The translations under genes and the position numbers were made by a program. The notes below the pieces were generated by a model. That model was not told the DNA's origin, searched no databases, and saw only the letters and a program-made list of their open reading frames with translations. From a virus, in IMG/VR virus record IMGVR_UViG_3300020469_003886, positions 1 through 64,000 of that record: DNA of 64,000 nt; one strand, 5' to 3'. Positions 1-64,000 of the stretch are shown piece after piece (within the stretch, counting starts at the first letter, position 1; each line of letters opens with the position of its first letter).

Positions 1-1235
1 AAACGCCATACTTTTTCATCTACTTTATGTCCTGCATCAATAAGTTGATTGCTTAAATCATCATTGTTTGAAAATATACCAGCAAGTTGATCACCTAATG
101 CAATTGAAACTGCACCTGTTAGTGTTGCTAAATTAATCATTGTTTTTGGCTTGTATGTTTTTTGTGTGTACCACAAACAGTCTGCTAGTACAACTCTACC
201 TTCAGCATCTGTGTTATCAATCTCAATAGTTTGCCCACTCATCGATGTGATAACATCACCTGGCTTGTATGCATTACTAGATACCATATTTTCTACTAAT
301 CCAATAACACCAACTGCGTTGATAGGTAGGTTACGTTTTGCAATACTGATCATTGTGCCAACAACCACTGCTGAACCACCCATGTCATATTTCATATCTT
401 TTAAACCTCTAGATGGTTTAATTGAATATCCGCCTGTATCAAAACACACACCTTTACCAACTAAGGCACTAGGTGCATCACCTTTTTTACCATTCATCCA
501 TTCCATCACAACCATTTGAGATTCTCTAGCACTACCTTGTCCTACTGCCAACAGTGCACCAGCACCCATTTTTTCAAGTTCTTTTTCACCGTATACTTTG
601 ATCTTAAGTCCAAGTGCTTCTAGTTCTTTTACACGATCAGCATATGATTTAGGATATAATACATTTGATGGTTCTGAAATTAAATCTTTTGCAAATGCAA
701 TACCTTGTACCATTGCATCTTTGTGTGTATATTCTTCTTTTATTTTTGTTAAATCAGCACCTTCTTGGCAGACGTCAACTTCAAAGTTTGTTTCTTCTTT
801 GTCTTTTTTAGTAAAGTATTTGTCAAATGTATATTCCTTCAACTGCATACCAAACGCAAGGTTAGTAGATGACGGCAATACTTCTTTGTCAACAAACGCA
901 AGTACACGACCTTGTGTGCCACGTTCTTTTAATTTACTGTAAATTGCTCCACCTACTTTTTCTAATTTAGCATCATCTAATTTAACAGGATCTCCTACAC
1001 TAATGAACAATGCATCGTGGCAAGGCAAGTTGTTAGATGTAATAAAAAAACTATCTAAGAATTTACCTTTAAAGTTGTTGTGTGTAATTGTTTCACTTAA
1101 TAGTCCGTCTGTACCTTCATCTAGTATTGATGATGAATGTGATAACTGCACATCATCGTTTTTAGTATAAAGTAAATGCACTTCGCAAGTACTTTCACCA
1201 CTTGATTCTAGATCGTTAATAAAATCTATTTTCAT
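1..1235 (-). CDS. pepA: leucyl aminopeptidase (M17), C-terminus cut off by window edge
   Basis: Cytosolic M17 metallopeptidase that removes N-terminal residues from peptides. About 412 residues are visible from MKIDFIND onward, against a usual 480-500, so the C-terminus lies left of the window. Metal and active-site motifs are intact: VGKGVCFDTGGYSIK, the following DMGG, and NTDAEGR (around 190-212). The start is the ATG at 1235, which overlaps the stop of the upstream small gene in ATGA. It is the last visible gene of a run starting at the promoter near 2570. On a phage it would be an auxiliary gene, possibly recycling peptides released by Clp-type proteolysis; that role is inference. Family call is secure. 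Confidence 0.93.
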   Translation of the reverse strand, partial: MKIDFINDLESSGESTCEVHLLYTKNDDVQLSHSSSILDEGTDGLLSETITHNNFKGKFLDSFFITSNNLPCHDALFISVGDPVKLDDAKLEKVGGAIYSKLKERGTQGRVLAFVDKEVLPSSTNLAFGMQLKEYTFDKYFTKKDKEETNFEVDVCQEGADLTKIKEEYTHKDAMVQGIAFAKDLISEPSNVLYPKSYADRVKELEALGLKIKVYGEKELEKMGAGALLAVGQGSARESQMVVMEWMNGKKGDAPSALVGKGVCFDTGGYSIKPSRGLKDMKYDMGGSAVVVGTMISIAKRNLPINAVGVIGLVENMVSSNAYKPGDVITSMSGQTIEIDNTDAEGRVVLADCLWYTQKTYKPKTMINLATLTGAVSIALGDQLAGIFSNNDDLSNQLIDAGHKVDEKVWR

Positions 1236-1459
1236 TTGACCTCCATGTCTTTGGTAAGAACTAAAGGCTGTTCTGAAAACATTCTTGAATATACTTTTAG
1301 ATCTTCTTGTTCTTTTTGTTGTCGTTGATCAAATATTTCTATTTGAATTGCTTCTTTGATATCATATGCAAGTTCTGGCCAACTAGCCACAAAGTCATGT
1401 ACAAATACTTCACGTTCTGTTTGGTCCATTCTTGCAATTTGTTCTGCTAAATCTGTCAT
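1232..1459 (-). CDS. small hypothetical protein, 75 aa
   Basis: A 75-residue acidic soluble protein, not recognised. It is probably helical, rich in Glu and Gln, with no membrane segment or cysteine pair. Its start overlaps the stop of the 113-aa gene upstream by ATGA, and its own stop overlaps the pepA start the same way, so the three genes are translationally coupled. The tight coupling is the main evidence that it is real. Confidence 0.7.
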   Translation of the reverse strand: MTDLAEQIARMDQTEREVFVHDFVASWPELAYDIKEAIQIEIFDQRQQKEQEDLKVYSRMFSEQPLVLTKDMEVK

Positions 1460-1797
1460 GCAATATTCTCTTCTTTAGGCATTTCGTACATTGGAAATTC
1501 TGCTTTGCCACGTTTAGGCTCATGCATACCAACTGCCCACCCATTTTCAAGTTCAACCCAATACTTCACAGTTTTTTCAGTACCAGGCCATCCAACATTA
1601 CTAGCATTACGATCTACAATTTTTACATCACTAAACTGCTTGGCTGGAATATCTTTTTTCTTATACTTACGCATATTCCACCACCACTGAAAGTCTAACC
1701 CAAGTGTGGTTTCATTTTCAAGTTCTCTTGATATACCATAATGTTCTGATGAGTACAGACCTAATGGATCATCTTTGTTTATTTTTATTTTAGGCAT
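1456..1797 (-). CDS. hypothetical protein, 113 aa
   Basis: Unrecognised soluble protein with an aromatic-rich stretch (FQWWWNMRKY) near residue 38 and a mixed-charge remainder. It starts immediately after the stop of the upstream lipoprotein gene (TAAATG) and overlaps the next gene by ATGA. No signal peptide or known motif is seen. The stacked gene order suggests co-expression with the lipoprotein and pepA. Confidence 0.7.
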   Translation of the reverse strand: MPKIKINKDDPLGLYSSEHYGISRELENETTLGLDFQWWWNMRKYKKKDIPAKQFSDVKIVDRNASNVGWPGTEKTVKYWVELENGWAVGMHEPKRGKAEFPMYEMPKEENIA

Positions 1798-2136
1798 TTA
1801 TTCTCCTTTTTGTTTTAAGTTGCTTAAAAATTCTGGTTTAGTTTCTACACAATATACTTTAAGTGTTTCTTCTTTAAGTATCCTTGTGGCTTTACAATCT
1901 TTGCCTGTAATTGACGAAACAATGTGATCAGTTGTTGTTTTCTTTCCTTCAACTGCTAATGCTGTATCAACACCTGCTTTTACTATTGTAACTGTTTTGT
2001 ATGTTTGGTAAGAACTTGATGCTGTTGCTGTTGCTCCGCCACCAACTAAAAATCCAGGGGCCGCACATCCTTGTAACAATACAAGTACTGAAATCCACAA
2101 CAACATTAAAAATAATAATGGTTTTGGATTTATCAT
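1798..2136 (-). CDS. small lipoprotein, 112 aa
   Basis: N-terminal hydrophobic signal with the lipobox LLQGC (Cys near residue 24), so probably lipidated and exported. The mature part contains TTDHIVSSITGKDCK followed by a second Cys near the C-terminus. This resembles small chromosomal lipoproteins of Proteobacteria that carry an SxxTGKDC motif; that comparison is from memory. A host-type envelope protein between phage-like genes suggests acquisition from a bacterium. It shares a 4-nt overlap with the basic protein upstream. Confidence 0.75.
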   Translation of the reverse strand: MINPKPLLFLMLLWISVLVLLQGCAAPGFLVGGGATATASSSYQTYKTVTIVKAGVDTALAVEGKKTTTDHIVSSITGKDCKATRILKEETLKVYCVETKPEFLSNLKQKGE

Positions 2137-2558
2137 ACTTTTCTTCCTGCTGTTTTTAAATCTTCTTTTGCTACCACCATATATGGACCTTTGTTGTATG
2201 CTGGCACAATTGAGTACTGTTTACTAACTTCTAATCTTTCTCTTGTTTCTTTCCAACTGCGTGTACCACCTCTGGTAATTCTATTGCTCAACTTAGGTTG
2301 TGGCAATGTTTGCCTAGTTATTGGTTCTGTAGTAGTTGGGTTACCTAAACTCATTTTCTGTTGTGGCTGTTGTATAGGTTTCCATTTACCTTGAACATAG
2401 TCAACATATTCTTCAAATGTCATTTTAGCAAGTTTCATTTTCTTAAGAAACTTGTTGTGTTCACGGAATCCTGCTTGATATTTGTGCAACGGCTTTGGCT
2501 TCTTTTTTCTTATTTTAGTATTCAGAAGGCTCAACCCACGTTCTAAGTGCATAGTCAT
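2133..2558 (-). CDS. basic phage-type hypothetical protein, 141 aa
   Basis: Lys/Arg-rich soluble protein with a C-terminal block WKETRERLEVSKQYSIVPAY followed by NKGPYMVV. It resembles a small conserved protein of marine T4-like phages that ends in a similar 'pick up and return a constant' segment; this is recalled, not searched. First gene of its run. A sigma70-like promoter lies so close that the ATG at 2558 is about the transcription start; a second in-frame ATG is at 2552. No Shine-Dalgarno is visible for either, in line with leaderless initiation. Confidence 0.75.
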   Translation of the reverse strand: MTMHLERGLSLLNTKIRKKKPKPLHKYQAGFREHNKFLKKMKLAKMTFEEYVDYVQGKWKPIQQPQQKMSLGNPTTTEPITRQTLPQPKLSNRITRGGTRSWKETRERLEVSKQYSIVPAYNKGPYMVVAKEDLKTAGRKV

Positions 2559-2564
2559 AATATT

Positions 2565-2592
2565 AATATAGCATCAATTGTTGATTTGTCAA
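2565..2592 (-). promoter_or_regulatory. sigma70-like promoter with leaderless start
   Basis: TTGACA (2592-2587), 16-nt spacer, TATATT (2570-2565), then 6 nt to the ATG at 2558. The expected transcription start coincides with the start codon, as at several other sites in the window. Confidence 0.7.
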
Positions 2593-2632
2593 GTAAAAGA
2601 TTAGTCTTTTTTGAAGCAATAAGTCTTTGATT

Positions 2633-3676
2633 TTATTGACTTATTTTTTCACCTTGTTTTTTATTTTTAGTTTTTTCTTGCATTTGTTGTTCAGCAACCA
2701 CAAATGGAGGCTTACGCAATTTATTACTATGATTTAGCAACGACAATGTTCTAGTAAAAATTTTATCAAGTTCTTTTTCTAAAGATTTTTTATTACCTTC
2801 TAATTGTTTTGCAATCATAATGATTCCGCCAGCACTAGCAACATAATCAGGAATGTAAAGTATTCGTTTACCATGCATATTATATCCTGCTTTGTTACTT
2901 GCTAACTGACAATCAGTTGCTCCTATTACTGCAAGTGACTTTATGGTATGCGTTGAATTTTTATCAAGAGTATCTCTACCTTGACAAATTACAAGCAAAT
3001 CACTTACCACAGTTGTTGCTTCTTGTACTGAGCAAGTTCCAAACCATGCATCTGCATACAAGTTGTTCACACTGTCTTTATTAGTATCACACACTGTTAG
3101 GTTGGCGTTGTTTTTGTCAAACATTTTTGCAACTTCTTTGCCGTGATTAGAAACTCCTTGCACAATTACATGTTTGTGCTGAAAAGATTTATTACTATTA
3201 ATATACTGTTGAACTGCTCTTGCAGAATAAAATACTCCTTTGGCTTGTGCTTTTATGTATGCTTGTTGATCAACTGTAATTAATTGTGGACAAATACTTG
3301 CTAGGTATTCATAAAAATTATCATCAACATTTGATGTAAACACAGCAATTTGATCTTTGTATTGAGTATTTAAAAAATTACCTAATACTTCTGCAAGTTT
3401 AATATAACGAGTATCTTCATTTACATTTATAGTTATAACACCTGGTACATTTTTAATATCATTGTACTGGTATTTCATTTCAACATTTCGAGCATACTTT
3501 TTAGTTACATCAATTTGTTGATTAGATGAATTATACGATTCAAATTTAATTTCAATCAAAGGTATAGCATCTGTTTCTTTTTTTAAAATTGCAACTACAC
3601 TACTAAATCCGTTTTCTTCATCACTAGCATGTGACATTGTAAAGTTATCAAACTCTACTGGATCAATTTTGATCAT
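2633..3676 (-). CDS. Glu/Leu/Phe dehydrogenase-like protein with degenerate N-terminal domain
   Basis: The C-terminal half has a Rossmann domain like that of amino-acid dehydrogenases: VIVQGVSNHGKEVAKMF (dinucleotide-binding turn), IGATDCQLA (compare 'AGxANNQLA'), and ILYIPDYVASAGGIIMIA, close to the leucine dehydrogenase signature for a substrate- and NAD-binding loop. Length 347 is normal for leucine dehydrogenase. The N-terminal domain lacks the Gly-rich catalytic lysine motif (GGGK) and is hard to align, so catalysis on amino acids is doubtful. RBS GGAG lies 8 nt before the ATG. It may be a repurposed NAD-binding protein. Confidence 0.7.
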   Translation of the reverse strand: MIKIDPVEFDNFTMSHASDEENGFSSVVAILKKETDAIPLIEIKFESYNSSNQQIDVTKKYARNVEMKYQYNDIKNVPGVITINVNEDTRYIKLAEVLGNFLNTQYKDQIAVFTSNVDDNFYEYLASICPQLITVDQQAYIKAQAKGVFYSARAVQQYINSNKSFQHKHVIVQGVSNHGKEVAKMFDKNNANLTVCDTNKDSVNNLYADAWFGTCSVQEATTVVSDLLVICQGRDTLDKNSTHTIKSLAVIGATDCQLASNKAGYNMHGKRILYIPDYVASAGGIIMIAKQLEGNKKSLEKELDKIFTRTLSLLNHSNKLRKPPFVVAEQQMQEKTKNKKQGEKISQ

Positions 3677-3689
3677 TTGTTTTCTCCAA

Positions 3690-4415
3690 TTATTTTTTTT
3701 CTGTTGGCTGTTCTTTTGCTGTTTGTTGTGCTTTTAATTCTGCTTGTTGAAGTTTTTGAAACTCTTCATCAGACAATTTCTTAAGTACAAACACTAAATT
3801 CTTTTCATCAAACTTTTTGTCTGGATCTTTGTTATCAAACAATTCAATTTTAAAGTCTGTTGCTACAAGAATCTGTAGTTTATGTCTTAGTATAAGTGCC
3901 GCCCATTGCTTTGGTCCCATAATAGAATAATGGTTAGCAATATACTCTAATGGTCTATGATTGTCAGGAGCAGGCATTTCAATATAAATTTTACCATTTG
4001 TTTTTAGTACTCTTTTGTATTCACCAAGTGTCATGTAAGGAAAAGGTGAGTGTTCTAAACAATGTCTAACAAAAAGAAAATCAAATGACTCGTCAGGGTA
4101 TGTCATAAATGACTGGTCCATGTTTTCACATTCAAAACCTCTTTCTTGTGTTGCTTTAACATCTTCATCACTCATTGTGATACCTTTGATGTTTGTGAAT
4201 CCTAATTCTTTAAACTTTTCCATAGCATAACCTTGACCACAACCAATATCAAGTATTGCTTGGTCTTTGTTATCTCCTAATTGATTCTTTTCTAAATCAG
4301 GAACAATTTGATCAATCATTCGTGTGTGCATAACAGTATCTGGTTCAGAATATACTTCTTTAGATACTTTGTCTAAAAATTTTAATATTTTGTCTGCTTT
4401 GTTTTTTATATCCAT
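3690..4415 (-). CDS. class I SAM-dependent methyltransferase
   Basis: 241 aa. The SAM-binding motif ILDIGCGQGYAMEKF is near residue 76, an acidic turn follows, then FDFLFVRHCLEHSPFPY and a post-motif KTNGKIYIEMPAP. This is the Methyltransf_11/23 layout. The C-terminal tail is Lys/Gln/Glu-rich. Substrate unknown. The gene starts 26 nt after the 3' end of tRNA-Gly with no clear Shine-Dalgarno, so it is probably co-transcribed with the tRNA and exposed by tRNA processing. Confidence 0.85.
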   Translation of the reverse strand: MDIKNKADKILKFLDKVSKEVYSEPDTVMHTRMIDQIVPDLEKNQLGDNKDQAILDIGCGQGYAMEKFKELGFTNIKGITMSDEDVKATQERGFECENMDQSFMTYPDESFDFLFVRHCLEHSPFPYMTLGEYKRVLKTNGKIYIEMPAPDNHRPLEYIANHYSIMGPKQWAALILRHKLQILVATDFKIELFDNKDPDKKFDEKNLVFVLKKLSDEEFQKLQQAELKAQQTAKEQPTEKK

Positions 4416-4441
4416 TTTGTTTTGTTTTCCGTGTTGTTACT

Positions 4442-4516
4442 TGGAGCGGGCGATCGGATTCGAACCGACGACCCTTTCGTTGGCAACGAAATGCTCTACC
4501 ACTGAGCTACGCCCGC
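4442..4516 (-). tRNA. tRNA-Gly(GCC)
   Basis: Cloverleaf with acceptor GCGGGCG/CGCCCGC, anticodon loop TTGCCAA (anticodon GCC), T-loop GGTTCGAATCC, and an encoded CCA. It has its own strong promoter 10 nt upstream and is followed by a methyltransferase gene. Confidence 0.97.
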
Positions 4517-4526
4517 CTATTGTTAT

Positions 4527-4555
4527 ATTATATTTAACTATATTCATTTTGTCAA
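4527..4555 (-). promoter_or_regulatory. promoter of tRNA-Gly
   Basis: Consensus TTGACA (4555-4550), 17-nt spacer, TATAAT (4532-4527). The tRNA 5' end lies 10 nt beyond the -10 box, so the precursor leader is only a few nucleotides. Confidence 0.8.
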
Positions 4556-4565
4556 TACAATTATG

Positions 4566-4805
4566 TTAATCTTTTTGCTTCTTTTTAACATCTTTAAGTG
4601 TTTTAACTTTGGTTCTTAATCTAATTAAATCATTATCAAGCATACGTACTCTATCAATTAACTGAATTAGTGTTCCAGAAACTGCACCTAATTTTGGCTT
4701 AATAAATTTTACAATATAATTATAAAGGTAATATATAAAGTAAGCCAAAAAGAATACTGCTACAATTGGAAATCCATAATAGTTAATTAATTCTACAATG
4801 TCCAT
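4566..4805 (-). CDS. small membrane protein with coiled-coil tail, 79 aa
   Basis: One N-terminal transmembrane helix (about residues 9-32), then a basic and amphipathic tail with a likely coiled coil (LIQLIDRVRMLDNDLIRLRT) ending in lysines. It aligns along its length with the 92-aa protein encoded at 5010-5288, suggesting a duplication. The layout resembles small holin- or spanin-like phage membrane proteins (BhlA/UviB-type), but no lysis genes are next to it, so function is unassigned. Confidence 0.75.
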   Translation of the reverse strand: MDIVELINYYGFPIVAVFFLAYFIYYLYNYIVKFIKPKLGAVSGTLIQLIDRVRMLDNDLIRLRTKVKTLKDVKKKQKD

Positions 4806-4809
4806 AAAG

Positions 4810-4998
4810 TTAATTATTCTCTTTCTCTTGCTTAACTAACCAGCCGTTTTTGTTTACTACAAAAACATCTCCTGGCTTGTAAAGATAATGGTCTTTTTGT
4901 TTACCGTCTTTGGCGACACCCATAACTTCTCCAAACCAATCACCTGCTATTTTAAAATTTTTACCTGCTTGTTCTATTGTATAGTCTATCCAAATCAT
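4810..4998 (-). CDS. small hypothetical protein, 62 aa
   Basis: Unrecognised soluble protein sandwiched between two related membrane proteins, four nucleotides before the start of the second. It contains YLYKPGDVFVVNKNGWLVK, which looks like a small beta-rich (SH3-like) fold. Its start has GGAG about 6 nt upstream. Context suggests a shared role with its neighbours. Confidence 0.65.
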   Translation of the reverse strand: MIWIDYTIEQAGKNFKIAGDWFGEVMGVAKDGKQKDHYLYKPGDVFVVNKNGWLVKQEKENN

Positions 4999-5009
4999 TG
5001 CAATTCTCC

Positions 5010-5288
5010 TTAATCTTTTCTTGCATCTTCTTTGCCATCTGCTCTGGCTATTCTATCTGTGTCTACTGGTAAACCAAGTTGTTCTGAAACTTCATTATCA
5101 ATTTTAAGTATATCATTATTCATTGTTTTTATTCTATTGTCTAATGACTCAATTACACTTTTAATAAAATCAATTGAGCTTACAATACTACTTAATATGT
5201 AATTTATAACAATCATGATGAAAATGCCAGATGCAATTGCGGCCGCAATTGGCAAACCTAAATCAGCGATGATTGTCCAAAAATTCAT
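5010..5288 (-). CDS. small membrane protein with coiled-coil tail, 92 aa
   Basis: N-terminal Ala/Ile-rich transmembrane helix (about residues 8-35), then a heptad-like segment (VIESLDNRIKTMNNDILKID) and a charged tail ending KEDARKD. Paralogue of the 79-aa protein at 4566-4805: the same G-hydrophobic start, Asn-Tyr-Ile turn and LDNR/MLDND core. A late-like CATAAATA lies about 30 nt upstream. Role unknown. Confidence 0.75.
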   Translation of the reverse strand: MNFWTIIADLGLPIAAAIASGIFIMIVINYILSSIVSSIDFIKSVIESLDNRIKTMNNDILKIDNEVSEQLGLPVDTDRIARADGKEDARKD

Positions 5289-5317
5289 TTTTATGTTCTC
5301 TATACTTTTCTTGTATA

Positions 5318-5325
5318 TATTTATG
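5318..5325 (-). promoter_or_regulatory. T4-late-like promoter octamer CATAAATA
   Basis: CATAAATA (5325-5318), one base from the T4 late -10 TATAAATA, in the short gap upstream of the 92-aa membrane protein gene. Confidence 0.45.
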
Positions 5326-5330
5326 TTAGT

Positions 5331-7376
5331 TTATTTTGTTGTTGCTATGAACACCCCATTCCAATCTTTTGGAAGATCTTGAGTTTTCATATACTCACAA
5401 CGTTCTATCCACATTGTGTAATAGTCTTTCATTTTACCTTCAAAATGTTGTTTTAATCTTTCACAGTGATATATTGCTTCATCAAAGTTTTGTGATTGAT
5501 ATGCTTCGTGCATTTGATCATGTAGTTTTTTGCTGTTGTGATAATCTTTTTTTACATCATCTAACACTGTATAAATTCTAATACCAATAGTTTTTCCTTT
5601 TACAGCAAGTTCATCTATCTTTAAGTAAAAAAATTGTGTATGTGTTGCATCGTAGGTATTTTCACCTACTAGTAATACACACCCATATTCTTTGCACTTT
5701 GACTCAATACGAGCCGCTGTGCTCACAGCATCACCAAGTACATCATATGAATGTCTTTCAGTTGATCCCATTTCTCCTAAATATCCAAGTCCTGTGTTTA
5801 TACCAGCACCCATACCAATTGGAGGTCTTCCTTCTGATGTAATTTTATCATTAAACTTGTCTACTGCTTTTAGCATGTTTAATCCTGTTTTAACTGCTGT
5901 ACAAGGGTGATCTAAATCGTCAATGGGTGCATTGTGTATATGCATTGATGCATCACCAATATATTTTATAACCATGCCATCAGCATCTAGTATTGGCTGT
6001 GTAATAGCATCCATATATCCGTTCATTATTTTTGTTAATCCTTGAACATCATCACCAAATGATTCTCCTAATGGTGTGAAGCCACGTAAATCAGAGAAGC
6101 AAATAGAAACTTCTTTTTTTATACCTTCTTTAATTAGTTTTGGATTTTCTTGTAACATTTTAACAACTGTTGGAGAACAATAGCCAGCAAATTGTTTTTT
6201 AATTGCTTGTTTCTCAAAAAATTCTTTTGCAAATCTATTAAACACTGCATGAAAGCCTGTCAGTGATGCCACTAATAATATCCAACTGACATCCCATAAC
6301 TGTAGATGTCTTGTGAATGCAAAGTATGATGCATAACCTGTGCCTGTCCAAAACACAACAAATGCTATACCAATCAGCCAATATGGCGCAAACGTTGCCA
6401 GTAATACTAATAATAATGCAACTACCCCTGCTGTAACGTATTCTACAAATGTTGCATAGTCTGTTCTAACAATATTGTCTCCACTTATAATTGTTTGCAA
6501 TCCTACTGCTATAGGGTCATGTGAATATCTTTCGCCATTTGGTGTAGCAATCACAGAACCTATTCCTTCTGCTGTTATACCTACAATAACTGTTTTGCCT
6601 TGTACCATATCAAATTCATCTACTACACTAATTCTCTCAAACTGTTTGTTCCAACGTAACCATATCTGTCCATTTGGATCTGTTTTAATTACAGGATAGC
6701 CTGGTACACGAACTGCTTGTACTCCGCTTGGTCCTGCTTTAACTTGATAACTTGGTGCACCTGTTGCCACACGTATTGTTTCAATTGTCATAGAAGGATA
6801 TGTTTCTCCTCCTACTGTAACTATCAACGGCATTCTTCTTACCACACCATCTATTTCAGGTGCTGTGTTGATCACTCCTACACCGTCTGCATTTTGTCCT
6901 AGTATTTCAATTGGACCTAACATGCCAGGCCAATTAAACAAGTATGGAATTGGATCACCTATTTTAGCAACACCTCTTGGCACTGAATTTTTATCTACAC
7001 CTTGTGCTGTACCAACTTGTGCTATAACTACACCATTTTGATTTAGTGCAAACACTAATTCATTGTCGCCACCTAATCTATCTGGTTCTGAGAATAAAAC
7101 TGGCAACACAATTATTCCTGCACCTGCTTCACGCAACTGCCAAATGATATCAGCAATTGTTTTTCTGTTCCAAGGCCATTGCCCATACTTTTCAATAGCA
7201 CGTTCATCTATTTCGACTATCACAACATCATTACTAATAGTAGGAACATCATATTGTTGTACCACATCAAAACTTTTTAATCTTGCTAGTTTCTTGACAT
7301 AAGGATCTGAAAATCCCCATACCATTAATAATGTGAGTGTAACAAATGCTAAAATCCAATGTGTAAAATATTTCAT
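5331..7376 (-). CDS. CHASE2-domain class III adenylate/guanylate cyclase
   Basis: 681 aa. An N-terminal anchor helix (1-22) precedes an extracytoplasmic CHASE2 sensor (about 35-300). Three membrane helices follow (about 312-385), then a cytosolic cyclase domain (about 420-600) and a TPR-like tail ending in the family-typical DWNGVFIATTK. Catalytic features: metal Asp in CFSDLRGF (D429) and YIGDASM (D475), substrate Lys K471, adenine-site Asp in YDVLGDA (D545), and R556. It should make cAMP (or cGMP) in response to an envelope signal. It directly follows a curli/FecR block; CHASE2 cyclases and FecR proteins are often neighbours in bacteria. A transmembrane cyclase is very unusual on a phage. 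Confidence 0.93.
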   Translation of the reverse strand: MKYFTHWILAFVTLTLLMVWGFSDPYVKKLARLKSFDVVQQYDVPTISNDVVIVEIDERAIEKYGQWPWNRKTIADIIWQLREAGAGIIVLPVLFSEPDRLGGDNELVFALNQNGVVIAQVGTAQGVDKNSVPRGVAKIGDPIPYLFNWPGMLGPIEILGQNADGVGVINTAPEIDGVVRRMPLIVTVGGETYPSMTIETIRVATGAPSYQVKAGPSGVQAVRVPGYPVIKTDPNGQIWLRWNKQFERISVVDEFDMVQGKTVIVGITAEGIGSVIATPNGERYSHDPIAVGLQTIISGDNIVRTDYATFVEYVTAGVVALLLVLLATFAPYWLIGIAFVVFWTGTGYASYFAFTRHLQLWDVSWILLVASLTGFHAVFNRFAKEFFEKQAIKKQFAGYCSPTVVKMLQENPKLIKEGIKKEVSICFSDLRGFTPLGESFGDDVQGLTKIMNGYMDAITQPILDADGMVIKYIGDASMHIHNAPIDDLDHPCTAVKTGLNMLKAVDKFNDKITSEGRPPIGMGAGINTGLGYLGEMGSTERHSYDVLGDAVSTAARIESKCKEYGCVLLVGENTYDATHTQFFYLKIDELAVKGKTIGIRIYTVLDDVKKDYHNSKKLHDQMHEAYQSQNFDEAIYHCERLKQHFEGKMKDYYTMWIERCEYMKTQDLPKDWNGVFIATTK

Positions 7377-7379
7377 ATA

Positions 7380-7724
7380 CTATCCTATTAGCACTAAGGT
7401 TGGTTCACCTGAGATTAAACTTACGATTACACTTGCTATTGCCCAAATTATTAATAGGTAACCTAGCCACCAATACCATTTGTTGCCACGCTTGTCCATA
7501 AACTTTTTAGTTGCACGTTTTGTTCCCAATGGATCTTTTGATGCTGACCAACCAAACAGTTTATCACTCCAACTAAAAGGAGGTGCTTTCCATAATACTA
7601 CAGGAATCATCAAGTAAAATAAGAACACTGGATAATCATCTGATGGTTCAGTATGTCCTAGCCATATAGTGATTCCTAGTATTCCTAGCAAATACCAACC
7701 TATTTTTTTTCTTAAGTGGTTCAT
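7380..7724 (-). CDS. inner-membrane protein, 114 aa
   Basis: Three to four hydrophobic helices (about residues 8-24, 30-46, 84-112) around a basic cytoplasmic loop. Not recognised. It lies 3 nt upstream of the cyclase start and is probably co-translated with it, so it may be a partner or assembly factor for the cyclase. Confidence 0.7.
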   Translation of the reverse strand: MNHLRKKIGWYLLGILGITIWLGHTEPSDDYPVFLFYLMIPVVLWKAPPFSWSDKLFGWSASKDPLGTKRATKKFMDKRGNKWYWWLGYLLIIWAIASVIVSLISGEPTLVLIG

Positions 7725-7728
7725 ACTC

Positions 7729-7878
7729 TTATTTATTGTAGTTTATTGGATTCAACATTTTATCCCAATGTGGTCCAACTGCTTCCCAATATTCACGTCC
7801 TGGATTGTGATATATCAAACTAGCAAATACTAAGAATAATACTGACAAGACAACTGTTAATGATACAAGATCTTTCAT
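7729..7878 (-). CDS. small single-pass membrane protein, 49 aa
   Basis: Begins MKDLVSLTVVLSVLFLVFAS, a signal-anchor helix, followed by a hydrophilic tail (YHNPGREYWEAVGPHWDKML). The AGAGG-type Shine-Dalgarno is about 9 nt upstream, and the stop is 4 nt before the start of the next membrane protein. Not recognised. Position, RBS and fit between neighbours support a real gene. Confidence 0.65.
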   Translation of the reverse strand: MKDLVSLTVVLSVLFLVFASLIYHNPGREYWEAVGPHWDKMLNPINYNK

Positions 7879-7923
7879 TTCTTTGCCTCTCTTAATTTTT
7901 AAAATTGCTCTTAATTGTATTTA

Positions 7924-9405
7924 TTAGTTTTGTGTAATTGTTGTGGTTCCACATCCGTTCACATTGGTACAGTTTTGATCCAATGAGTATGTTTGATTAC
8001 TAGAACCTGTTTGATCTAGATCAAGTGTTGATGAATATCCTTCCATGTCAATTGTTGCTGACATGTTGCCAGAACCGTCTTGGTTTACATCTATGGTTTG
8101 GTTACTGCCTGCTGTAACATCTAAAAAATGTTCACCAGTGCCTTGCTGTGCAAGATCAATGTCATTTGAAGAACCATTTACATCCACAAACATGATTTTG
8201 TCGCCATCATCTTTTTGATCCATATACATAATGTTACTGTTGCCATCAACATCCACACTCATAAAATGGCCTTCATCTCCAACCCCCATGCCATCATTTT
8301 CTTGTACTGTTCCTATTGTGTTGTAGTCGCCTGTAACATCAATTATCAATCTGGCTTCGCCTGTGTCATCTACATTGTCACCTTGTCTTACATTAAGATT
8401 ATTGTTGTCGCCATCAACACCTATAAGCACTACGTTGTTATCACTGGTTGATCCTGCAGAGTTACCTTGTGTGATTGATACAGTATTATCATCGCCTGAT
8501 ATCACAGCATCAGCAATGGTAGAACTTGTAGTTGATGTTCCTGCTACAAGGTTGCTGTTGTCATTTTGAACAATGTCTAGATCCAAGTTATCACCTACTT
8601 GATCAATGTAGATAGCATTGCTATTTCCACTCGATGTTATATTTCTTGTGTTGGTAACTGTTGTTTGCTGTGTTGAACTTATGCTTGATGTGTATGTTGT
8701 CGTAGATGAAGAATATAACTCACTTATAAGGTCATCCATGTCTGCTCCGTCATATGTAGTAGTAAATTGATTAATATCAAATGTTACATAAACTTCACCT
8801 GTGTATCCGTTAGGTAATTCACTGCCAGACCATTTCATCCATAGGATTTTTCCACTTGTACTTTTTACTACCCAAGTGCCATCGCCAGTGAAATGAGCAC
8901 CATAGGCATATACACCAACATTGGAATAACTAGACACACCTGCCGATGTGTTTGTTTGTGTCATACTACAATCGTTGCCACAACTTCCGCCGCCTGTGGT
9001 ACCTTGGAAAGTCAATGTGCCACCAAGTTTGTTTTGTATAAAAGCCCTAACGGTATTGTTTGTGTTTGAGTAATTGGCATGGTTTTCGCCAGTGATGACT
9101 AACACTCCGCCATTTTCTACAAAATCATCATACCTGTCTTTACCGTTGCTACCAATATTGTTGTTGTATTTCAAATCAAAAACAACATCATAATTGTTAA
9201 TTAGGTTATCTGGTACAGCACCATCAGTTGATAATGTAACTGTGTAACCGTCTGCTTCTAATTGTGCTTTTACATTTGTGTGAGCATCTTGATAGTTGCT
9301 GTGCATAATCAAGGCAGTATCTGCTTTAACAGTGTTACTTAATGTCATAAAAATAACTATGCCAAACAATATAAAAGTCAATCTTGTTATCAATCTTTCA
9401 AACAT
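7924..9405 (-). CDS. secreted ThuA/GATase-like domain fused to curlin repeats
   Basis: 493 aa. Signal peptide (about 1-28), then a Rossmann-like domain (about 30-215) reminiscent of ThuA-like/type-1 glutamine-amidotransferase folds (TALIMHSNYQDAHTNVKAQL, FDLKYNN, GGVLVITGENHANY). A Ser/Thr linker leads to a C-terminal half of curlin-like Asn/Gln/Asp repeats (NAIYIDQVGDNLDLDIVQ and many D-x-N-x-I/V-x-Q units) ending in TTTITQN. The repeat opening closely matches the neighbouring curlin protein. Probably exported through CsgG and built into, or capping, an amyloid-like fibre. Its ATG overlaps the FecR gene stop (TAATG). The fold of the N-terminal domain is a moderate-confidence call. Confidence 0.75.
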   Translation of the reverse strand: MFERLITRLTFILFGIVIFMTLSNTVKADTALIMHSNYQDAHTNVKAQLEADGYTVTLSTDGAVPDNLINNYDVVFDLKYNNNIGSNGKDRYDDFVENGGVLVITGENHANYSNTNNTVRAFIQNKLGGTLTFQGTTGGGSCGNDCSMTQTNTSAGVSSYSNVGVYAYGAHFTGDGTWVVKSTSGKILWMKWSGSELPNGYTGEVYVTFDINQFTTTYDGADMDDLISELYSSSTTTYTSSISSTQQTTVTNTRNITSSGNSNAIYIDQVGDNLDLDIVQNDNSNLVAGTSTTSSTIADAVISGDDNTVSITQGNSAGSTSDNNVVLIGVDGDNNNLNVRQGDNVDDTGEARLIIDVTGDYNTIGTVQENDGMGVGDEGHFMSVDVDGNSNIMYMDQKDDGDKIMFVDVNGSSNDIDLAQQGTGEHFLDVTAGSNQTIDVNQDGSGNMSATIDMEGYSSTLDLDQTGSSNQTYSLDQNCTNVNGCGTTTITQN

Positions 9406-10499
9406 TAATTTTGTGATATGCTGATGTTGTTACCAGCACCTCCATCTCCTACATTAAAATTTCTCATTCTAAAATCTTCTTGATCTAAATCAATTGTGTA
9501 ACCATATTGTTTACTTAATCTAAGTTGTACCACACTGTTGGCACCTTCTTTTCTAAACAACCACGACTCTCCTTGATCAAGTACTGTAACACCTTCTGCT
9601 TCTGTTATTGCTTTCTTTTTAACAAACACATCTGTGAGTTGTGACAAAAACTCTTGTGAAAGTATCTTGTTGATTTGGTCAAGCACATCAATTAAAAAAT
9701 CTCCTGCCAAGAAATCAATGTCTAACTGTGTTTGCCATTGGCTGTCATCGTTAGCAAGTAAATCTTGATTGAGTATTTCTAGTTCTAAAAAATCTAATCC
9801 CAATATATCTGCAACCACCTGCGTTCTCTCTGTTTCTACCACTTCGTCAATTTCTTTTGGTGGTGATAATATCAAAAGGTTGCCAATGAACGATTCGTCC
9901 ATTTCCAACAACACTGCTGGAGTTGGTCTGCTTTCTGCTACATCTACCCTTGTGGCTTGGAATGCTTCATTGAGAATTACCTGTCCCATGTCAGAATCAA
10001 CTGCAATTTCCCCTACCACGCAATCGCCATTGGTATTACAACTTGGCAATAGAATGATTGTTGAACCTCCGAGTTCATCAACAATCATTGCAAAGTCTGT
10101 ACCACGTACACCAATCGTTGCTGTTGGTGTTTTAATTGTTACGTTTTCTCTAAAATCTTTTGCTATCTGTCCTGATGCATATCTTACTGTGCCTAGTGCG
10201 GCAGTTATTGTAAGACTTCCTTGATTATTTGCTGGGTCATACACAAACTCATCAATAATTAATTTTGAATGTTCTGTTATTTCAACACGAGTATCATCGA
10301 TGAAGTTGATTGCTGTCCTTCCTTGACCTACCATTACTTCGTCATAGGAAAAAACTCCAAGGCTTGTTTCTATATCAAACTTCTCACCGTCTGTGCGTTT
10401 GATCTGACCGTTTCCTTGAATCTCACTTACTTCACCAATGGTTGCTTGTGCTGATGACCAGGCTACTAGAGTGACTAATAGCACTATTATAAATCGCAT
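9405..10499 (-). CDS. secreted FecR-domain protein
   Basis: 364 aa with a Sec signal peptide (cleavage likely after SSAQA). The FecR beta-helical domain spans about 20-160 (YDEVMVGQGRTAINFIDDTR; TIKTPTATIGVRGTDFAMIV is the classic FecR core). A helical segment and a short beta C-terminus ending in NNISISQN follow, like a single curlin repeat. FecR proteins often sit beside CHASE2 cyclases, as here. Likely periplasmic or surface-exposed, possibly the ligand or anchor sensed by the cyclase; that link is inference from gene order. Not a TonB-linked FecR (no sigma factor or receptor nearby). Confidence 0.88.
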   Translation of the reverse strand: MRFIIVLLVTLVAWSSAQATIGEVSEIQGNGQIKRTDGEKFDIETSLGVFSYDEVMVGQGRTAINFIDDTRVEITEHSKLIIDEFVYDPANNQGSLTITAALGTVRYASGQIAKDFRENVTIKTPTATIGVRGTDFAMIVDELGGSTIILLPSCNTNGDCVVGEIAVDSDMGQVILNEAFQATRVDVAESRPTPAVLLEMDESFIGNLLILSPPKEIDEVVETERTQVVADILGLDFLELEILNQDLLANDDSQWQTQLDIDFLAGDFLIDVLDQINKILSQEFLSQLTDVFVKKKAITEAEGVTVLDQGESWLFRKEGANSVVQLRLSKQYGYTIDLDQEDFRMRNFNVGDGGAGNNISISQN

Positions 10500-10504
10500 A
10501 ATAA

Positions 10505-11215
10505 TTAGTCACTCTGAGTAATATCTACATCGTGTTCGTCACCGCTAAAGTCTGCGTCTACCACTGCATCATTAGTACCACTTTGTGTAACGTTGTAAGT
10601 TGAACCACCACCTGTGATATCTAAATTCACTGTGTGTCCGTTACTGTCACCGTTACCGTCCATTGTTATGACAACTGCGTTACCTTCATCGTTATCAGTT
10701 GAATTAGTTGATAAAGATGATGCGTTGTTCATTACTAATGTTACTGCCGCTGATGTACCATCAACGTCTGTTGTGATCACGTTATGGTCACCTGTTACCG
10801 TAAAGTTTGCTACCATGTTATCGGCTGTTGCTGTTTCACCAACATAAACTGTATATGCGTTGTCGTCACCTGTTGTCGTAATATTAAGTGTAACGTCATC
10901 ACATTTACCTGCTGATGCTGTTGAACATTTTAGGTCTACAGTGTTTGAGTTACCTGTAAACGTCCATGTACCTGTGTAGTTTGCTCCTTTGATAACTGCA
11001 TCAATTACGTTTGTGTTACCTGTTTGTGTGATTGCGAAAGTCATATCATCACCTGCCAAGGTCACATCAGTTGTGCCGTCACCAAATTGGTTATTGGTTC
11101 CATCTTGTGTGATATCTAAATCTAGTGTATCACCAATTTGATCTATATAGATATCATTAGCCAATGCTGGTAAACTAAACATCACTAAAAATAATGTTAT
11201 AATCCACGTTTTCAT
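10505..11215 (-). CDS. curlin-like amyloid subunit
   Basis: 236 aa. Signal peptide ending PALAN, then Asn/Asp/Thr/Gly-rich repeats from NDIYIDQIGDTLDLDITQDG to the terminal HDVDITQSD. The spacing (I-x-I-x-Q-x-G-x-x-N) matches curlin repeats. Two cysteines around residues 98 and 105 are unusual for a curli subunit. It overlaps csgG by ATGA, so it is coupled to its secretion pore. It should form the extracellular fibre. Assigned as curlin-like rather than csgA because the repeats are divergent and no separate CsgB nucleator is evident. Confidence 0.85.
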   Translation of the reverse strand: MKTWIITLFLVMFSLPALANDIYIDQIGDTLDLDITQDGTNNQFGDGTTDVTLAGDDMTFAITQTGNTNVIDAVIKGANYTGTWTFTGNSNTVDLKCSTASAGKCDDVTLNITTTGDDNAYTVYVGETATADNMVANFTVTGDHNVITTDVDGTSAAVTLVMNNASSLSTNSTDNDEGNAVVITMDGNGDSNGHTVNLDITGGGSTYNVTQSGTNDAVVDADFSGDEHDVDITQSD

Positions 11216-12039
11216 TTGCTTCCCTCTCCGTTATGGTGCATTGTGTGAGGAGTATATGTAACTTTGTATGTCCATAATCCCTTGTCTGCACCTTGCTCTA
11301 CTACTTCAACTATGCACTGCTCAATTGCGGCTCTCACTGCATAATTGACTGGCTCATTAAATGCTGAACCAGATTCTATTTCAATTAACTTTGTACCAAG
11401 GTCTAAAAATTTAAACACATCAGCACCAGTTGAATAACTTGCTATGTCTTTTTGTGTTGCAACGGAAAGGAGAACTTCTCCGGAGCTCACTGAAACAATA
11501 CGCATTGCCACTGTTACTGTGTCAACACGATATTGAGTTTTGCCACCAATACCTAAATATCTAGCGCCGGCGCCTCCTGTGACTACATTTGAATCATAGC
11601 CAACAACTGCGCCTTCAACAATCAATCCGGCAAACAACAAAGGTTTTAACTTTTTGTCTTTTTCGCCATCGTATTGTTCTCTAGTTGATCTTATCAATTG
11701 TCTTTCTTTGACCAAGTTGTCAAGACCACCACGTTCTACAACTTGGAACCAAGTACCATTGCCTACTTCTTGTAATGCTTGTATAACCCATACTTCAGCA
11801 CCTTGTGTAACTGCCGAACTCAATTGGCTGAAGTTTGTATTTGGTTTACGTTGACCAGTCTTATCACCAAAATTATAAACTGCAATTGTGATCCTAGGAC
11901 CATCTAATTCTGGTATCTTTTGAAAAAGTTTTATTAATGGTGCTTCTGCATTTACAGGAAGTTTGTATCCTGTCATACCAGCATGTCCGGCACATCCTGC
12001 CAAGGCTATCAATAATAATAAAGCAAATATCTGTCTCAT
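11212..12039 (-). CDS. csgG: curli secretion channel CsgG
   Basis: 275 aa, matching CsgG length (277 in E. coli). Lipobox LAGC near residue 15 marks the outer-membrane lipoprotein. The CsgG core is clear: ITIAVYNFGDKTGQ, GAEVWVIQALQEV, WFQVVERGGLDNLVKERQ, LLFAGLIVEGAVVGYDSN, YRVDTVTVAMRIVSVSSGEV. The start chosen is ATG 12039, one base after the csgF stop; the upstream extension of the frame has no signal sequence. Forms the nonameric pore that exports curlins. Strong family call; very unusual in a phage context. Confidence 0.96.
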   Translation of the reverse strand: MRQIFALLLLIALAGCAGHAGMTGYKLPVNAEAPLIKLFQKIPELDGPRITIAVYNFGDKTGQRKPNTNFSQLSSAVTQGAEVWVIQALQEVGNGTWFQVVERGGLDNLVKERQLIRSTREQYDGEKDKKLKPLLFAGLIVEGAVVGYDSNVVTGGAGARYLGIGGKTQYRVDTVTVAMRIVSVSSGEVLLSVATQKDIASYSTGADVFKFLDLGTKLIEIESGSAFNEPVNYAVRAAIEQCIVEVVEQGADKGLWTYKVTYTPHTMHHNGEGSK

Positions 12040-12040
12040 G

Positions 12041-12499
12041 TTAAAATCCAAAATCCCCAACTGGTACCGTAAGTGTTGTAACAGTACCATCTGCTTCAGT
12101 AATTCTAATTGATATTGTTCCTAAGTCTGTGTCTCTTTCCCAAAAGATTGTAGCACCTTCAATTTCTGCTGTGCCTGTTGATGCACCATCAGAAGCGAAC
12201 ATATTATCTACCAATTGTTTAGATAGATTAGCATATATTCTTGATTCAACGTTTGCTATGAATTTGTTTATTACTTCGTTCTTTTCATCACGTTCAGCAT
12301 CTCTAAGTTTTCTTTCTTCATTTTTGCGTATTTCTTCTTTACGCTGAAATTGAAGTTGTTCAGTTGCTAGGTAATGATTGGATTGCCCGATACCTGAAAA
12401 GGATGGGTTTGAAAATTCTTGGACTAATTCGCTGGCCTGAATAGGACTTGTGAAAAGTGCGAACGCCAGAACGGTAGTGTATAATGCTTTTATTTTCAT
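12041..12499 (-). CDS. csgF: curli assembly factor CsgF
   Basis: 152 aa with a signal peptide ending QASE. The mature start ELVQEFSNPSFSGIGQSN is the CsgF signature that inserts into the CsgG pore (compare NPSFGG). A basic helix follows, then a beta C-terminus ending TVPVGDFGF. Couples pore exit to fibre nucleation at the cell surface. First gene of the curli block. The leader holds a 9-bp inverted repeat next to the ATG. No csgE or csgD homologue is seen nearby. Confidence 0.93.
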   Translation of the reverse strand: MKIKALYTTVLAFALFTSPIQASELVQEFSNPSFSGIGQSNHYLATEQLQFQRKEEIRKNEERKLRDAERDEKNEVINKFIANVESRIYANLSKQLVDNMFASDGASTGTAEIEGATIFWERDTDLGTISIRITEADGTVTTLTVPVGDFGF

Positions 12500-12502
12500 A
12501 AC

Positions 12503-12550
12503 TCTGCTCTAATAACTATAGTTATAACTATTTAAGTCCTATAGAGCAGA
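12503..12550 (-). promoter_or_regulatory. inverted repeat in csgF leader
   Basis: Perfect 9-bp inverted repeat TCTGCTCTA / TAGAGCAGA (12503-12511 and 12542-12550) flanking a smaller palindrome ATAGTTATAACTAT. One arm lies 3 nt before the csgF ATG and includes the purine-rich stretch that would serve as Shine-Dalgarno. Could be an RNA hairpin controlling csgF translation or an operator. Confidence 0.5.
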
Positions 12551-12601
12551 ATTAAGTTTATACTTTATGGTTGTTGGTGTTTATTTTAGTTTTTTTGTTG
12601 T

Positions 12602-12808
12602 TTATTTTGTTGTAATAAATTGTTCTTCACATTGATCTTGTGATGCTGTAAGCCCACCTTTTTTGCCATATATCCATACGTAACTAGATATTATTGTACC
12701 ATCATCTACGTTGCATTTTTTACCAAATGACATCCTTGGGTCTTTGGGCACTACAGAACATCCAGCCATTAAAATTGCTGTTGTTATTAATAGTACTATT
12801 TTTTTCAT
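12602..12808 (-). CDS. small lipoprotein, 68 aa
   Basis: Signal sequence with lipobox LMAGC (Cys17). The short mature part has two further cysteines (KKCNVDDG, QDQCEEQF), probably disulphide-bonded in the periplasm. RBS TAAGGAG sits 7 nt before the ATG. It lies between sufS and the curli block; it could belong to either. Not recognised beyond lipoprotein. Confidence 0.75.
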   Translation of the reverse strand: MKKIVLLITTAILMAGCSVVPKDPRMSFGKKCNVDDGTIISSYVWIYGKKGGLTASQDQCEEQFITTK

Positions 12809-12818
12809 TGTTTTCTCC

Positions 12819-14024
12819 TTAGTTAAATCTTTTGTATATTTCTTTTAAACAGTCTATAAGATAATCAACTTCTTGTTTGGTGCTGTATACACCTGTTGAT
12901 ATCCTACAGGAACCTGTCCATCCTATTTGCCTATGTAACATCTGTGTACAATGATGTCCTGGTCTTGTTGCTATACCATATACATCTAAAAATGATGCCA
13001 TATCTTGATGATGTATGTTGCCAAGATTAAATGATATCACTGCACTACGTTTATCAGTACCAATAAATTTCATTTCTGGCAATTCAGACATTTTTTGATA
13101 AGCATAGTTGATTACTTCTTCTTCATGTTTGACCATTTCATCAAAATTAGTATCAACATAAAAATTTAATGCTTCATGCAATCCAACAATTTCTGTAACT
13201 GCTAGTGTGCCTGCTTCCCATTTTTTAGATCCTTCAGCAAAATCAACATCATCATGGGACACTGTTGTTATCATTCCGCCACCGCCTAATGCTGGATCTA
13301 AATTGTCGATCCATTTACGTTTTGCATACATAACTCCAATTCCACTTGGACCGTACATTTTATGTCCACTCATTGCATAAAAGTCACAATCTAAATCTTG
13401 CATATCAATTTTGATATGTGGTGCACCTTGTGTACCATCAACTGCAACTGCAATATTATGTTTGTGTGCAATATCACAAACACGTTTTATATCTACTGTT
13501 TGCCCTGTTGTGTTTGACACATGAGTAATTGCAATAATTTTTGTGCGATCTGTGATTAATGATTCTAACTGATCAATATCTACTTGATGCTGTTCGTTAA
13601 CTTTTAAAAATTTAATCACTGCTCCATTAAATTTTCTTTGTAAATGCCATGGTATGTAATTAGAATGATGTTCAACTTCTGTTGTGATAATTTCATCACC
13701 TGGTTTCATTGTTCTACCAAATGATGTCGAAACCATATTGATTGCTTCTGTGGCTGATTTTGTAAAAACAATTTCATCTTTGTCTTTGGCATTTATAAAA
13801 TCAGCAACTGCCTGCCTACTGCTTTCTACTAATGCTGTTGCATGATTTGATAATTCGTGTATGCTTCTTCCAATACTTGAATATTCTTCAGTCATAAATT
13901 TATTCATTCTATCAATCACACGTTGTGGCTTTTGTGATGAGTTTGCACTGTCTAAATACACTAATGGTTTACCACTAGGTAATTGTTTATTCAATATTGG
14001 AAATTGTGATCTAATATGTTCCAT
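12819..14024 (-). CDS. sufS: cysteine desulfurase, SufS type
   Basis: 401 aa, full length. Class V PLP enzyme that takes sulfur from cysteine for Fe-S clusters. PLP lysine in SGHKMYGP (K222), catalytic persulfide Cys in RPGHHC (C359) and the RISTGVYST end of group II desulfurases are all present. It starts 11 nt after the 3' end of tRNA-Ala with no Shine-Dalgarno. SufBCD and SufE are not in the window, but Nfu and a SufT-like protein are (57.2-58.1 kb). Together with six radical SAM enzymes this suggests element-encoded Fe-S maturation. Confidence 0.93.
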   Translation of the reverse strand: MEHIRSQFPILNKQLPSGKPLVYLDSANSSQKPQRVIDRMNKFMTEEYSSIGRSIHELSNHATALVESSRQAVADFINAKDKDEIVFTKSATEAINMVSTSFGRTMKPGDEIITTEVEHHSNYIPWHLQRKFNGAVIKFLKVNEQHQVDIDQLESLITDRTKIIAITHVSNTTGQTVDIKRVCDIAHKHNIAVAVDGTQGAPHIKIDMQDLDCDFYAMSGHKMYGPSGIGVMYAKRKWIDNLDPALGGGGMITTVSHDDVDFAEGSKKWEAGTLAVTEIVGLHEALNFYVDTNFDEMVKHEEEVINYAYQKMSELPEMKFIGTDKRSAVISFNLGNIHHQDMASFLDVYGIATRPGHHCTQMLHRQIGWTGSCRISTGVYSTKQEVDYLIDCLKEIYKRFN

Positions 14025-14035
14025 AAAAATCTTTC

Positions 14036-14111
14036 TGGTGGAGGATAGCGGGATCGAACCGCTGACCTCCTGAATGCAAATCAGGCGCTCTCCCGGCTGA
14101 GCTAATCCCCC
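14036..14111 (-). tRNA. tRNA-Ala(TGC)
   Basis: Acceptor GGGGGAT/ATCCTCC, anticodon loop TTTGCAT (TGC), T-loop GGTTCGATCC, encoded CCA. The first 10 nt double as the last three codons of the SGNH gene upstream: its TAG stop is tRNA nucleotides 8-10. Confidence 0.97.
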
Positions 14112-14749
14112 AGTTCATTATTAACCAATTTATTTATCTGCTCCACAAACCACGTGTATCCTTCTTTTCCAGGATGGCAATCATCTTTTGCCAATGGAAA
14201 GTCTCTTTGACATGTTTCAAAATCGATAGGCAAAAAATCAACGTTGTTAAACGGCAGTGTTGTTTCTCTTTGAGATGCTCTTGCATGATATTGTTTTTTA
14301 ACTTTGTCTTTTAGATAATAATCAGCATGATTAACATAACAAAGATATTGATTCAGCATATCGTAATCATCATGCATATATTTGTAATATGCTTCTGCTG
14401 TTTTTATAATTTTCATATCTGTAGGATGTTTGTAGTCTGGATAGAATTTTATTTTACCTGGTATATCCCATTCTACGTGATCTCCTGTACCATTTATTCC
14501 ACGTCTATGTGTATCTTGTAGAATACACCACCTATCCATATGAGTCCACAGCACAACAACTACATCAGACTTGTGAAAATCAAAGTTCATTATTTCCCAC
14601 CAAATTCTTTTAGTAGATGCTCCAGGTACTCCCATATTGACTAAACCCATATTCCATTTAGTGGCTAATTGACTAGGCCACGAGTCTTTAGGATTATCTA
14701 ATGCTGATCCCCATGTTACACTACACCCAAAAGTAACTAATCTATTCAT
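14102..14749 (-). CDS. SGNH/GDSL-type hydrolase-like protein
   Basis: 215 aa. Block I FGCSVTWG (nucleophile Ser), block II NMGVPGAST, a block III-like VVLWTHMDRW and block V DDCHPGKEGYTWF (Asp-x-x-His) fit SGNH hydrolases, although the usual block III Asn is replaced. Likely an esterase or acyl/acetyl transferase on glycans or lipids. A second SGNH-like gene is at 39257-40228. Its last codons and TAG stop lie inside the tRNA-Ala gene. Start overlaps the next small gene's stop region by ATGA. Confidence 0.75.
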   Translation of the reverse strand: MNRLVTFGCSVTWGSALDNPKDSWPSQLATKWNMGLVNMGVPGASTKRIWWEIMNFDFHKSDVVVVLWTHMDRWCILQDTHRRGINGTGDHVEWDIPGKIKFYPDYKHPTDMKIIKTAEAYYKYMHDDYDMLNQYLCYVNHADYYLKDKVKKQYHARASQRETTLPFNNVDFLPIDFETCQRDFPLAKDDCHPGKEGYTWFVEQINKLVNNELGD

Positions 14750-14964
14750 TTATTTTTTAAATCTTCTTCTAATTTTTTAAGTTTTTTATCTATCTTTTTA
14801 TTTAACTTATCAACCTGTTTGTTCAATTGTTTTAAATTTTCCATATATTCGTTAAATTTATTTAATGGTAACATGTTGTCAACTGTCTTAAATTGACTTT
14901 GCATGACTTTTTTAATATACAAAGGATGACGTTTTAAATCAATTAGGTTACTTGTTTTTTTCAT
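14746..14964 (-). CDS. small coiled-coil protein, 72 aa
   Basis: Lys/Leu-rich. The C-terminal half (LKQLNKQVDKLNKKIDKKLK) is a clear coiled coil. No known family. It overlaps the SGNH gene by ATGA and the upstream gene by 17 nt, so it belongs to the same operon. Confidence 0.65.
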   Translation of the reverse strand: MKKTSNLIDLKRHPLYIKKVMQSQFKTVDNMLPLNKFNEYMENLKQLNKQVDKLNKKIDKKLKKLEEDLKNK

Positions 14965-15883
14965 ATACTCTTTTTACTACCTTACCAATATTTACTCTAT
15001 TATACATTTGATCTCTGTGGAATTGCTCCCATTGCCTATCACCAAGTGCAATATGTATACAGTTGCTTGGTGTTAAATTGTATGTTTCACAAACTTTTTG
15101 CTGTGCTACATTATATTTATTCCACTGATGGTCTGGTGTAAAATTACGCATTAATTCTAAACTAATTTGCGTGTTTAAATGACAACCATGTGACCAATCT
15201 GCTTGTAAGGCTAATCTATCTTTCCTTGCATCTGAATCGTATTCAACTGTTCCGTGTTTTGAAAAACGTATGCCGGCTCTGTAATCGCCTGTGCATAATC
15301 CTTTAGTAGTAGATAGAGCAACTTCTTGGATTGCTGGATGTGATAAATCTATATCAATTCCTTTGCAAGTTCCAAACCAAGCCATATCAACAAATACAGG
15401 AATACCCAATTCATAGGCTTGATCAAACATTTCTAACATTTGTTGGTGTTGTGATCCTGTACCACTGAACGGACAACTTATAATAACAGCATCACCTTTT
15501 GCTAACGGCTTATCATCAATAAAGTCATCATAAGACCAAGGATGAACATCTCTATTGTAAGGATATTCTCCTCTAAACATTCTTAATCTTAAACCTTGCT
15601 CAAGTATGTAATAGTGAAACTCGTCAAGTGATTGTGTAACTCCTATTGACGGAAATCTGTAGTTAAAACTATCTAAACCTTTGATAGAATTTAGTTTACT
15701 CGAACTCACCCAATCTGGATAAAAGTCTACAAATTCTTCTTGGCAATTTAGATTATCACTTCTTAAAATATTATTTAAGAAATTTTTATCTAATAGGTGT
15801 GTAGCAAATTCACCATTATAGATTGAGTTGCCATTTCTTTTGAACTCTGTGTTTGATTCTGTATACTGTGATTTTTCTGCCAT
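14948..15883 (-). CDS. PLP-dependent aminotransferase-like protein
   Basis: 311 aa. The segment VIISCPFSGTGSQH, then IPVFVDMAWFGTCKGI, then ALSTTKGLCTGDYRAGIRF parallels fold-type I aminotransferases (Asp for the PLP ring, then S-x-x-K-x-x and Gly-Arg). The Lys in STTKG would be the Schiff base. It is shorter than typical class I enzymes (about 400), with a reduced N-terminal part, so catalysis is not certain. TAATG overlap with the UV endonuclease gene upstream. Substrate unknown. Confidence 0.6.
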   Translation of the reverse strand: MAEKSQYTESNTEFKRNGNSIYNGEFATHLLDKNFLNNILRSDNLNCQEEFVDFYPDWVSSSKLNSIKGLDSFNYRFPSIGVTQSLDEFHYYILEQGLRLRMFRGEYPYNRDVHPWSYDDFIDDKPLAKGDAVIISCPFSGTGSQHQQMLEMFDQAYELGIPVFVDMAWFGTCKGIDIDLSHPAIQEVALSTTKGLCTGDYRAGIRFSKHGTVEYDSDARKDRLALQADWSHGCHLNTQISLELMRNFTPDHQWNKYNVAQQKVCETYNLTPSNCIHIALGDRQWEQFHRDQMYNRVNIGKVVKRVYEKNK

Positions 15884-16914
15884 TACAGATTTACTACTTG
15901 CTTTTTATTTGTCATTCTATTGTAAAAATCTATACTGGCAAGATTTTTTGCTTTAGATTCACACATAATATCAAAGTCATCTGTAAATGTCCAAGCCCAT
16001 TCATTAACAGCATCATTCCAATAGTAATCAGAGTGTGCTCTCAGTTTTGCTTTCTTGTAGCCTTGCTCTAGTAGTTTACCAAAATCTGGCTTAATACTTG
16101 CAGGATGATTTGAAAGTAAATCTTCTCTGCTGACAGAATAGTGCATAGCAGGTCTTACGCCACGCCAACTATCTTGCACACGTTTGATACGATCATCATT
16201 TGGTTTTATGTATTCACCTGCACTGTGACACCAGTGATGATGTATGTCAACTACCAATGCAACATGTTTTTCAAGTTCTAGTGAAGCATCTAGTCCCCAC
16301 GCATTTTCATCATTCTCAATTGTAATTGTGTTACGTGCTTCTGGTGTGAGTCTTGGTAATGCATCAATAATGCCTTGCGGACCTTTACGACCAGATATGT
16401 GTACGTTAATTTTAAAGTCTTGGAACTTGCGACCATATCCCATCCAACGTGCCATGTTTACATGATACTCAAATTCTTCAATTGATCTATCTACAATATC
16501 ATCTGACACAGATGCCAACACAGTAAATTGTCCAGGGTGCATAGAAAGTCTTACATCATTTGCTCGAGCAAACTCACCAATTGGTGCAAAGTGTTTTTCA
16601 CAATAATCAATCACATCTGGTTTATCCCAAAAGTATTTCCATGATGCTTCAGTTGCCACTGGCAATACAGGAGATGATATACGAACCATTTTCAATTCAT
16701 CTGGTAGTGTTGCCACATACTTGACCAGTTCATGTACAGATGCAATATTATGTCGCATCAAATCCCATAGTCTTTCTTCTGCTTCCGATTTGTGTTCATT
16801 CAACCAACGCACAGTTGTTGCACGACAGTTCAATGGTTGTTCATGTTCTTTAAGTATTTTTGTCTTCAGTGTTTGATCTGAATGCATGTACTTGCAGGCA
16901 AAACCTAATTTCAT
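15883..16914 (-). CDS. uvsE: UV damage endonuclease (UvdE/UvsE)
   Basis: 343 aa. TIM-barrel metal-dependent DNA repair enzyme that nicks 5' of UV photoproducts. Diagnostic strings: MKLGFACKYM start, RISSPVLPV, RLSMHPGQFTVL, NTITIENDE, VVDIHHHWCH and KPDFGKLLEQGYKKAKLRAH. Metal-binding His/Glu residues are conserved. Start overlaps the rpiB stop by ATGA. Useful for a virus in sunlit water. Confidence 0.93.
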   Translation of the reverse strand: MKLGFACKYMHSDQTLKTKILKEHEQPLNCRATTVRWLNEHKSEAEERLWDLMRHNIASVHELVKYVATLPDELKMVRISSPVLPVATEASWKYFWDKPDVIDYCEKHFAPIGEFARANDVRLSMHPGQFTVLASVSDDIVDRSIEEFEYHVNMARWMGYGRKFQDFKINVHISGRKGPQGIIDALPRLTPEARNTITIENDENAWGLDASLELEKHVALVVDIHHHWCHSAGEYIKPNDDRIKRVQDSWRGVRPAMHYSVSREDLLSNHPASIKPDFGKLLEQGYKKAKLRAHSDYYWNDAVNEWAWTFTDDFDIMCESKAKNLASIDFYNRMTNKKQVVNL

Positions 16915-17375
16915 AACTTTCCTAACTTTTTAACTCTTCGTTGATGTCTACCGCCTTCAAAGTCTGTTGTAAAAAATGTTTTTACAATTTTCTTTGCTTG
17001 ACTCATTGTTGTAAAGTCTGCTCCTAAGCATAACACATTTGCATTGTTATGTCTACGAGCCATTTCGGCTTCTTTTGGTGTTCTACATACTACAGCTCTG
17101 ATATCTTTAAATCTGTTGGCCGCAATGCTAACACCATACCCAGAACCACACACTAGTATACCATGAGAGTATATATCAAAACTTTTGCCAAACTCTTTTA
17201 CTACATCTGGATAGTCAACTGATTTATCTGCTTCGTGTGGTTTTAGATTCTGTATTACTGATACGTCAAATTTTGTTTCGCCATTTACATCATCTGGTGA
17301 TATAAAGTCTAATAAATTGTGTTTCATTTCTAGGCCTCTATGATCAGAGCCCATAATAAGATCAATTGTTTTCAT
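16911..17375 (-). CDS. rpiB: ribose-5-phosphate isomerase B
   Basis: 154 aa. Interconverts ribose-5-P and ribulose-5-P in the pentose phosphate pathway, the step before PRPP. Contains GSDHRG, VCGSGYGVSIAANR (catalytic Cys76), and RRHNNANVLCLGAD. The start is the ATG at 17375, immediately after a promoter that leaves essentially no leader; an upstream ATG in the -10 region would be untranscribed. Links functionally to the Prs gene at 37.2 kb. Confidence 0.93.
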   Translation of the reverse strand: MKTIDLIMGSDHRGLEMKHNLLDFISPDDVNGETKFDVSVIQNLKPHEADKSVDYPDVVKEFGKSFDIYSHGILVCGSGYGVSIAANRFKDIRAVVCRTPKEAEMARRHNNANVLCLGADFTTMSQAKKIVKTFFTTDFEGGRHQRRVKKLGKL

Positions 17376-17381
17376 ATTATT

Positions 17382-17409
17382 AGTATATAGCATTTTGTAA
17401 ATTTGTCAA
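17382..17409 (-). promoter_or_regulatory. sigma70-like promoter with leaderless start (rpiB)
   Basis: TTGACA (17409-17404), 16-nt spacer, TATACT (17387-17382), 6 nt, ATG at 17375. Confidence 0.75.
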
Positions 17410-17411
17410 GC

Positions 17412-17437
17412 GGAAACGCCAGTAAACTGACGTCCCC
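17412..17437 (-). terminator. hairpin after porin gene
   Basis: ACGTCAG-TTTA-CTGGCGT-type stem-loop with flanking G/C pairs between the porin stop and the rpiB promoter. Only a short T stretch follows, so termination is plausible rather than certain. Confidence 0.5.
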
Positions 17438-17471
17438 TATTGATCAAGTTATGTTCTGATTATGGCCTAAA

Positions 17472-18395
17472 TTAGAACGTAAATTTAAGACCAGTTGAAT
17501 AACCGTCAGTATCTATAGTAGATCCTGTGTTATCTGTGTGCTGATATTCAGCATAAGTCGATAACGATTCAGTTATTCCGTACGATAATCCGGCAGTGTA
17601 GTATGCAGTTGAATCTTCAACTTTACCATAACCACCTGTAAGTTTTGCCTTACCTTTGGTATATGTAGCAACTACTTCATTGCCAGTCACATCTGTTGCG
17701 GCATCTTTTTCAGTATATGTGTAACCAATTGTTACAGGCATACCTAAAGATGAAACATCTGCGGTTATACCAACACCATAGTAATATATGTCATTGACTT
17801 CGTCACTTGACATACCACCTGATGCTGTTATTACGCCGGCGTCATATGTTACTGTACCTTCTGATACATCAACACCATCTTTACCAGTTGAGCCATCTAT
17901 TTTGACTAAACCGTCAAATGTAAGTTTACCTATATTGTTACTATAGGCAATTGTGTTTGTATCACGTGTGAACAAATTTTGATCAGCACTTGAACCATAC
18001 ACTTCAAATACATCTGTGTGACCACTTACATTTGTTGTAAATGGTGATGCTTGACGACCCGCTGACAACGATCCTACAGGACCAAAGTTTAGACCAACAA
18101 GGGCTAATCTTGAATCCAATGGATTATTGTTCGAATCATCAGTATCAACGCCAAGTTCAAGTTTAGCAAAGCCAGTTATGCCTTCACCAATACCTTCTTC
18201 AGCATCAATACCAATAAACGATGAGTTGTTTTCTGCTTTCATATATGAATTGCCACTTGAATTCTCATCATTGCTTAACTTATAGTTAATAGAACCGTAG
18301 ATGTTTACTTCGGCTTCTGCTTCACTACAAGCAGTCAATGAGAATACAGATGCAAGTGCAACTATGAATGCTATGCTTATATATTTTCTCATCAT
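17472..18395 (-). CDS. Gram-negative general porin-like outer-membrane protein
   Basis: 307 aa. N-terminal export signal, then VNIYGSINYKL, the usual first porin strand. There are many alternating beta strands, a PEFG-like loop region and a terminal Phe (TGLKFTF) required for outer-membrane assembly. The signal ends LTAC-SEAEAEV, so either a lipobox Cys or an AEA signal-peptidase I site could be used. Strong RBS AAGGAGG; the second of two consecutive ATGs (18392) has better spacing. It has its own consensus promoter and a long hairpin-rich leader. A porin on a phage would alter outer-membrane permeability or replace the receptor. Confidence 0.88.
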   Translation of the reverse strand: MMRKYISIAFIVALASVFSLTACSEAEAEVNIYGSINYKLSNDENSSGNSYMKAENNSSFIGIDAEEGIGEGITGFAKLELGVDTDDSNNNPLDSRLALVGLNFGPVGSLSAGRQASPFTTNVSGHTDVFEVYGSSADQNLFTRDTNTIAYSNNIGKLTFDGLVKIDGSTGKDGVDVSEGTVTYDAGVITASGGMSSDEVNDIYYYGVGITADVSSLGMPVTIGYTYTEKDAATDVTGNEVVATYTKGKAKLTGGYGKVEDSTAYYTAGLSYGITESLSTYAEYQHTDNTGSTIDTDGYSTGLKFTF

Positions 18396-18457
18396 TTCCT
18401 CCTTTTCTAATTCCTCTATGGAATTAATTTGCCAAGGCTATTAGCCTGGACTTAACA

Positions 18458-18486
18458 ACTATATACTAATAGTTGTATTCTGTCAA
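18458..18486 (-). promoter_or_regulatory. promoter of porin gene
   Basis: TTGACA (18486-18481), 17-nt spacer, TATAGT (18463-18458). The 60-nt leader contains two small hairpins (AGGCTAATAGCCT and AATTCCATAGAGGAATT) before the AAGGAGG site. Confidence 0.75.
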
Positions 18487-18493
18487 TACATAT

Positions 18494-18502
18494 TGTGGAT
18501 AA
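18494..18502 (-). other. perfect DnaA-box sequence
   Basis: TTATCCACA on the minus strand just upstream of the porin promoter. A second perfect copy is in the intergenic region at 34418-34426. A single box is weak evidence for an origin. Confidence 0.3.
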
Positions 18503-18757
18503 CTATTTTTTGTCTACTATATTTTGTGAGCCTCTAATCTCTAATTCTTTTTCTTCTTCTGATTGTGGCTTGGATGGTGAAACAATTTCTTCTACTATAT
18601 CCTTTGGATCTATTTCATTTGTTTCTAAAGCTCTTAAACATTCTGCTAAAGTTGGTCTTAGCCCCATTCTGTGCATCTTTGATGCAATTATCACTAATTC
18701 AAATTTTGATACATCTGGATTTGATTCCAAAACCGAATGTGCAAATACTCTTCCCAT
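18503..18757 (-). CDS. rpoZ: RNA polymerase omega subunit-like protein
   Basis: 84 aa. The stretch SKFELVIIASKMHRMG, followed by LAECLRALETNEIDPKDIV, parallels bacterial omega (NRFDLVLLAA-R-R---, then AL-EI----V-PEDL). The C-terminal tail is Glu/Lys-rich. Omega helps assemble and stabilise the RNA polymerase core. An element-encoded version could modify host polymerase during infection. Good RBS (AAGGAGATATATG). Not the usual host rpoZ context (spoT/gmk). Call rests on motif similarity over about 45 residues. Confidence 0.7.
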   Translation of the reverse strand: MGRVFAHSVLESNPDVSKFELVIIASKMHRMGLRPTLAECLRALETNEIDPKDIVEEIVSPSKPQSEEEKELEIRGSQNIVDKK

Positions 18758-18768
18758 ATATCTCCTTG

Positions 18769-19224
18769 TTATGCTTTTCTTATTGTAATACTTATCCTAG
18801 GTTCTTCCATATTTACAACTTGATGTGGTACTGCAATATTTATTTGGTACCATTGGTTAATATCTTCGTTAGTCCATGTCTTTTCATATATCATGTTATT
18901 TGGTTCATTAACATTATCCCACCAACGTGTTTTTACGTTTGAACCTCCTAGTGTAATTAAATAATTATATTTTGTTCCTATTATTCCAACATCTTCATGA
19001 ATTGGAAGATTTTGTCTCACAAGTTGATATCTTGTTTTAACAGGATAATCAAATTGCTGTTGACCCCACTCTTCTAAATTTTTTTGAGCAACATGACTTG
19101 AATAATGATCAGCATATTCTGGTTCAGGAAACACGTTTTCATATGATTCTATTTTTGCCAAATCATCTATCAAGTTTTGTGGAACTTGAGGAATATAATC
19201 TATTTTTTTACAAACTTTATTCAT
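18769..19224 (-). CDS. 2-oxoglutarate/Fe(II) oxygenase-like (cupin fold) protein
   Basis: 151 aa. LPIHEDVGIIG (His-x-Asp), the barrel strands YNYLITLGG, a distal His in VPHQVVN and RISITIRK (2OG-binding Arg) fit the small prolyl/aspartyl hydroxylase-like proteins frequent in marine phages. The start is ATG 19224, 11 nt after the 3' end of tRNA-Thr; the frame stays open through the tRNA but that part is not protein. No Shine-Dalgarno. Substrate unknown. Confidence 0.7.
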   Translation of the reverse strand: MNKVCKKIDYIPQVPQNLIDDLAKIESYENVFPEPEYADHYSSHVAQKNLEEWGQQQFDYPVKTRYQLVRQNLPIHEDVGIIGTKYNYLITLGGSNVKTRWWDNVNEPNNMIYEKTWTNEDINQWYQINIAVPHQVVNMEEPRISITIRKA

Positions 19225-19235
19225 TTTTTCTTTAC

Positions 19236-19311
19236 TGGTGCCGGCAGAGAGATTCGAACTCCCGACCTGACGATTACAAATCGCCTGCTCTACCAACTGA
19301 GCTACGCCGGC
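19236..19311 (-). tRNA. tRNA-Thr(TGT)
   Basis: Acceptor GCCGGCG/TGCCGGC, anticodon loop TTTGTAA (TGT), T-loop AGTTCGAATCT, encoded CCA. Followed 11 nt later by a start codon. Confidence 0.97.
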
Positions 19312-19332
19312 TCTGTTGTTATTTATTATAGA

Positions 19333-19350
19333 AGGGCACCGAAATGCCCT
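19333..19350 (-). terminator. stem-loop after 74-aa membrane protein gene
   Basis: AGGGCA-TTTCGG-TGCCCT, a stable UUCGG-like loop, 40 nt beyond the stop at 19391 and just before tRNA-Thr. Followed by TCTATAATAAAT rather than a long U tract, so it may be a processing or attenuation hairpin. Confidence 0.55.
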
Positions 19351-19390
19351 CCTACTCGATATAGTTATTGTTGTTATTTGTAACGAGAGA

Positions 19391-19615
19391 TTACTTCTTG
19401 CCTCTGTTAGCGAGCCAATATATAACACCAATAGCAATTAATCCTACTACACCAGAATCACCAAGTGATCCAACTAGTGCAACAAGATTGCCGACAACGT
19501 CTGCTGGGAAAAACGGAACTGATCCGAATACCACCTGCAATACGATGCCAAGTAGTAAAAATGTTAATGCCAAGTCTGTAAGACCCGATAACACACTTTT
19601 AATTTTATCAAGCAT
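19391..19615 (-). CDS. small two-helix membrane protein, 74 aa (paralogue A)
   Basis: Two hydrophobic helices (about 12-36 and 44-68) separated by a Pro/Phe turn, ending NRGKK. Clear paralogue of the protein at 33988-34212: both share the M-x-DKI start, GIVLQVVFG/GVVLQVLFG, and a G-x-VGL-A---YW end. It has its own promoter, a strong AAGGAGG site and a hairpin after it, so it is probably abundant. Could be a holin-like or membrane-remodelling protein; no family is recognised. Confidence 0.8.
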   Translation of the reverse strand: MLDKIKSVLSGLTDLALTFLLLGIVLQVVFGSVPFFPADVVGNLVALVGSLGDSGVVGLIAIGVIYWLANRGKK

Positions 19616-19663
19616 AATGTTTCCTCCTTATGAATGATTGAACATTCTCTTGATCATTTAAAC

Positions 19664-19692
19664 AGTGTACTATTGATTATTTAAAATGTCAA
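19664..19692 (-). promoter_or_regulatory. promoter of 74-aa membrane protein gene
   Basis: TTGACA (19692-19687), 17-nt spacer, TACACT (19669-19664). The leader carries a GAATG/CATTC hairpin right before the AAGGAGG site. Confidence 0.6.
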
Positions 19693-19712
19693 CTATAAAA
19701 AGTTATGTTTTG

Positions 19713-20816
19713 TTAAAAATTTTGATGAGCAAATTTTAGATCTGGCCTTGACTCTAATGATTGTCCACATTTCTGGGCACATCTATGCAGTTTTGGATTA
19801 TTTTCGTCTTGCAATGTTTGGCCAAAACTATCCACAAGATTTTTTCCATACCATTCATTTTTTAATATTTGTTGTAATGAATGTGTGTTTACGTTGATAA
19901 ATTCTCTGCCATATTTTTTATATGTTTTAAAAATAAAGTCATTTGCTTCAGATCTTTTTGTCATATAAACACGTTGATACGTATAACAACAAGGAAATAT
20001 GTCTCCATTGGTAGCAAAGAACACTGCATTTTTTAAATTAGACCATTCGCAGTTTACTTTTTTGGCATTAAATTTTTCTAACATATTTTTCTTTTGTGTT
20101 TGCCAATCATGTGTTATCGAATGAGAACTGTTGTATTCTGTATCTTTAAATTTAGAAGGAACTTGAAACGTTTTTAAACTGTCATTAGGTTCTAATTCTC
20201 TACCACCGTTATTAGGTGAAACTGTAAAAGTAGCAAATTTCATTTTCTTAGCCAAATCTCTTGCTTGATCAATTTGATGTTTATTGTGTTCAAATTTAAT
20301 CATTTTCCAATGTGCTTTTCCGCCAGCATCAATAAATGCTTGAGCATTTTCAATAATTTTATCCCACTTGGTCATTCTTCTGTATAGATGATTCGTATCT
20401 TCTAGTCCATCAATTGAAAAAGCAATATAATTTTCTTCGTTAAAACTCATTAACTTACCAAGATCTTTCCAATAGTTAGGTGTTCTTAGACTTGCATTTG
20501 TGTTAGCACTAACAATAATTTTAGGATTCTTTTTTGCAATCCATTCAACTGTATCTAAAAAAATGCTACTTGCTAATGGATCACCAAACACAGGTGTGTG
20601 ATCAATTCTATAAACTTTTGACAAAGACCATTTATCAAACATTTTTTCCCATGTTTCAAACTTCATGTCTGCTTCAAAAGGCATATAAGGATTTAAGTAT
20701 TGTCCTTTTGCTCGATTTTCATCAACTCTAGCACACATAGGACACATGGCATTACATTTAGTTGTAAGTTCTACCTGTATTTCTATTGGCTTGTCTAAAT
20801 TAAGATATGATGTCAT
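19713..20816 (-). CDS. radical SAM protein, SPASM-like C-terminus
   Basis: 367 aa. The 4Fe-4S motif CNAMCPMC (CxxxCxxC) lies near residue 20 after VELTTKC, followed by a GDP-containing loop (VFGDPLAS), FSIDGLEDTNHLYR and later FATNGDIFPCC and CAQKCGQS cysteines for an auxiliary cluster. Same subtype as 51781-52899 (DGLxDTNHLYR and CC motifs are shared). Reaction unknown: peptide or small-molecule modification are both possible. Overlaps the structural gene upstream by 17 nt. Confidence 0.88.
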   Translation of the reverse strand: MTSYLNLDKPIEIQVELTTKCNAMCPMCARVDENRAKGQYLNPYMPFEADMKFETWEKMFDKWSLSKVYRIDHTPVFGDPLASSIFLDTVEWIAKKNPKIIVSANTNASLRTPNYWKDLGKLMSFNEENYIAFSIDGLEDTNHLYRRMTKWDKIIENAQAFIDAGGKAHWKMIKFEHNKHQIDQARDLAKKMKFATFTVSPNNGGRELEPNDSLKTFQVPSKFKDTEYNSSHSITHDWQTQKKNMLEKFNAKKVNCEWSNLKNAVFFATNGDIFPCCYTYQRVYMTKRSEANDFIFKTYKKYGREFINVNTHSLQQILKNEWYGKNLVDSFGQTLQDENNPKLHRCAQKCGQSLESRPDLKFAHQNF

Positions 20817-22329
20817 CTGCTTGGTTGACCCAAGTTTTAAATTTTTTTTGTGCTGTTATTGTGTGTTCTTCTCTCAAACCTTTTCTTACCATGCCCATTA
20901 CACTTGGTTTGGTAATAATTTTTGCTAGTTTCATTACAACTTCAATTACATCATCTTTGTAACTGATTGGTAAATCTTTGCCTTTTGCAAGTGTACGCAT
21001 AGCAGTTTTAAATCTTGCTACTCTGTTCTTTGGTACCATACCTTCTCTTGCCAACATATCAAGTTTTGATAAATCTGTTTGCGAAAGTGATTCTGCCAAT
21101 GCTCTTTGCAACATGGTTGTTTTGCTAGGTTGTGTTAGTGCTCTTGCTACCTTTTTCATTATTGGTGTAATAACTTGTTGTAAATTTGGATTGACTGGTT
21201 TTCCTGATGCCATTGTTTTAATAGCTCTCAATGCCGGCGATGGTTCAACCTCTGGAGCAATCTTTTTCAATAAACTCATTTGTACTTTTAGGTCATTACT
21301 TTTTGCGTCAGTTTGATCATTTGAACCAGGTTGAGTGTTAGGTGTAGTATTCTGTTGTGTATCACCAGCCGCTCCTGATTTGTCTTTGGCATATTGTGTT
21401 TTTACTGCTTGTAAAACTTTATTTTGATCTAACTCGCCTGGTTGCTGAACTGCTCCTGCAACATCAACTTTATAATTTTTTTCAAACCAATTTATAACTT
21501 GTTCATCATTTGGATCAGATGCTTTAAACTGTTGAAACTTTTGCCAAACTTTATTTGCAACATCGCCAATTGCTTTTTCACCTTTGGCTTGCTGTCCCAT
21601 ATCTCCTAAACCTGGCACAACACCAGCAACACGTTTTGCTGTGTTCATTGCTTTCTTAACTGCACCAAAAGGTGCTTCTTCTACATCAGTTGATTCACCA
21701 TAACCTTTTTTAAATGCTTGACCAACTGTCATAGTGCTGTTGCTACCAGTATTGTCTGATTTATCAGTATTGTTTGATTGTTTTTTTTGTAATTTAGGTT
21801 TTTCAATTTTGTTACTAATATTTTTTAATTTTGATGGTGTGTTTGGCTTAACTGTTTTTTTCTGTAAAGGATTAACCTGTTTAAGTAAATTTAAATCGTC
21901 AATTCTATCTACAATCCATTCATCTGGCATACCTGTTCTTGCCTTCATAACACCATATGGCATTTCGCCTGAATCCATGTAGTAACCAAATAATTCATCA
22001 TACACTTTGGATCCATATTCAATATCATCTGTGCTTTTAATATTGTATTTGGTTAATATTGCTTTGATTGTGTTATATTCAGTTGATTCATTTAAATCTT
22101 TTTTCATTTGTTCTTTTGATTTGCTGTATTTCTTTTGAAACTCTTGATCTGATAATGTTTTAATATCAGCATCTATGTCTGACATTCTGCCTTCATTTTT
22201 GTTAGGCTTACCATGTTTGTTGTGTTGAGCCCATGCAATGGCATATGGTGCACCTGGATCATCAAACTTCTTTTTTAGTTTTTTAACTTGTTTTTCTCTT
22301 CCTGGTGGTGCTATTTCGCTAAATTTCAT
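20800..22329 (-). CDS. phage virion-associated protein, 509 aa
   Basis: N-terminus GREKQVKKLKKKFDDPGAPY followed by AIAWAQHNKHG is the short 'KxxV-x-LKKK---PYAIAW' module found in accessory structural proteins of marine T4-like phages (recalled, not searched). The middle is low-complexity (Gln/Asn/Thr/Pro). The C-terminal third is helical and ends in HTITAQKKFKTWV. Preceded by GATAAATA and a good RBS (AGTAGGAG). Lies in the virion/internal-protein block. Confidence 0.75.
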   Translation of the reverse strand: MKFSEIAPPGREKQVKKLKKKFDDPGAPYAIAWAQHNKHGKPNKNEGRMSDIDADIKTLSDQEFQKKYSKSKEQMKKDLNESTEYNTIKAILTKYNIKSTDDIEYGSKVYDELFGYYMDSGEMPYGVMKARTGMPDEWIVDRIDDLNLLKQVNPLQKKTVKPNTPSKLKNISNKIEKPKLQKKQSNNTDKSDNTGSNSTMTVGQAFKKGYGESTDVEEAPFGAVKKAMNTAKRVAGVVPGLGDMGQQAKGEKAIGDVANKVWQKFQQFKASDPNDEQVINWFEKNYKVDVAGAVQQPGELDQNKVLQAVKTQYAKDKSGAAGDTQQNTTPNTQPGSNDQTDAKSNDLKVQMSLLKKIAPEVEPSPALRAIKTMASGKPVNPNLQQVITPIMKKVARALTQPSKTTMLQRALAESLSQTDLSKLDMLAREGMVPKNRVARFKTAMRTLAKGKDLPISYKDDVIEVVMKLAKIITKPSVMGMVRKGLREEHTITAQKKFKTWVNQADDIIS

Positions 22330-22346
22330 TGTGTACTCCTACTTTA

Positions 22347-22354
22347 TATTTATC
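22347..22354 (-). promoter_or_regulatory. T4-late-like octamer GATAAATA
   Basis: GATAAATA (22354-22347), 17 nt before the 509-aa virion gene. The TAA stop of the upstream 83-aa gene is inside the octamer (CGA-TAA). Confidence 0.5.
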
Positions 22355-22601
22355 GCTTTAACATAGGATATATATCTTTTACTTTGGTTCTATATGCTAG
22401 TGTATCTGCACTATACCCCATTTGTGCTATGTCTTTGCGTTTTTTACGTGCATTTTTAAAAATTTTACCAAATGGATCAACTGCTTTGATTGCCTGTGCG
22501 TGTGTAGTACCAGGTGTCACTGGAAAAGCAAGTGTGGCTATATTACCACTTGCTGTTGACCCTGCTGTTGCATCTTCTGTGATGATATCTATAATACGCA
22601 T
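22350..22601 (-). CDS. small virion-type protein with LxE-like N-terminus, 83 aa
   Basis: Begins MRIIDIITEDATAGSTASGN: a short amphipathic start ending in ITE, similar to T4 capsid-targeting sequences cleaved by the prohead protease after (L/I)xE. The basic C-terminal half contains FGKIFKNARKKRKD. TATAAATA ends 5 nt before the ATG, so the late transcript would be leaderless. Likely packaged in the head. Confidence 0.65.
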   Translation of the reverse strand: MRIIDIITEDATAGSTASGNIATLAFPVTPGTTHAQAIKAVDPFGKIFKNARKKRKDIAQMGYSADTLAYRTKVKDIYPMLKR

Positions 22602-22606
22602 AACAT

Positions 22607-22614
22607 TATTTATA
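22607..22614 (-). promoter_or_regulatory. T4-late promoter octamer TATAAATA
   Basis: Exact TATAAATA (22614-22607), 5 nt before the ATG at 22601. It contains the TAA stop of the upstream radical SAM gene (CTA-TAA). Confidence 0.6.
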
Positions 22615-23869
22615 GTTTTATTGAATCTAAGAACTCTATCAGTTGTGGATCTAAATGATTGCTGTATGACTGTTTTCTGTTTATATCAAAATTAACTATT
22701 TCTGACTTCATTTTTTTCCATATTTTCATTTTATCTGTGTCATCTATTTGAATTGCATTTTTTAGATATTGCTTAACTTCATTTAAACTTGAATCATGCA
22801 AGGTGTTTAGTTTATCTAATTGTGATTTGATGATATAATTTGGTAGCCATTTTACTGCTAAAGGACCTTCGTACGGATGAACAAAATCAAAAGAATAGTA
22901 TATGGTTTTACCTACTATTCCTTTATAAAATTCTTTATAGTAGTTAATATAATCATATACGTTGTGCAGATTATAAACTGATAAAACAAATGCGTGAGAT
23001 ATATCTTCACAATTTACATCTGAATTAATAAAGTTTGTTATGCTTTTTTGTAATTTATTGAATGGCATTGGATATCTAATGTATTCATATGTTTGATTAA
23101 TTCCATCGATACTAAACACTGGAGAAAAAACTCTAAACTTTTTAATTTTTTCTAAAACTTCATTTGTAAATTTTGTTGCATTAGTAATTACTTGCAGATC
23201 AATATGATGTGCATTGTCTGTTTCTATTGCATAATCTAAAAATTCTTTAAATCTTTTGCTGACAAAAACTTCTCCTCCTGTGAATTTGATGTGTTCACAA
23301 GTGTCTAAATTATCTAATAGATATTTCCATTCATATTCATCAGCAGTGTTTAATTTATTAGTATCTGTAAATTGATCCCACCCTGTTGGTAATTCTACAT
23401 CTCTATCTTTAAACATTCTAAAATCTTTTCGTAACTTATCGCTAATCCATGGAGCACACATTCTACATCTTAAATTACATTCATTACTTACTTGTATATC
23501 ATATGATGTTACTTGAAGATTACTAATTGATTTTGCGTGTATCTCTCCATTGGGTGAATAACGCAAACGATCACTTGATCCTGTTTCTGCTTCTCTTTGC
23601 CAACATGATTTACATGCAGGATTTTTTATATTGTTCAATGCATCACTTCTTAACTTTTTAAAAGTTGAATGATCAAAAATATTTTTAATTTTATTGCCTG
23701 GAGAGCTTTCTATTTCATGTTTCCATGATTCCCAACCCATAGGGTCATTTTGTGTGTTTTGAGAAACACAACAAGGAGCCGGTACACTAATTTTACCATT
23801 TTGCCATTCTTTAATTGCAAGTCTATGAAATGGATACCAACAAAATGTATTATCCTTAGCGGGCTTCAT
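22610..23869 (-). CDS. radical SAM protein with N-terminal Cys-rich (twitch-like) region
   Basis: 419 aa. N-terminal TFCWYPFH, CC and CKSCWQRE cysteines suggest an auxiliary cluster. The radical SAM motif CNLRCRMC is near residue 135 and is followed by HIKFTGGEVFVSKRF (GGE motif) and VFSIDG. This architecture is shared with the genes at 46179, 47377 and 50294. Function unknown. It sits inside the virion-protein block and ends within a late-promoter octamer. Confidence 0.88.
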   Translation of the reverse strand: MKPAKDNTFCWYPFHRLAIKEWQNGKISVPAPCCVSQNTQNDPMGWESWKHEIESSPGNKIKNIFDHSTFKKLRSDALNNIKNPACKSCWQREAETGSSDRLRYSPNGEIHAKSISNLQVTSYDIQVSNECNLRCRMCAPWISDKLRKDFRMFKDRDVELPTGWDQFTDTNKLNTADEYEWKYLLDNLDTCEHIKFTGGEVFVSKRFKEFLDYAIETDNAHHIDLQVITNATKFTNEVLEKIKKFRVFSPVFSIDGINQTYEYIRYPMPFNKLQKSITNFINSDVNCEDISHAFVLSVYNLHNVYDYINYYKEFYKGIVGKTIYYSFDFVHPYEGPLAVKWLPNYIIKSQLDKLNTLHDSSLNEVKQYLKNAIQIDDTDKMKIWKKMKSEIVNFDINRKQSYSNHLDPQLIEFLDSIKL

Positions 23870-23882
23870 TAGAAGTTATCCT

Positions 23883-24683
23883 TTATTTCTTTTTTCCTGA
23901 TTTCATATTAGCACACCAGTGATACATTTTTGCACGTTCACCTGATGCTTTTTTAGCCTTTGCTCTTAAACTTGTGACTGATCCTTTGCAACTGGCGCCT
24001 GAACGTTTAACACGTCCTGGTCTGCTTTTGCCTTTTTTCTTGCCATCAGCAAAATTTTCGTTTGTTTCTGTTCCTGTATAGTATGGTGTTCTTTTCATCC
24101 ATACTTCGTATTCTCGTTTATACCATTCACCATCATCGTCTTCTGCATTGTGTACCAATTCAATTAGGTTGGTAAAATTAAGTATAGCATCTCCTGGGTT
24201 AAAATTTTTTTCTACTAATTCAAAGTCATCTTTTTTAAAACCCATATTTCCTTGCATCATACTCTGAACAAAGTTTTTTGCACCTTTTATATTATAAGCA
24301 AATGGAATGAATACGTCATCAGTTGGAGCACTGCTTTTATCTTTTTTCTCGTATCTGTATAGTTTTGTTATTCCAGAATAATCAGTAAAGGACGGATGAT
24401 CGTTTTTTATTTTAATGATATCGCTTATAGTATTGTCCAATATAGCATTAGATTCATAATAATCTCTTACAGCATCTATAATATCATACCAGCCATCTTC
24501 GCCATACTTCTTAATCATAGCCTTCTGCCATTGTGCTAGGGATTGAGTCTTTTCAGTTATACTTTCTTTTTTCTTTTTTTTGCCGGCACAGTGGGCTTTT
24601 TGTGAGAAACCTTTTGGGTTACTACAATTAATTGAGCTTTTATATTTTTTGCTCCACTTTTCTGTTAGTTCTATGTATCTCAT
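23883..24683 (-). CDS. virion/internal-head protein with terminal basic Cys modules, 266 aa
   Basis: Starts MRYIELTEKW (LxE-type head-targeting motif). Carries KSSINCSNPKGFSQKAHCAG near the N-terminus and SGASCKGSVTSLRAKAKKAS near the C-terminus, two basic cysteine modules typical of small DNA-associated proteins of marine T4-like phages. The central region is acidic and mixed. ATGA overlap with the next gene upstream. Probably packaged with DNA. Confidence 0.75.
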   Translation of the reverse strand: MRYIELTEKWSKKYKSSINCSNPKGFSQKAHCAGKKKKKESITEKTQSLAQWQKAMIKKYGEDGWYDIIDAVRDYYESNAILDNTISDIIKIKNDHPSFTDYSGITKLYRYEKKDKSSAPTDDVFIPFAYNIKGAKNFVQSMMQGNMGFKKDDFELVEKNFNPGDAILNFTNLIELVHNAEDDDGEWYKREYEVWMKRTPYYTGTETNENFADGKKKGKSRPGRVKRSGASCKGSVTSLRAKAKKASGERAKMYHWCANMKSGKKK

Positions 24684-25084
24684 TTTTTATACTTGTTGCT
24701 AACATTCTTTGCCTTGCCGCTTCTATTTGCGTTTGTGTCTTTTCTACGTTTTCTATTAACTGCTTGAGCTATTGCTTTCTTGCCACCTTTGGATCTCAAT
24801 GATGATGCTCTGGCTTTTGATAGACATTTTGGTTTGCCTTCACCTTTTTTACGATCACCACACTTACCAATTCTTTCGCCTTTGGTGTTGTAACGATCCC
24901 AGCCACCGCCGCCGGCGCCACCTTTTTTGCCTTTACCAAACCAAGCACGTAGATCTTCTTCAACATCTTGCTGTGATTCAACTTTACGACAATCAGGTAC
25001 ACGTTTGCCAAACATCATTTTAGTGCCGTGCTTTTTGTAGCCCTTCCAACAACGTGTGCCTTCTAATAACTCAATTAATCTCAT
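24680..25084 (-). CDS. basic virion/internal-head protein, 134 aa
   Basis: Starts MRLIELLEGTRCWKGYKKHG: an LLE targeting-like motif followed by the 'CWKGYKK-GTK-MFGK-V--C' module. The C-terminal half starts with DLRAWFGKGKKGGAGGGGWD and continues Lys/Arg/Cys-rich, resembling the DUF5872-type domain of marine phages and large DNA viruses (from memory). Very basic, so DNA binding in the capsid is likely. TAATG coupling to the gene upstream. Confidence 0.78.
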   Translation of the reverse strand: MRLIELLEGTRCWKGYKKHGTKMMFGKRVPDCRKVESQQDVEEDLRAWFGKGKKGGAGGGGWDRYNTKGERIGKCGDRKKGEGKPKCLSKARASSLRSKGGKKAIAQAVNRKRRKDTNANRSGKAKNVSNKYKK

Positions 25085-25425
25085 TACTTCTTACTCTTGT
25101 TGCCCCAGTTCTTTGCACCAACTTTTCTGCATCTTACCAATGCACCGCTGGCATAGGCTGAGGGCCATACTTTGTATCTTGATTTTACTTTGTGATAACA
25201 AGCATCTTGTTTTTCAGCCAATATGTCAAACTCTTCTTCAGTCATCATTTGTTGTGATTCAACAAATACTGATACCATATCGTCGCCGTTGTTGAGTCCA
25301 CCTTTTTTAACTTTTACATTTGCTTTGCCGTATTCTTTTTCGGCTTCTGCTGGAGACATACTAGTTTGTTTCCAACGCTTTTCTGCTTCTGTAATTGACT
25401 TACTTTTAAGTTCATCTATTCTCAT
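25084..25425 (-). CDS. basic virion/internal-head protein, 113 aa
   Basis: N-terminus MRIDELKSKSITEAEKRW (ITE targeting-like motif). The C-terminus has ACYHKVKSRYKVWPSAYASG followed by ALVRCRKVGAKNWGNK, a compact Cys/aromatic module widespread in marine phage and giant-virus proteins. Overlaps its neighbours by ATGA and TAATG. Likely a packaged DNA-binding protein. Confidence 0.78.
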   Translation of the reverse strand: MRIDELKSKSITEAEKRWKQTSMSPAEAEKEYGKANVKVKKGGLNNGDDMVSVFVESQQMMTEEEFDILAEKQDACYHKVKSRYKVWPSAYASGALVRCRKVGAKNWGNKSKK

Positions 25426-26066
25426 TTGCCCATCCTTATATTAATTTGATTCCAATCAATGATTGTCATCATTGCTTTAATATATTTACCCTTGGCATCT
25501 TTTGCAGGAATATAATCTGTAAAAGAGTGTTCCCACATGTCAATTGGCATTAATATATCTGTCTTGTATGATTGATTTGGTGTTGTTTTAAGTTCACCTG
25601 ACTTACTCAAGTATACCCAACCTGAACCTTGTATGGTCATTGCTGTCTTAATCATTTCATCAACAAATGAACTCATGTCTCCAAATCTGTGTTCAATTAA
25701 TTCTTTAATGGCACCATCTGGTTTTGAACCATCTGCTTTTTGTAATTGTTCCCAAAATAAATTGTGTAGCATAGCACCACCATAATTAAAATCTGGATCA
25801 CCTTCTTTGTTGTTGTATCTAGTTACATATCCGTTTGATAATATATTGTAGTGATATTCTACATTGTCTTTAGATAGCACTGGTGCTAAATCTTTTGTTT
25901 CATAAGCCAACTTTTTTAATTCTAGTTTTTGTGGTTTTGACTCGTTCATAGATAGTTTCATCCTTTCGTGATGTCTTCGTGCAAACTCTTTGCGAGGATT
26001 TGGCATTTGTATAAAATGCGGATTCTCGCCAATGCCTGCCAATTGTTTTAATCTTGCTATATCCAC
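25422..26066 (-). CDS. Fe/Mn superoxide dismutase-like virion-block protein
   Basis: 214 aa from a GTG at 26066, which lies one base after the upstream stop with GGAG 11 nt before; an upstream ATG (26108) would give a long overlap. After VDIARLKQLAGIG, a phage-type N-terminus, comes an SOD fold. Metal ligands are all present: H72 (VEYHYN), H101 (AMLHNLFW), D176 and H180 (PIDMWEHSF), plus GSGWVYL and TPNQ. An active SOD injected or packaged with DNA could protect against superoxide, or the fold may serve structurally. Confidence 0.8.
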   Translation of the reverse strand: MDIARLKQLAGIGENPHFIQMPNPRKEFARRHHERMKLSMNESKPQKLELKKLAYETKDLAPVLSKDNVEYHYNILSNGYVTRYNNKEGDPDFNYGGAMLHNLFWEQLQKADGSKPDGAIKELIEHRFGDMSSFVDEMIKTAMTIQGSGWVYLSKSGELKTTPNQSYKTDILMPIDMWEHSFTDYIPAKDAKGKYIKAMMTIIDWNQINIRMGK

Positions 26067-26067
26067 T

Positions 26068-29000
26068 TTACACACTTCTCCAATGGAAACTTGCTGTTTG
26101 TGGATCATTAGTAATTGATAATGAAGCCGCTTGTACGTGTCTTGTACCTATTTGATTTACAAACTCTTCAGGTGTTCCTGTAATACTAAATGATCGTTTA
26201 CCTGTGTCAACTGTCATAATAGTTTCTACACCGTCTGATAATTTATAACTTACAAGTTGTACATACGTAATTAAATTTCTAAATCTATTAAAATTAATTG
26301 GTCCACCTTCTGTGCCTGGCTGTATTGCATTATCAATCATTTTTTTAATATTTGTTTGTGCTTGTTTGTAAACTTCATCATAGTTTGTAACTAATGCTTG
26401 TAATACACCAACAACATATTGATTTAGTTTTTCATTATCAAATGTTGCTAATTTTTTATTTAGAGTTGCTAGATATTTTTCACTAATAGTGTATGATTTC
26501 TTTTCTAAGTCATCAACAGTTATTCCAAGATCAGCATATAATCTTTTCATGTTAGCCAATGCACCTTTACCATCTTGTATTGCTGTTCCGTTTAATCTAG
26601 CACCACTGCCTTTGGCTTGTGATCCTGACTTAACTTCTACCCCTAGTGTTTTTCCATCTGGCATAGTAACTGCAAGGTCACCTTTTACTCCACCAGTACC
26701 TGTTGATACCGGGGATCCAATTGCACTTAATAAAATTTCTGCTGGGCCTAATGCTCCGCCTGTACCTGCTTCACCTTTATAATTAATTAAATCATTAACT
26801 ACAATGTCATAAACGTCTTTGTGCTTTTTAACAAACTGATCAATTGTACCTTGTTTTGCTTTAACCATTGCTGGCATATCAACAACATTACCAGCTACAC
26901 AATCTTTAACAAAATTTATAACTTGTTGTTCAGTAAGTGCATTTTTAAAATAAACATAATTGAAAAATAAAGAAAAAAGTCCTTGTGTTAATTTTTCTTT
27001 AGCCATTTCTGCATTTGCTTGAACTTTCTTTTGTTTTGAATCGTATTTTCCGCCTGGATCAGGATCTTGATAATTTGCTACTTTTCTTGCTAGTAATTCA
27101 ATTTCTGAATTTAGCCTTTTAATATTATTTGTTGACTTTGCTTTTTCTTCTTCTTGACCTTTACCATACTGTTCTTTACCGTATGCTTTTTTCTCTTTAT
27201 CAACATTAACTTGAAGTTCTTTCAAAGTAATTATTAATTGATTTTTTAACTGTCCATCTGGTAGTGTTTCAATTTGATCTGCAATTGTTTTAAAATTTTG
27301 TAAAGTTGCACTAACCACTGCTGGTGAAATTGATTGTCCTGCAACTGCTGTGTCCATTTCAGGTTCTTCTGCTACTTGTTCTTGCCCTGTTGCCTTAGAC
27401 AGCAGTGCTTTAAGTTTTTGAATTCCTTGTTGTACTATTCCAACTGTTTCTGGATTTGCTTTTACTTTATTTTCTATATCATTAACAGTTCTTTCAATAT
27501 TTTGATTTTGCGGTGATGGTGCCTCAAGTATACCGTGCTTGATCAACAGTTGTTCTAACTGTTCTTTAACAGGCAACATGTAGTGATTTTTTCTACCTTT
27601 GGTCAAGTATGAAAGTGTACGCCAAGTTTTAAACCAATCTTCTGTGCCTGGTTTTGATGTTGCTTTCATTTTTTGCCACATTTTTGTACCAGGATGTGAT
27701 AGCAAACTCATTTCGCCGCCGTCATTTTGATATGGTACTTCTGATGCTACTTCACGTGTTGCTTTAAGCATTTTGCCAATACCTTTTTTAACTTCTTGTA
27801 AATCTATCTGTTGTTGTAGTGTTAAGTCTTTGTTTGAACCATTGATTCTAATCAATGCTTCTTGCATACGTTTTACACGTCTTAAATTCTTTGGTGCCAT
27901 AATAGGTGGTACTCCGTCTTTGGTTACTTTGAATCCAAATTTGGCTGACTGTTTTTTGATTGCATCAACTCCAACATCGTGTGTGGTGTTTATGCCCTTG
28001 ACAACTCTGCCACCATGTTCTGTTAAATTATTTTTTTCTTTGAAGTCTTTTATACTGTTTTGTACTTTTGACAATGGATCTTCATCTGCTTGATACTTAA
28101 CACCATAGCCTCCACGTTGTAACCAACCTTGAATATTTTTGCCTCTGTCATCAATCAATATATTTTGTGTGCCATCTGCCTGCACAGCATATGAATCTTT
28201 TCTACCTACCACAATAATTTCATCTGGTTGTATTCCAAGTTCTCTTTTGATCCATTTGATCTTTTGTACTTTTGAATTTTCGTGATCGCCTCTCAATGGA
28301 GATGATAATATTTTGTAACTACCAAATTCTTTCACAACCATTTGTATCAATTTGTCGGTAGTTGGAAACTTTGGTAATCTATCAAAAAAATCTGTGCCAA
28401 TCATTTTATCTAGTGTTGGGTCTGTTTTAGCAGGTGGAATATCTTTGTAATTTCCTGTAGTTACTCCTGCAAGTTTGGCATACTCGGCAAAAAAGTTTGC
28501 AAGTACTCCATCCATATCAACATAAGCAATTGGTTTGCCTTGTGGTGCTTCGTCCATATCAAATGATTTACTTTTGTGTTTTGCATAACCTCTTTTGTCT
28601 AGTGCTTTTTTATCTTTGTGTGATCCAGCCGCTCCACTTTTTCTAATGGCTTCCATATCTTTCCAATTTGGATCACGTGATTTGATATCTGGCTTCTTTG
28701 GCATTTTTGGTTTGTTTGCCATTTCTGATGTGTTATTTGATTTTTCTAAACTTTTTCTAATTATTTCAATTCTTTTTCCTGCTTCGCCTGTTCTTGATTG
28801 GATTTCATCATCTGTTTTGCCTTTTTTAATTAGTTTGATGATAAGCTCTTTTGTCATTGTTGCATAATTTTCTTGTACTTGTTCTTGAATTCCCATACCT
28901 TGTCTTACTTTTGTGTATAATTGTTGTTTTAATTTTTCGCCCCCGTCAATGGTTTGTGAAAATGTTTTAAAGTCACCTGCTTTTGCAAGTGCTCTTGCCT

Positions 29001-29448
29001 TAGATGCTGACACCCCAGATACATCAGTAGCATCTGCATCTCGTTCACCTGAGCTTACTATTGAAAATTTTTCAATGCCAAAATCTTTTAGGTATGGTCT
29101 CATTTGTGATTCAAAGTCTTGTTTTCGATCTGAACCAACCACCATAATAACTTCATTGTATTGTTTGCCTAATTCTTCAAGAGCTTCCCACGGTGTGCGA
29201 ATAGATGGGTCATCCATGATATTCATGTGTGGGAACATTGCTCTTAAAAATGTAATTTTATCTTTGTATTGTAATGGATTCTTTTTTGGGTCATTAGTTT
29301 TACCCGTGAATACATAATGGTCAGCACCACTGGCGGCGTTTTTCACTACGTCCATCAATCGTGCGTGTCCTTTGGTTGGCGGATTGAATCTGCCAAATGT
29401 AAACACTGCCTTTTCTGCGTTTGGTTCTAATAACTCATTTAAAATCAT
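26068..29448 (-). CDS. giant multidomain virion protein: nucleotidyltransferase + HAD phosphatase + PD-(D/E)XK-like
   Basis: 1126 aa from ATG 29448 (one base after the small gene's stop). Starts MILNELLEPNAE (LLE targeting-like). Residues about 12-180: adenylyl/cytidylyl-transferase (FTFGRFNPPTKGHARL, MVVGSDR, GVSASKARA). About 305-450: HAD 5'-nucleotidase-like (YVDMDGVLANFF, ILSSP, NILIDDRGKNI). About 485-650: phage-conserved basic segment. About 650-830: helical/coiled. About 895-980: PD-(D/E)XK-like nuclease core with E904, D924 and E938-V-K940. The multienzyme design and head-targeting-like start suggest a protein delivered with the DNA. Domain 5 is the least certain. Confidence 0.82.
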   Translation of the reverse strand: MILNELLEPNAEKAVFTFGRFNPPTKGHARLMDVVKNAASGADHYVFTGKTNDPKKNPLQYKDKITFLRAMFPHMNIMDDPSIRTPWEALEELGKQYNEVIMVVGSDRKQDFESQMRPYLKDFGIEKFSIVSSGERDADATDVSGVSASKARALAKAGDFKTFSQTIDGGEKLKQQLYTKVRQGMGIQEQVQENYATMTKELIIKLIKKGKTDDEIQSRTGEAGKRIEIIRKSLEKSNNTSEMANKPKMPKKPDIKSRDPNWKDMEAIRKSGAAGSHKDKKALDKRGYAKHKSKSFDMDEAPQGKPIAYVDMDGVLANFFAEYAKLAGVTTGNYKDIPPAKTDPTLDKMIGTDFFDRLPKFPTTDKLIQMVVKEFGSYKILSSPLRGDHENSKVQKIKWIKRELGIQPDEIIVVGRKDSYAVQADGTQNILIDDRGKNIQGWLQRGGYGVKYQADEDPLSKVQNSIKDFKEKNNLTEHGGRVVKGINTTHDVGVDAIKKQSAKFGFKVTKDGVPPIMAPKNLRRVKRMQEALIRINGSNKDLTLQQQIDLQEVKKGIGKMLKATREVASEVPYQNDGGEMSLLSHPGTKMWQKMKATSKPGTEDWFKTWRTLSYLTKGRKNHYMLPVKEQLEQLLIKHGILEAPSPQNQNIERTVNDIENKVKANPETVGIVQQGIQKLKALLSKATGQEQVAEEPEMDTAVAGQSISPAVVSATLQNFKTIADQIETLPDGQLKNQLIITLKELQVNVDKEKKAYGKEQYGKGQEEEKAKSTNNIKRLNSEIELLARKVANYQDPDPGGKYDSKQKKVQANAEMAKEKLTQGLFSLFFNYVYFKNALTEQQVINFVKDCVAGNVVDMPAMVKAKQGTIDQFVKKHKDVYDIVVNDLINYKGEAGTGGALGPAEILLSAIGSPVSTGTGGVKGDLAVTMPDGKTLGVEVKSGSQAKGSGARLNGTAIQDGKGALANMKRLYADLGITVDDLEKKSYTISEKYLATLNKKLATFDNEKLNQYVVGVLQALVTNYDEVYKQAQTNIKKMIDNAIQPGTEGGPINFNRFRNLITYVQLVSYKLSDGVETIMTVDTGKRSFSITGTPEEFVNQIGTRHVQAASLSITNDPQTASFHWRSV

Positions 29449-29449
29449 A

Positions 29450-29596
29450 TTATCTTCTTTTACCTTGTCCAGCATATGGTTTGTAAGAACGTCTTTTACT
29501 TTTGTTCATCGATGACATTTTCAATCTGCCGCGACCAATTGTTGTTCTTTTTGCTACATGCTCGATACTAGAGGATTGCCCCATCATCTTTGCCAT
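29450..29596 (-). CDS. small basic virion protein, 48 aa
   Basis: Begins MAKMMGQSSSIEHVAKRTTI and ends with a run of Lys/Arg and aromatic residues (MNKSKRRSYKPYAGQGKRR). The 'TTIGRGR---MNK-KRRSYK-Y-GQG' pattern recurs in small proteins of marine T4-like phages. It fits exactly between the 123-aa gene and the giant protein gene (1-nt gaps). Very basic; likely DNA-associated. Confidence 0.72.
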   Translation of the reverse strand: MAKMMGQSSSIEHVAKRTTIGRGRLKMSSMNKSKRRSYKPYAGQGKRR

Positions 29597-29597
29597 T

Positions 29598-29969
29598 TTA
29601 TGCTCCTATTTTTAAATCTACTTCGCTGTACTCATTATCGTCCATCTTTTGTAGTTCCATGTCAGCAATTGATTTGGCCGCTAAATTCCTCACAAGTCCT
29701 GGAAACTTAATTCTTGCCATCGGGCCTGCTTCTTTTTTGGCTACGTTATCAATTAAGTAACGCCATAATTTAATTGCTAGATTGTGATCGTAAACACCTT
29801 TGGCACGTTTACGCATAAGATTTTTGATGATTGGCATATACTGACGTCTATAAAGGTCACCATCATTGGTTGCTAACAGTTCTAATTCATCAGCAAGATC
29901 TTGAACTTTATCAGGGTCAGTAGAACCGTCCTGTACTTCTAGTAAATAATCTTTAAATTGTTTAGTCAT
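29598..29969 (-). CDS. small virion-block protein with LLE-type N-terminus, 123 aa
   Basis: MTKQFKDYLLEVQDG resembles T4 capsid-targeting sequences (MKTxQEF-IAEA). The helical remainder contains GPMARIKFPGLVRNLAAKSI. First gene of the internal-protein run. It has a stacked sigma70-like/late-like promoter upstream and RBS TAGGAA. Probably an internal head protein. Confidence 0.68.
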   Translation of the reverse strand: MTKQFKDYLLEVQDGSTDPDKVQDLADELELLATNDGDLYRRQYMPIIKNLMRKRAKGVYDHNLAIKLWRYLIDNVAKKEAGPMARIKFPGLVRNLAAKSIADMELQKMDDNEYSEVDLKIGA

Positions 29970-30002
29970 AACTAATTCCTAAATGTAATGTATATACATC
30001 TA

Positions 30003-30017
30003 TATTTATGCTGTCAA
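30003..30017 (-). promoter_or_regulatory. overlapping TTGACA and late-like CATAAATA
   Basis: TTGACA (30017-30012) runs into CATAAATA (30010-30003). With a 17-nt spacer the TTGACA also meets a TATACA box near 29990, so early and late readings overlap at the start of the virion-protein operon. Confidence 0.5.
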
Positions 30018-30035
30018 CAATTAAATGATATCTTA

Positions 30036-30629
30036 TTAACTCCAGGGTTTTTTATCAAGATCAACTGTGATGCCCTGTGCTTTTAACCCTTTTATTACAT
30101 TTTGTACACCAATTACCTGTCTAAATGTGTCATGTAGTGCATGGTGCTTGTCTGCTTGTGGCATTTGTGCTTGGATTCCAAAGCCAAACAGTGTTCTAGT
30201 ATCTCTTATGTCGTAATAACTCCATGGAACTCCAACTTCCATCTTACGCATAATATTGTCAACAATCATTAGATCAAAGCATGATCCGTGGCTCCAAGGA
30301 CGTTTTACACCAAATGAAAACTTACGCAACTCTTTCATTGCGTCTTGTATTGTGATCCTATCACCGTTGTCACCAAATGCTTCATCCTGTGCTTCTTTTG
30401 ATTGTGTTGACCACCAATTGATTGTTTCTTCGTTGACTTTACATCCAAGTGCTGTACATGAATCCAAATCAATTCTTCTGTACATCACTTGATGTGGTGG
30501 AAGATCTGAAACTTTAATTTTGCTGTAATCTGCATGTGGATCAAATCTAATTGCGGCCATAGTAACAATTGCCGCATCGTTAGATGTAGCCAATGTTTCT
30601 AAATCAATCATTAAATCTGTGTTTGCCAT
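30036..30629 (-). CDS. DnaQ-like 3'-5' exonuclease
   Basis: 197 aa. DEDD exonuclease signature: LMIDLETLAT (Exo I, Asp-Glu), WSHGSCFDLMIVDNIM (Exo II Asp), and HHALHDTFRQ (Exo III, His...Asp). Matches the Rv2179c-like/phage exonuclease family (about 180-200 aa). Start taken as ATG 30629, directly after a promoter with no leader; the frame extends 6 codons upstream into the -10 box. Likely DNA or RNA end-trimming. Confidence 0.85.
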   Translation of the reverse strand: MANTDLMIDLETLATSNDAAIVTMAAIRFDPHADYSKIKVSDLPPHQVMYRRIDLDSCTALGCKVNEETINWWSTQSKEAQDEAFGDNGDRITIQDAMKELRKFSFGVKRPWSHGSCFDLMIVDNIMRKMEVGVPWSYYDIRDTRTLFGFGIQAQMPQADKHHALHDTFRQVIGVQNVIKGLKAQGITVDLDKKPWS

Positions 30630-30635
30630 AGTATT

Positions 30636-30663
30636 AATATAGCACAATTTTCCAGAATGTCAA
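30636..30663 (-). promoter_or_regulatory. sigma70-like promoter with leaderless start (exonuclease)
   Basis: TTGACA (30663-30658), 16-nt spacer, TATATT (30641-30636), 6 nt, ATG 30629. The promoter begins 4 nt after the upstream stop. Confidence 0.78.
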
Positions 30664-30666
30664 GAG

Positions 30667-31278
30667 CTATTTTACGAAAGCACCAATTCTTCCATGCACG
30701 TCAGGATAATCAATATATCTATATCCTTTTGGAGGATCAATTGACTGTCCTTCCCAAACAGGAATAAATTCTACTATGTTTTGTTCAAAATCTGGATTTG
30801 GTCTAAAATGAACTTCTATAAGTTTACTACCTATAAATTCACAATTGATGTTCGGCTTATTTGCAAATTGTTCCAATACTTTTGGAAAAGGTATTTGATC
30901 ATCAGTTGCTACCCATTTATCCCATTTGGTAAATGTATCTTCGCTTTTGAATCCTTCAACACACAGCACTTGTTTGCCGTATTGATAATCAACTGACAAA
31001 TGTTTTCCTTCGAACCATTCACACCAAAAATATCCAGGATCTAAATCTATTGTGTACTGTGACAGGTACATTTTTTTTGCACCTAATCCTAAGCCCATAA
31101 CATTAACACAAGGTCGTACAATATACCATGCTGGTTCAGGAACATCTATTCCTGCTGGACCACTTTTGTATCCTAACTTTCGAGAAAGTATTAATTTATC
31201 GTAGACCCAAATTTCGTCAGCATCTGCGGTCTTCCAGTAAATGTCTTCTGGTGTGTCTTCATAAATCTTCTTGTTCAT
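30667..31278 (-). CDS. ATP-grasp-like hypothetical protein, 203 aa
   Basis: Starts MNKKIYEDTPED (ATG 31278; a longer start at 31302 is possible but overlaps more). It has YDKLILSRKLGYKSGPAG, WYIVRPCVNVMGLGLGAKKM and PGYFWCEWFEGKHLSVDY, and later NCEFIGSKLIEVHFRPNPDF. The Lys/Gly-rich loop then Glu...Glu-His-x-Arg-x-N spacing recalls ATP-grasp enzymes, and similar proteins occur in environmental phages. No defined substrate. Moderately confident as a real gene, low on fold. Confidence 0.6.
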   Translation of the reverse strand: MNKKIYEDTPEDIYWKTADADEIWVYDKLILSRKLGYKSGPAGIDVPEPAWYIVRPCVNVMGLGLGAKKMYLSQYTIDLDPGYFWCEWFEGKHLSVDYQYGKQVLCVEGFKSEDTFTKWDKWVATDDQIPFPKVLEQFANKPNINCEFIGSKLIEVHFRPNPDFEQNIVEFIPVWEGQSIDPPKGYRYIDYPDVHGRIGAFVK

Positions 31279-31909
31279 CTTTTGTTTTGTATGACCATTC
31301 ATCTGTGTGACCTACTGACCATTTAGGTGTGTTTTCGACTGTGTAGTTCTGTGAACATACTTTAAAGTCTGGCATCTTTCTATCTGGGTGTACTAAACTT
31401 TGATCTGTAAATATTACCCTGTTGTTTGGCTGTGCCGCAAACTGACCATTTTCCATTTTAATCATGTTGAATGATTTGTGTTCCGGATCATGCTCTGAAA
31501 AATTTGTGTTCAACACATTTTGATCTCTGTGACAGTTGTCAATTGTAAAAATGTATTCGCCTTTATGCATTTTTTTATCTTTGCCAAAAAATTCACAATC
31601 GCATAACAATGGTTTTTTGATCACTGTGATATCATAATCAAAACAATCCCATATCTGTAAATGATCCAATGGCAATTGATTGTCTTTGTCGTAGTCTGTT
31701 TTCCAGACGAATGCTGATAATGGCAACTTATCAAAAGAAGCACCATAGTCTGTTAGTAGTGTTTCAAAGTATAATGCTTTGCCCATTACACTTTTTACTG
31801 ATACCCATATTCCTGGTGTAAGTTCTCCATGACCTTTTTGTAGATCATATAGATACTCTTTTTTAACGTATACTTCTTGAGGTGGAAGATTGTGGACTAG
31901 GAAGCTCAT
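31259..31909 (-). CDS. hypothetical phage protein, 216 aa
   Basis: Not recognised. Soluble, aromatic-rich, with a cysteine pair (LLCDCEFFG) near residue 103 and PLDHLQIWDCFDYDITVIKK. It overlaps the ATP-grasp-like gene downstream and follows the DUF5754-like virion gene by 12 nt. Operon position suggests a virion or late function. Confidence 0.65.
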   Translation of the reverse strand: MSFLVHNLPPQEVYVKKEYLYDLQKGHGELTPGIWVSVKSVMGKALYFETLLTDYGASFDKLPLSAFVWKTDYDKDNQLPLDHLQIWDCFDYDITVIKKPLLCDCEFFGKDKKMHKGEYIFTIDNCHRDQNVLNTNFSEHDPEHKSFNMIKMENGQFAAQPNNRVIFTDQSLVHPDRKMPDFKVCSQNYTVENTPKWSVGHTDEWSYKTKDEQEDL

Positions 31910-31921
31910 CTGGTGCCTCCG

Positions 31922-33160
31922 TTACCATGCTCTACAACTCCAGTATCTTGCCTTTGTTCTTGGCCCTGGATTTGAGCAGTTATGTCTTGCACGGAAACTT
32001 TTTCTACGTGCTGGGTTTGATTTTTTGATACGCATTGTTTTTGAATCTTTGTTCTTGCCGCCGCCTTGGTGACCAAAACGTACCATTTTTACGTTTCCTG
32101 TTTTAGGATCTTTTACATAAACTTTAAATTTACCTGGCTCATCTGTGCCAGTTCTAATTGGCTTACTTAACTTAACTGTTTTGCCTTTGTACTTGGCTTC
32201 AAATGTTTGACCAAAATTTCGTTTGTTTTTATCTTTTTTAAAGTAAGGCTCTTTTGCACCTTTTGGTTTGTCGTATGTTTTAGCACCAATTTTAGAGTCT
32301 GTGTCTTTGTATATTGGTTTTGGATTTTTGCCGGGGACCATAAATCCTAATACGCCGCCTTCATCGACACCAAAACCTACAATGTCGTCGCCTAAGATCT
32401 TTGCCGCCTCTGTACAGTTGTCTTCATCAATTTCTGATACACCCATAACTTTCATAAATTCTTCGTGCATAGATTTAGTAATTGGCATCATAGCATAAAA
32501 AGGTTCTAATCCTTTTTCAGTAACAGCATCTTGACCGTACTTTGATGTAACTTTGTTGTATTCGTTAATTTCAGCGCCATCTGAAAGTATACCAGTATCA
32601 ATATAACCTTTTAGCATTCCTGCTGGTAATTCGTCTCCGTTGCTTCCTTCATAATTTTTGTATTTGTTGTACCAAGCCTCTAATGCTGATTTGTCAACTG
32701 CTTCATTAACATCTTGTTCGTTTTTATCAAAGCCTGCTTGTACCATTTCGTATTCTAAATAATCTTTTACCACTTTTAAGTAATCTGATGCTTTGGTTAG
32801 TTTTGATGCTACCCAACCTTCAATACCTTCACGTTCAGAAACTTTTTGCAACATATCATGAACTGCTTTTGCGTTTTTCATTGCATGGTACATTTGTGAT
32901 TTGCCCATGTTCACTTCATGATCTTGTTCTTGTGATTCTTGCTCTTGTGGTTCTTGTTCCATTTCGCAACCACATGCTTCTTCTAAATCTGAAATAAATT
33001 TTAGTGCTTTGTCATCTGCTAGTACAGTAACAGAGTTTTCATCAATTTTTTCGATTGTAGTTGAAATTAATGCTGTGCTTTCGCCAAACTCAAGATCAAT
33101 TGCATCACCAACTTGTGGTGTTGCTGATAGAATATCAATATATTTTCTTATATCTTGCAT
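31922..33160 (-). CDS. virion-block protein with C-terminal Arg/Cys-rich module, 412 aa
   Basis: N-terminal domain (MQDIRKYIDILS...) followed by Gln/Glu-rich repeats (EQEPQEQESQEQD), a helical region with EGWVASKLTKASDYLKVVKD (seen in marine phage virion proteins), and a C-terminal module KFKVYVKDPKTGNVKMVRFG ... ARRKSFRARHNC ... RYWSCRAW. That last module is the DUF5754-like domain of marine phages and large viruses. GATAAATA ends 5 nt before the ATG, so the late transcript would be leaderless. Confidence 0.78.
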   Translation of the reverse strand: MQDIRKYIDILSATPQVGDAIDLEFGESTALISTTIEKIDENSVTVLADDKALKFISDLEEACGCEMEQEPQEQESQEQDHEVNMGKSQMYHAMKNAKAVHDMLQKVSEREGIEGWVASKLTKASDYLKVVKDYLEYEMVQAGFDKNEQDVNEAVDKSALEAWYNKYKNYEGSNGDELPAGMLKGYIDTGILSDGAEINEYNKVTSKYGQDAVTEKGLEPFYAMMPITKSMHEEFMKVMGVSEIDEDNCTEAAKILGDDIVGFGVDEGGVLGFMVPGKNPKPIYKDTDSKIGAKTYDKPKGAKEPYFKKDKNKRNFGQTFEAKYKGKTVKLSKPIRTGTDEPGKFKVYVKDPKTGNVKMVRFGHQGGGKNKDSKTMRIKKSNPARRKSFRARHNCSNPGPRTKARYWSCRAW

Positions 33161-33164
33161 AATT

Positions 33165-33536
33165 TTATTTATCTCCTACTGCTTGTTTGTAAGCATCTAA
33201 GCCCATTTCCATAGCATCACGTTCTGAATCAGTAAAATTACCAATCACAGGAGTAGTTGATTCTACATCAAAGTCAATTGTCATTACATAATCAAGTGCA
33301 TCAAACAACAATTCTGTTTCTTCCGGTGTTAAGTCTCTAGTTGTAGGCATGTCATATGCATGACGCCCATCTTTAATGTGATAAAATACATCTGTGTTTG
33401 ATTTACCAGGCTGACTTATGGTTCTTAGAATACCTTCTGGTACAATTAGTTCAATTGTTTTATATATTATCTGCAAAACTTCATTTGAAAGTTCTTCGTC
33501 AACATATACTCTTATATGATGTTGATATGATCTCAT
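33165..33536 (-). CDS. hypothetical protein, 123 aa
   Basis: Unrecognised acidic soluble protein with a RHAYDMPTTRDLTPEET motif in the middle. Its stop TAA lies inside the GATAAATA octamer that precedes the next gene. Tight spacing with neighbours supports a real gene. Confidence 0.62.
   Translation of the reverse strand: MRSYQHHIRVYVDEELSNEVLQIIYKTIELIVPEGILRTISQPGKSNTDVFYHIKDGRHAYDMPTTRDLTPEETELLFDALDYVMTIDFDVESTTPVIGNFTDSERDAMEMGLDAYKQAVGDK
33166..33173 (-). promoter_or_regulatory. T4-late-like octamer GATAAATA
   Basis: GATAAATA (33173-33166), 5 nt before ATG 33160. The upstream gene's stop (AAA-TAA) is embedded in it. Confidence 0.55.
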
Positions 33537-33545
33537 TCTTAATCC

Positions 33546-33905
33546 TTAATCTTTTTTCTTGCTTGTGCCTGCATACAAACCAAACCAAGCCGCACCTGCA
33601 CCAACAACCACTGAAACTAATCCTGATTGTTCTAATGTTGGACTTGCTAACTCCATATACCATACCACTACAGTATATAGTAGGTATATGTATGTTGTGA
33701 TAAAAACTCTTGGAAAAATTCTCCAGGCATCAACAGCTCTAGCCAAATAGATTAACCATTTAAAAGGATTTTCTGAACTGTCTATAGTGTTAGTGTCAAC
33801 TTCTAGATCAATCTGTACTTTTTTCTTTATATCTACTGACTTTGGTGCTTCTGCTGGTTTTGATACACTTTCTGTATTTTCTGTATTTTCTACATTTTTT
33901 GCCAT
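33546..33905 (-). CDS. small membrane protein, 119 aa
   Basis: A charged Glu/Lys/Thr N-terminal 45 residues, then WLIYLARAVDAWRIFPRVFI, two hydrophobic helices and the end VVVGAGAAWFGLYAGTSKKKD. The 'EAWR--PR ... WFM-LP-P ... VVGAGAA-FGLY' pattern is familiar from marine T4-like phages, where it is an uncharacterised or putative holin-type membrane protein. GATAAATA lies 30 nt upstream and RBS AAGG precedes the ATG. Confidence 0.75.
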   Translation of the reverse strand: MAKNVENTENTESVSKPAEAPKSVDIKKKVQIDLEVDTNTIDSSENPFKWLIYLARAVDAWRIFPRVFITTYIYLLYTVVVWYMELASPTLEQSGLVSVVVGAGAAWFGLYAGTSKKKD

Positions 33906-33935
33906 GTGAATTACCTTTAAAATATTATATGCAGA

Positions 33936-33943
33936 TATTTATC
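33936..33943 (-). promoter_or_regulatory. T4-late-like octamer GATAAATA
   Basis: GATAAATA (33943-33936) upstream of the 119-aa membrane protein gene and right after a strong hairpin. Confidence 0.5.
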
Positions 33944-33954
33944 TTTTTGAAAGA

Positions 33955-33979
33955 AGGTGCCCTAGGAACTAGAGCACCT
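33955..33979 (-). terminator. strong hairpin after paralogue B
   Basis: AGGTGC-(T)-CTAG-TTC-CTAG-(G)-GCACCT stem followed by TCTTTC, just after the stop at 33988. Likely terminator or transcript-stabilising hairpin. Confidence 0.65.
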
Positions 33980-33987
33980 ATAAAAGT

Positions 33988-34212
33988 TTATTTTTTAGTG
34001 AAAATCCAGTACAAAATCCATAGTGCTACTAGCCCTACCAAACCTTGACTGCCGATTTGATTTACAATTGCGATAATGTTTGCCACAACATCAAGGTCAT
34101 AAAAACCAATCAGTTTGTCACCAAACAATACTTGCAATACAACACCAAATGAAATTAACGTAATTCCTACTTCAGTTAATTTTTTGACGCCATTGATTAT
34201 TTTATCCCACAT
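33988..34212 (-). CDS. small two-helix membrane protein, 74 aa (paralogue B)
   Basis: Two helices (about 12-34 and 44-70) with M-WDKI start, LISFGVVLQVLFGD and LVGLVALWILYWIF. Paralogue of 19391-19615, about one third identical by eye. It has an unusually long, hairpin-rich 5' region with the Shine-Dalgarno GGAG in the loop of a small stem, and a strong hairpin after the stop. This suggests regulated high expression. Function unknown; holin-like is one option. Confidence 0.8.
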   Translation of the reverse strand: MWDKIINGVKKLTEVGITLISFGVVLQVLFGDKLIGFYDLDVVANIIAIVNQIGSQGLVGLVALWILYWIFTKK

Positions 34213-34451
34213 AAGTAATCTCCTTACTGCGTTGATGTACTCATCAACTGTGCTTTATTTAATGTAGAGTTAATTGACCATTAAAAACTATGTTTATGTA
34301 GGTAGTGTTTGTGATAAATGCATAGTTATCACGTACTGTAGGGCCCTTAAAATAGGATTAAGACACCAATATAGTGATATTTTAGCAAATTATATTATTG
34401 TTTTTAAACAATATTATTGTGGATAAGTTGGCCAAAGTTGACCTAGTTGAA
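34213..34451 (-). promoter_or_regulatory. structured 239-nt intergenic leader
   Basis: Holds several perfect short inverted repeats: GTGATAA/TTATCAC (loop 8), GTTGATG-AGTA-CATCAAC, and AGTAA-GGAGA-TTACT, which puts the GGAG ribosome site in its loop. It also contains an AT-rich AATATTGTTT/AAACAATAAT repeat, a TATAAT-like box and a DnaA-box sequence (34418-34426). No gene is seen. Probable promoter and regulated leader for the 74-aa membrane protein. Confidence 0.5.
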
Positions 34452-36533
34452 TTATGTTAGATCTTCGTAATCTATTGTGATTGTGTCTGCATCAGTGATT
34501 GCACCATAATCATGATTACTAATTGCTGACTGTGTAACTGCACCATAGTTAGTTTCTTCACCTGTTGGCAATGTAGATCCAAGTATCACCCAACTTGCAC
34601 CATTGTAACCTTCAAATCTATCTGTGCTTGAATTAAATCTAAACATGCCAACCACTGGAGTAGTAGGTCTTTGTGCTGTTGTTCCCACCGGCAGTATCAA
34701 TGCCCCAGTGCTTGTGATTTTTGCATTGCCAGTTCCGTTGGGTTCTATTTCAACATCACCATTTGATGTTGATACAATTTTGTTTCCATTAACATCTAAA
34801 TCCCCACCAAGTTGTGGTGTTGTGTCTTCTACCACTGAAGTTGGCACTGTGGCAAAACTTAAACTGCCTGAGCCATCTGTTTGTAAAAATTGACTTGCTG
34901 TGCCGTCTGACGTTGGTAACGTATATGCTCCATTTACACTAACTGTTCCTGTAGTTTGTACGCCTGTTGGTGTTGTTTTAATTTTTTCACTTCCATAATG
35001 ATACAATTTTGCTTCACCAGTTGAACCGTCTGCTTTAAAGTAATCTGCTGTACTGCCACTGCCATCATCTGAAACTATTGTAACATCGCTATCGTCAGCA
35101 TAAGTTCTAATAATAATATTACCAGTTGTTTCGTTGATTACAAGATCACTGCCTGTGTGTTTTATATTTGCATCACTGTCAGTGCCAAGTATAATTTCAT
35201 CACTGTCAGCCATTTTAATGTTACTGCCGTTTGATTCTAAATGACCACCTAATTGTGGTGTTGTATCAAGTACTAAATCTGTACCAGGAATATCAACTGT
35301 TAATGCAACTGTACCAGATGCATCTGGTAATGTAATTGTTCTGTCTGCTGTTGGATCAGTTGCTGTTATAGTTGTTTCGTATGCATCTGCTGTTGCACCT
35401 TCTAAAATAATATCTCCACCAGTACCAATATAAAAATCTGTACCATTTAATAGTTGAAATTGATCACTTCTAAATCTACCCGATATGTTTTGTGATCCAC
35501 CCTTGATAAAAGAATACTCCAACATACCATCTTCGGAACCATCTGAAGCATCTAATATTTTACCAGTTATTTTAGCATAGGTAATTTCTTGATCGTTATC
35601 ATTTTCGGCTTTGAATTTAATCTGCCCAATATAGTCAGCATCTGTTGGACTTGCACTATTTCTTTTTAATGCAAAAACAGGTCCTGCTGTGCTTGAATCT
35701 TCTGTGGTTGTAATTAACAAACTATCATCTGTTGATGTGTTTGCAATTGCTAATGTTCCTGATGCTGTTCCTGAAAACGTTGGACTTGCTAGTGTTTTAT
35801 TTGTTAATGTATCTGTAGTATCTTGCAATACAATTGTGCCTGTAGCATTTGGAATCGTAACTGTCCTGTCCGCTGTTGGATCTGCAACTGTTAGTGTTGT
35901 TTCGTGTGCATCTGCTGTGGCACCTTCGAACGTGAATGAATTCGTTACTGCTATTGTAGATGAATCAATTGTTGTTGTTGAACCTTGTACAGTTAAATCA
36001 CCTGTTACTGTTAGGTTTGTCATCGATGACGTACCAGTTACTGATATTGGATCAGCGAACGTAATTGGATTTGCATTTGAAGAACTAATAGATTTAGTTG
36101 CATTTACTATAACATCACCATCAAAATTAACTTGTCCTGATGCTGTAGTAAATGTAATATCACCTGTGCTTGATGTAGTGAAATTCAAACCTGCCGCACT
36201 TTGCATTGTGGTTTGACCTGTACCGTGCGTTTTTATGTGTAAACTTTGATCAACTGACGTTGATAGTGTAATTGATCCTGAATCATCTTCAAGAACTTTT
36301 TTACCATTTATGTATAATGATCCTGGACCTACATATACATCACGCCACATTAGACTTGATGTACCTAGATCGTATGTAACGTTTGCTGATGGAACTAAAT
36401 GTCCAGTAATTGAAGCAACTGACCCACTGGCACCACTGGCATTTATAGCCCCTGCTTTTAATGTGCCGTCGGCTGATTTGCCAACTTGAAAATCGGAATT
36501 ACTAGTTCCTTTTAAGTTATATGTTACTGCCAT
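34452..36533 (-). CDS. phage tail-fibre-like repetitive structural protein, 693 aa
   Basis: Ser/Thr/Gly/Asp-rich with few Cys or Trp. Repeated units include DTTPQLGG, DPTADRT and EGATADA/E-H-T, typical of marine phage tail-fibre or appendage proteins (VTYDLGTSSLMWRDVYVG is the characteristic 'structure comparison' repeat). RBS GGAG lies 5 nt before the ATG. The upstream leader has GATAAATA. Likely host recognition. A 23-residue upstream ORF overlaps its start. Confidence 0.88.
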   Translation of the reverse strand: MAVTYNLKGTSNSDFQVGKSADGTLKAGAINASGASGSVASITGHLVPSANVTYDLGTSSLMWRDVYVGPGSLYINGKKVLEDDSGSITLSTSVDQSLHIKTHGTGQTTMQSAAGLNFTTSSTGDITFTTASGQVNFDGDVIVNATKSISSSNANPITFADPISVTGTSSMTNLTVTGDLTVQGSTTTIDSSTIAVTNSFTFEGATADAHETTLTVADPTADRTVTIPNATGTIVLQDTTDTLTNKTLASPTFSGTASGTLAIANTSTDDSLLITTTEDSSTAGPVFALKRNSASPTDADYIGQIKFKAENDNDQEITYAKITGKILDASDGSEDGMLEYSFIKGGSQNISGRFRSDQFQLLNGTDFYIGTGGDIILEGATADAYETTITATDPTADRTITLPDASGTVALTVDIPGTDLVLDTTPQLGGHLESNGSNIKMADSDEIILGTDSDANIKHTGSDLVINETTGNIIIRTYADDSDVTIVSDDGSGSTADYFKADGSTGEAKLYHYGSEKIKTTPTGVQTTGTVSVNGAYTLPTSDGTASQFLQTDGSGSLSFATVPTSVVEDTTPQLGGDLDVNGNKIVSTSNGDVEIEPNGTGNAKITSTGALILPVGTTAQRPTTPVVGMFRFNSSTDRFEGYNGASWVILGSTLPTGEETNYGAVTQSAISNHDYGAITDADTITIDYEDLT

Positions 36534-36595
36534 TTCATCTCCATGTCAGCCCTTCTTTTCCACTTATGGACTGTCCGGGCATAAGCCCAAGTCAT
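36524..36595 (-). CDS. possible 23-aa upstream peptide
   Basis: ATG at 36595 opens MTWAYARTVHKWKRRADMEM and stops (TAA) 8 nt inside the tail-fibre gene. It is basic and contains the fibre gene's Shine-Dalgarno. No own Shine-Dalgarno is visible, so it may be a chance ORF or a translational coupler. Confidence 0.3.
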   Translation of the reverse strand: MTWAYARTVHKWKRRADMEMKWQ

Positions 36596-36617
36596 AGATA
36601 ATATATGTACTTTAATT

Positions 36618-36625
36618 TATTTATC
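36618..36625 (-). promoter_or_regulatory. T4-late-like octamer GATAAATA
   Basis: GATAAATA (36625-36618) upstream of the tail-fibre gene; leader about 85 nt. Confidence 0.5.
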
Positions 36626-36648
36626 TATATAGTTTATTTTATTGGTTT

Positions 36649-36885
36649 TTATAAATTGAGTTGGTATCTTAGTTGCCAACGTTCTAACATCAACTTGTCC
36701 ATTTGGTCTTGGCTCTCATAACTAGATTTATGAGCAAGTTCTTGTATTTCAGCTTCTACCTGTATCAAACGTTGTTTTTTAGGATTCTTAGTTTGTTTAG
36801 ATGGTTGTTGGTCATAGTGTTTTACACTATTATTTGGTTTTGTATTCGTATTACGTTTCTGTATGTTTTTGCGTCTATATATCAT
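36649..36885 (-). CDS. small basic protein, 78 aa
   Basis: Lys/Asn/Gln-rich first half, then a helical second half (LIQVEAEIQELAHKSSYESQ). Not recognised. Starts 6 nt after the CCA end of tRNA-Asn with no Shine-Dalgarno, so its mRNA would be made nearly leaderless by tRNA 3' processing. Confidence 0.6.
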   Translation of the reverse strand: MIYRRKNIQKRNTNTKPNNSVKHYDQQPSKQTKNPKKQRLIQVEAEIQELAHKSSYESQDQMDKLMLERWQLRYQLNL

Positions 36886-36891
36886 AATTTG

Positions 36892-36967
36892 TGGCTCCGC
36901 AGGCAGGACTCGAACCTGCGACCAATTGATTAACAGTCAACTGCTCTACCAACTGAGCTACTGCGGA
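36892..36967 (-). tRNA. tRNA-Asn(GTT)
   Basis: Acceptor TCCGCAG/CTGCGGA, anticodon loop CTGTTAA (GTT), T-loop GGTTCGAGTCC, encoded CCA. Nucleotides 8-10 (TAG) form the stop of the gene upstream. Confidence 0.97.
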
Positions 36968-37212
36968 ATAATATGAGCCTGAACTGTATTTGTTTCTTCA
37001 TCGTATAACACATCAATTAATCTTCCTGTTCTACGACTTACAATAAATGGCATCATTTTGTGTTGACTATTTTCATAAACAACATCAACATCACAGTAGT
37101 ACATCTTATCTATTCCTTGCTTTGCAAGTTCATCCTCAACACATTCGCGACAACGTCTTTGACGAATCAAAAGTGTAATATCAATGATATCTAAATTATT
37201 TTCTTCTGCCAT
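36958..37212 (-). CDS. small hypothetical protein ending inside tRNA-Asn, 84 aa
   Basis: MAEENNLDIIDITLLIRQRR start (ATG 37212; an in-frame GTG at 37233 adds 7 residues). It has a Cys pair in RRCRECVEDE, then KMYYCDVDV and SRRTGRLIDVLYDEETN. Unrecognised, mixed alpha/beta. The last codons and TAG stop lie within tRNA-Asn. A GTGTA/TACAC hairpin and CTAAATA lie just upstream. Confidence 0.65.
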   Translation of the reverse strand: MAEENNLDIIDITLLIRQRRCRECVEDELAKQGIDKMYYCDVDVVYENSQHKMMPFIVSRRTGRLIDVLYDEETNTVQAHIIPQ

Positions 37213-37252
37213 AATGAGTGTAACTTTGTACACTATTATTTAGCAAAAAAAA

Positions 37253-38188
37253 TTAAGAAAATAAACTGCTGACTGATTCCTCGTTGCTTACACGTCTTAT
37301 GGCTTCGCCAATAAGTTGGTCGACTGACACTTGTCTAATCTTTGTGATATCATCTTCACAATGGTAAGCAATAGAATCTGTAATAATCACTTCGTCTAGT
37401 TTGCTATCTTGAATTCGCCTACATGACTTTCCTGTTAAGACTCCATGTGTAATATAAGCACGAACACTCAACGCACCTTTATCTAAAAGTATATTGGCGG
37501 CATTACAAAGTGTTCCGCCCGAGTCAATCATATCGTCAACTAATATTGCATGTTTGTCTCTTACATTACCAATGACGTGCATGGCTTCACTTTCTCCTGG
37601 CTTTGATCTTCTTTTGTCAACAATAGCAATCATGCCATTAAATGAATCTGCAAACTTTCTAGCACGAACAACTCCGCCTGCATCTGGTGATACAAATACA
37701 GTTTTTGTTGCTTCTGATTTTAATTTCTTTTTTATGTCTTTGGTAAAAATAATTCTTGAAGTTAAATCGTCAACTGGTATATCAAAGAATCCTTGAATTT
37801 GTCCTGCATGTAAATCCATTGTTAAAATTCTATCAGCACCTGCTTTGGTAATTAAGTTGGCAACTAATTTAGCACTGATAGGAGTACGTGATGCACTCTT
37901 ACGATCCTGTCTTGCATATCCAAAATATGGCATAACTGCTGTAATTCTTTTTGCTGATGATCTTTTTAATGTATCAATAATAACCAATAACTCCATTAAG
38001 TTATCGTTAACTGGTGTGCTTGTTGATTGAATTATAAAACAATCTTCTCCTCGAACATTCTCTAATAATTCAACAGAGCATTCGCCGTCTGCGAACCTTC
38101 CTATTTTTGCTGGAACCACTTTAGTAAAACAGTGTTCGGCAATCGCTTGAGCCAGTTGTAGATTTGACTGTCCTGCAATAATTTTCAT
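37253..38188 (-). CDS. prs: ribose-phosphate pyrophosphokinase (PRPP synthetase)
   Basis: 311 aa, full length. Makes PRPP from ribose-5-P and ATP. Contains [24 protein letters not shown] (catalytic loop), [19 protein letters not shown] and the PRPP-binding [13 protein letters not shown]. Directly downstream of guaC. With rpiB it forms a ribose-5-P to PRPP route for nucleotide or NAD synthesis. Prs genes are known on several marine phages. Confidence 0.95.
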
Positions 38189-38199
38189 GTATCCCCCTA

Positions 38200-39252
38200 T
38201 TATTTCACTGTATAACTTTCATAAACTTTGTTTATGTTGTTATGCACTGTTACAAAACTTGCACACTTAGGCATGTCTTTTAATCTTCTTGCACCAATAT
38301 AGGTACAAGCACTTCTTACCCCGCCGAGAATATCTTCTATAGTTGGTTCAACAGGACCACGATATGGCAGTTGAATAAATCTGCCTTCATTACCTCTGTA
38401 ACCATCTTTTCTTTTGCCATGCACTTCTCTTGCACGGTCTGAACTCATTCCATAAAATTCAACATTGCCATCAACCACAGGTTTTTCTGATTCATCATGA
38501 CCTGCTAACATTCCGCCAACCATAACCATATGTGCTCCTGCACCAAAGGCTTTTGCAATATCTCCAGGATACACACAACCGCCGTCTGCAAGTATATGCC
38601 CGTCAACTCCGTTGGCCGCATCTGCACAATCAAGTATTGCTGAAAACTGCGGAACACCAACTCCTGTCATTGTTCTTGTAGTACATACTGATCCAGGGCC
38701 AATACCAATCTTAACAACATCAGCACCATTTATAATAAGTTCTTCTGTCATTTCTGGTGTAACAACATTGCCAGCAATAATTACCTTTGTTGGATATTCA
38801 TCTCTTACACGTTTTATAAAATCCACAAAGTTTTCATGATATGCGTTTGCAACATCAACTGTGATAAATTTAACATCAGGAAATGCTTTTAAAACTTCCT
38901 GCATGTTTTTGTAATCAGGTGCATCATCATCCCACATTTTGTTTGTACCTGTACATACTGAAACACTTTGTAATCTTACACCATTTCCAACTGCCGTTCT
39001 CCATTGTTCTAGTGTTGTTGACTTTGTGATCACTGTCATCATTTTATGTTCTTGTAATGCTTTGGCCATCGAAAATGTTCCAATGCCATCCATGTTTGAA
39101 GCAAAGATAGGTAAAAAGTTTACAACTTTACCAGAGTTTCTAAACGTAAATTTTCTTGTCATGTCAACATCTTTACGACTTGACAATGTAGAACGTTTTG
39201 GTTCTAACAATACATCATCAAAGTTAAGTTTAGGTTGTGTGTTAATACGCAT
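38200..39252 (-). CDS. guaC: GMP reductase (IMPDH/GMPR family)
   Basis: 350 aa, the length of GuaC rather than IMP dehydrogenase (no CBS domains). [13 protein letters not shown] start, catalytic loop [18 protein letters not shown] (C190), [20 protein letters not shown], and GYRGNEGR. Converts GMP to IMP, feeding adenine nucleotide synthesis, logical in an AT-rich genome. Next to prs (12-nt gap). Confidence 0.92.
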
Positions 39253-39256
39253 TTTG

Positions 39257-40228
39257 TTATCCTTCTAATTTACTTTTGACCTGAGGTCCTAGTAATTCAT
39301 TTATAAACATTGTGTATACTTCTGGTTTAAAATGAATCTTGTCTGAATGCATTTCATTAAATGCTTGTTTACTACCTGCTTTTTGTTTGGCCCAATCAAG
39401 AAATGCCCAATCAATATCACCATTCAACCAATTTTCTTGTTTACCAACTATATTTTTATATGTGTCCTGATAAACATGATGATCTAAATATTGTTTACCA
39501 CAATGTGAAAACAACATAAATTTAACATTCAAAGACTTTAATGTATTGATAATATTCATAATATTTGCTAGATATAATGAAACGTCCATATCACTCAAAT
39601 CCATAAACACTGAATAGAAGTAGCAGTATATCAACATGTTTTTAAATTGTTCATCATTACTACCTAATGCTTTGTACAGTTCATTAAATTTCTTTTTTAC
39701 ATTATCTCTTTCGTGATTACTGAGATTTGCATTTTTGTAAAAACTTTCAACTGTCCATGTTGTTTCACCTTTAAAAAAGTCTCGAACAGATGCTGTAGTA
39801 TCAGCACCATGATAAAAATCAACACACTCTTGTTTTGAAATGCTTTTTCTATTGGGCCAAGCATACTGCTCTCCACGTTCCCAATCTTTAGTTAGTACAC
39901 GTTGTCTTGAATATATTGGATGATAATTTTTTTGTTTGTTGATATATGTGCCTGTAATATGACTTGAAATTTCTACATCAACTTTGTCTGTGTCTGGCAC
40001 TTCAATAACAAACATATCTGGTTTGTATTCATTATAAAAGTTTATAATCTTTGTTGGATAAAAGAACGAAGAAAAAGAACTTTCTCCTCCATTGTATACA
40101 TAATTTTCAATACCGTTTGTTTCTAAATGTTTTGACAGTTGTCCTGGCCAACCTTCATAAAATGTATAGTCGTTTGCTTCGGCTCCGCCGTAGGTATGAC
40201 TAGTTCCTAAACATACAATTTTTTTCAT
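39257..40228 (-). CDS. SGNH-like hydrolase, 323 aa
   Basis: Block I CLGTSHTYGG (nucleophile Ser in place of GDS), block II YNGGESSFSS, and C-terminal SDKIHFKPEVY (Asp-x-x-His). A large helical insert sits in the middle. Possible acyl esterase or acyltransferase, similar in style to the gene at 14102-14749. A TTGATT/TAGTAT promoter ends right at its ATG (leaderless). Confidence 0.65.
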   Translation of the reverse strand: MKKIVCLGTSHTYGGAEANDYTFYEGWPGQLSKHLETNGIENYVYNGGESSFSSFFYPTKIINFYNEYKPDMFVIEVPDTDKVDVEISSHITGTYINKQKNYHPIYSRQRVLTKDWERGEQYAWPNRKSISKQECVDFYHGADTTASVRDFFKGETTWTVESFYKNANLSNHERDNVKKKFNELYKALGSNDEQFKNMLIYCYFYSVFMDLSDMDVSLYLANIMNIINTLKSLNVKFMLFSHCGKQYLDHHVYQDTYKNIVGKQENWLNGDIDWAFLDWAKQKAGSKQAFNEMHSDKIHFKPEVYTMFINELLGPQVKSKLEG

Positions 40229-40234
40229 ACTTTT

Positions 40235-40263
40235 ATACTACTACCTTTTGTTTTAAAAATCAA
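40235..40263 (-). promoter_or_regulatory. sigma70-like promoter with leaderless start (SGNH gene)
   Basis: TTGATT (40263-40258), 17-nt spacer, TAGTAT (40240-40235), 6 nt, ATG 40228. The -35 overlaps the last codons of the upstream gene. Confidence 0.55.
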
Positions 40264-40541
40264 GAATAATCATTCCACAATCTCCACTTTTCATCTTGTG
40301 GTATCCATCCTTCAGGAATTGGAAAATCCCAATCTTTTTCTTCCATCTTGACCCAAATTTTTTCAAACATTTTTTCTAAACCACCTTCTAAAGGATTGTC
40401 TTCTCCTTCTTCTTTGGTCATTTTTTCAACACTGTCTAAAAATTCTTTTACACCTTCGTACACTTTTTCTCTGTTGTACTCTCGCAATCTTTGGTGGTCG
40501 TAGTATTCTTTATAATTATAGTATTCTTCTTTACTAATCAT
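40260..40541 (-). CDS. small acidic protein, 93 aa
   Basis: Tyr/Glu/Lys-rich N-terminal half (MISKEEYYNYKEYYDHQRLR), then GWIPQDEKWRLWND at the end. Not recognised. Overlaps the 26-aa membrane peptide gene by 8 nt at its start. Confidence 0.6.
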   Translation of the reverse strand: MISKEEYYNYKEYYDHQRLREYNREKVYEGVKEFLDSVEKMTKEEGEDNPLEGGLEKMFEKIWVKMEEKDWDFPIPEGWIPQDEKWRLWNDYS

Positions 40542-40614
40542 ATTTTCTAACGTGTATCAATACACCTAATACAATAACTGATACCACAATACCTAAAAAA
40601 AATAATCCAATCAT
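40534..40614 (-). CDS. 26-aa single-helix membrane micropeptide
   Basis: MIGLFFLGIVVSVIVLGVLI then HVRKYD: one transmembrane helix with a basic tail. The ATG overlaps the upstream TGA (ATGA) and the stop overlaps the next start by 8 nt, so it fits the gene chain exactly. Too short for family assignment. Confidence 0.6.
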   Translation of the reverse strand: MIGLFFLGIVVSVIVLGVLIHVRKYD

Positions 40615-40841
40615 TCTACTATCTCAACTTTTGCTTCAGTTTCTATAACTACTCTAGCACCACAACTAAGAATAGGCTTATCATTACCACCATAACGTAC
40701 AACACTATCACCTAATATTCTAACAGCATGACAATAGTCATTTTTACTTCCACGTTTAACAGTGATAACTGGTTCATTGGTACCATGTTTTTTGTTACTT
40801 CTAATTTTATGTTGATTAACGTGTATGTAAGTTTTTACCAT
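40611..40841 (-). CDS. conserved marine-phage small protein, 76 aa
   Basis: IHVNQHKIRSNKKHGTNEPV then ITVKRGSKNDYCHAV, and LSCGARVVIETEA near the end. This pattern (Lys-rich start, 'PVITVKxGS', 'SCGARVWIE') is familiar from T4-like cyanophages. Beta-rich, function unknown. Shares 7 nt with the gene upstream. Confidence 0.75.
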   Translation of the reverse strand: MVKTYIHVNQHKIRSNKKHGTNEPVITVKRGSKNDYCHAVRILGDSVVRYGGNDKPILSCGARVVIETEAKVEIVE

Positions 40842-41110
40842 TTAACATCTTTTTTAAATTTATCAATCGCTTCATAGAACGGTGTTTCTAATCCAAACTG
40901 TTTAGATATTGCGGCATGAATAAACTTAAATGCTAATGCTAAATCTTTTTGAAAATCAGGATCGTCAATTGGAAAATTATTATGATGTAAAGAATGTACC
41001 AACGATTCAACTCCATCTTTAGTAATAATTTCTGCGGACAATAAGTTGTTTAATGTTTTCTTTTTTTGATTTTTCTTAATGTGTTTTTTAATGTCAATAA
41101 TATCAGTCAT
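40835..41110 (-). CDS. small phage hypothetical protein, 91 aa
   Basis: Lys-rich N-terminus (DIKKHIKKNQKKKTLNNLLS) followed by a helical acidic part (DPDFQKDLALAFKFIHAAIS). Similar small proteins accompany replication genes in marine T4-like phages. Overlaps neighbours on both sides. Confidence 0.65.
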   Translation of the reverse strand: MTDIIDIKKHIKKNQKKKTLNNLLSAEIITKDGVESLVHSLHHNNFPIDDPDFQKDLALAFKFIHAAISKQFGLETPFYEAIDKFKKDVKW

Positions 41111-41276
41111 TTGTTTTCCATTTTTCTACTTCTCTAATAGAATGATTTAGATCAGTTAATTGTTCTTCTATTTGTTGTATTTTAGTATCACTGAAAGCAT
41201 ATTCCAACTGTGATTCTAAATCTTTTCTTTCTTCGTTTAGTTTATCTAACTTATCGTTAATGTATTGTGTGTTCAT
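41103..41276 (-). CDS. small coiled-coil protein, 57 aa
   Basis: MNTQYINDKLDKLNEERKDL and the rest form one predicted coiled coil (Glu/Lys/Leu heptads). AAGGAG lies 8 nt before the ATG (41276), and the stop overlaps the next start by 8 nt. Real by RBS and fit; no family. Confidence 0.65.
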   Translation of the reverse strand: MNTQYINDKLDKLNEERKDLESQLEYAFSDTKIQQIEEQLTDLNHSIREVEKWKTND

Positions 41277-41281
41277 TATAT

Positions 41282-41452
41282 TTACTCCTTGTTACATATA
41301 AAACTAGTTGATTGTTCAGTACACTCACACCCACCGCCTATACTGCCACTACATGCCATGTTGTGTTCAAACCATTTTTCCGGATAATCTGTAAAAACTA
41401 TTCCAGTAATCAATGCTATTGAAATAGCAATTGCTGTTAAAAATGGTTTCAT
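41282..41452 (-). CDS. small exported/anchored Cys-rich protein, 56 aa
   Basis: Starts MKPFLTAIAISIALITGIVF (signal or anchor helix), then a short tail with four cysteines (MACSGSIGGGCECTEQ, FICNKE). The start is ATG 41452, overlapping the upstream stop in ATGA. Possible disulphide-stabilised periplasmic peptide. Confidence 0.62.
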   Translation of the reverse strand: MKPFLTAIAISIALITGIVFTDYPEKWFEHNMACSGSIGGGCECTEQSTSFICNKE

Positions 41453-41577
41453 GAGTAACTTACCCATACTATCCAAGAAATGATTGCAATAAATCCTGCT
41501 ATCAAAACGTGGTTGCCTAAGTTCCACGCACTCTTTCCTACTGTGTGTGGATTCTTTGGATCGATTATATTATTCAT
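41449..41577 (-). CDS. small membrane protein, 42 aa
   Basis: Begins MNNIIDPKNPHTVGKSAWNL, then a single helix (HVLIAGFIAIISWIVWVSYS). The ribosome site GGAGGAGAAC is in the end of the upstream gene, and the stop overlaps the next start (ATGA). Unrecognised. Confidence 0.62.
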   Translation of the reverse strand: MNNIIDPKNPHTVGKSAWNLGNHVLIAGFIAIISWIVWVSYS

Positions 41578-41941
41578 GTTCTCCTCCTGGATCATCTTTT
41601 GGCAAACTAACTCTAAAGGGATTGCCAAATTTATCCCTATATATCACATATTCACGTCCTCGACCATAACTGTGATATCCCCAATGGTATTTGTTTTTTT
41701 TAACATTGTGAAATTGTTTGAATGTAAAATACATTGCAAATAAAATTGCTATGTGTCCTACCACTAGTCCTGTCCATACAGTTGCATATATTTGTCCCCA
41801 GATGAATAAAGTAAATGCTGTAGACCAGACAAAACTTAATATAGTTAATAGTTGAAGCCTTACTGTTTTTGGTAAAGCACGGAGATCATTTTTTGAATCA
41901 TCAAAAAGGATAGTCGCCGCAGATATCATCCATTGTTTCAT
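41570..41941 (-). CDS. membrane protein, 123 aa
   Basis: Two or three hydrophobic helices (about 28-75) followed by a basic cytoplasmic end (YHWGYHSYGRGREYVIYRDK). TAATG overlap with the ligase gene upstream. Unrecognised. Confidence 0.68.
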   Translation of the reverse strand: MKQWMISAATILFDDSKNDLRALPKTVRLQLLTILSFVWSTAFTLFIWGQIYATVWTGLVVGHIAILFAMYFTFKQFHNVKKNKYHWGYHSYGRGREYVIYRDKFGNPFRVSLPKDDPGGEHE

Positions 41942-43257
41942 TATATTTTTTCTCCTTGTTCGAAACCTCTAAATCTTAAAAATCTAGGGAATCTTAAACT
42001 CCATTCATTTTCTGCGTCTTGGTTTTTAGTAATAGCATCAGCTCTAACTTCTACTATCTGCCCAACTAGTTTTTCTTTACCAGCCCAAAACTCATCTCTG
42101 TTATCATCAGTTAGTCCACTACCAACGTTGACTCTGATAAACTTATCATCATCAGTACCTTCACAAATAAGAGCACCTAGTTTACCTTCGTTTCTACCTG
42201 TGCCTTCTTCTGTTGCTATTACTTCTAATGAAACTTCAATAAAAGGTTTTGCTTTTAACATATAATGACTTCGCTTACACTCATATGGTGCATTTCTATC
42301 TTTGATCATTATACCTTCAAAACCTTTTTCAATAGCCATTGTGTTGTAATCTTTAAAAATCTTTTGTCCTTGTTCAGTATCAAAATTACATTCTATTTTT
42401 TCTACTGGAAAAATATTACTGTACAGTGGATTTAGATCTAAAAATAATGCTTCAAGTTGTTTGTGTCTATCCCAACATCCTAGTTCTGACGTTCCTGCTT
42501 TGAATTCTTTTAATGTCAGCACATCAAATACGGCAAACTTGGCGTCTGTTGCTTCTACATTGTCTTTTCTATGCACTTGTTTCATTAATGCTTGAAAAGA
42601 ACTTGATACCATTTCGCCATCCAATACCATTGACTCTGTAAACTTATCTGCAAATGCATCTACTATTTCTGTTTCAATATGACTAAAATTAATAAACTGC
42701 TTACCATTACGTGAATACATAGTAACTGACTTTGATTCAACATCATATATTGCAAGTACTCTTACACCATCTAGTTTGTAATCTAATAGTTTTTCACCCA
42801 CTAGTTTCTTTTCATGGTTAGCACTATCATGTGCCAGCATACATTTAAAAACAGGTATAGTGTAATCTTTGTTTACTTTTTTAACCACATTGTTAATTGT
42901 CTTTTCACTTACACCACAACGTAGGTCTTTAATAAGAATACGTCTATACCAACTGTTCCAATCAGATTCATTTGATTGATCCATTGCTTCAGCGACAGCA
43001 TCTCTGGCCGCATGACCTGTAAGTTCACGTTTCATTAATTGATCAGCAAGATCACAAAATTGATTCCAACTAAATCCATTACCATTAGAATTTGTTTTTT
43101 CAGGAACTTGTTTAACACCAAATGAAACTAATGGATCAAGTGCAAGTTGACAACCTTGAAAAAACTCAATGTTGTTTGCTTTTGCTTCTCGTTTGATTAC
43201 ATCTTCTTTAAACAATCTTGAATTGTTAGATTCTAATTCTTGTATTATGCTGTACAT
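41941..43257 (-). CDS. ATP-dependent DNA ligase, T4 gp30-like
   Basis: 438 aa. Adenylation motif I YKLDGVRVLAIY (nucleophile K161), motif III-like VLDGEMV, FAVFDVL, motif IV EGIMIKD, motif V YMLKAKPF and a C-terminal OB domain (VNVGSGLTDDNRDEF). The N-terminal helical region fits T4-type ligases. Seals nicks during replication and repair. One-base overlap with the membrane protein gene downstream and 13 nt with the SWIM gene upstream. Phage-type replication gene. Confidence 0.93.
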   Translation of the reverse strand: MYSIIQELESNNSRLFKEDVIKREAKANNIEFFQGCQLALDPLVSFGVKQVPEKTNSNGNGFSWNQFCDLADQLMKRELTGHAARDAVAEAMDQSNESDWNSWYRRILIKDLRCGVSEKTINNVVKKVNKDYTIPVFKCMLAHDSANHEKKLVGEKLLDYKLDGVRVLAIYDVESKSVTMYSRNGKQFINFSHIETEIVDAFADKFTESMVLDGEMVSSSFQALMKQVHRKDNVEATDAKFAVFDVLTLKEFKAGTSELGCWDRHKQLEALFLDLNPLYSNIFPVEKIECNFDTEQGQKIFKDYNTMAIEKGFEGIMIKDRNAPYECKRSHYMLKAKPFIEVSLEVIATEEGTGRNEGKLGALICEGTDDDKFIRVNVGSGLTDDNRDEFWAGKEKLVGQIVEVRADAITKNQDAENEWSLRFPRFLRFRGFEQGEKI

Positions 43258-43463
43258 ATTTTTTCTGCTACCTCTCTGCTGTGTTTACATTTACCGTGAT
43301 TTGCGAAGCCAATACAACTACACACAAAACCCTGTTCAGTCATTTCAACTCCATATGAATTGCCTGTTGATCCTGTGATTGGCCACTCAACACCAACAAA
43401 CGGATGACCTTTAAAATCAATCTCTTGCGGTGTGTAATATCTTGGTTTGTATTTTTTATTCAT
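43245..43463 (-). CDS. SWIM zinc-finger protein, 72 aa
   Basis: MNKKYKPRYYTPQEIDFKGH start, then SYGVEMTEQGFVCSCIGFAN with GKCKHSREVAEKI: the CxCx(n)CxH SWIM finger. Probably binds DNA or protein in replication or recombination. ATG 43463 is chosen; the frame extends upstream without an RBS. Confidence 0.82.
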   Translation of the reverse strand: MNKKYKPRYYTPQEIDFKGHPFVGVEWPITGSTGNSYGVEMTEQGFVCSCIGFANHGKCKHSREVAEKICTA

Positions 43464-43470
43464 TTTTATA

Positions 43471-43719
43471 TTAGATTTTATCCCCAGTGATATCAAATGC
43501 CCATTGATCCCACGGTTCAGTTTTAGTTGCTTTTAAGCAAGACTTAATAACTTTGTAACCTGTAAATGTTTCTAATGATTCTACAATTGTTTGTGCTGTT
43601 GTTTGATTGACATAATCACACCACATAGTTCCATTTGAAAACCATGGATCAATCTTTTCTTGGTGTTCAACTGCAACATCATATTTCACTTGGTCCATTG
43701 CCATTTTTTCAAAAGCCAT
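43471..43719 (-). CDS. small phage-type protein, 82 aa
   Basis: Contains WFSNGTMWCDYVNQTTAQTI and CLKATKTEPWDQWAFDITGD. Recalls a small conserved protein of marine T4-like phages. TAATG overlap with the upstream gene. Function unknown. Confidence 0.7.
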   Translation of the reverse strand: MAFEKMAMDQVKYDVAVEHQEKIDPWFSNGTMWCDYVNQTTAQTIVESLETFTGYKVIKSCLKATKTEPWDQWAFDITGDKI

Positions 43720-44411
43720 TATTTGTCTCCTATTCTTAGAACTTTAATTCTATTAACAATAGTTTCCTTACCACCATTGTATTTGTTAACTTGATGATCT
43801 TTAACGTATGCACTGATTTGCAAACTAGCACCTTCAACTATTCCATCATCTTCTGGATTGCTTGGTGTAAAATGTTTAAGTATGTTTTTGCCTTGCATAA
43901 AACTTACAATGTATAAACCTTTGTGTGGTAAAGGCTTAACCATTTCAACTACAACATCAAATACATTTCTTTTCTTTACATCACCTGTAAACATACTGTT
44001 GGAAGCCATTTGTTCTTCTTTGACTTTTCTTGCTTCTTTGTCAAGTGTTGTTTTGTAAGTGTGTGGAAGTGAAGCAATAATACCAATGTCTTTTGCTTTC
44101 ACAGTATTTTGTGCAATACAACCTAATACTGCTTCTTGGAAATTGTTATTTGTTTCACCAAGTTTAAACAACAGTAGTCCTTGATAATGTTCAATTATTT
44201 CATCTGCAAATGCTAGATCTTTTTTAGCATGTTTTGGATTTTCTTTTGCAAGTTCTTCAATAACCAATGTTTTGTTAGATTTTCTTTCATTATAATCTGC
44301 TTCTGTAGTTCTAACATAACCTGATTTACGGTATATTGCGTTAGCAACTGCAAGAGCAGTTTTTGTGTTATATACTATTTTTTCCATTTTCTGTGCCTTT
44401 CTGCTGTTCAT
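43719..44411 (-). CDS. hypothetical protein, 230 aa, replication region
   Basis: KIVYNTKTALAVANAIYRKS, a Lys-rich helical middle, and a beta-rich C-terminal part (GASLQISAYVKDHQVNKY...IVNRIKVLRIGD) suggestive of an OB-like fold. Position before the SWIM and ligase genes hints at DNA metabolism. Leaderless ATG 44411 just after a promoter; an internal ATG with AAAGG (MEKIVYNTK) is an alternative start. Not recognised. Confidence 0.68.
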   Translation of the reverse strand: MNSRKAQKMEKIVYNTKTALAVANAIYRKSGYVRTTEADYNERKSNKTLVIEELAKENPKHAKKDLAFADEIIEHYQGLLLFKLGETNNNFQEAVLGCIAQNTVKAKDIGIIASLPHTYKTTLDKEARKVKEEQMASNSMFTGDVKKRNVFDVVVEMVKPLPHKGLYIVSFMQGKNILKHFTPSNPEDDGIVEGASLQISAYVKDHQVNKYNGGKETIVNRIKVLRIGDK

Positions 44412-44417
44412 ATTATT

Positions 44418-44445
44418 AATATAACACAAATTAGGATTCTGTCAA
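44418..44445 (-). promoter_or_regulatory. sigma70-like promoter with leaderless start
   Basis: TTGACA (44445-44440), 16-nt spacer, TATATT (44423-44418), 6 nt, ATG 44411. Upstream (44446-44560) is a 115-nt gap without genes, holding a GATAAATA at 44536-44529. Confidence 0.78.
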
Positions 44446-44560
44446 CCAGAAAAATAGGTAAAAAAATGTAGTAAAATCAATGGTTTAATGATAGTTAAGG
44501 AACTGAATCTGCCTTCTTCTGCTATATCTATTTATCAAATTGGCCAGAAAATATAGAGTG

Positions 44561-45811
44561 CTATGCTGACATAGACTTTGTTAAGGATTGTAAAGTATTA
44601 TGATTTTTCATATATGGCGAAAAATACCCAATTTTTTTAGATAATTGTTCGTCATCGTATGGAATCTTTCGAGAAATCCAACCTACAATATTATCTGCAT
44701 CTTCTGTTTCTGGATGATAATAATGTCGATGATCGCATATCTCATATCTAATATCTGTGTAATTGTCAATGCATTCAGCAAAAAATTTATTATATGCAAA
44801 ATCTTCTTTAATAGAATCTAACATATCTAAATTTATAATGAAACATTGTCTTACTAATTCTTTTTCACTGCCTGTTTTCCAACCAGCAATTGGTGTTGTC
44901 ATATCTAAATTATTAACATAATCAATTATACTGTTGTCAGTCCAAACATACCCACCAAACGCAACCAGCACTTTTTTGAATCCTTTTTTCTTTAAACCTT
45001 TTAAAAATTTTAAATCTCCTTTAAAAGGCTGAGTTGTTACTGCAATATTTTCAAATCCATGATCTATCATATTAAGAATTGTCATTGTTGCCATCCAATC
45101 AGTTTGCTTTGGAAGTACATGCATATCTTTATTCCATACTGCATAACATACGTCATTATCAGAATTATAGTTGTAAACTGTTTTTGTTTCAGCATAATCT
45201 AAATTTACAGTTAATCTAATTACTAAAGAATTACGTTCTACACCCAACGTTGGCTTATGCCAAGAATTATTATTCGATATCATAATGTATCCTTGATTTG
45301 GCAAGAATTTTTTTCTATACATTTCATTATCAGCATTATCAACAAACTGTGTTCCATATTGTTCTAGATTGTTGTCTTTAGGAAGATAAATTTGCAATGT
45401 TATTGTTGATAAACTATTTTTTTGGTCTGTATGTGCTTTATCAATTTGATGCTCATATTCAGTATGAAAACTTATCCTTGATGATGTTAATTCAGCAACT
45501 TGATCAATATTATCAAAATTAAATTTTTTAAGTATTTGTTTTTTAAAGTCATTTGTTTTTGTGTAGTTCCATAATTCTTTGTAAAAAGAATCTTTGTTTG
45601 CTATTTCATCAAATATTATAATTGACGGTTCTGTTCCTTGGGGAGGAGCATCTGAATGTGTATACAATTTTTTAAAGTCTTCAATATCATGTGCAATCTT
45701 TTGATAATGCTCATTTGTAAAAAAATCACATATATCAAATGCTGTTACATGATGCTCGACTTCACTAATTGTGTCTGCTTCTTTTATTTTTTTATCAATA
45801 TAATCAAACAT
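44561..45811 (-). CDS. 2-oxoglutarate/Fe(II) oxygenase-like two-domain protein, 416 aa
   Basis: N-terminal about 210 residues: prolyl-hydroxylase-like barrel with HTDQKNSLSTITLQIYLP (His-x-Asp), GTQF, distal His in NNNSWHKPT and NSLVIRLTV (Arg). The C-terminal half (FKGDLKFLKGLKKKGFKKVL..., IAGWKTGSEKELVRQCFIIN) looks like a separate glycosyltransferase-type or Rossmann fold, not assigned. Starts 15 nt after tRNA-Glu, with TATAAATA in between, 6 nt before the ATG. May modify a glycan or protein together with the radical SAM cluster. Confidence 0.7.
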   Translation of the reverse strand: MFDYIDKKIKEADTISEVEHHVTAFDICDFFTNEHYQKIAHDIEDFKKLYTHSDAPPQGTEPSIIIFDEIANKDSFYKELWNYTKTNDFKKQILKKFNFDNIDQVAELTSSRISFHTEYEHQIDKAHTDQKNSLSTITLQIYLPKDNNLEQYGTQFVDNADNEMYRKKFLPNQGYIMISNNNSWHKPTLGVERNSLVIRLTVNLDYAETKTVYNYNSDNDVCYAVWNKDMHVLPKQTDWMATMTILNMIDHGFENIAVTTQPFKGDLKFLKGLKKKGFKKVLVAFGGYVWTDNSIIDYVNNLDMTTPIAGWKTGSEKELVRQCFIINLDMLDSIKEDFAYNKFFAECIDNYTDIRYEICDHRHYYHPETEDADNIVGWISRKIPYDDEQLSKKIGYFSPYMKNHNTLQSLTKSMSA

Positions 45812-45817
45812 TTTAAA

Positions 45818-45825
45818 TATTTATA
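45818..45825 (-). promoter_or_regulatory. T4-late promoter octamer TATAAATA
   Basis: Exact TATAAATA (45825-45818) squeezed between tRNA-Glu and the oxygenase gene; 6 nt to the ATG (leaderless). Confidence 0.6.
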
Positions 45826-45826
45826 C

Positions 45827-45901
45827 TGGCATTCCCTAGGAGAATCGAACTCCTCTTTCCTGGATGAAAACCAGGTGTCCTAACCGATAGACGAAGGGAA
45901 C
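45827..45901 (-). tRNA. tRNA-Glu(TTC)
   Basis: Acceptor GTTCCCT/AGGGAAT (first pair G-U), anticodon loop TTTTCAT (TTC), T-loop AGTTCGATTCT, encoded CCA after G73. Confidence 0.95.
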
Positions 45902-45909
45902 AAATCCAT

Positions 45910-46128
45910 TTACTTATTATACTTTATATCTGTTTTTGCTTGGCTATAAGCATAATATACTGCACCTACTAGGAATATGAATCCCATAGCAACTATATGC
46001 CCCCATGCTTCACTTTGCATTTGGCCACCTACAAATTTGCCAATTTCAATTCCAGCATAGCCAAAACCAAATATTGCCACTAAAAATAATAATGCATGTG
46101 TAAGATGTTTTAAAAAATATTTCGTCAT
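45910..46128 (-). CDS. small two-helix membrane protein, 72 aa
   Basis: Two helices (HALLFLVAIFGFGYAGIEIG and HIVAMGFIFLVGAVYYAY) with a short loop; the end is basic. GAGAGG precedes the ATG. Stops 8 nt before tRNA-Glu. Not recognised. Confidence 0.68.
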   Translation of the reverse strand: MTKYFLKHLTHALLFLVAIFGFGYAGIEIGKFVGGQMQSEAWGHIVAMGFIFLVGAVYYAYSQAKTDIKYNK

Positions 46129-46164
46129 AGTAACCTCTCGTGTTAATTTGTTAATATGTATAGT

Positions 46165-46192
46165 ATAATAACATGATACTATATATTGTCAA
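46165..46192 (-). promoter_or_regulatory. sigma70-like promoter
   Basis: TTGACA (46192-46187) inside the end of the upstream radical SAM gene, 16-nt spacer, TATTAT (46170-46165). Drives the 72-aa membrane protein and probably tRNA-Glu. Confidence 0.6.
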
Positions 46193-47402
46193 GAGATTCT
46201 TTTAACAAAGGTGAAACTTTTTCTAAAGATTCATTTCTTGATTTATCAACCCCATCAGTATATTCTTTGAACCTTGGAATATATTTACTCCAATCTTCTG
46301 CCATCATGTAATTTATAAGTCCTTCAACTTTGTCTTGTTTAATCCAAGGTTGTAATCGTTTTGCCGCTTCTTCTTTTAAGTTTTGTGGCAGTACTCTAAC
46401 ATTTAAATAATCAGGATGATCGAGTATGTTTAAATATGGAAAATACCCAAACTGCATTGTGTATTCAAATAATTCATTTAAATCTAGTACATTGTATATT
46501 TGTACTGTAGAATGGACTTGTACTCTCATTTTACCTTGTTTTTCCATTTCAGCGAATGCTGATAAATTTTTATGTACAGATTTCCAGTTAGTTGGATATC
46601 TAATATATCTGTTTAATTGATCATATCCGTCTATAGATGCATTTATTTTAATTTTTTTAAAATGTTTCCAATAGTCAATCATCTTTGGTGGAATATTTGT
46701 TAAGTTTGTATTGTATTTTAAAATAATATCTTTTGCTTTGTTTAGTTCAATACAACGATCAAATAGTTTATATTGTTCAAGTGCAAGTGTAGGCTCACCA
46801 CCTGTAAGATATATTTCTTCTACAGTATCGATTATTGGCATAAGATTTTCCCAAGTACTTTCATTTGTTGGCCAATTCATATGTGCTAATCTATCACGTT
46901 CTTGTTGATCAATTGTTGATCCATCATATGATGTTGTTGTGTTCCATTCTTCTACCCATTGATTTGATGCCCATGGGTTACACATTCTACATCTTAAATT
47001 ACACAAGTTACCTAAACGTAAATCAACATATACACCTTTAACAGGTGCTGTTCCATCTTCTTTGGTATTTTCTAATGCTTCTTGAATATGTTCTTTATAA
47101 GATTCGTTAAAACCTTCACGTGCAGATTTTATACCTGTTGCTTCTTCTCTCCAACATCTCACGCACATCTTTGGTTTTTTTCCATCCAGTAAGTCTTTAC
47201 GTAAATCTTTGTATACTTTTGTATTCCATATTTCGTCTGGAGAATTTTTGTAAATTTTATATGGTGCACCAGATTCATCTGTGATAAAATTTTCTCCAGG
47301 AGTTGAATTACAGCACACACGATAATTTCCACTTGAATTAGTAGCAACGTGCATCCATGGTAATATACAAAAAGTATTAGACTGTTTCATATGTTCCTTC
47401 AA
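46179..47402 (-). CDS. radical SAM protein with N-terminal twitch-like cluster, 407 aa
   Basis: N-terminal TFCILPWMHVATNSSGNYRV then CC and CVRCWREEATG; radical SAM motif CNLRCRMC near residue 137; VEEIYLTGGEPTLALEQY; INASIDGYDQLNRYIRYP. Same architecture as 47377, 50294 and 22610. The 'FC-LPWMH-----G--RVCC' start matches environmental phage radical SAM proteins with unknown substrates. Overlaps the next radical SAM gene by 26 nt. Confidence 0.9.
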   Translation of the reverse strand: MKEHMKQSNTFCILPWMHVATNSSGNYRVCCNSTPGENFITDESGAPYKIYKNSPDEIWNTKVYKDLRKDLLDGKKPKMCVRCWREEATGIKSAREGFNESYKEHIQEALENTKEDGTAPVKGVYVDLRLGNLCNLRCRMCNPWASNQWVEEWNTTTSYDGSTIDQQERDRLAHMNWPTNESTWENLMPIIDTVEEIYLTGGEPTLALEQYKLFDRCIELNKAKDIILKYNTNLTNIPPKMIDYWKHFKKIKINASIDGYDQLNRYIRYPTNWKSVHKNLSAFAEMEKQGKMRVQVHSTVQIYNVLDLNELFEYTMQFGYFPYLNILDHPDYLNVRVLPQNLKEEAAKRLQPWIKQDKVEGLINYMMAEDWSKYIPRFKEYTDGVDKSRNESLEKVSPLLKESLDNI

Positions 47403-48660
47403 ATAATTCTGTTAGTTGTGGTACAACATTTTTAATATTTGTATTTCTTATACTATCTAGTTTGTTGGTAAACCATAAAAATTCTTTTAAATGTCTTTGC
47501 TGTTGGTCTTGTGTAAAGTGTTTACTGTTCGCTAAATTACTTATCAAATCACCAAATCCTATATCACCTTGCCCTATTGGTTCTCCAGGTGGGAAATAAT
47601 CACCAATTGGTAAATCAGCATTTTTTAATATTTCGTGAGCTTGTAATCTATATTTTTCTGGCAATACATGAATGTTCAAGTATCGAGGATTTGCTACAAT
47701 ATTTCTAAAATAAATTTCGTCATGTGGTTTTCTATTCTTAATATACCATTTCCAAATATTAACAAGATCAAAAATATTATAAACCTGTACTGTTACTGTG
47801 TATATTAAAGTTGTATTTGCTAACCTATTAAAAAAGTTTTTAATATTATTTTCTAATTGGTCAATATCAAAACTATCCCCGCCACGTATATACTCATAAA
47901 GTTTACCTGTACCTTCAATACTCACATGAAACTTTACTGCTTTAAATTCGTTTGTAATATGTTTTAATCTTTCATTTATAACTGTTCCGTTTGTGTTGAT
48001 ATCCAAAGTAACATTCTTAGCAATTCCCCATTCTATAAATTTTTCCATGATCTGATAATTTTGGTCTTCCATCAACGGCTCGCCGCCAGTTAATTTTAAA
48101 ACTTCTAAATTTAAAAAATAATTTTTGTTTTCTAATAAATTTTCAATAATACTGAATTCTAATTTAAAATATTCGCCCTTGTCTCTGTCAGGCATCCAAT
48201 CTGGTTTGTTTGATGCTAGTTTAACTTCATCTTTTATCCATGAACTAGAAACTGGTCCGCAACACATACGACATTTAAGATTACACTTGTTTGATGAATT
48301 AATTTCTAAATATAATATATCTGGTAGTGCATTAGGATCGTATGACGTTTGTTTTGCTATTTCAGGATCTATATTGTTATAAAAATATAGTCTACGAGAA
48401 TAACCTGAAGAAGTTTCTTTTAAAATACATTGTTGACACACAGGATTATCTGTTTTTCCATTACTCCAGTCTGATCTTAACTTGACTGCTATATCATTGC
48501 TCCACATCTGTGATAACGTGTTTTTATATAAATTACCATATGGAAACCTAGCCACAGCATCAGCATACACATTGCCTTCCCAGTTAATGGTTAAACTGTG
48601 CCACGGTGCTAGACATTTTTTGTCTATTTCTTTATGCCAATTCCAATCACGCTGTGCCAT
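47377..48660 (-). CDS. radical SAM protein, 427 aa
   Basis: KKCLAPWHSLTINWEGNVYA start, CQQCILKE, radical SAM motif CNLKCRMC near residue 128, LEVLKLTGGEPLMEDQNY, FHVSIEGTGKLYEYIRGG. One base upstream lies the amidinotransferase gene, indicating one pathway. Probably acts on a peptide or small metabolite; no precursor peptide gene is obvious nearby. Confidence 0.9.
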   Translation of the reverse strand: MAQRDWNWHKEIDKKCLAPWHSLTINWEGNVYADAVARFPYGNLYKNTLSQMWSNDIAVKLRSDWSNGKTDNPVCQQCILKETSSGYSRRLYFYNNIDPEIAKQTSYDPNALPDILYLEINSSNKCNLKCRMCCGPVSSSWIKDEVKLASNKPDWMPDRDKGEYFKLEFSIIENLLENKNYFLNLEVLKLTGGEPLMEDQNYQIMEKFIEWGIAKNVTLDINTNGTVINERLKHITNEFKAVKFHVSIEGTGKLYEYIRGGDSFDIDQLENNIKNFFNRLANTTLIYTVTVQVYNIFDLVNIWKWYIKNRKPHDEIYFRNIVANPRYLNIHVLPEKYRLQAHEILKNADLPIGDYFPPGEPIGQGDIGFGDLISNLANSKHFTQDQQQRHLKEFLWFTNKLDSIRNTNIKNVVPQLTELFEGTYETV

Positions 48661-48661
48661 A

Positions 48662-49747
48662 TTAAAAATAATTTTCTTGCTTACCTTTACGTCTTACATC
48701 AGATGTTAAACAATGAATACCACCATCCCAAAAATACTGATGCCTAAACTTCCAATATATTGGTGTAACACCTTTGCTTTCTAATTGTTTAAATACTTCT
48801 TTATCTGCACCTGTACAAATAACTTTATCTTCTGATAAACTTAATGTGTTTACATCAAACACCGTTTCGTCTACATATCCAATCCAATGTGACAACCAAC
48901 GTTCAATGTATTCTTTATAAAATCTTTGCTTACGTGTGTTTTTAAAATCTTCTGGAAACTTTGTGCCTTTGCCACCAACAACAATACAATCCCATGATTT
49001 AAGTTTTTCTGGTAACCAATCTTTTTTCCATGTCATTAATAGTCCTGGTTTGAGCAATGCAATCTTTCCATCGACATGTCCACCTACAGGAACTTCATTA
49101 AATGTAAACTCAGGCAATTGCTGTTTATACCAGTGTAAACCTTGTTCAGTGCCTTTGCCTTTTTCAGGGTCTTTTTGATTTGATTGCGAATGAAATATGT
49201 CTTTACCACATTTGATTAAATTTGCTGAATGAAATAATATTTCGCCATGCCTCCAATAATCGTGATAGGTTTTTTGATTGAGTTGAGGTTGTGGCATAGA
49301 TATCCACTCTGCACCATACGTATGATATTCTTTTAATATATCTCTTGAACACAGTGTTTCTAAATATCTTGAAGTATCTTTTGTGTATGCTTCAATAATC
49401 TTATTGCCAAAGAATCCAATTAAATCCCTTGGTTGTAATGGTTGATTAATCCAATCAATTTCAAACTCGCCTACTGTATATTTTTGCAAAGGGTTATGTA
49501 AAGGTGTTGGTCTTTGTACAATTATGCTTTCTTTTTTTAATATATCAACTAATACTTCTAAATCTTCTGCTGTTTCTGTTAATACTTTTTTTAATAAGTC
49601 TTTTGCTTCTTGACTAAACTGGTCACTTGAATCAAAAGTATTAGGGTCATATGCTGTTCCTACAATCACTTCTTCGAGTGGTTGAAACTCTGTATATGAA
49701 CTTACTAAAGATTTATCACTAAAAAAACTGCTGTAATCATTTACCAT
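48662..49747 (-). CDS. glycine amidinotransferase-like enzyme
   Basis: 361 aa of the GATM/arginine deiminase pentein fold. EFQPLEEVIVGTAYDPNTFD start, PRDLIGFFG, VPVGGHVDGKIALLKPGLLM (catalytic Asp/His region), DVNTLSLSEDKVICTG, and the C-terminal DGGIHCLTSDVRRKGK with catalytic Cys346, close to the GATM ending HCWTCDVRR. Transfers an amidino group from arginine to an amine, or hydrolyses guanidino groups. Sits between radical SAM genes, so it likely makes a guanidino-modified product. Confidence 0.88.
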   Translation of the reverse strand: MVNDYSSFFSDKSLVSSYTEFQPLEEVIVGTAYDPNTFDSSDQFSQEAKDLLKKVLTETAEDLEVLVDILKKESIIVQRPTPLHNPLQKYTVGEFEIDWINQPLQPRDLIGFFGNKIIEAYTKDTSRYLETLCSRDILKEYHTYGAEWISMPQPQLNQKTYHDYWRHGEILFHSANLIKCGKDIFHSQSNQKDPEKGKGTEQGLHWYKQQLPEFTFNEVPVGGHVDGKIALLKPGLLMTWKKDWLPEKLKSWDCIVVGGKGTKFPEDFKNTRKQRFYKEYIERWLSHWIGYVDETVFDVNTLSLSEDKVICTGADKEVFKQLESKGVTPIYWKFRHQYFWDGGIHCLTSDVRRKGKQENYF

Positions 49748-49749
49748 TA

Positions 49750-50310
49750 TTAAACTCCATCTATATCATATTTGCTATCATGATATCTTCTTTTTACTAT
49801 TGCATCATAATATCTCTTGTCCCAATTATCATAGTATTTTGTGCTTCTATGAATCCATTCTGATTTTTCATTTAAGTCTGAAAGTACTTGTATTTGTATA
49901 ATTGCTAAACCTTTATTACCAGAACCTAACCCAGGAATAAGTTTATCAGTATTTTTTTCAACTCCTACAGATCCTTGCTTTTCTTCAGACTTGTATGATG
50001 TGTAAATGTATAAATCATCAGCAACTGCTGTTGGTTGATTATCATTTTCCCATTCTTCAAGTTCTGTTAAAGAATAGTCTTTTGGATCACCAATACATAA
50101 TACCAACTGCTTATCTTTAGGATAATTTTTAATAACATCATCTGCAATTTTAAACATATCTTTTTTTACCCATCTAACTTCAACTTCATTACGTCTAAAT
50201 CCCATTTTTGCAAATGGACAAATAGCCATACCATTAAGCTCTGGTCTTGGTTTAGTGACATGTTCTTTCATGTCTTCCCATTTTTTTTCTAAATCAGATT
50301 GTTCCGCCAT
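49750..50310 (-). CDS. hypothetical protein with CPFAK motif, 186 aa
   Basis: Contains GMAICPFAKMGFRRNEVEVR near the N-terminus, a CPFA motif seen in some small uncharacterised proteins, and QLVLCIGDPKDYSLTELEEW. The C-terminal half is basic and Tyr-rich. Overlaps the radical SAM gene upstream (17 nt) and abuts the amidinotransferase, so it is part of the same operon. Function unknown. Confidence 0.65.
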   Translation of the reverse strand: MAEQSDLEKKWEDMKEHVTKPRPELNGMAICPFAKMGFRRNEVEVRWVKKDMFKIADDVIKNYPKDKQLVLCIGDPKDYSLTELEEWENDNQPTAVADDLYIYTSYKSEEKQGSVGVEKNTDKLIPGLGSGNKGLAIIQIQVLSDLNEKSEWIHRSTKYYDNWDKRYYDAIVKRRYHDSKYDIDGV

Positions 50311-51763
50311 GCTCTAATTCTTTTTCTAACTTGGCACTAATTTTTTCTCCAAGTTCGGATTGTTTTGCATTGTCTTTTGTTTCGTCAAGTAATCCAGCCA
50401 TTTCAGGAAATACTTTGGTAAAATCAGTTCCTCGTTGTTTATCAAATTTTATAATGTATTCTCTAAACTGTGGCATACGTTGTGACCAGTCTTCACTCAT
50501 CATAAACTTAACCATACCTTGCAATCGTTTAATACCATAACTTGCTTCCATAAATTTTTCTTTTGACGGGGCTCCAGACATTTTCCAATTTTCTTCTAAC
50601 CATGGATAAAAATCTTCATACTTTTGTTTTACTTCATCTTTAAACCATTGTGGAAATACTTTTACATTTAATTGACCAGGCCAGTATACAAAGTGATAAT
50701 TAATCATTCCAGCACCAAAAGGCCATATGTTAATTTTTTTAAAGTTTTGTTTTAATTTCCATTTAATAAAATCTGGAACGTAATAAATGTTTAGTGCCTG
50801 TACAGCACACGCCACAGTAACTTCAACATTGTCACCTGTGTTATCTAGCAAATGAAACTGTTTTACAGTGTGTTCCCATTCACTTGGATATCTAATATAG
50901 TCATTCATTTCACCAATTGAATCTACTGAATAATGAAATATTACTTTTTTAAAATGACTCCATATTTCAAATAATCTTGGTGGCATTTCTAATCCATTTG
51001 AATTATATCTTATTTCAATTTGTTTAGCATATCCACGTTTAATAACTTCTTCTAATAGTGTGTAGTGTTCTTCAATAATGGTTGATTCACCACCTGCAAA
51101 ATATAGTTGATACATGTGTGGTATTTGTTCATACAATTGATCCCAGAACTTTGGATTATCTTTGTGCCAGTTATATGTTGCACCGTCGTTTTTTCCTTTG
51201 TTATCCCAACCCATTGTTTGCTTTAAATCTTTATTTTCAATAGTAGGATAAACATCCAACCAATCTTTAATCCATAAAGATGAATCATGTGGCGAACACA
51301 TAATACATTTCAGATTACATTTAGATCCCATACGTAGATCTAAGTATCTAATTTTAGGAGGTATCCCACCATCTTCTGCTGTTTCACCTATAATTTCATC
51401 AATAGAATAAATGCTGGTCCATTTGTCTGTTTCCCATTGACGTTTACTTAAATGTCCTGCCGCTTCTTCTTTGTAGCACTTTAAACATGATGCAGGCATT
51501 TCGCCATTAAGCATCTGCTTACGAACATTTTTCATATAGTCGTTGTTCCAGGCTTCCATCAAATTTGAATTGTTTAAGTTTGCAGGTTTACCACTTTCAG
51601 TTTTTAATACACCTACTTGCCCGCCGTGTTTTTTGTCATTGGTTGCTCCAACTGAACTTGCATTCGCTGTACAGCATACTCGCATGTTACCGTCTGGTCT
51701 TGTTGATAAATGCATCCAAGGCAAAGCACAAAATGTTTTTGATGGTAAGTTTTTTTCACTCAT
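50294..51763 (-). CDS. radical SAM protein with N-terminal twitch-like cluster, 489 aa
   Basis: TFCALPWMHLSTRPDGNMRV then CC; CLKCYKEEAAG; radical SAM motif CNLKCIMC near residue 155; QLYFAGGESTIIEEHY; FHYSVDSIGEMNDYIRYP. Longer than its three relatives. GGTAAATA lies 6 nt before the ATG. Member of the 46-53 kb radical SAM cluster. Confidence 0.9.
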   Translation of the reverse strand: MSEKNLPSKTFCALPWMHLSTRPDGNMRVCCTANASSVGATNDKKHGGQVGVLKTESGKPANLNNSNLMEAWNNDYMKNVRKQMLNGEMPASCLKCYKEEAAGHLSKRQWETDKWTSIYSIDEIIGETAEDGGIPPKIRYLDLRMGSKCNLKCIMCSPHDSSLWIKDWLDVYPTIENKDLKQTMGWDNKGKNDGATYNWHKDNPKFWDQLYEQIPHMYQLYFAGGESTIIEEHYTLLEEVIKRGYAKQIEIRYNSNGLEMPPRLFEIWSHFKKVIFHYSVDSIGEMNDYIRYPSEWEHTVKQFHLLDNTGDNVEVTVACAVQALNIYYVPDFIKWKLKQNFKKINIWPFGAGMINYHFVYWPGQLNVKVFPQWFKDEVKQKYEDFYPWLEENWKMSGAPSKEKFMEASYGIKRLQGMVKFMMSEDWSQRMPQFREYIIKFDKQRGTDFTKVFPEMAGLLDETKDNAKQSELGEKISAKLEKELEHGGTI

Positions 51764-51769
51764 TTTAAA

Positions 51770-51777
51770 TATTTACC
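51770..51777 (-). promoter_or_regulatory. late-like octamer GGTAAATA
   Basis: GGTAAATA (51777-51770), 6 nt before ATG 51763; weaker match to TATAAATA. Confidence 0.35.
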
Positions 51778-51780
51778 TTC

Positions 51781-52899
51781 CTATTGTGTAACAAAATTAT
51801 CTTCAAATTGTGCTCCAAACGGATCAAATTCTGTACCGCATTTTACTGAACAAACTTTTAGTTTTCCGTCTCCGCCTGAACAAGATTTCTTTTTCCAACT
51901 TGATTTAATGTCATTAAAAAATTCACCGTCTAATACTTTTTTAAATCCGTGCTGTAGAACTGACATCTCGTCAAGACCACCTGCGTTGTCAATAAATTTC
52001 CAAATCTGATTTTGTCCTGGCTTTTCCCACCATTTGTACATTTGTCCTGCTACCCAGCAACATGGCATCAAATGTCCTGATGCACTAACATACACATTCA
52101 TGTCTTTCAATACTTTACAATTAATTCTTGCTTGATTGTAGTATTCGTCCATAGAGCCGTATTTTTCTATTAATGGATCTACTTTTTTAAGAGCTTTGTT
52201 TACATACTTTTCGTTTGGCTTTGTTAATTTTTGTGTTTCTTTACCTTTGCGATTAACACCTTGATGTTCTTCTTTACCTTTTGCTTTCACGTTACTAAAA
52301 AATCTACCAGTTTTTTTACTCATAAATTTTTCAAAACCCATACGTTCTGATAATGCTTCTGCTTCTTCTACTTGATGTTGATTGTGTCCAAATATTAAGT
52401 AATCCCATCTTGCTCTACCACCAGCATCAATAAATGCCTGTGCTGAATCCATACATATATCCCAATTAACATTTTGTCTGTATAAATGATTAGTATCTTT
52501 TAATCCATCTAAACTAAAAATTACATGACCTTTTCTTCCTATTACTCGTGCAAGTTCTCTCCACCATTCAGATTTTTTAGCACCAGCATTGGTGTTCATG
52601 CTCAACCAAATATTTGGATTTTGACTACGTAGATATTCCATTACTTCTAATGAGTCTTTAGCCACTACAGGATCTCCAAGATTTCCGCACATAAACAAAC
52701 TGTCTAATTGTTTTACAAATTCAGAAGGGAAAATTTTTTTGCAATCTTCTAAAGATAGTTCATCTAAAGTTATGTTAGGATTAATGTCACCACCGTTTAT
52801 ATTTCTGTCACATTGTAGGCAAGCGGCTTGGCATTTGGCCGTAATTTCTAAGTGAACTGTGCGTATATCTTCATATCTATACATATCATTTGATTCCAA
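51781..52899 (-). CDS. radical SAM protein, 372 aa
   Basis: VHLEITAKCQAACLQCDRNI holds the CxxxCxxC cluster near residue 23; FMCGNLGDPVVA; FSLDGLKDTNHLYRQ; MPCCWVAG and C-terminal CSGGDGKLKVCSVKCGTE cysteines (SPASM-like). Same subtype as 19713-20816. Possible peptide modification enzyme. The start overlaps the methyltransferase-like gene by 14 nt. Confidence 0.9.
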   Translation of the reverse strand: MESNDMYRYEDIRTVHLEITAKCQAACLQCDRNINGGDINPNITLDELSLEDCKKIFPSEFVKQLDSLFMCGNLGDPVVAKDSLEVMEYLRSQNPNIWLSMNTNAGAKKSEWWRELARVIGRKGHVIFSLDGLKDTNHLYRQNVNWDICMDSAQAFIDAGGRARWDYLIFGHNQHQVEEAEALSERMGFEKFMSKKTGRFFSNVKAKGKEEHQGVNRKGKETQKLTKPNEKYVNKALKKVDPLIEKYGSMDEYYNQARINCKVLKDMNVYVSASGHLMPCCWVAGQMYKWWEKPGQNQIWKFIDNAGGLDEMSVLQHGFKKVLDGEFFNDIKSSWKKKSCSGGDGKLKVCSVKCGTEFDPFGAQFEDNFVTQ

Positions 52900-53950
52900 T
52901 AATCATATATCTTATGTATTTACCGAGAATTAGATGACCTCCATATAGGTGTGTTGTCATAGGTGCAATTGATTTAAAATGGTCAACATTATCTACGCAG
53001 TTAATATGTTCTGGTAATTCTTTATAATCGTTTGATTGTAAAATGCACAATTTTCCTTTAGGAATATTGTTCCACCATTCATTCCAATTTTCAATATGCT
53101 CACAACTTGTATTGATAATAGTGTTTGGAGAATCATGCAATTCTCTTTCTGTTCCATTTGATCTTAGAGTATTAAATGTATATTCATTAAAATTAATTTT
53201 GTGTATGTCTTGCGTTGTTGCTTTAAACTGCCAATCTTTCATAACCCATGGTTTATTAATTGACTCAGCAATTTGCCAACATGTTGGATCAATATCAAAA
53301 CTTCTTATTTTATCTAAATGTATTTTTTTAGATTCAAACAGCATAGTTGCTAATGTACCATACCAACCTGCACATAAAAATACAGTGCCTAGATGCATAC
53401 CAATTTTTTCAACTTCAGATACCAACCACTTTTTACTATGCAATTGTCCTCTTGCATACGCATCTTTAACATTAAGTCTTGGAAAACTTCTGATAGTTTT
53501 TGGTAATGTTGTTAATACCTCACTATCAACAAACAATCTCAATACATCAAAACTTTCACCTTTATTAATAATTGCTTTTCTAAGCATTTCCATTTTTGGA
53601 TTATTTTCAATATATTCTAATACTCTAAATATTGCATGTACATTTTTTTCAAGTACTGCTTTTCTAAATTCATCATAATGCTCATTATCTAATTCATCAA
53701 TAATTCTAAAAACTGAATGTAAATTAGATTCAATAATTGCTTTTCTAAATTCTTCAAATTTTTCTGGATTGTCAGATATAGATTGTGCCAGTCTAAATAT
53801 TGATGACAAGTCTTCATCAATTACTGCACGTCTAAGATCTTTTAACTCATCAATATTGTCATACAATAATTCAAATCTATCTAATAACTCGTGCGTCTCT
53901 AGATGAGATTTGGATTTTGTTGAACTGTTGTCCAAGCCAGCCAAAGTCAT
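52886..53950 (-). CDS. helical-repeat plus methyltransferase-like protein, 354 aa
   Basis: N-terminal four-fold repeat of about 28 residues (residues 39-142; core LRRAVIDEDLSSIFRLAQSI and variants), then a class I Rossmann-like domain (GTVFLCAGWYGTLATMLF, SFDIDPTCWQIAESIN, TIINTSCEHIENW). This suggests a SAM methyltransferase fused to a scaffold. It overlaps the glycosyltransferase-like gene by 74 nt; a later start is possible but no ATG is near. Substrate unknown. Confidence 0.72.
   Translation of the reverse strand: MTLAGLDNSSTKSKSHLETHELLDRFELLYDNIDELKDLRRAVIDEDLSSIFRLAQSISDNPEKFEEFRKAIIESNLHSVFRIIDELDNEHYDEFRKAVLEKNVHAIFRVLEYIENNPKMEMLRKAIINKGESFDVLRLFVDSEVLTTLPKTIRSFPRLNVKDAYARGQLHSKKWLVSEVEKIGMHLGTVFLCAGWYGTLATMLFESKKIHLDKIRSFDIDPTCWQIAESINKPWVMKDWQFKATTQDIHKINFNEYTFNTLRSNGTERELHDSPNTIINTSCEHIENWNEWWNNIPKGKLCILQSNDYKELPEHINCVDNVDHFKSIAPMTTHLYGGHLILGKYIRYMIIGIK
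53525..53836 (-). repeat. four tandem coding repeats of about 28 codons
   Basis: Encodes (L/F)RxA(I/V)-x8-FR-x5 units at residues 39, 68, 95 and 123 of the protein above. The last copy is shortened. Confidence 0.7.
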
Positions 53951-54608
53951 TTATCTTACTCAATGCCTCCATATTATTTTTGTTTGTTTCACCATATTCT
54001 CTACCAGCAATGGCCCCTGCTATAGCATATTCGCCAAAGCCTCTTTCATTACCAACAGAGCACCATATATCTAATCTCTGCTCTGTTTCTGCATCTTTTT
54101 GTTTATCAATTACTTTTGATGCCAGTTTAGTGCATTCTCTAAATGCAGATTTAAATGTATTAAAAGGATCTGTGTTAAATGCTGTTGTGTTGCTTATAGT
54201 TGGCATGGCTTTAAATGCACCTTTTTTACCTTCTTTGTTTGCAACTGATGTTGTAAAATCAATTCTCCAATCTTTTGCATCACGCAAGGATTGTGTTGGA
54301 AACAATTTAACACCACCATATCCATACACTAAATCGTTAATAGGATTTCTACATCTCCATACATGTACACAGTGTTCATCCCATTTATCTGGTTTAAATG
54401 AAAAATCAAACTGATCTTCTAATTCTGCATCAGCATCAACTACATAAAAACTTTTTGTATATGCCAATTCTGCACAACGTTTGTGTGCTTCAAAAATTCC
54501 TTTTACTCCTTGCACTCTGCGAGCATAAGGAAATCTACTTACAAGTTTTTCCCATGTTTGATCAGCATAAGGTTCTTGGTAACTTAAATGAAATATATCT
54601 AGTGCCAT
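53877..54608 (-). CDS. glycosyltransferase-like protein, 243 aa
   Basis: MALDIFHLSYQEPYADQTWE start, RRVQGVKGIFEAHKRCAELA, then FYVVDADAELEDQFDF, a DxD-type metal motif of GT-A glycosyltransferases. WRCRNPINDLVYGYGGVKLF and FGEYAIAGAIAGREYG follow. Similar proteins occur in marine phages. Leaderless ATG 54608 after a promoter embedded in the preceding gene's end. Confidence 0.65.
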   Translation of the reverse strand: MALDIFHLSYQEPYADQTWEKLVSRFPYARRVQGVKGIFEAHKRCAELAYTKSFYVVDADAELEDQFDFSFKPDKWDEHCVHVWRCRNPINDLVYGYGGVKLFPTQSLRDAKDWRIDFTTSVANKEGKKGAFKAMPTISNTTAFNTDPFNTFKSAFRECTKLASKVIDKQKDAETEQRLDIWCSVGNERGFGEYAIAGAIAGREYGETNKNNMEALSKINDFGWLGQQFNKIQISSRDARVIR

Positions 54609-54614
54609 ATGTTT

Positions 54615-54643
54615 ATTATACTTGTTTTATTTGAAATAATCAA
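54615..54643 (-). promoter_or_regulatory. sigma70-like promoter with leaderless start
   Basis: TTGATT (54643-54638), 17-nt spacer, TATAAT (54620-54615), 6 nt, ATG 54608. The -35 is within the last codons of the 66-aa gene. Confidence 0.68.
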
Positions 54644-54827
54644 GAGGAAATGAATAAATTCCTAATATTTCTATGTCTGGGTGTGCTAGTTTAATTAGAA
54701 CAAATTGCTCATCTGTTACAGCAATAATATTATCTGCATGATTAGGAATATATGTTCTTGGTAAACTTTTGTCTTTTGCTAACCGATTGTGTTTAGTTTG
54801 GTCTGTATATCCAACTAAGGTGTACAC
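54627..54827 (-). CDS. small hypothetical protein, 66 aa
   Basis: MYTLVGYTDQTKHNRLAKDK start, IIAVTDEQFVLIKLAHPDIE and a Pro/Phe end. Unrecognised, mixed alpha/beta. One-base overlap with clpP and an embedded promoter for the next gene. Confidence 0.6.
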   Translation of the reverse strand: MYTLVGYTDQTKHNRLAKDKSLPRTYIPNHADNIIAVTDEQFVLIKLAHPDIEILGIYSFPLDYFK

Positions 54828-55408
54828 TACCTTTTTTCAACAATTTTATCAATTAGACCAAATTCTAATGCTTGATCTGGATTCATGTAATTATCACGTT
54901 CCATTGCATCTTCAACTGTTTTAAGATCTTTGCCACAGTGTTTTACATACAAATCATTTAATCTTTTCTTTGTGTCTAAAATGTCTTTTGCATGAATTTC
55001 AATATCTGTTGCTTGTCCTTGGAATCCTGCTGATGGTTGGTGTATCATTATTTTTGAATTTGGTAATGATATCCTTTTGCCGGCTGTACCTGCCATTAAT
55101 AATAATGATCCTGCACTTGCTGATAAGCCAATACTTACTGTTGAAATATCTGGTTGTACATATTGCATAGTATCATACATTGCCAATCCTGCTGTTACAG
55201 AACCGCCTGGCGAATTAATATACATGTAGATATCCTTATCTTTAGATTCAGATTCTAAAAACAATAACTGAGCACAAACCAAACTTGATGTTGCATCATT
55301 TATTGGACCAGTAATAAAAATAATTCTTTCTTTTAATAAACGTGAAAAAATATCATAACTTCTTTCACCTCTTGACGATTGTTCAACAACCATTGGTACT
55401 AGATTCAT
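54827..55408 (-). CDS. clpP: ATP-dependent Clp protease proteolytic subunit
   Basis: 193 aa, starting [15 protein letters not shown] at ATG 55408 with AAGGAG 6 nt before (upstream ATGs have poor spacing). Catalytic triad S98 (SASAG), H123 (MIHQP), D172 (MERDN), matching E. coli Ser97/His122/Asp171. The usual 'ASMGA' is 'ASAGS'. Forms the tetradecameric protease chamber, needing a host ClpX/ClpA unfoldase (none in the window). A clpS gene lies 4 kb upstream. Directly after the ALDH gene. Confidence 0.95.
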
Positions 55409-55418
55409 ATTCATCTCC

Positions 55419-56915
55419 TTAGACATTAAATTCAACTCCTTGTGCTAATGGCAAGTCTGTTGAGTAATTTACCGTTACTGTGCTTCTACGCATGTATTGT
55501 TTCCATGCATCTGAACCACTTTCTCTTCCACCTCCAGTGTGTTTTTCACCACCAAAGGCGCCGCCAATTTCAGCCCCACTAGGACCAATATTAACATTTA
55601 CAATACCACAATCAGATCCATTTGCTCCAATAAACAATTCTGCTTCTTGTAAATCTTTTGTAAAGATACAACTGCTTAAACCTTGTGGTACGTTATTGTT
55701 AATTGCTATTGCTTCTGCTAGTTCATCATATGGCATGATGTAAAGCAATGGTGCAAAAGTTTCTGTTTTTGTAATTTCTTCTGCTTTAGTTAATTCAACT
55801 ATTGCTGGTGTTACATATACCCCATCACGTTCTAATTTTGTTCCGCCAGTAACAGTTCCAATACCTTGTTGCTCACATTGTGCCATTGTGTCTTTCATAT
55901 TTTCATATGCTTGTTCACTAACCAAAGGTCCTACTAATGTGTTGCTGTCTAAAGGATCACCAACTGTAATTTTTGCGTAATATTTTTTAAGAATTTTTAC
56001 CAACTGTTCGTGAATTGATCTATGCACAATAACTCTACGTAATGTTGTACATCTTTGACCTGCTGTACCTACTGCACTAAACAATATAGCTCTAATTGCC
56101 AACTTCATATCTGCATTTGGTGTAACTATCATTGCATTGTTGCCACCAAGTTCCATCAGCACTCTACCAAATCTTTCAGTAACTTGTTTACCTAATGTTT
56201 GCCCCATTGCTGTTGATCCTGTTAGTGAAACAAGATTAATATGTTTATCATTTGCTAACCATTCTGCAGGTTCGTTAGCACCTACAACAAGTTCTAATAT
56301 GTTTTGTGCTTGGGGTATGCCAGAACGTTCAACTGCTTTTTTAAATATTGCCTCACAAGCATAAGATACCAAAGGTGTCTTAGGTGACGGCTTCCAAAGT
56401 GTTGTGTTACCACACACTGTTGCAATAGCAAAGTTCCAACTCCACACTGCTACAGGAAAGTTAAATGCTGAAACAACTCCAACTACTCCTAATGGATTCC
56501 ACATCTCTTGCATACGGTGTCCTGGTCTTTCACTTGGCATTGTTAATCCGTATAACTGTCTTGATAATCCAACTGCGAAATCGCAGATATCTATCATTTC
56601 TTGTACTTCACCTAAACCTTCTTGAAATATTTTACCGTTTTCGATAGTAACTAATTTCCCAAGTTCGTTTTTGTGCTTACGAAGTTCTTCACCAAACAAT
56701 CTAATTACTTCACCTCTTTGTGGTGCTGGAATTGTTCTCCATTCTATTTGTGCTTGTTTTAAATTTAGTACCTTTGCTTCATACTCTTGTTTAGTAGTAT
56801 GTTTTACTGTGGCAATTTCAGTAGCATCGATTGGGGATACTACTGAGTTGCCATTTGGTACTGTATATAAGTTTTGATCTACGCCTATAGATTCTAATAT
56901 TTGTTTTACATTCAT
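55419..56915 (-). CDS. aldehyde dehydrogenase, ALDH7 (aminoadipate semialdehyde) type
   Basis: 498 aa, full length. Catalytic Cys289 ([12 protein letters not shown]), Glu255 (MELGGNNA), [23 protein letters not shown] (NAD site), and [20 protein letters not shown], the ALDH7/piperideine-6-carboxylate dehydrogenase signature. Oxidises alpha-aminoadipate semialdehyde (lysine catabolism) or related aldehydes. Rare in phages; likely host-derived. No other lysine genes nearby. Confidence 0.93.
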
Positions 56916-56918
56916 AAA

Positions 56919-57137
56919 TTAACTTTTAAAATATTTTTCAATAACTTCTATTTGATCATGATATTTTGCAATAACTTCTAATTCCTTTTCAATTGCTTCT
57001 AAAATATCAGGATGCTCACCTACGCCAGCCGCGTTTGATAGATAAACTTCAACGTTCATTGAATGTTTAGCAATGTGTCCTTTTGCGTGTTCTATTACTG
57101 CTTCTAACATATTTTCTCTACTATATAAACCTGCCAT
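56919..57137 (-). CDS. conserved small marine-phage protein, 72 aa
   Basis: MAGLYSRENMLEAVIEHAKG then HIAKHSMNVEVYLSNAAGVG and IEKELEVIAKYHDQIEV: helical, matches a small conserved protein of marine phages. ATG 57137 with GGAG 8 nt before; the leader of about 80 nt (57138-57218) shows no gene. Function unknown. Confidence 0.75.
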   Translation of the reverse strand: MAGLYSRENMLEAVIEHAKGHIAKHSMNVEVYLSNAAGVGEHPDILEAIEKELEVIAKYHDQIEVIEKYFKS

Positions 57138-57218
57138 TGTTTTTCTCCTATGCAATAAATGGTTTTACCTATCACACCGGACATGTAGACCTTTAAAAGT
57201 GCCTACGCCAATATAATT

Positions 57219-57246
57219 ATTATATACTATTTATTTGAAAAGTCAA
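57219..57246 (-). promoter_or_regulatory. sigma70-like promoter
   Basis: TTGACT (57246-57241), 16-nt spacer, TATAAT (57224-57219), beginning 1 nt after the SufT-like stop. Drives the 72-aa gene, ALDH and clpP; unlike other early promoters it has an approximately 80-nt leader. Confidence 0.72.
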
Positions 57247-57247
57247 G

Positions 57248-57556
57248 TTAAATTCCTAATGCTAATCTGGCCTCTTCACTCATCATATCTTGAGAAAAAG
57301 GTGGATCAAATGTTGTTTCAATAAAACAGGAATCAACTCCTTCAACATCCATAGCCGCATGTTTGATATCTGCTACAATTTGGTCTGCCGCTGGACAAAA
57401 TGCTGATGTTAATGTATGTGTGATACAAGCCTTTGGTAGTTCTGATAGATCAATATTATATATCAATCCAAGATCATAAATGTTGATAGATATTTCAGGA
57501 TCATACACTTCACGTAAGTTTTCAATAATTTTTTCTTTTGTTTGGTCTGGGGTCAT
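57248..57556 (-). CDS. SufT/MIP18-type (DUF59) Fe-S assembly protein
   Basis: 102 aa. DPEISINIYDLGLIYNIDLS is the DUF59/MIP18 signature; LTSAFCPAADQIVAD holds the conserved Cys; the end is PFSQDMMSEEARLALG. Helps target Fe-S clusters to clients. Overlaps nfu by ATGA, so the two are co-translated. Confidence 0.9.
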   Translation of the reverse strand: MTPDQTKEKIIENLREVYDPEISINIYDLGLIYNIDLSELPKACITHTLTSAFCPAADQIVADIKHAAMDVEGVDSCFIETTFDPPFSQDMMSEEARLALGI

Positions 57557-58122
57557 ACTGCTTCAACTGTATGTACTTCTGAGATGTAATGTTTTAACAT
57601 ATTTTCAATGCCCATTTTGAGAGTTGCTGTCGAGCTCGGACAGCCTGAACAAGCACCATACATTTCTAAATACACAGTTCCATTTTCAAAACTGTGAAAA
57701 ATAATATCTCCGCCATCCATTGCTACTGCTGGTCTTACACGTTCATCAAGTAGTTGGACTATTTTTTTTGTGATTTTATCTGTACCTGCATCATCATTAA
57801 TTGTTTCACAAGCAGGTTTTGTTTCTTCAACAATAAATGGTCCTTCACTGTGATATCTAATTGTTTCTGTAATATCGCTTTTGATATCTTCCCATTCTAC
57901 TGTGTCGTCTTTACCTACTGTAATAAAGTCTGACCCAAAAAATACATCTTGTATTCCATTTATTTTAAACAGTGCGTATGCCACAGGAGCATCTGCAGAT
58001 GGATTACCTTCAGGATCTTTTTTATAAAAAAGTGGTGTTTTGTTGCCTCTGACATCTACGTTAGGTAAGAATTTTAAAGCATTTGGATTTGGGGTTAATT
58101 CTGTTTGTATCATCATTTCCAT
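57553..58122 (-). CDS. NfuA/NifU-like Fe-S scaffold/carrier
   Basis: 189 aa. N-terminal Nfu_N domain (TPNPNALKFLPN; FKINGIQDVFFGSDFITVGK) and C-terminal NifU domain with VAMDGGDIIF and CSGCPSS (C158, C161, cluster-binding CxxC). Typical alphaproteobacterial Nfu layout. Delivers 4Fe-4S clusters to target enzymes. Leaderless ATG 58122. Confidence 0.93.
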   Translation of the reverse strand: MEMMIQTELTPNPNALKFLPNVDVRGNKTPLFYKKDPEGNPSADAPVAYALFKINGIQDVFFGSDFITVGKDDTVEWEDIKSDITETIRYHSEGPFIVEETKPACETINDDAGTDKITKKIVQLLDERVRPAVAMDGGDIIFHSFENGTVYLEMYGACSGCPSSTATLKMGIENMLKHYISEVHTVEAV

Positions 58123-58129
58123 ATTATTT

Positions 58130-58157
58130 ATTATAGTTGTTTTAATGTTTTTGTCAA
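58130..58157 (-). promoter_or_regulatory. sigma70-like promoter with leaderless start (nfu)
   Basis: TTGACA (58157-58152), 16-nt spacer, TATAAT (58135-58130), 7 nt, ATG 58122. The sequence after TATAAT also reads ATAATAAATAAT, late-like. Confidence 0.78.
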
Positions 58158-58160
58158 GTA

Positions 58161-59126
58161 TTATTTTAATTTTGATTCAAATTCTCTCAAACGTTTGTAT
58201 ACACTTGCAAGTTCAATAATAGTAGGCCATGCTTTTAATAGATATTGCATTGATCCTTCAACTCTTCCAAATGCTCTTATGATTTGTTGCATCACACCAA
58301 GTGTAACAACACCTGCTACAATGGCTGGTGCTAAAAATACATAAGCACTTAAAACGTTTGCTTGTAAATATGCCATACGTCCTACGTTAAAATACAAATA
58401 ACGTACATAACTTTTAAAGTGAATACTACGAACATCTGCAAACAGTTCATCAATTTTTTTTGGTCTTACATTTCCATCGTCTTCTGCAATAACTAATATT
58501 TTTCTGTATGCCGCTTCTTGTTTTTGAAGATCATATTCTACACCAACTAGTCGTAATACCCAACCTAGTCCTATTAAAAATATTGTTCCACCAAGTGTCC
58601 AAACTAATGCACCTGTAATTAATCCATATTGCCAATCACCAAAAAAGAAAATTGGTATTCCAATTGATAATCCAAACAGTATAGGTATAAATTGTATTAA
58701 TATCATTACTGCTTCAATTAGACTTGTGCCTAGTGATTCCATAATACGTGAAAATTTAACTGTGTCTTCTTGTACCCTTTGTGATGCACCTTCTATTTTT
58801 CGTGCTTTGTCATAAACACTGTGATACCACTCAACCATTGCTGTTCTCCAACGGAATAAAAAATGTGCTGTAAAGAAACTTATTAAAACATAAAGTCCAA
58901 CATACATACCTGCTAAAGTAATAAAAGAAAGAAGGCTTGCAAAATACTCTTCGATTGTAATTGCATTTGGTTCTGCAAGTGCTTTTTGTATCATATCATA
59001 AAAAACACCAAACCATTCGTTAATTTTTACGTCAATTTCTACTTGGACCCACAATGAAGATAAAATAATTGCTGATCCGAGCCATGCCCACAATAACCAC
59101 TTTCTGGTTGTAAAGAATCTAAACAT
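58161..59126 (-). CDS. SbmA/BacA-like peptide transporter membrane protein (short form)
   Basis: 321 aa, shorter than SbmA (about 400). WYHSVYDKARKIEGASQRVQ then EDTVKFSRIMESLG, FGDWQYGLITGALVW, LRLVGVEYDLQKQEAAYRKI, YLYFNVGRMAYLQANVLSAY and GRVEGSMQYLLKAWPTIIEL match SbmA/BacA. Six to seven helices. No nucleotide-binding domain, consistent with proton-driven SbmA. Imports peptides and peptide antibiotics. Sits directly downstream of clpS. Confidence 0.88.
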   Translation of the reverse strand: MFRFFTTRKWLLWAWLGSAIILSSLWVQVEIDVKINEWFGVFYDMIQKALAEPNAITIEEYFASLLSFITLAGMYVGLYVLISFFTAHFLFRWRTAMVEWYHSVYDKARKIEGASQRVQEDTVKFSRIMESLGTSLIEAVMILIQFIPILFGLSIGIPIFFFGDWQYGLITGALVWTLGGTIFLIGLGWVLRLVGVEYDLQKQEAAYRKILVIAEDDGNVRPKKIDELFADVRSIHFKSYVRYLYFNVGRMAYLQANVLSAYVFLAPAIVAGVVTLGVMQQIIRAFGRVEGSMQYLLKAWPTIIELASVYKRLREFESKLK

Positions 59127-59127
59127 A

Positions 59128-59439
59128 CTAGGCTTTTTCTACTGTACAGTTCAATGGATGACCTTGCGATCTAGCCTGTGCTGTAGTTTCAATTGCTTTT
59201 TGTTCTGCAATTTCGTGTGTGAATGTTCCGGCAACACCTTTGCCTTCTTCGTGAATCTGCATCATTACTGCTTCAGCGTCTTTTGGAGATTTTCTAAAAA
59301 TTGTTTTTAAAATTTCTGTAACAAAATCCATTGGTGTGTAATCATCATTCAACAAATACACATTAAACATACTAGGCTCATCTATTGTTGTCTTTGTACT
59401 TGTTGACGCTTGTACGTTTGCATTTCCTTGTTCTGTCAT
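59128..59439 (-). CDS. clpS: ClpS adaptor
   Basis: 103 aa. FNVYLLNDDYTPMDFVTEIL, MMQIHEEGKGVAGTFTHEIA and QGHPLNCTVEKA define the N-degron adaptor that brings substrates to ClpA. No clpA follows, so it would act on host ClpAP, perhaps with the ClpP encoded at 54.8 kb. RBS in AAGGATAAAAAATG is weak. Confidence 0.95.
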   Translation of the reverse strand: MTEQGNANVQASTSTKTTIDEPSMFNVYLLNDDYTPMDFVTEILKTIFRKSPKDAEAVMMQIHEEGKGVAGTFTHEIAEQKAIETTAQARSQGHPLNCTVEKA

Positions 59440-59448
59440 TTTTTATCC

Positions 59449-60015
59449 TTATTGTATTTTATCTATTATTATTGCATCTGGCATGATATAAGGAACATAT
59501 TCTTGTCTATCTTCTCTATCGTTACCTTGATGAACTTCCATTTGCTCTTTACCTTGATCTTCTTTAATCAAATTAATTGGCATTGGTTGTCCTTTTCTCA
59601 TTTCTTCCATTTTTGCAACTTGTTCATGCATTTCTCTATTGTATTGTATAACATAAACACGAGGTTGTCTACCATTAATTGTGTATGCTACAATATCTAC
59701 CCAAGATTTTCCTTTTACATCCTTATTGTTGTCTATCAACCAAAGATATATTGCACCAGATCCTGGTTCTTTTATTTCTGGTTCTTCAACAAACGACCCA
59801 ATCATTATATATTTTTCGTTGTTTGGCCAATCATGATATGGATATCCATACATTGTTTTTAATCCTATCCAAGCACTAAGAATTGAAAACAATACTAATG
59901 TAGTAAGTGTGGCTTTTAAATACCATTTTGTTGTTGATGATGATATAAATATCCAAAGAACTGTTGCACCAATCAACATTAATAATAAAACTAAAAATAC
60001 GTGTCCTTGTATCAT
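59449..60015 (-). CDS. membrane protein accompanying ExbBD-like pair, 188 aa
   Basis: MIQGHVFLVLLLMLIGATVL plus a second helix (ATLTTLVLFSILSAWIGLK), then a periplasmic or cytosolic beta-rich domain (GSGAIYLWLIDNNKDVKGKS) and an acidic tail. ATG 60015 with GGAGGATTATAGA before it overlaps the upstream stop. Not recognised; third component of the ExbB/ExbD-like module by position. Confidence 0.72.
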   Translation of the reverse strand: MIQGHVFLVLLLMLIGATVLWIFISSSTTKWYLKATLTTLVLFSILSAWIGLKTMYGYPYHDWPNNEKYIMIGSFVEEPEIKEPGSGAIYLWLIDNNKDVKGKSWVDIVAYTINGRQPRVYVIQYNREMHEQVAKMEEMRKGQPMPINLIKEDQGKEQMEVHQGNDREDRQEYVPYIMPDAIIIDKIQ

Positions 60016-60016
60016 T

Positions 60017-60685
60017 CTATAATCCTCCCGGGCTCCATGCACCAGAGTTTGCATCTACTAATTTTCCAACTATTCCATAATTTAAAGTGTTGAAATTACT
60101 GACTGAGCCATCTTCATTTACTGTAAACCTTACCACTGTTGTCTCTACACCTTTTCTATCTAAATTTACTTCTCTTGCATACACAACATTATATGGATTT
60201 ATTTTTTCAACTTGTACTTGAATTGGTAAAGGCACATAGTTCTTTTCACCCATTTGCTCTACAGCAATTTTTTTGTTGTACCAATGCACATTAACAATGT
60301 ATTCGCCAGGTACTATACCTCTTATAGTAACCATTTCTTCATTTCTAAAGACAGTAATTATTTCTCCTTTTGGACCGTACACTGTATCATTTGATGTTCC
60401 TAAATCATCTCTACTAAGACTCATTAATCCAACGTCTTTTGATTTAAATCCTACGTAATTTCCCAAAGGATCTCTCATCCATAAGTCAACATCAGACGGT
60501 GAATCTGATGGCCAATTAATTTTTACAATAAATTCTGCAACCACTTCAACATTTGATTTTTTTGCTACTGGGTTGATTAATATAAATGCCATAACAAACA
60601 AAAATACAAAGCCAACAAGTGTATTGAATAATAGATCTATGAATGCTACCTGTGAACCGTAACTACGATGACGATTGGTTGCCAT
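60017..60685 (-). CDS. ExbD/TolR/MotB-like anchor protein, 222 aa
   Basis: MATNRHRSYGSQVAFIDLLF followed by NTLVGFVFLFVMAFILINPV: a single N-terminal helix with the Asp of ExbD/MotB (FID). The periplasmic domain is unusual: VKINWPSDSPSDVDLWMRDP and beta strands rather than an OmpA or TolR fold. 1 nt after the ExbB-like stop. Probably forms a proton-driven motor with the partner. Confidence 0.8.
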   Translation of the reverse strand: MATNRHRSYGSQVAFIDLLFNTLVGFVFLFVMAFILINPVAKKSNVEVVAEFIVKINWPSDSPSDVDLWMRDPLGNYVGFKSKDVGLMSLSRDDLGTSNDTVYGPKGEIITVFRNEEMVTIRGIVPGEYIVNVHWYNKKIAVEQMGEKNYVPLPIQVQVEKINPYNVVYAREVNLDRKGVETTVVRFTVNEDGSVSNFNTLNYGIVGKLVDANSGAWSPGGL

Positions 60686-60686
60686 T

Positions 60687-61250
60687 TTAGTTACCTTTCT
60701 GCTCTACAACTCGCTCAACTAATTTTTCTGCTTGTAATGTTCTATAACGTTCTAGATCTTGATCTAATCTAAAGTATTGAACTTTAAGAATTGTACTTGT
60801 AATCAAACCTGTTAGGGTTGTATATAATGCTGTTGACATGCCAACTGCCATACTTGCTAATGCAGTTTGTACCGATGAAACGTTTGCAATATTAATTCCT
60901 GTAAAAGCACCTGCCAACATGAGAATAAACCCTGCTACTGTTCCTATCAAACCAAGTGTTAGTAGTACATCTGATGCAAACCAACCTGGTTCGTGTCTTG
61001 TATCTAAATTTTCTAATTTGTGTAACTCGCCATTTGCAAGTTGGCTTAATTTCCAACTTTCATACCCACAATGTAATGTCATTGAATAAAATATAAAAAG
61101 AATAAAAAATGATAATTTAGTTTTGTCGTTTGTCCATAAATCTTCGTGTACACCAAAACCTACTAAAACAACTGTCAATGCTATAATAAGTGTAAAGAAC
61201 CACCACCATTTAAGAAATATACTGTGTTTAGTTAATGATTTAATTGCCAT
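60687..61250 (-). CDS. MotA/TolQ/ExbB-like proton channel, 187 aa
   Basis: Three to four helices; the family core is FASDVLLTLGLIGTVAGFIL and ASMAVGMSTALYTTLTGLIT. A basic end (QAEKLVERVVEQKGN). Short relative to MotA/ExbB (about 200-250), no long cytoplasmic tail. GATAAATA lies about 25 nt upstream and GAGG precedes the ATG. Energises the adjacent ExbD-like protein; purpose unknown. Confidence 0.88.
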   Translation of the reverse strand: MAIKSLTKHSIFLKWWWFFTLIIALTVVLVGFGVHEDLWTNDKTKLSFFILFIFYSMTLHCGYESWKLSQLANGELHKLENLDTRHEPGWFASDVLLTLGLIGTVAGFILMLAGAFTGINIANVSSVQTALASMAVGMSTALYTTLTGLITSTILKVQYFRLDQDLERYRTLQAEKLVERVVEQKGN

Positions 61251-61275
61251 GAGCCTCTTTTCCTAATACTACAAT

Positions 61276-61283
61276 TATTTATC
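61276..61283 (-). promoter_or_regulatory. T4-late-like octamer GATAAATA
   Basis: GATAAATA (61283-61276) between the Hsp20 terminator and the ExbB-like gene. Confidence 0.5.
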
Positions 61284-61292
61284 GTATTAAGA

Positions 61293-61320
61293 GAAACCCC
61301 GGCTGTGTTTACCGGGGTTC
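61293..61320 (-). terminator. rho-independent terminator after Hsp20
   Basis: AACCCCGG-(loop 9)-CCGGGGTT stem followed by TCTCTTAAT; strongest GC hairpin in the window, just after the Hsp20 stop. Confidence 0.8.
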
Positions 61321-61346
61321 CGCATAAAGTAGTGTGTTAATTAAGA

Positions 61347-61787
61347 TTACTTAATATCAATAGTTTTTGGCTTTTTGTTCTCTGGAATAATTCTTTCCAT
61401 AGATACTCTAAGCAAACCATCTTTAAGTTCAGCACCTTTTATTTCTACATCATCTGCAATCGTAAATGCTTTTGTAAATTGTCTTTTAGAGATTCCTTTG
61501 TGGATAACTCCGTCTGTAGACTCTTTATCTTCATCAGATTTTACAGATTTAATAGTAAGTGTATTTTCAGCATACTCTACATTGATGTCTTTTTTGCTAA
61601 AACCAGCAAGTGCGACTTCAATATCGTAGGTATTATCACCTGTTCTTACAATATTGTAAGGTGGGTAATTTACTGTGGGTGCTGTGAAAACGTCACCTTC
61701 AAACATTCTTTCAAAATGGTCAAAAACGTCATCAAACCCAATAGTTACAGGACGTAACTGATTAAAAATAGATAGATTTCTTGTCAT
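61347..61787 (-). CDS. Hsp20/IbpA-type small heat shock protein
   Basis: 146 aa. NLSIFNQLRPVTIGFDDVFD start, alpha-crystallin domain with YDIEVALAGFSKKDINVEYA and LKDGLLRVSMERIIPENKKP (includes the I-x-I-like end). Binds unfolding proteins. Hsp20 genes are common in marine T4-like phages. AAAGGAGGAG ribosome site. Own stacked early and late promoters and a terminator; probably highly expressed. Confidence 0.95.
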   Translation of the reverse strand: MTRNLSIFNQLRPVTIGFDDVFDHFERMFEGDVFTAPTVNYPPYNIVRTGDNTYDIEVALAGFSKKDINVEYAENTLTIKSVKSDEDKESTDGVIHKGISKRQFTKAFTIADDVEIKGAELKDGLLRVSMERIIPENKKPKTIDIK

Positions 61788-61820
61788 AATAACTCCTCCT
61801 TTAAAGCAAGTTGTTTTAAT

Positions 61821-61907
61821 GTAGATCCTATCAAAGCAATCTACATGTGTATTTATACAGTTTTTTACTGTATGTATATTATATAAGCATGAATTTTAAA
61901 AAGTCAA
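61821..61907 (-). promoter_or_regulatory. stacked early and late promoters plus leader hairpin (Hsp20)
   Basis: TTGACT (61907-61902), 18-nt spacer, TATAAT (61883-61878); ACAGT-AAAAA-ACTGT hairpin; exact late octamer TATAAATA (61857-61850); then a leader hairpin GTAGAT...ATCTAC (61821-61844) before AAAGGAGGAG. Gives both early and late expression. Confidence 0.7.
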
Positions 61908-61911
61908 GAGT

Positions 61912-62160
61912 CTAAGAGGATTTTTTTTCTATTTTATCTGAAAAAAGTTCAATATGTTGTCCTGGACCTGTTTTGCTTGGCAAATCACCATATGTTTCTG
62001 CATATTTTTTTATCACTTCTATGTAGAATACAGTAGAATTATGATGACATTTTTTATTAATTTCTGATAGTCCATTGTTTGTACCATCAATGTGTGTTGC
62101 TAGAGCTCTTGCGGCTTCTTTTTGTAGTGTACGTAAATCTAATGTTTCTAATTCTATCAT
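61912..62160 (-). CDS. small hypothetical protein, 82 aa
   Basis: MIELETLDLRTLQKEAARAL helix, then KCHHNSTVFYIEVIKKYAET and TGPGQHIELFSDKIEKK. Unrecognised. Starts 12 nt after tRNA-Asp with no clear Shine-Dalgarno; its end abuts the Hsp20 promoter. Confidence 0.6.
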   Translation of the reverse strand: MIELETLDLRTLQKEAARALATHIDGTNNGLSEINKKCHHNSTVFYIEVIKKYAETYGDLPSKTGPGQHIELFSDKIEKKSS

Positions 62161-62172
62161 ATTATTTCTTTC

Positions 62173-62249
62173 TGGCGGGAGTGAAGGGACTCGAACCCTC
62201 GGCCTTCCGCGTGACAGGCGGACGCTCTAACCAACTGAGCTACACCCCC
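62173..62249 (-). tRNA. tRNA-Asp(GTC)
   Basis: Acceptor GGGGGTG/CACTCCC (one G-U pair), anticodon loop CTGTCAC (GTC), T-loop GGTTCGAGTCC, encoded CCA. 2 nt after tRNA-Val. Confidence 0.97.
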
Positions 62250-62251
62250 AA

Positions 62252-62327
62252 TGGTGGGTAATACAGGACTCGAACCTATGACCCTCTCGGTGTAAACGAG
62301 ATGCTCTACCAACTGAGCTAATCACCC
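62252..62327 (-). tRNA. tRNA-Val(TAC)
   Basis: Acceptor GGGTGAT/ATTACCC, anticodon loop TTTACAC (TAC), T-loop GGTTCGAGTCC, encoded CCA. Nucleotides 8-10 (TAG) are the stop codon of speD. Confidence 0.97.
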
Positions 62328-62698
62328 TTGATGTCAATTTCTGTTAATCCTCGTTCTCTATTTAAATACTTATATTCAACCTTGGTAGGATCAAATTGTT
62401 TAATTTCTTCAAATATTATATCTGTAGGTAAATCACCACAAGTATAGACATCAAGTTGTAATAACCCAGGATCTGTTTCATCCCAACAATGCAATGCTAT
62501 GTGAGAAGTTTCAATAATTACTAAACCAGTTAAGCCCCTGTTACCTGGCATATCTAAATATGTTGTAATAGGACCTTGACATATTTGCATACCAATTTTA
62601 GATACTAAATCTGTTAACCAAGTGTGAGCCCACTTCTGATTAGTAGGTGGCTTATTAACTTCGGCTCTTACTATTAGATGTTTGTGTTGTACCGTCAT
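62318..62698 (-). CDS. speD: S-adenosylmethionine decarboxylase proenzyme
   Basis: 126 aa, prokaryotic class. Self-cleaving Ser65 in IIETSHIALHCW (the Glu-Ser-His site has an extra Thr), and the conserved Cys in DVYTCGD (C87). Makes decarboxylated AdoMet for spermidine synthesis. Common auxiliary gene in marine phages. Its end lies in tRNA-Val (10 nt) and its start overlaps nadE by 44 nt. Confidence 0.92.
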   Translation of the reverse strand: MTVQHKHLIVRAEVNKPPTNQKWAHTWLTDLVSKIGMQICQGPITTYLDMPGNRGLTGLVIIETSHIALHCWDETDPGLLQLDVYTCGDLPTDIIFEEIKQFDPTKVEYKYLNRERGLTEIDIKGD

Positions 62699-63440
62699 TT
62701 TTAAATACTGGGATTGGTTCCATTTTATGTAAATTCATACTTCTTATTTGACGATATTTATTCAACAACTCCACGTCACTGCCTATTGCAATAGCACCTT
62801 TTTCATCTAGTTCCATTGCTCGTTCCATTTGATCATACGTAAGACCTCCAAGTTGGTCTTTGTCTGTTCTTCCATCTTCCCACAAACCATCTGTTGGTGG
62901 TGCATCAATAATTTCTTGCATAATTCCTAAGTCTTTTCCTAATTGCCAAACTTCTGATTTCATTAAGTCTGCTAATGGAGATATATCAACACCGCCATCT
63001 CCATATTTTGTGTAAAAACCTACGCCAAAGTCTTCTACTTTATTACCTGTACCTACAACAATTCCTTGTTTAGCACCTGATATATGATGTAGTGTCATCA
63101 TTCTAAGTCTTGCTTTTGTATTTGCAAATGCATGTTCACTGCCGTAATCATTAAATGTATCTAACCAAAATCGTTCATACGTTCTGTTCAAATCAATTAC
63201 TTCATGTGTCACATTATTGAACTTTTGTTCTAACCAGGATCCATGTTCCATACTTAAATCATGTTGTGATTCGATTTGATTTATTGGCATAGAAACTGCA
63301 ATAGTTTTCATTCTAGTCATAGCACACAATGTACTAACCACTGACGAATCAATACCGCCTGAAATTCCTACAACTAATGTTTTACGATTATTTTCGTTAG
63401 CATATCTTTTTATCCATTTAGAAATTTTGTCTTGCAACAT
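62655..63440 (-). CDS. nadE: NAD synthetase
   Basis: 261 aa. PP-loop SGGIDSS (27-33), NTKARLRMMTLHH, VVGTGNKVEDFGVGFYTKYG, DISPLADLMKSEVWQLGKDL and PPTDGLWEDGRTDKDQLGG are diagnostic for ammonia-dependent NadE. Converts deamido-NAD to NAD. Suggests phage support of NAD pools, together with Prs. Confidence 0.95.
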   Translation of the reverse strand: MLQDKISKWIKRYANENNRKTLVVGISGGIDSSVVSTLCAMTRMKTIAVSMPINQIESQHDLSMEHGSWLEQKFNNVTHEVIDLNRTYERFWLDTFNDYGSEHAFANTKARLRMMTLHHISGAKQGIVVGTGNKVEDFGVGFYTKYGDGGVDISPLADLMKSEVWQLGKDLGIMQEIIDAPPTDGLWEDGRTDKDQLGGLTYDQMERAMELDEKGAIAIGSDVELLNKYRQIRSMNLHKMEPIPVFKNDGTTQTSNSKSRS

Positions 63441-63446
63441 AAAGGA

Positions 63447-63803
63447 TTAACTCCTTCTTGATTTTTTCTTTGGAGAGATACCAAACTCAGCCGCTTCTGC
63501 TTCTTTTCTCAATTTATGAGCTCTTCTTACTGCACGTTTTTTATCTTCACGTTTTACAAAAGACGGTTTCATGTAATATCTTCTATCACGAAGCTCTTGC
63601 ATAACACCTTCTTTTAACAACATTTTTTTAAGTTTACGCATGGCTTTTTCAACGTTGTTATCAACAACTGCAACTGCCATTCCTGGTAACTTAGGTGGAC
63701 GTGGTCTTTTTTCTTTATTGTCTCTACCGTCTTTTTTGTTATAGCCTATGTCAAAAGACTTAACATCATATTTTTGTCTAGGTTTTCCTGTTTTCATATT
63801 CAT
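63447..63803 (-). CDS. rpsU: ribosomal protein S21-like with basic N-terminal extension
   Basis: 118 aa. The C-terminal 70 residues (VDNNVEKAMRKLKKMLLKEG, RDRRYYMKPSFVKREDKKRA) match S21. The first about 42 residues are a basic Lys/Arg/Pro extension absent from bacterial S21. Phage S21 is known in marine phages and may bias host ribosomes at initiation, fitting the many leaderless or SD-poor starts here. The ATG (63803 or 63797) follows a promoter within a few nucleotides. Confidence 0.85.
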   Translation of the reverse strand: MNMKTGKPRQKYDVKSFDIGYNKKDGRDNKEKRPRPPKLPGMAVAVVDNNVEKAMRKLKKMLLKEGVMQELRDRRYYMKPSFVKREDKKRAVRRAHKLRKEAEAAEFGISPKKKSRRS

Positions 63804-63812
63804 AATACTCTT

Positions 63813-63840
63813 ATATTAACATCTTTATAATATTTGTCAA
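63813..63840 (-). promoter_or_regulatory. sigma70-like promoter with very short leader (S21)
   Basis: TTGACA (63840-63835) overlapping the upstream TGA stop, 16-nt spacer, TAATAT (63818-63813), 9 nt to ATG 63803. Confidence 0.65.
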
Positions 63841-64000
63841 CTCTTTTTTGCATCTGCGTCTTTACAAATGACTGCTATAATTCTGTTTCCGGCTTGTTTT
63901 GGTGGTGAATCATATTTGGTTTGCTCTAATTTTTTAACCATCATATTAATTTGATCAATAAACATTTTGCCGTTAGGTATTTCCCTACCTCGCAACCTCA
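63837..64000 (-). CDS. hypothetical protein, C-terminal end only
   Basis: About 53 C-terminal residues are visible (IPNGKMFIDQINMMVKKLEQ, then AGNRIIAVICKDADAKKS). The N-terminus lies right of the window. Stop TGA overlaps the S21 promoter -35. Not recognised. Confidence 0.6.
   Translation of the reverse strand, partial: RLRGREIPNGKMFIDQINMMVKKLEQTKYDSPPKQAGNRIIAVICKDADAKKS

Follow-up and report, generated by a model that had tools for sequence, protein, structure and literature searches.

Type VIII (curli) secretion modules encoded by phages have been described for pelagiphages by Zaragoza-Solas et al. 2020 (PMC7029224) and Wittmers et al. 2022 (PMC9599517), and it has been reported that podo- and myo-type pelagiphages carry exactly the module addressed here, with a histidine kinase, and sometimes two, next to csgF (PMC9599517). 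The authors who described the phage Melnitz observed no clumping of infected cells, proposed a lysis or gated-release pore with an altered pore model, and called the curlin genes missing (PMC9004378), whereas the Melnitz record itself annotates CsgF, CsgG, a curlin, FecR, a curlin and a cyclase, in the same order as in the DNA analysed here; the record of HTVC008M (KC465899) annotates CsgF, CsgG, a curlin and a cyclase, again in that order. In this literature the roles proposed for phage-encoded curli are lysis, nutrient import or aggregation, and FecR appears as an iron regulator next to a histidine kinase. The first-pass annotation of the present locus held the arrangement to be undescribed, which these records and publications (PMC7029224, PMC9599517, PMC9004378) contradict, and the roles that it proposed, aggregation of infected cells and shielding against superinfection, had both been suggested before (PMC9599517).

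Organization and continuity of the locus

The window, i.e. the whole stretch of DNA that was analysed, comprises the first 64,000 nucleotides of a 92-kb virus record (IMG/VR IMGVR_UViG_3300020469_003886) and holds a curli-type block at 5331-12499 on the minus strand, consisting of csgF, csgG, curlin-1, a FecR-domain gene, a fusion of a ThuA-like domain and curlin repeats (curlin-2), two small membrane genes and a CHASE2 class III cyclase. The coordinates, families and operon-like coupling of these genes recognized at first pass hold, with Pfam matches for CsgF, CsgG, the curlins, FecR and the CHASE2 cyclase, and their assignment to an apparent phage genome agrees with the viral record and with its DnaB-like helicase, T4-type NrdA/NrdB, phage ligase and tail-fibre genes. 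Between curlin-2 and the cyclase lie genes for a 49-aa protein with one membrane span (7729-7878, minus strand), whose EYW..VG..WDKMLNP motif was found again in eight viral loci, and for a 114-aa multi-span membrane protein (7380-7724, minus strand), which has no Pfam match and occurs only in close relatives (L010, L032). Promoters and terminators across the block were no commoner than in shuffled sequence, and an Rfam search matched only tRNAs and no riboswitch.

An assembly chimera or a bacterial chromosome might be suspected, given that the record is rich in cellular-type genes (SufS, SbmA, aldehyde dehydrogenase and ribosomal protein L11), but gene order is shared with an independent contig (L009), on which SufS, the csg block, both small genes, a methyltransferase and the gene after it follow one another as in the window; amino acid identities are 88% for SufS, 83% for the methyltransferase and 78% for the next gene, and the junctions on either side of the csg block are common to both. 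Because L009 has the same genes on both flanks, the block is not a chimera. With replication and tail genes of phage type on the record as well, and a T4-type major capsid gene on ten contigs of 161-357 kb that carry module genes, a chimeric or chromosomal origin has a negligible chance, and for the module as a class it is already refuted.

Secretion pore and curlins

The components of a type VIII secretion (curli) system are present by sequence, namely a CsgG lipoprotein pore, CsgF and secreted subunits with curlin repeats. The csgF gene (12041-12499, minus strand; PF10614, E 7.8e-15) adjoins csgG in phage loci, and a single-sequence search of CsgF against the PDB returned no match. The csgG gene (11212-12090, minus strand), encoding the outer-membrane lipoprotein pore, matches PF03783 (E 1.3e-54) and PDB CsgG chains (E 4e-49); its start is likely an inner ATG near 12039, which would yield a normal lipobox, and the lipobox Cys is invariant in 28 phage sequences. 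In an alignment with PDB CsgG, the window protein has N, Q and L in place of Y51, N55 and F56, the constriction residues of E. coli CsgG, and the gating of this pore may therefore differ from that of its E. coli counterpart. As noted at first pass, no csgD was seen, and CsgE (PF10627) was not found in the 92-kb record, for which a positive control worked; alphaproteobacterial curli systems also lack CsgE, so that it is not needed for membership there (PMC9599517).

Curlin-1 (10505-11215, minus strand), a fibre subunit with a signal peptide and curlin repeats, matches Curlin_rpt in three stretches at 0.00099, slightly under the Pfam cut-off, and ends in ...DVDITQSD, a tail motif present in 35/35 relatives. 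Curlin-2 (7924-9405, minus strand; Curlin_rpt 1.1e-5) bears the N-terminal domain labelled ThuA-like at first pass; Pfam gives no match for this domain, but the label finds support in its structural model, for which the ThuA-like protein 4jqs is the best PDB neighbour by Foldseek (prob 1.00, E 6e-3). Among relatives this N-terminus is ThuA-like, PA14, another domain or none. The N-terminal domains of curlin-2 are swappable, a feature that we count as new, and curlin-2 is proposed to be an adhesive minor subunit.

FecR-domain protein

The FecR-domain protein (9405-10499, minus strand) matches PF04773 (E 1.1e-8), as expected of a FecR iron-signalling regulator. Its signal peptide helix is followed at once by a FecR/retention-like beta domain, the cytoplasmic anti-sigma part with its inner-membrane span being absent, and then by a linker and a C-terminal beta domain that stands apart in the AlphaFold model and ends in a curlin-type strand. 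Such a strand terminates 35 of the 37 distinct FecR tails (3.8 expected from shuffles) and none of 85 CsgF/CsgG tails. A profile of the FecR tails aligns to the C-terminus of curlin-2 (P 3e-4, versus 0.15-0.47 for three control profiles), while its alignment to curlin-1 was not significant. With the first part of the model, Foldseek matched both the FecR of PupR (6ovk) and the cell-surface anchoring domain of MpAFP (5ix9), the latter with prob 1.00, a TM of 0.75 by target length and 1.0 A over 62 columns; this likeness spans only about 65 residues, and the sequence match to the 5ix9 retention domain is marginal (E 0.025). Because of the missing cytoplasmic part, the 5ix9-like domain and the curlin-type tails, a fibre anchor or cap is more likely than an iron regulator.

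Small membrane pair and CHASE2 cyclase

Beyond the two small membrane genes listed at first pass, a tandem pair that had been missed follows the cyclase at 4566-5288, and both of its members encode membrane/coiled-coil proteins of ~90 aa. Protein A (about 5010-5288, minus strand) belongs to phrog_18771, whose function is not annotated, and protein B (about 4566-4805, minus strand) is a diverged paralogue recognized by the family-A profile (hmmsearch E 7e-10). The two always occur in tandem and are a constant, phage-specific part of the module, and this constancy is counted as new. That they might be core phage genes unrelated to curli was rejected, since a cyclase, FecR or curlin/csg gene was also present in 20 of the 22 pair loci for which the surrounding 20 kb were complete. 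In relatives, one pair of ~90-aa paralogues occupies the site of the published histidine kinase next to csgF, and a Pfam search of the pair matched no kinase family or domain; the pair probably corresponds to the published "histidine kinase(s)".

The cyclase (5331-7376, minus strand) joins a CHASE2 domain (PF05226, 5.6e-39) through membrane spans to a class III nucleotide cyclase domain (PF00211, Guanylate_cyc, 4.1e-16). Its D429, K471, D475 and R556 (residues of the window's protein), invariant in 28 aligned sequences, correspond to the two metal Asp, the base-contact Lys and the transition-state Arg, and the catalytic patterns (metal Asp, Lys, Arg) are present in 98 of 99 distinct sequences. 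The ribose-orienting Asn is kept in 60 of the 99 phage and related cyclases and is Ser in 39, the window included, a substitution that may reduce activity. No cNMP-binding domain was found in the record, HTVC008M, Melnitz, two relatives and one incomplete Pelagibacter MAG. In at least 29 alphaproteobacterial genomes, as read by eye from place lists, a FecR-domain gene and a CHASE2-cyclase gene are no more than about 3 kb apart; owing to this neighbourhood and to the curlin-like tail of the phage FecR, the first-pass suggestion that the cyclase senses the state of fibre or FecR gains support, while remaining a proposal.

Distribution and relatives

Relatives in genome contigs escaped a single-sequence scan and were found by a profile scan. 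The order csgF-csgG-curlin-FecR-curlin-cyclase of the window recurs in dozens of viral contigs, and it is counted as new that module genes occur on contigs as large as 357 kb that also have a T4-type capsid gene. The same holds for a chromosomal csgF-csgG-curlin-FecR-cyclase operon in Caulobacteraceae and Hyphomonas (L076, L077, L078): against the published statement, csg operons with FecR and a cyclase do occur in cells. These chromosomal copies nest among phage copies in trees, and SH-aLRT values (94-100) favour transfer from phage to bacterium, but the AU test does not reject a single phage clade (p 0.08). Module-bearing MAG contigs assigned to "Flavobacteriaceae", "Rhodobacteraceae", "Sphingobacteriales" and "Synechococcus" were rejected as bacterial; these contigs (L069-L075, L085, L090, L093, L094, L114, L123) are regarded as phage contigs binned with bacteria because most of them have the phage small pair, group with phage copies in the CsgG tree, or both, and because both Sphingobacteriales contigs hold a T4 capsid gene.

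Proposed function and alternatives

Judged by sequence, a pore, a pore chaperone, two curlins, a FecR-domain protein, a CHASE2 cyclase and a small membrane pair co-occur in many phages. We consider it somewhat probable (roughly 0.55) that with this block the phage encodes a type VIII (curli) secretion module, through which anchored, curli-like adhesive fibres leave the infected cell while the cyclase reads the state of the envelope. During infection, CsgG-CsgF would export the curlins, out of which adhesive fibres would form on the infected cell. The signal peptide would direct FecR to the periplasm, where its retention-like domain would be held at the envelope and its curlin-type C-terminal domain could join or cap the fibre, so that FecR would anchor or nucleate it. 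Curlin-2 may present its swappable N-terminal domain as a specific binding tip, and the CHASE2 domain, predicted to face the periplasm, may signal the state of anchor or fibre to the cell via a cyclic nucleotide. The likely benefit would be that infected cells stick to one another or to surfaces while being shielded from other phages. Several observations count against this reading: Melnitz-infected cells did not clump (PMC9004378), CsgE is missing, the CsgG constriction residues are changed, the retention-domain likeness is short and marginal in sequence, the FecR tails do not align significantly to curlin-1, the genomes searched gave no cNMP-binding domain, and 39 of 99 cyclases have Ser for the ribose-orienting Asn.

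Other readings give the same parts different weight. The repurposed lysis or gated-release pore of the Melnitz authors, with the small pair as holin-like partners, is backed by their altered pore model (PMC9004378), by the missing CsgE and by a PHROG named holin that 5 of 20 small-protein members touch; these matches are weak (E about 1e-3), however, and two curlins, a curlin-tailed FecR and variable curlin-2 N-terminal domains, none of which a lysis pore needs, stay with the pore across phages, which makes this reading rather unlikely. The loss of the CsgE gate would also suit an open pore that imports siderophores, vitamins or other nutrients under an iron-dependent FecR regulator, an option given in PMC9599517 and suggested by the Pfam name; yet this FecR has no anti-sigma part and a curlin-like tail, the fibre subunits are kept, and neither a sigma factor nor a TonB receptor stood out on reading the neighbouring ORFs of the block, so that nutrient import appears quite improbable. 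A slim chance is likewise given to the cyclase being central, flooding the host with cyclic nucleotide in order to steer metabolism or beat nucleotide-based defence, with the curli parts only controlling its activation. The conserved catalytic core speaks for it, as does a catalytic half that differs in type between close relatives (window and L009 versus L032) while the CHASE2 half is alike; but three loci (L223-L225) keep FecR and curlins near csgG with no cyclase in the fetched flank, modules without a cyclase have also been reported (PMC9599517), and the genomes searched yielded no cyclic-nucleotide receptor.

The adhesive-fibre reading can be extended, more tentatively and as a possibility that we would not yet favour, to large T4-type phages of sea and freshwater carrying an adhesin system that is self-contained and senses itself: FecR would be the envelope-retained anchor and cap, curlin-2 would supply interchangeable tips, the phage-specific small pair would be essential, the CHASE2 cyclase would read the anchor, and some bacteria would have acquired their curli operon with FecR and the cyclase from phages of this kind. 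The published account appears to have partly misread the parts and the spread of the module, and the analysis of its parts offers testable alternatives, namely that FecR anchors the fibre and that the "kinase" is a small membrane pair. If this is true, some very abundant aquatic phages would reshape the surfaces of their hosts with adhesive fibres.

Comparison with known systems

With bacterial curli (E. coli csgBAC-csgDEFG) the window shares CsgG, CsgF and curlin repeats, but it lacks CsgE, CsgC and CsgD were not noticed, the CsgG constriction residues are changed, and FecR, a CHASE2 cyclase and two small membrane proteins are added. The first part of FecR resembles in fold the N-terminal retention domains of RTX adhesins (MpAFP region I, 5ix9; LapA), and alphaproteobacterial FecR domains are indeed found at the front of giant RTX or Calx-beta proteins; unlike these, the phage domain precedes a curlin-type tail and is partnered by a CsgG pore rather than a type I secretion system. 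The Caulobacteraceae/Hyphomonas operon agrees in genes and order, and in the curlin-type FecR tail of L076 and L077, whereas it lies on bacterial chromosomes, has no small membrane pair and, in L078, has a FecR without the final Gln strand. Melnitz has the identical six-gene order and the small membrane pair, there located upstream, but a shorter curlin-2 without the ThuA-like domain. Finally, the pelagiphage module (PMC9599517, PMC7029224, HTVC008M) shares the csgF-csgG-curlin-FecR-curlin-cyclase order and its setting in T4-related marine phages, while the window differs in that the "histidine kinase" before or after the block is probably a ~90-aa membrane/coiled-coil pair without a kinase domain, in placing this pair after the cyclase, in the SufS gene that adjoins the block, and in a curlin-2 N-terminal domain that is ThuA-like and not PA14.

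The curli block and its phage context

Open reading frames and Pfam matches confirm the curli block that the first-pass annotation placed at 5331-12499; it lies on the minus strand of the window, which covers bases 1-64,000 of a 92,102-base IMG/VR virus record. Its genes encode CsgF, CsgG and a first curlin, then a FecR-domain protein and a further curlin (curlin-2) that bears an additional N-terminal domain, followed by two small membrane proteins and a CHASE2 class III cyclase. Its CsgG matches the solved E. coli CsgG in a PDB comparison. The extra domain of curlin-2, previously called ThuA-like, has no Pfam family, although ThuA-like proteins are, with IFT52 domains, the best PDB neighbours of its AlphaFold model (pLDDT 69.5, moderate confidence; none with an E-value below 0.001).

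Phage-type genes on the record include a DnaB-like helicase, T4-type NrdA/NrdB, a ligase, an exonuclease and tail-fibre genes; the nearest relatives are pelagimyophages for NrdB (65%), the pelagiphage HTVC008M for a 661-aa phrog_455 protein and PA5oct-type jumbo phages for the helicase. No T4-type capsid gene was found on the record, which is therefore probably a fragment. The related contig L009 repeats the order SufS, csg block, small membrane pair, methyltransferase and next gene, with flanking genes at 78-88% identity, and because this covers both sides of the block, an assembly chimera between curli and phage genes is excluded.

The record also encodes ribosomal protein L11 with both Pfam domains (record 68833-69255; L002:4833-5255 in its continuation), which was not found in HTVC008M, the Methylophilales phage Melnitz or five related viral contigs. 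Further cellular-type genes comprise SufS-like aminotransferase and NifU-type Fe-S genes (12819-14024 and 57553-58122), ClpP, ClpX, PRPP synthetase, IMP dehydrogenase, SbmA/BacA and aldehyde dehydrogenase. Several radical-SAM-type proteins with CxxxCxxC-like motifs (19713-20816, 22610-23869, 46179-52899) are encoded as well. A Porin_4-type outer-membrane porin (17472-18395) has its sole phage relative, out of 50,697 phage records searched, in HTVC008M. The seven tRNA genes of the window mostly stand alone, scattered between other genes (4442-4516, 14036-14111, 19236-19311, 36892-36967, 45827-45901, 62173-62327). The SufS-csg block is flanked by tRNA-Ala on one side and tRNA-Gly on the other, with a perfect TTGACA-17-TATAAT directly ahead of tRNA-Gly (4555-4527, minus strand).

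The FecR-domain protein, curlin-2 and the cyclase

In its AlphaFold model (pLDDT 79.5), the FecR-domain protein (9405-10499, minus strand; REINTERPRETED) begins with a signal helix, followed by a FecR beta domain at residues 20-195; a linker of low prediction quality leads to a distinct C-terminal beta domain at residues 297-362. The first of these domains resembles PupR FecR and, with marginal sequence support, the domain that anchors MpAFP at the cell surface. By sequence, the end of the protein is curlin-like: the final Gln does not vary among 33 aligned phage sequences, conservation of a Gln upstream of it exceeds 90%, a curlin-type strand occurs in 35 of 37 distinct tails (3.8 in shuffles), and a profile built from the tails aligns with the C-terminal end of curlin-2 (P 3e-4; control profiles 0.15-0.47).

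Among 289 alphaproteobacterial genomes, FecR profile matches were present in 102 and cyclase matches in 155, with both within about 3 kb in at least 29 (place lists compared by eye). Ten sampled FecR proteins from this class were all long, and six showed RTX or Calx-beta stretches within the portion that was read; in bacteria, the two genes therefore seem to form an envelope-sensing pair with ties to surface proteins, which is joined here to curli.

Curlin-2 has a ThuA-like N-terminal part in the window's group, one of another type in L038/L042 and L223, PA14 in HTVC008M (27.7 bits; cut-off 24) and none in many loci; such variation would be expected of a binding tip. In the cyclase, the catalytic half is of two kinds, GDAVS..AAR in the window and L009 and the ordinary GDAVN..AAR in the close relative L032, despite similar CHASE2 halves in all three. 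Across 99 distinct cyclases this position holds Ser in 39 and Asn in 60, and virtually all retain the metal Asp, Lys and Arg.

Several phages have an insertion ahead of the cyclase, after curlin-2 or FecR, that codes for a large secreted protein ending in Phe and similar to outer-membrane barrels (L039:12865-14652, L040:11950-13959, L046:13254-15254, L052:12696-14195); that of L040 has no Pfam match. In one phage group (L223-L225, contigs up to 357 kb), CsgG is extended at its C-terminus by a long segment with an SH3-like stretch at its end, and the fetched flank showed no cyclase.

A small membrane pair as a new part of the module

Downstream (3') of the cyclase, on the minus strand, lie the genes of a 92-aa protein A (5010-5288) and its diverged paralogue B (4566-4805). 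Of 65 csg loci fetched from phages and viruses, 53 contain this pair, as does the window; the two genes are always in tandem, but their place varies between a position ahead of csgF, one behind the cyclase and one on the other strand. Scanning for the pair alone returned at least 526 viral stretches; csgF/csgG lay inside the fetched stretch in 45 of the best 80, and at least one other module gene was present in 20 of the 22 for which the surrounding 20 kb was complete. The pair, new here as a part of the module, matches an unnamed PHROG (18771), with a weak match to a holin PHROG and no kinase match in Pfam and PHROG searches. It is probably the 'HK' of the module published in PMC9599517.

Distribution and origin

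The composition of the module, its gene order and the joint inheritance of its genes are shown by sequence. A T4-type capsid gene is present on ten viral contigs (161-357 kb) that bear module genes. Bacterial assemblies supplied 80 csgG loci, and csgF-csgG-curlin-FecR-cyclase occurs in three chromosomal ones, two from Caulobacteraceae (L076, L077) and one from Hyphomonas (L078, 705-kb contig); cellular genes flank both sides in L076 and L078, the two that were read. This runs contrary to the published statement that FecR and cyclase are not in bacterial T8SS operons; in ordinary alphaproteobacterial csg loci both are absent beside csgG. The CsgG tree separates phages plus L076/L078 from 28 ordinary loci (support 99) and places these two beside viral L231 and L270 (support 94), and in the cyclase tree they again fall inside phages (support 99-100). 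Transfer from phage to bacterium is thus suggested by the nesting but not shown, since a single phage clade in the cyclase tree is not rejected by the AU test (p 0.08).

Possible role and comparison with known phages

During infection, the curlins may be exported and would form fibres, anchored by FecR and possibly sensed by the cyclase, with adhesion or shielding as the putative benefit. Several points count against this fibre mechanism: no clumping was seen with Melnitz (PMC9004378, where a lysis pore was proposed), CsgE is absent from the 92-kb record, and neither the tested phages nor one Pelagibacter MAG yielded a cNMP-binding domain that could act as second-messenger receptor.

Phage csgF/csgG have been reported (PMC7029224), as have curli genes on the genome of a T4-like virus with presumed marine Bacteroidetes hosts (PMC7198788); literature searches returned no further paper on phage-encoded curli beyond these, PMC9004378 and PMC9599517. 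A 1.5-kb 'Salmonella phage' record (OR851715.1) has csgG at 41% identity and is perhaps host DNA. The first-pass view that the combination was undescribed does not hold, as PMC9599517 reports the entire module with FecR, adenylate cyclase and 'HK', and HTVC008M and Melnitz share the gene order of the window.
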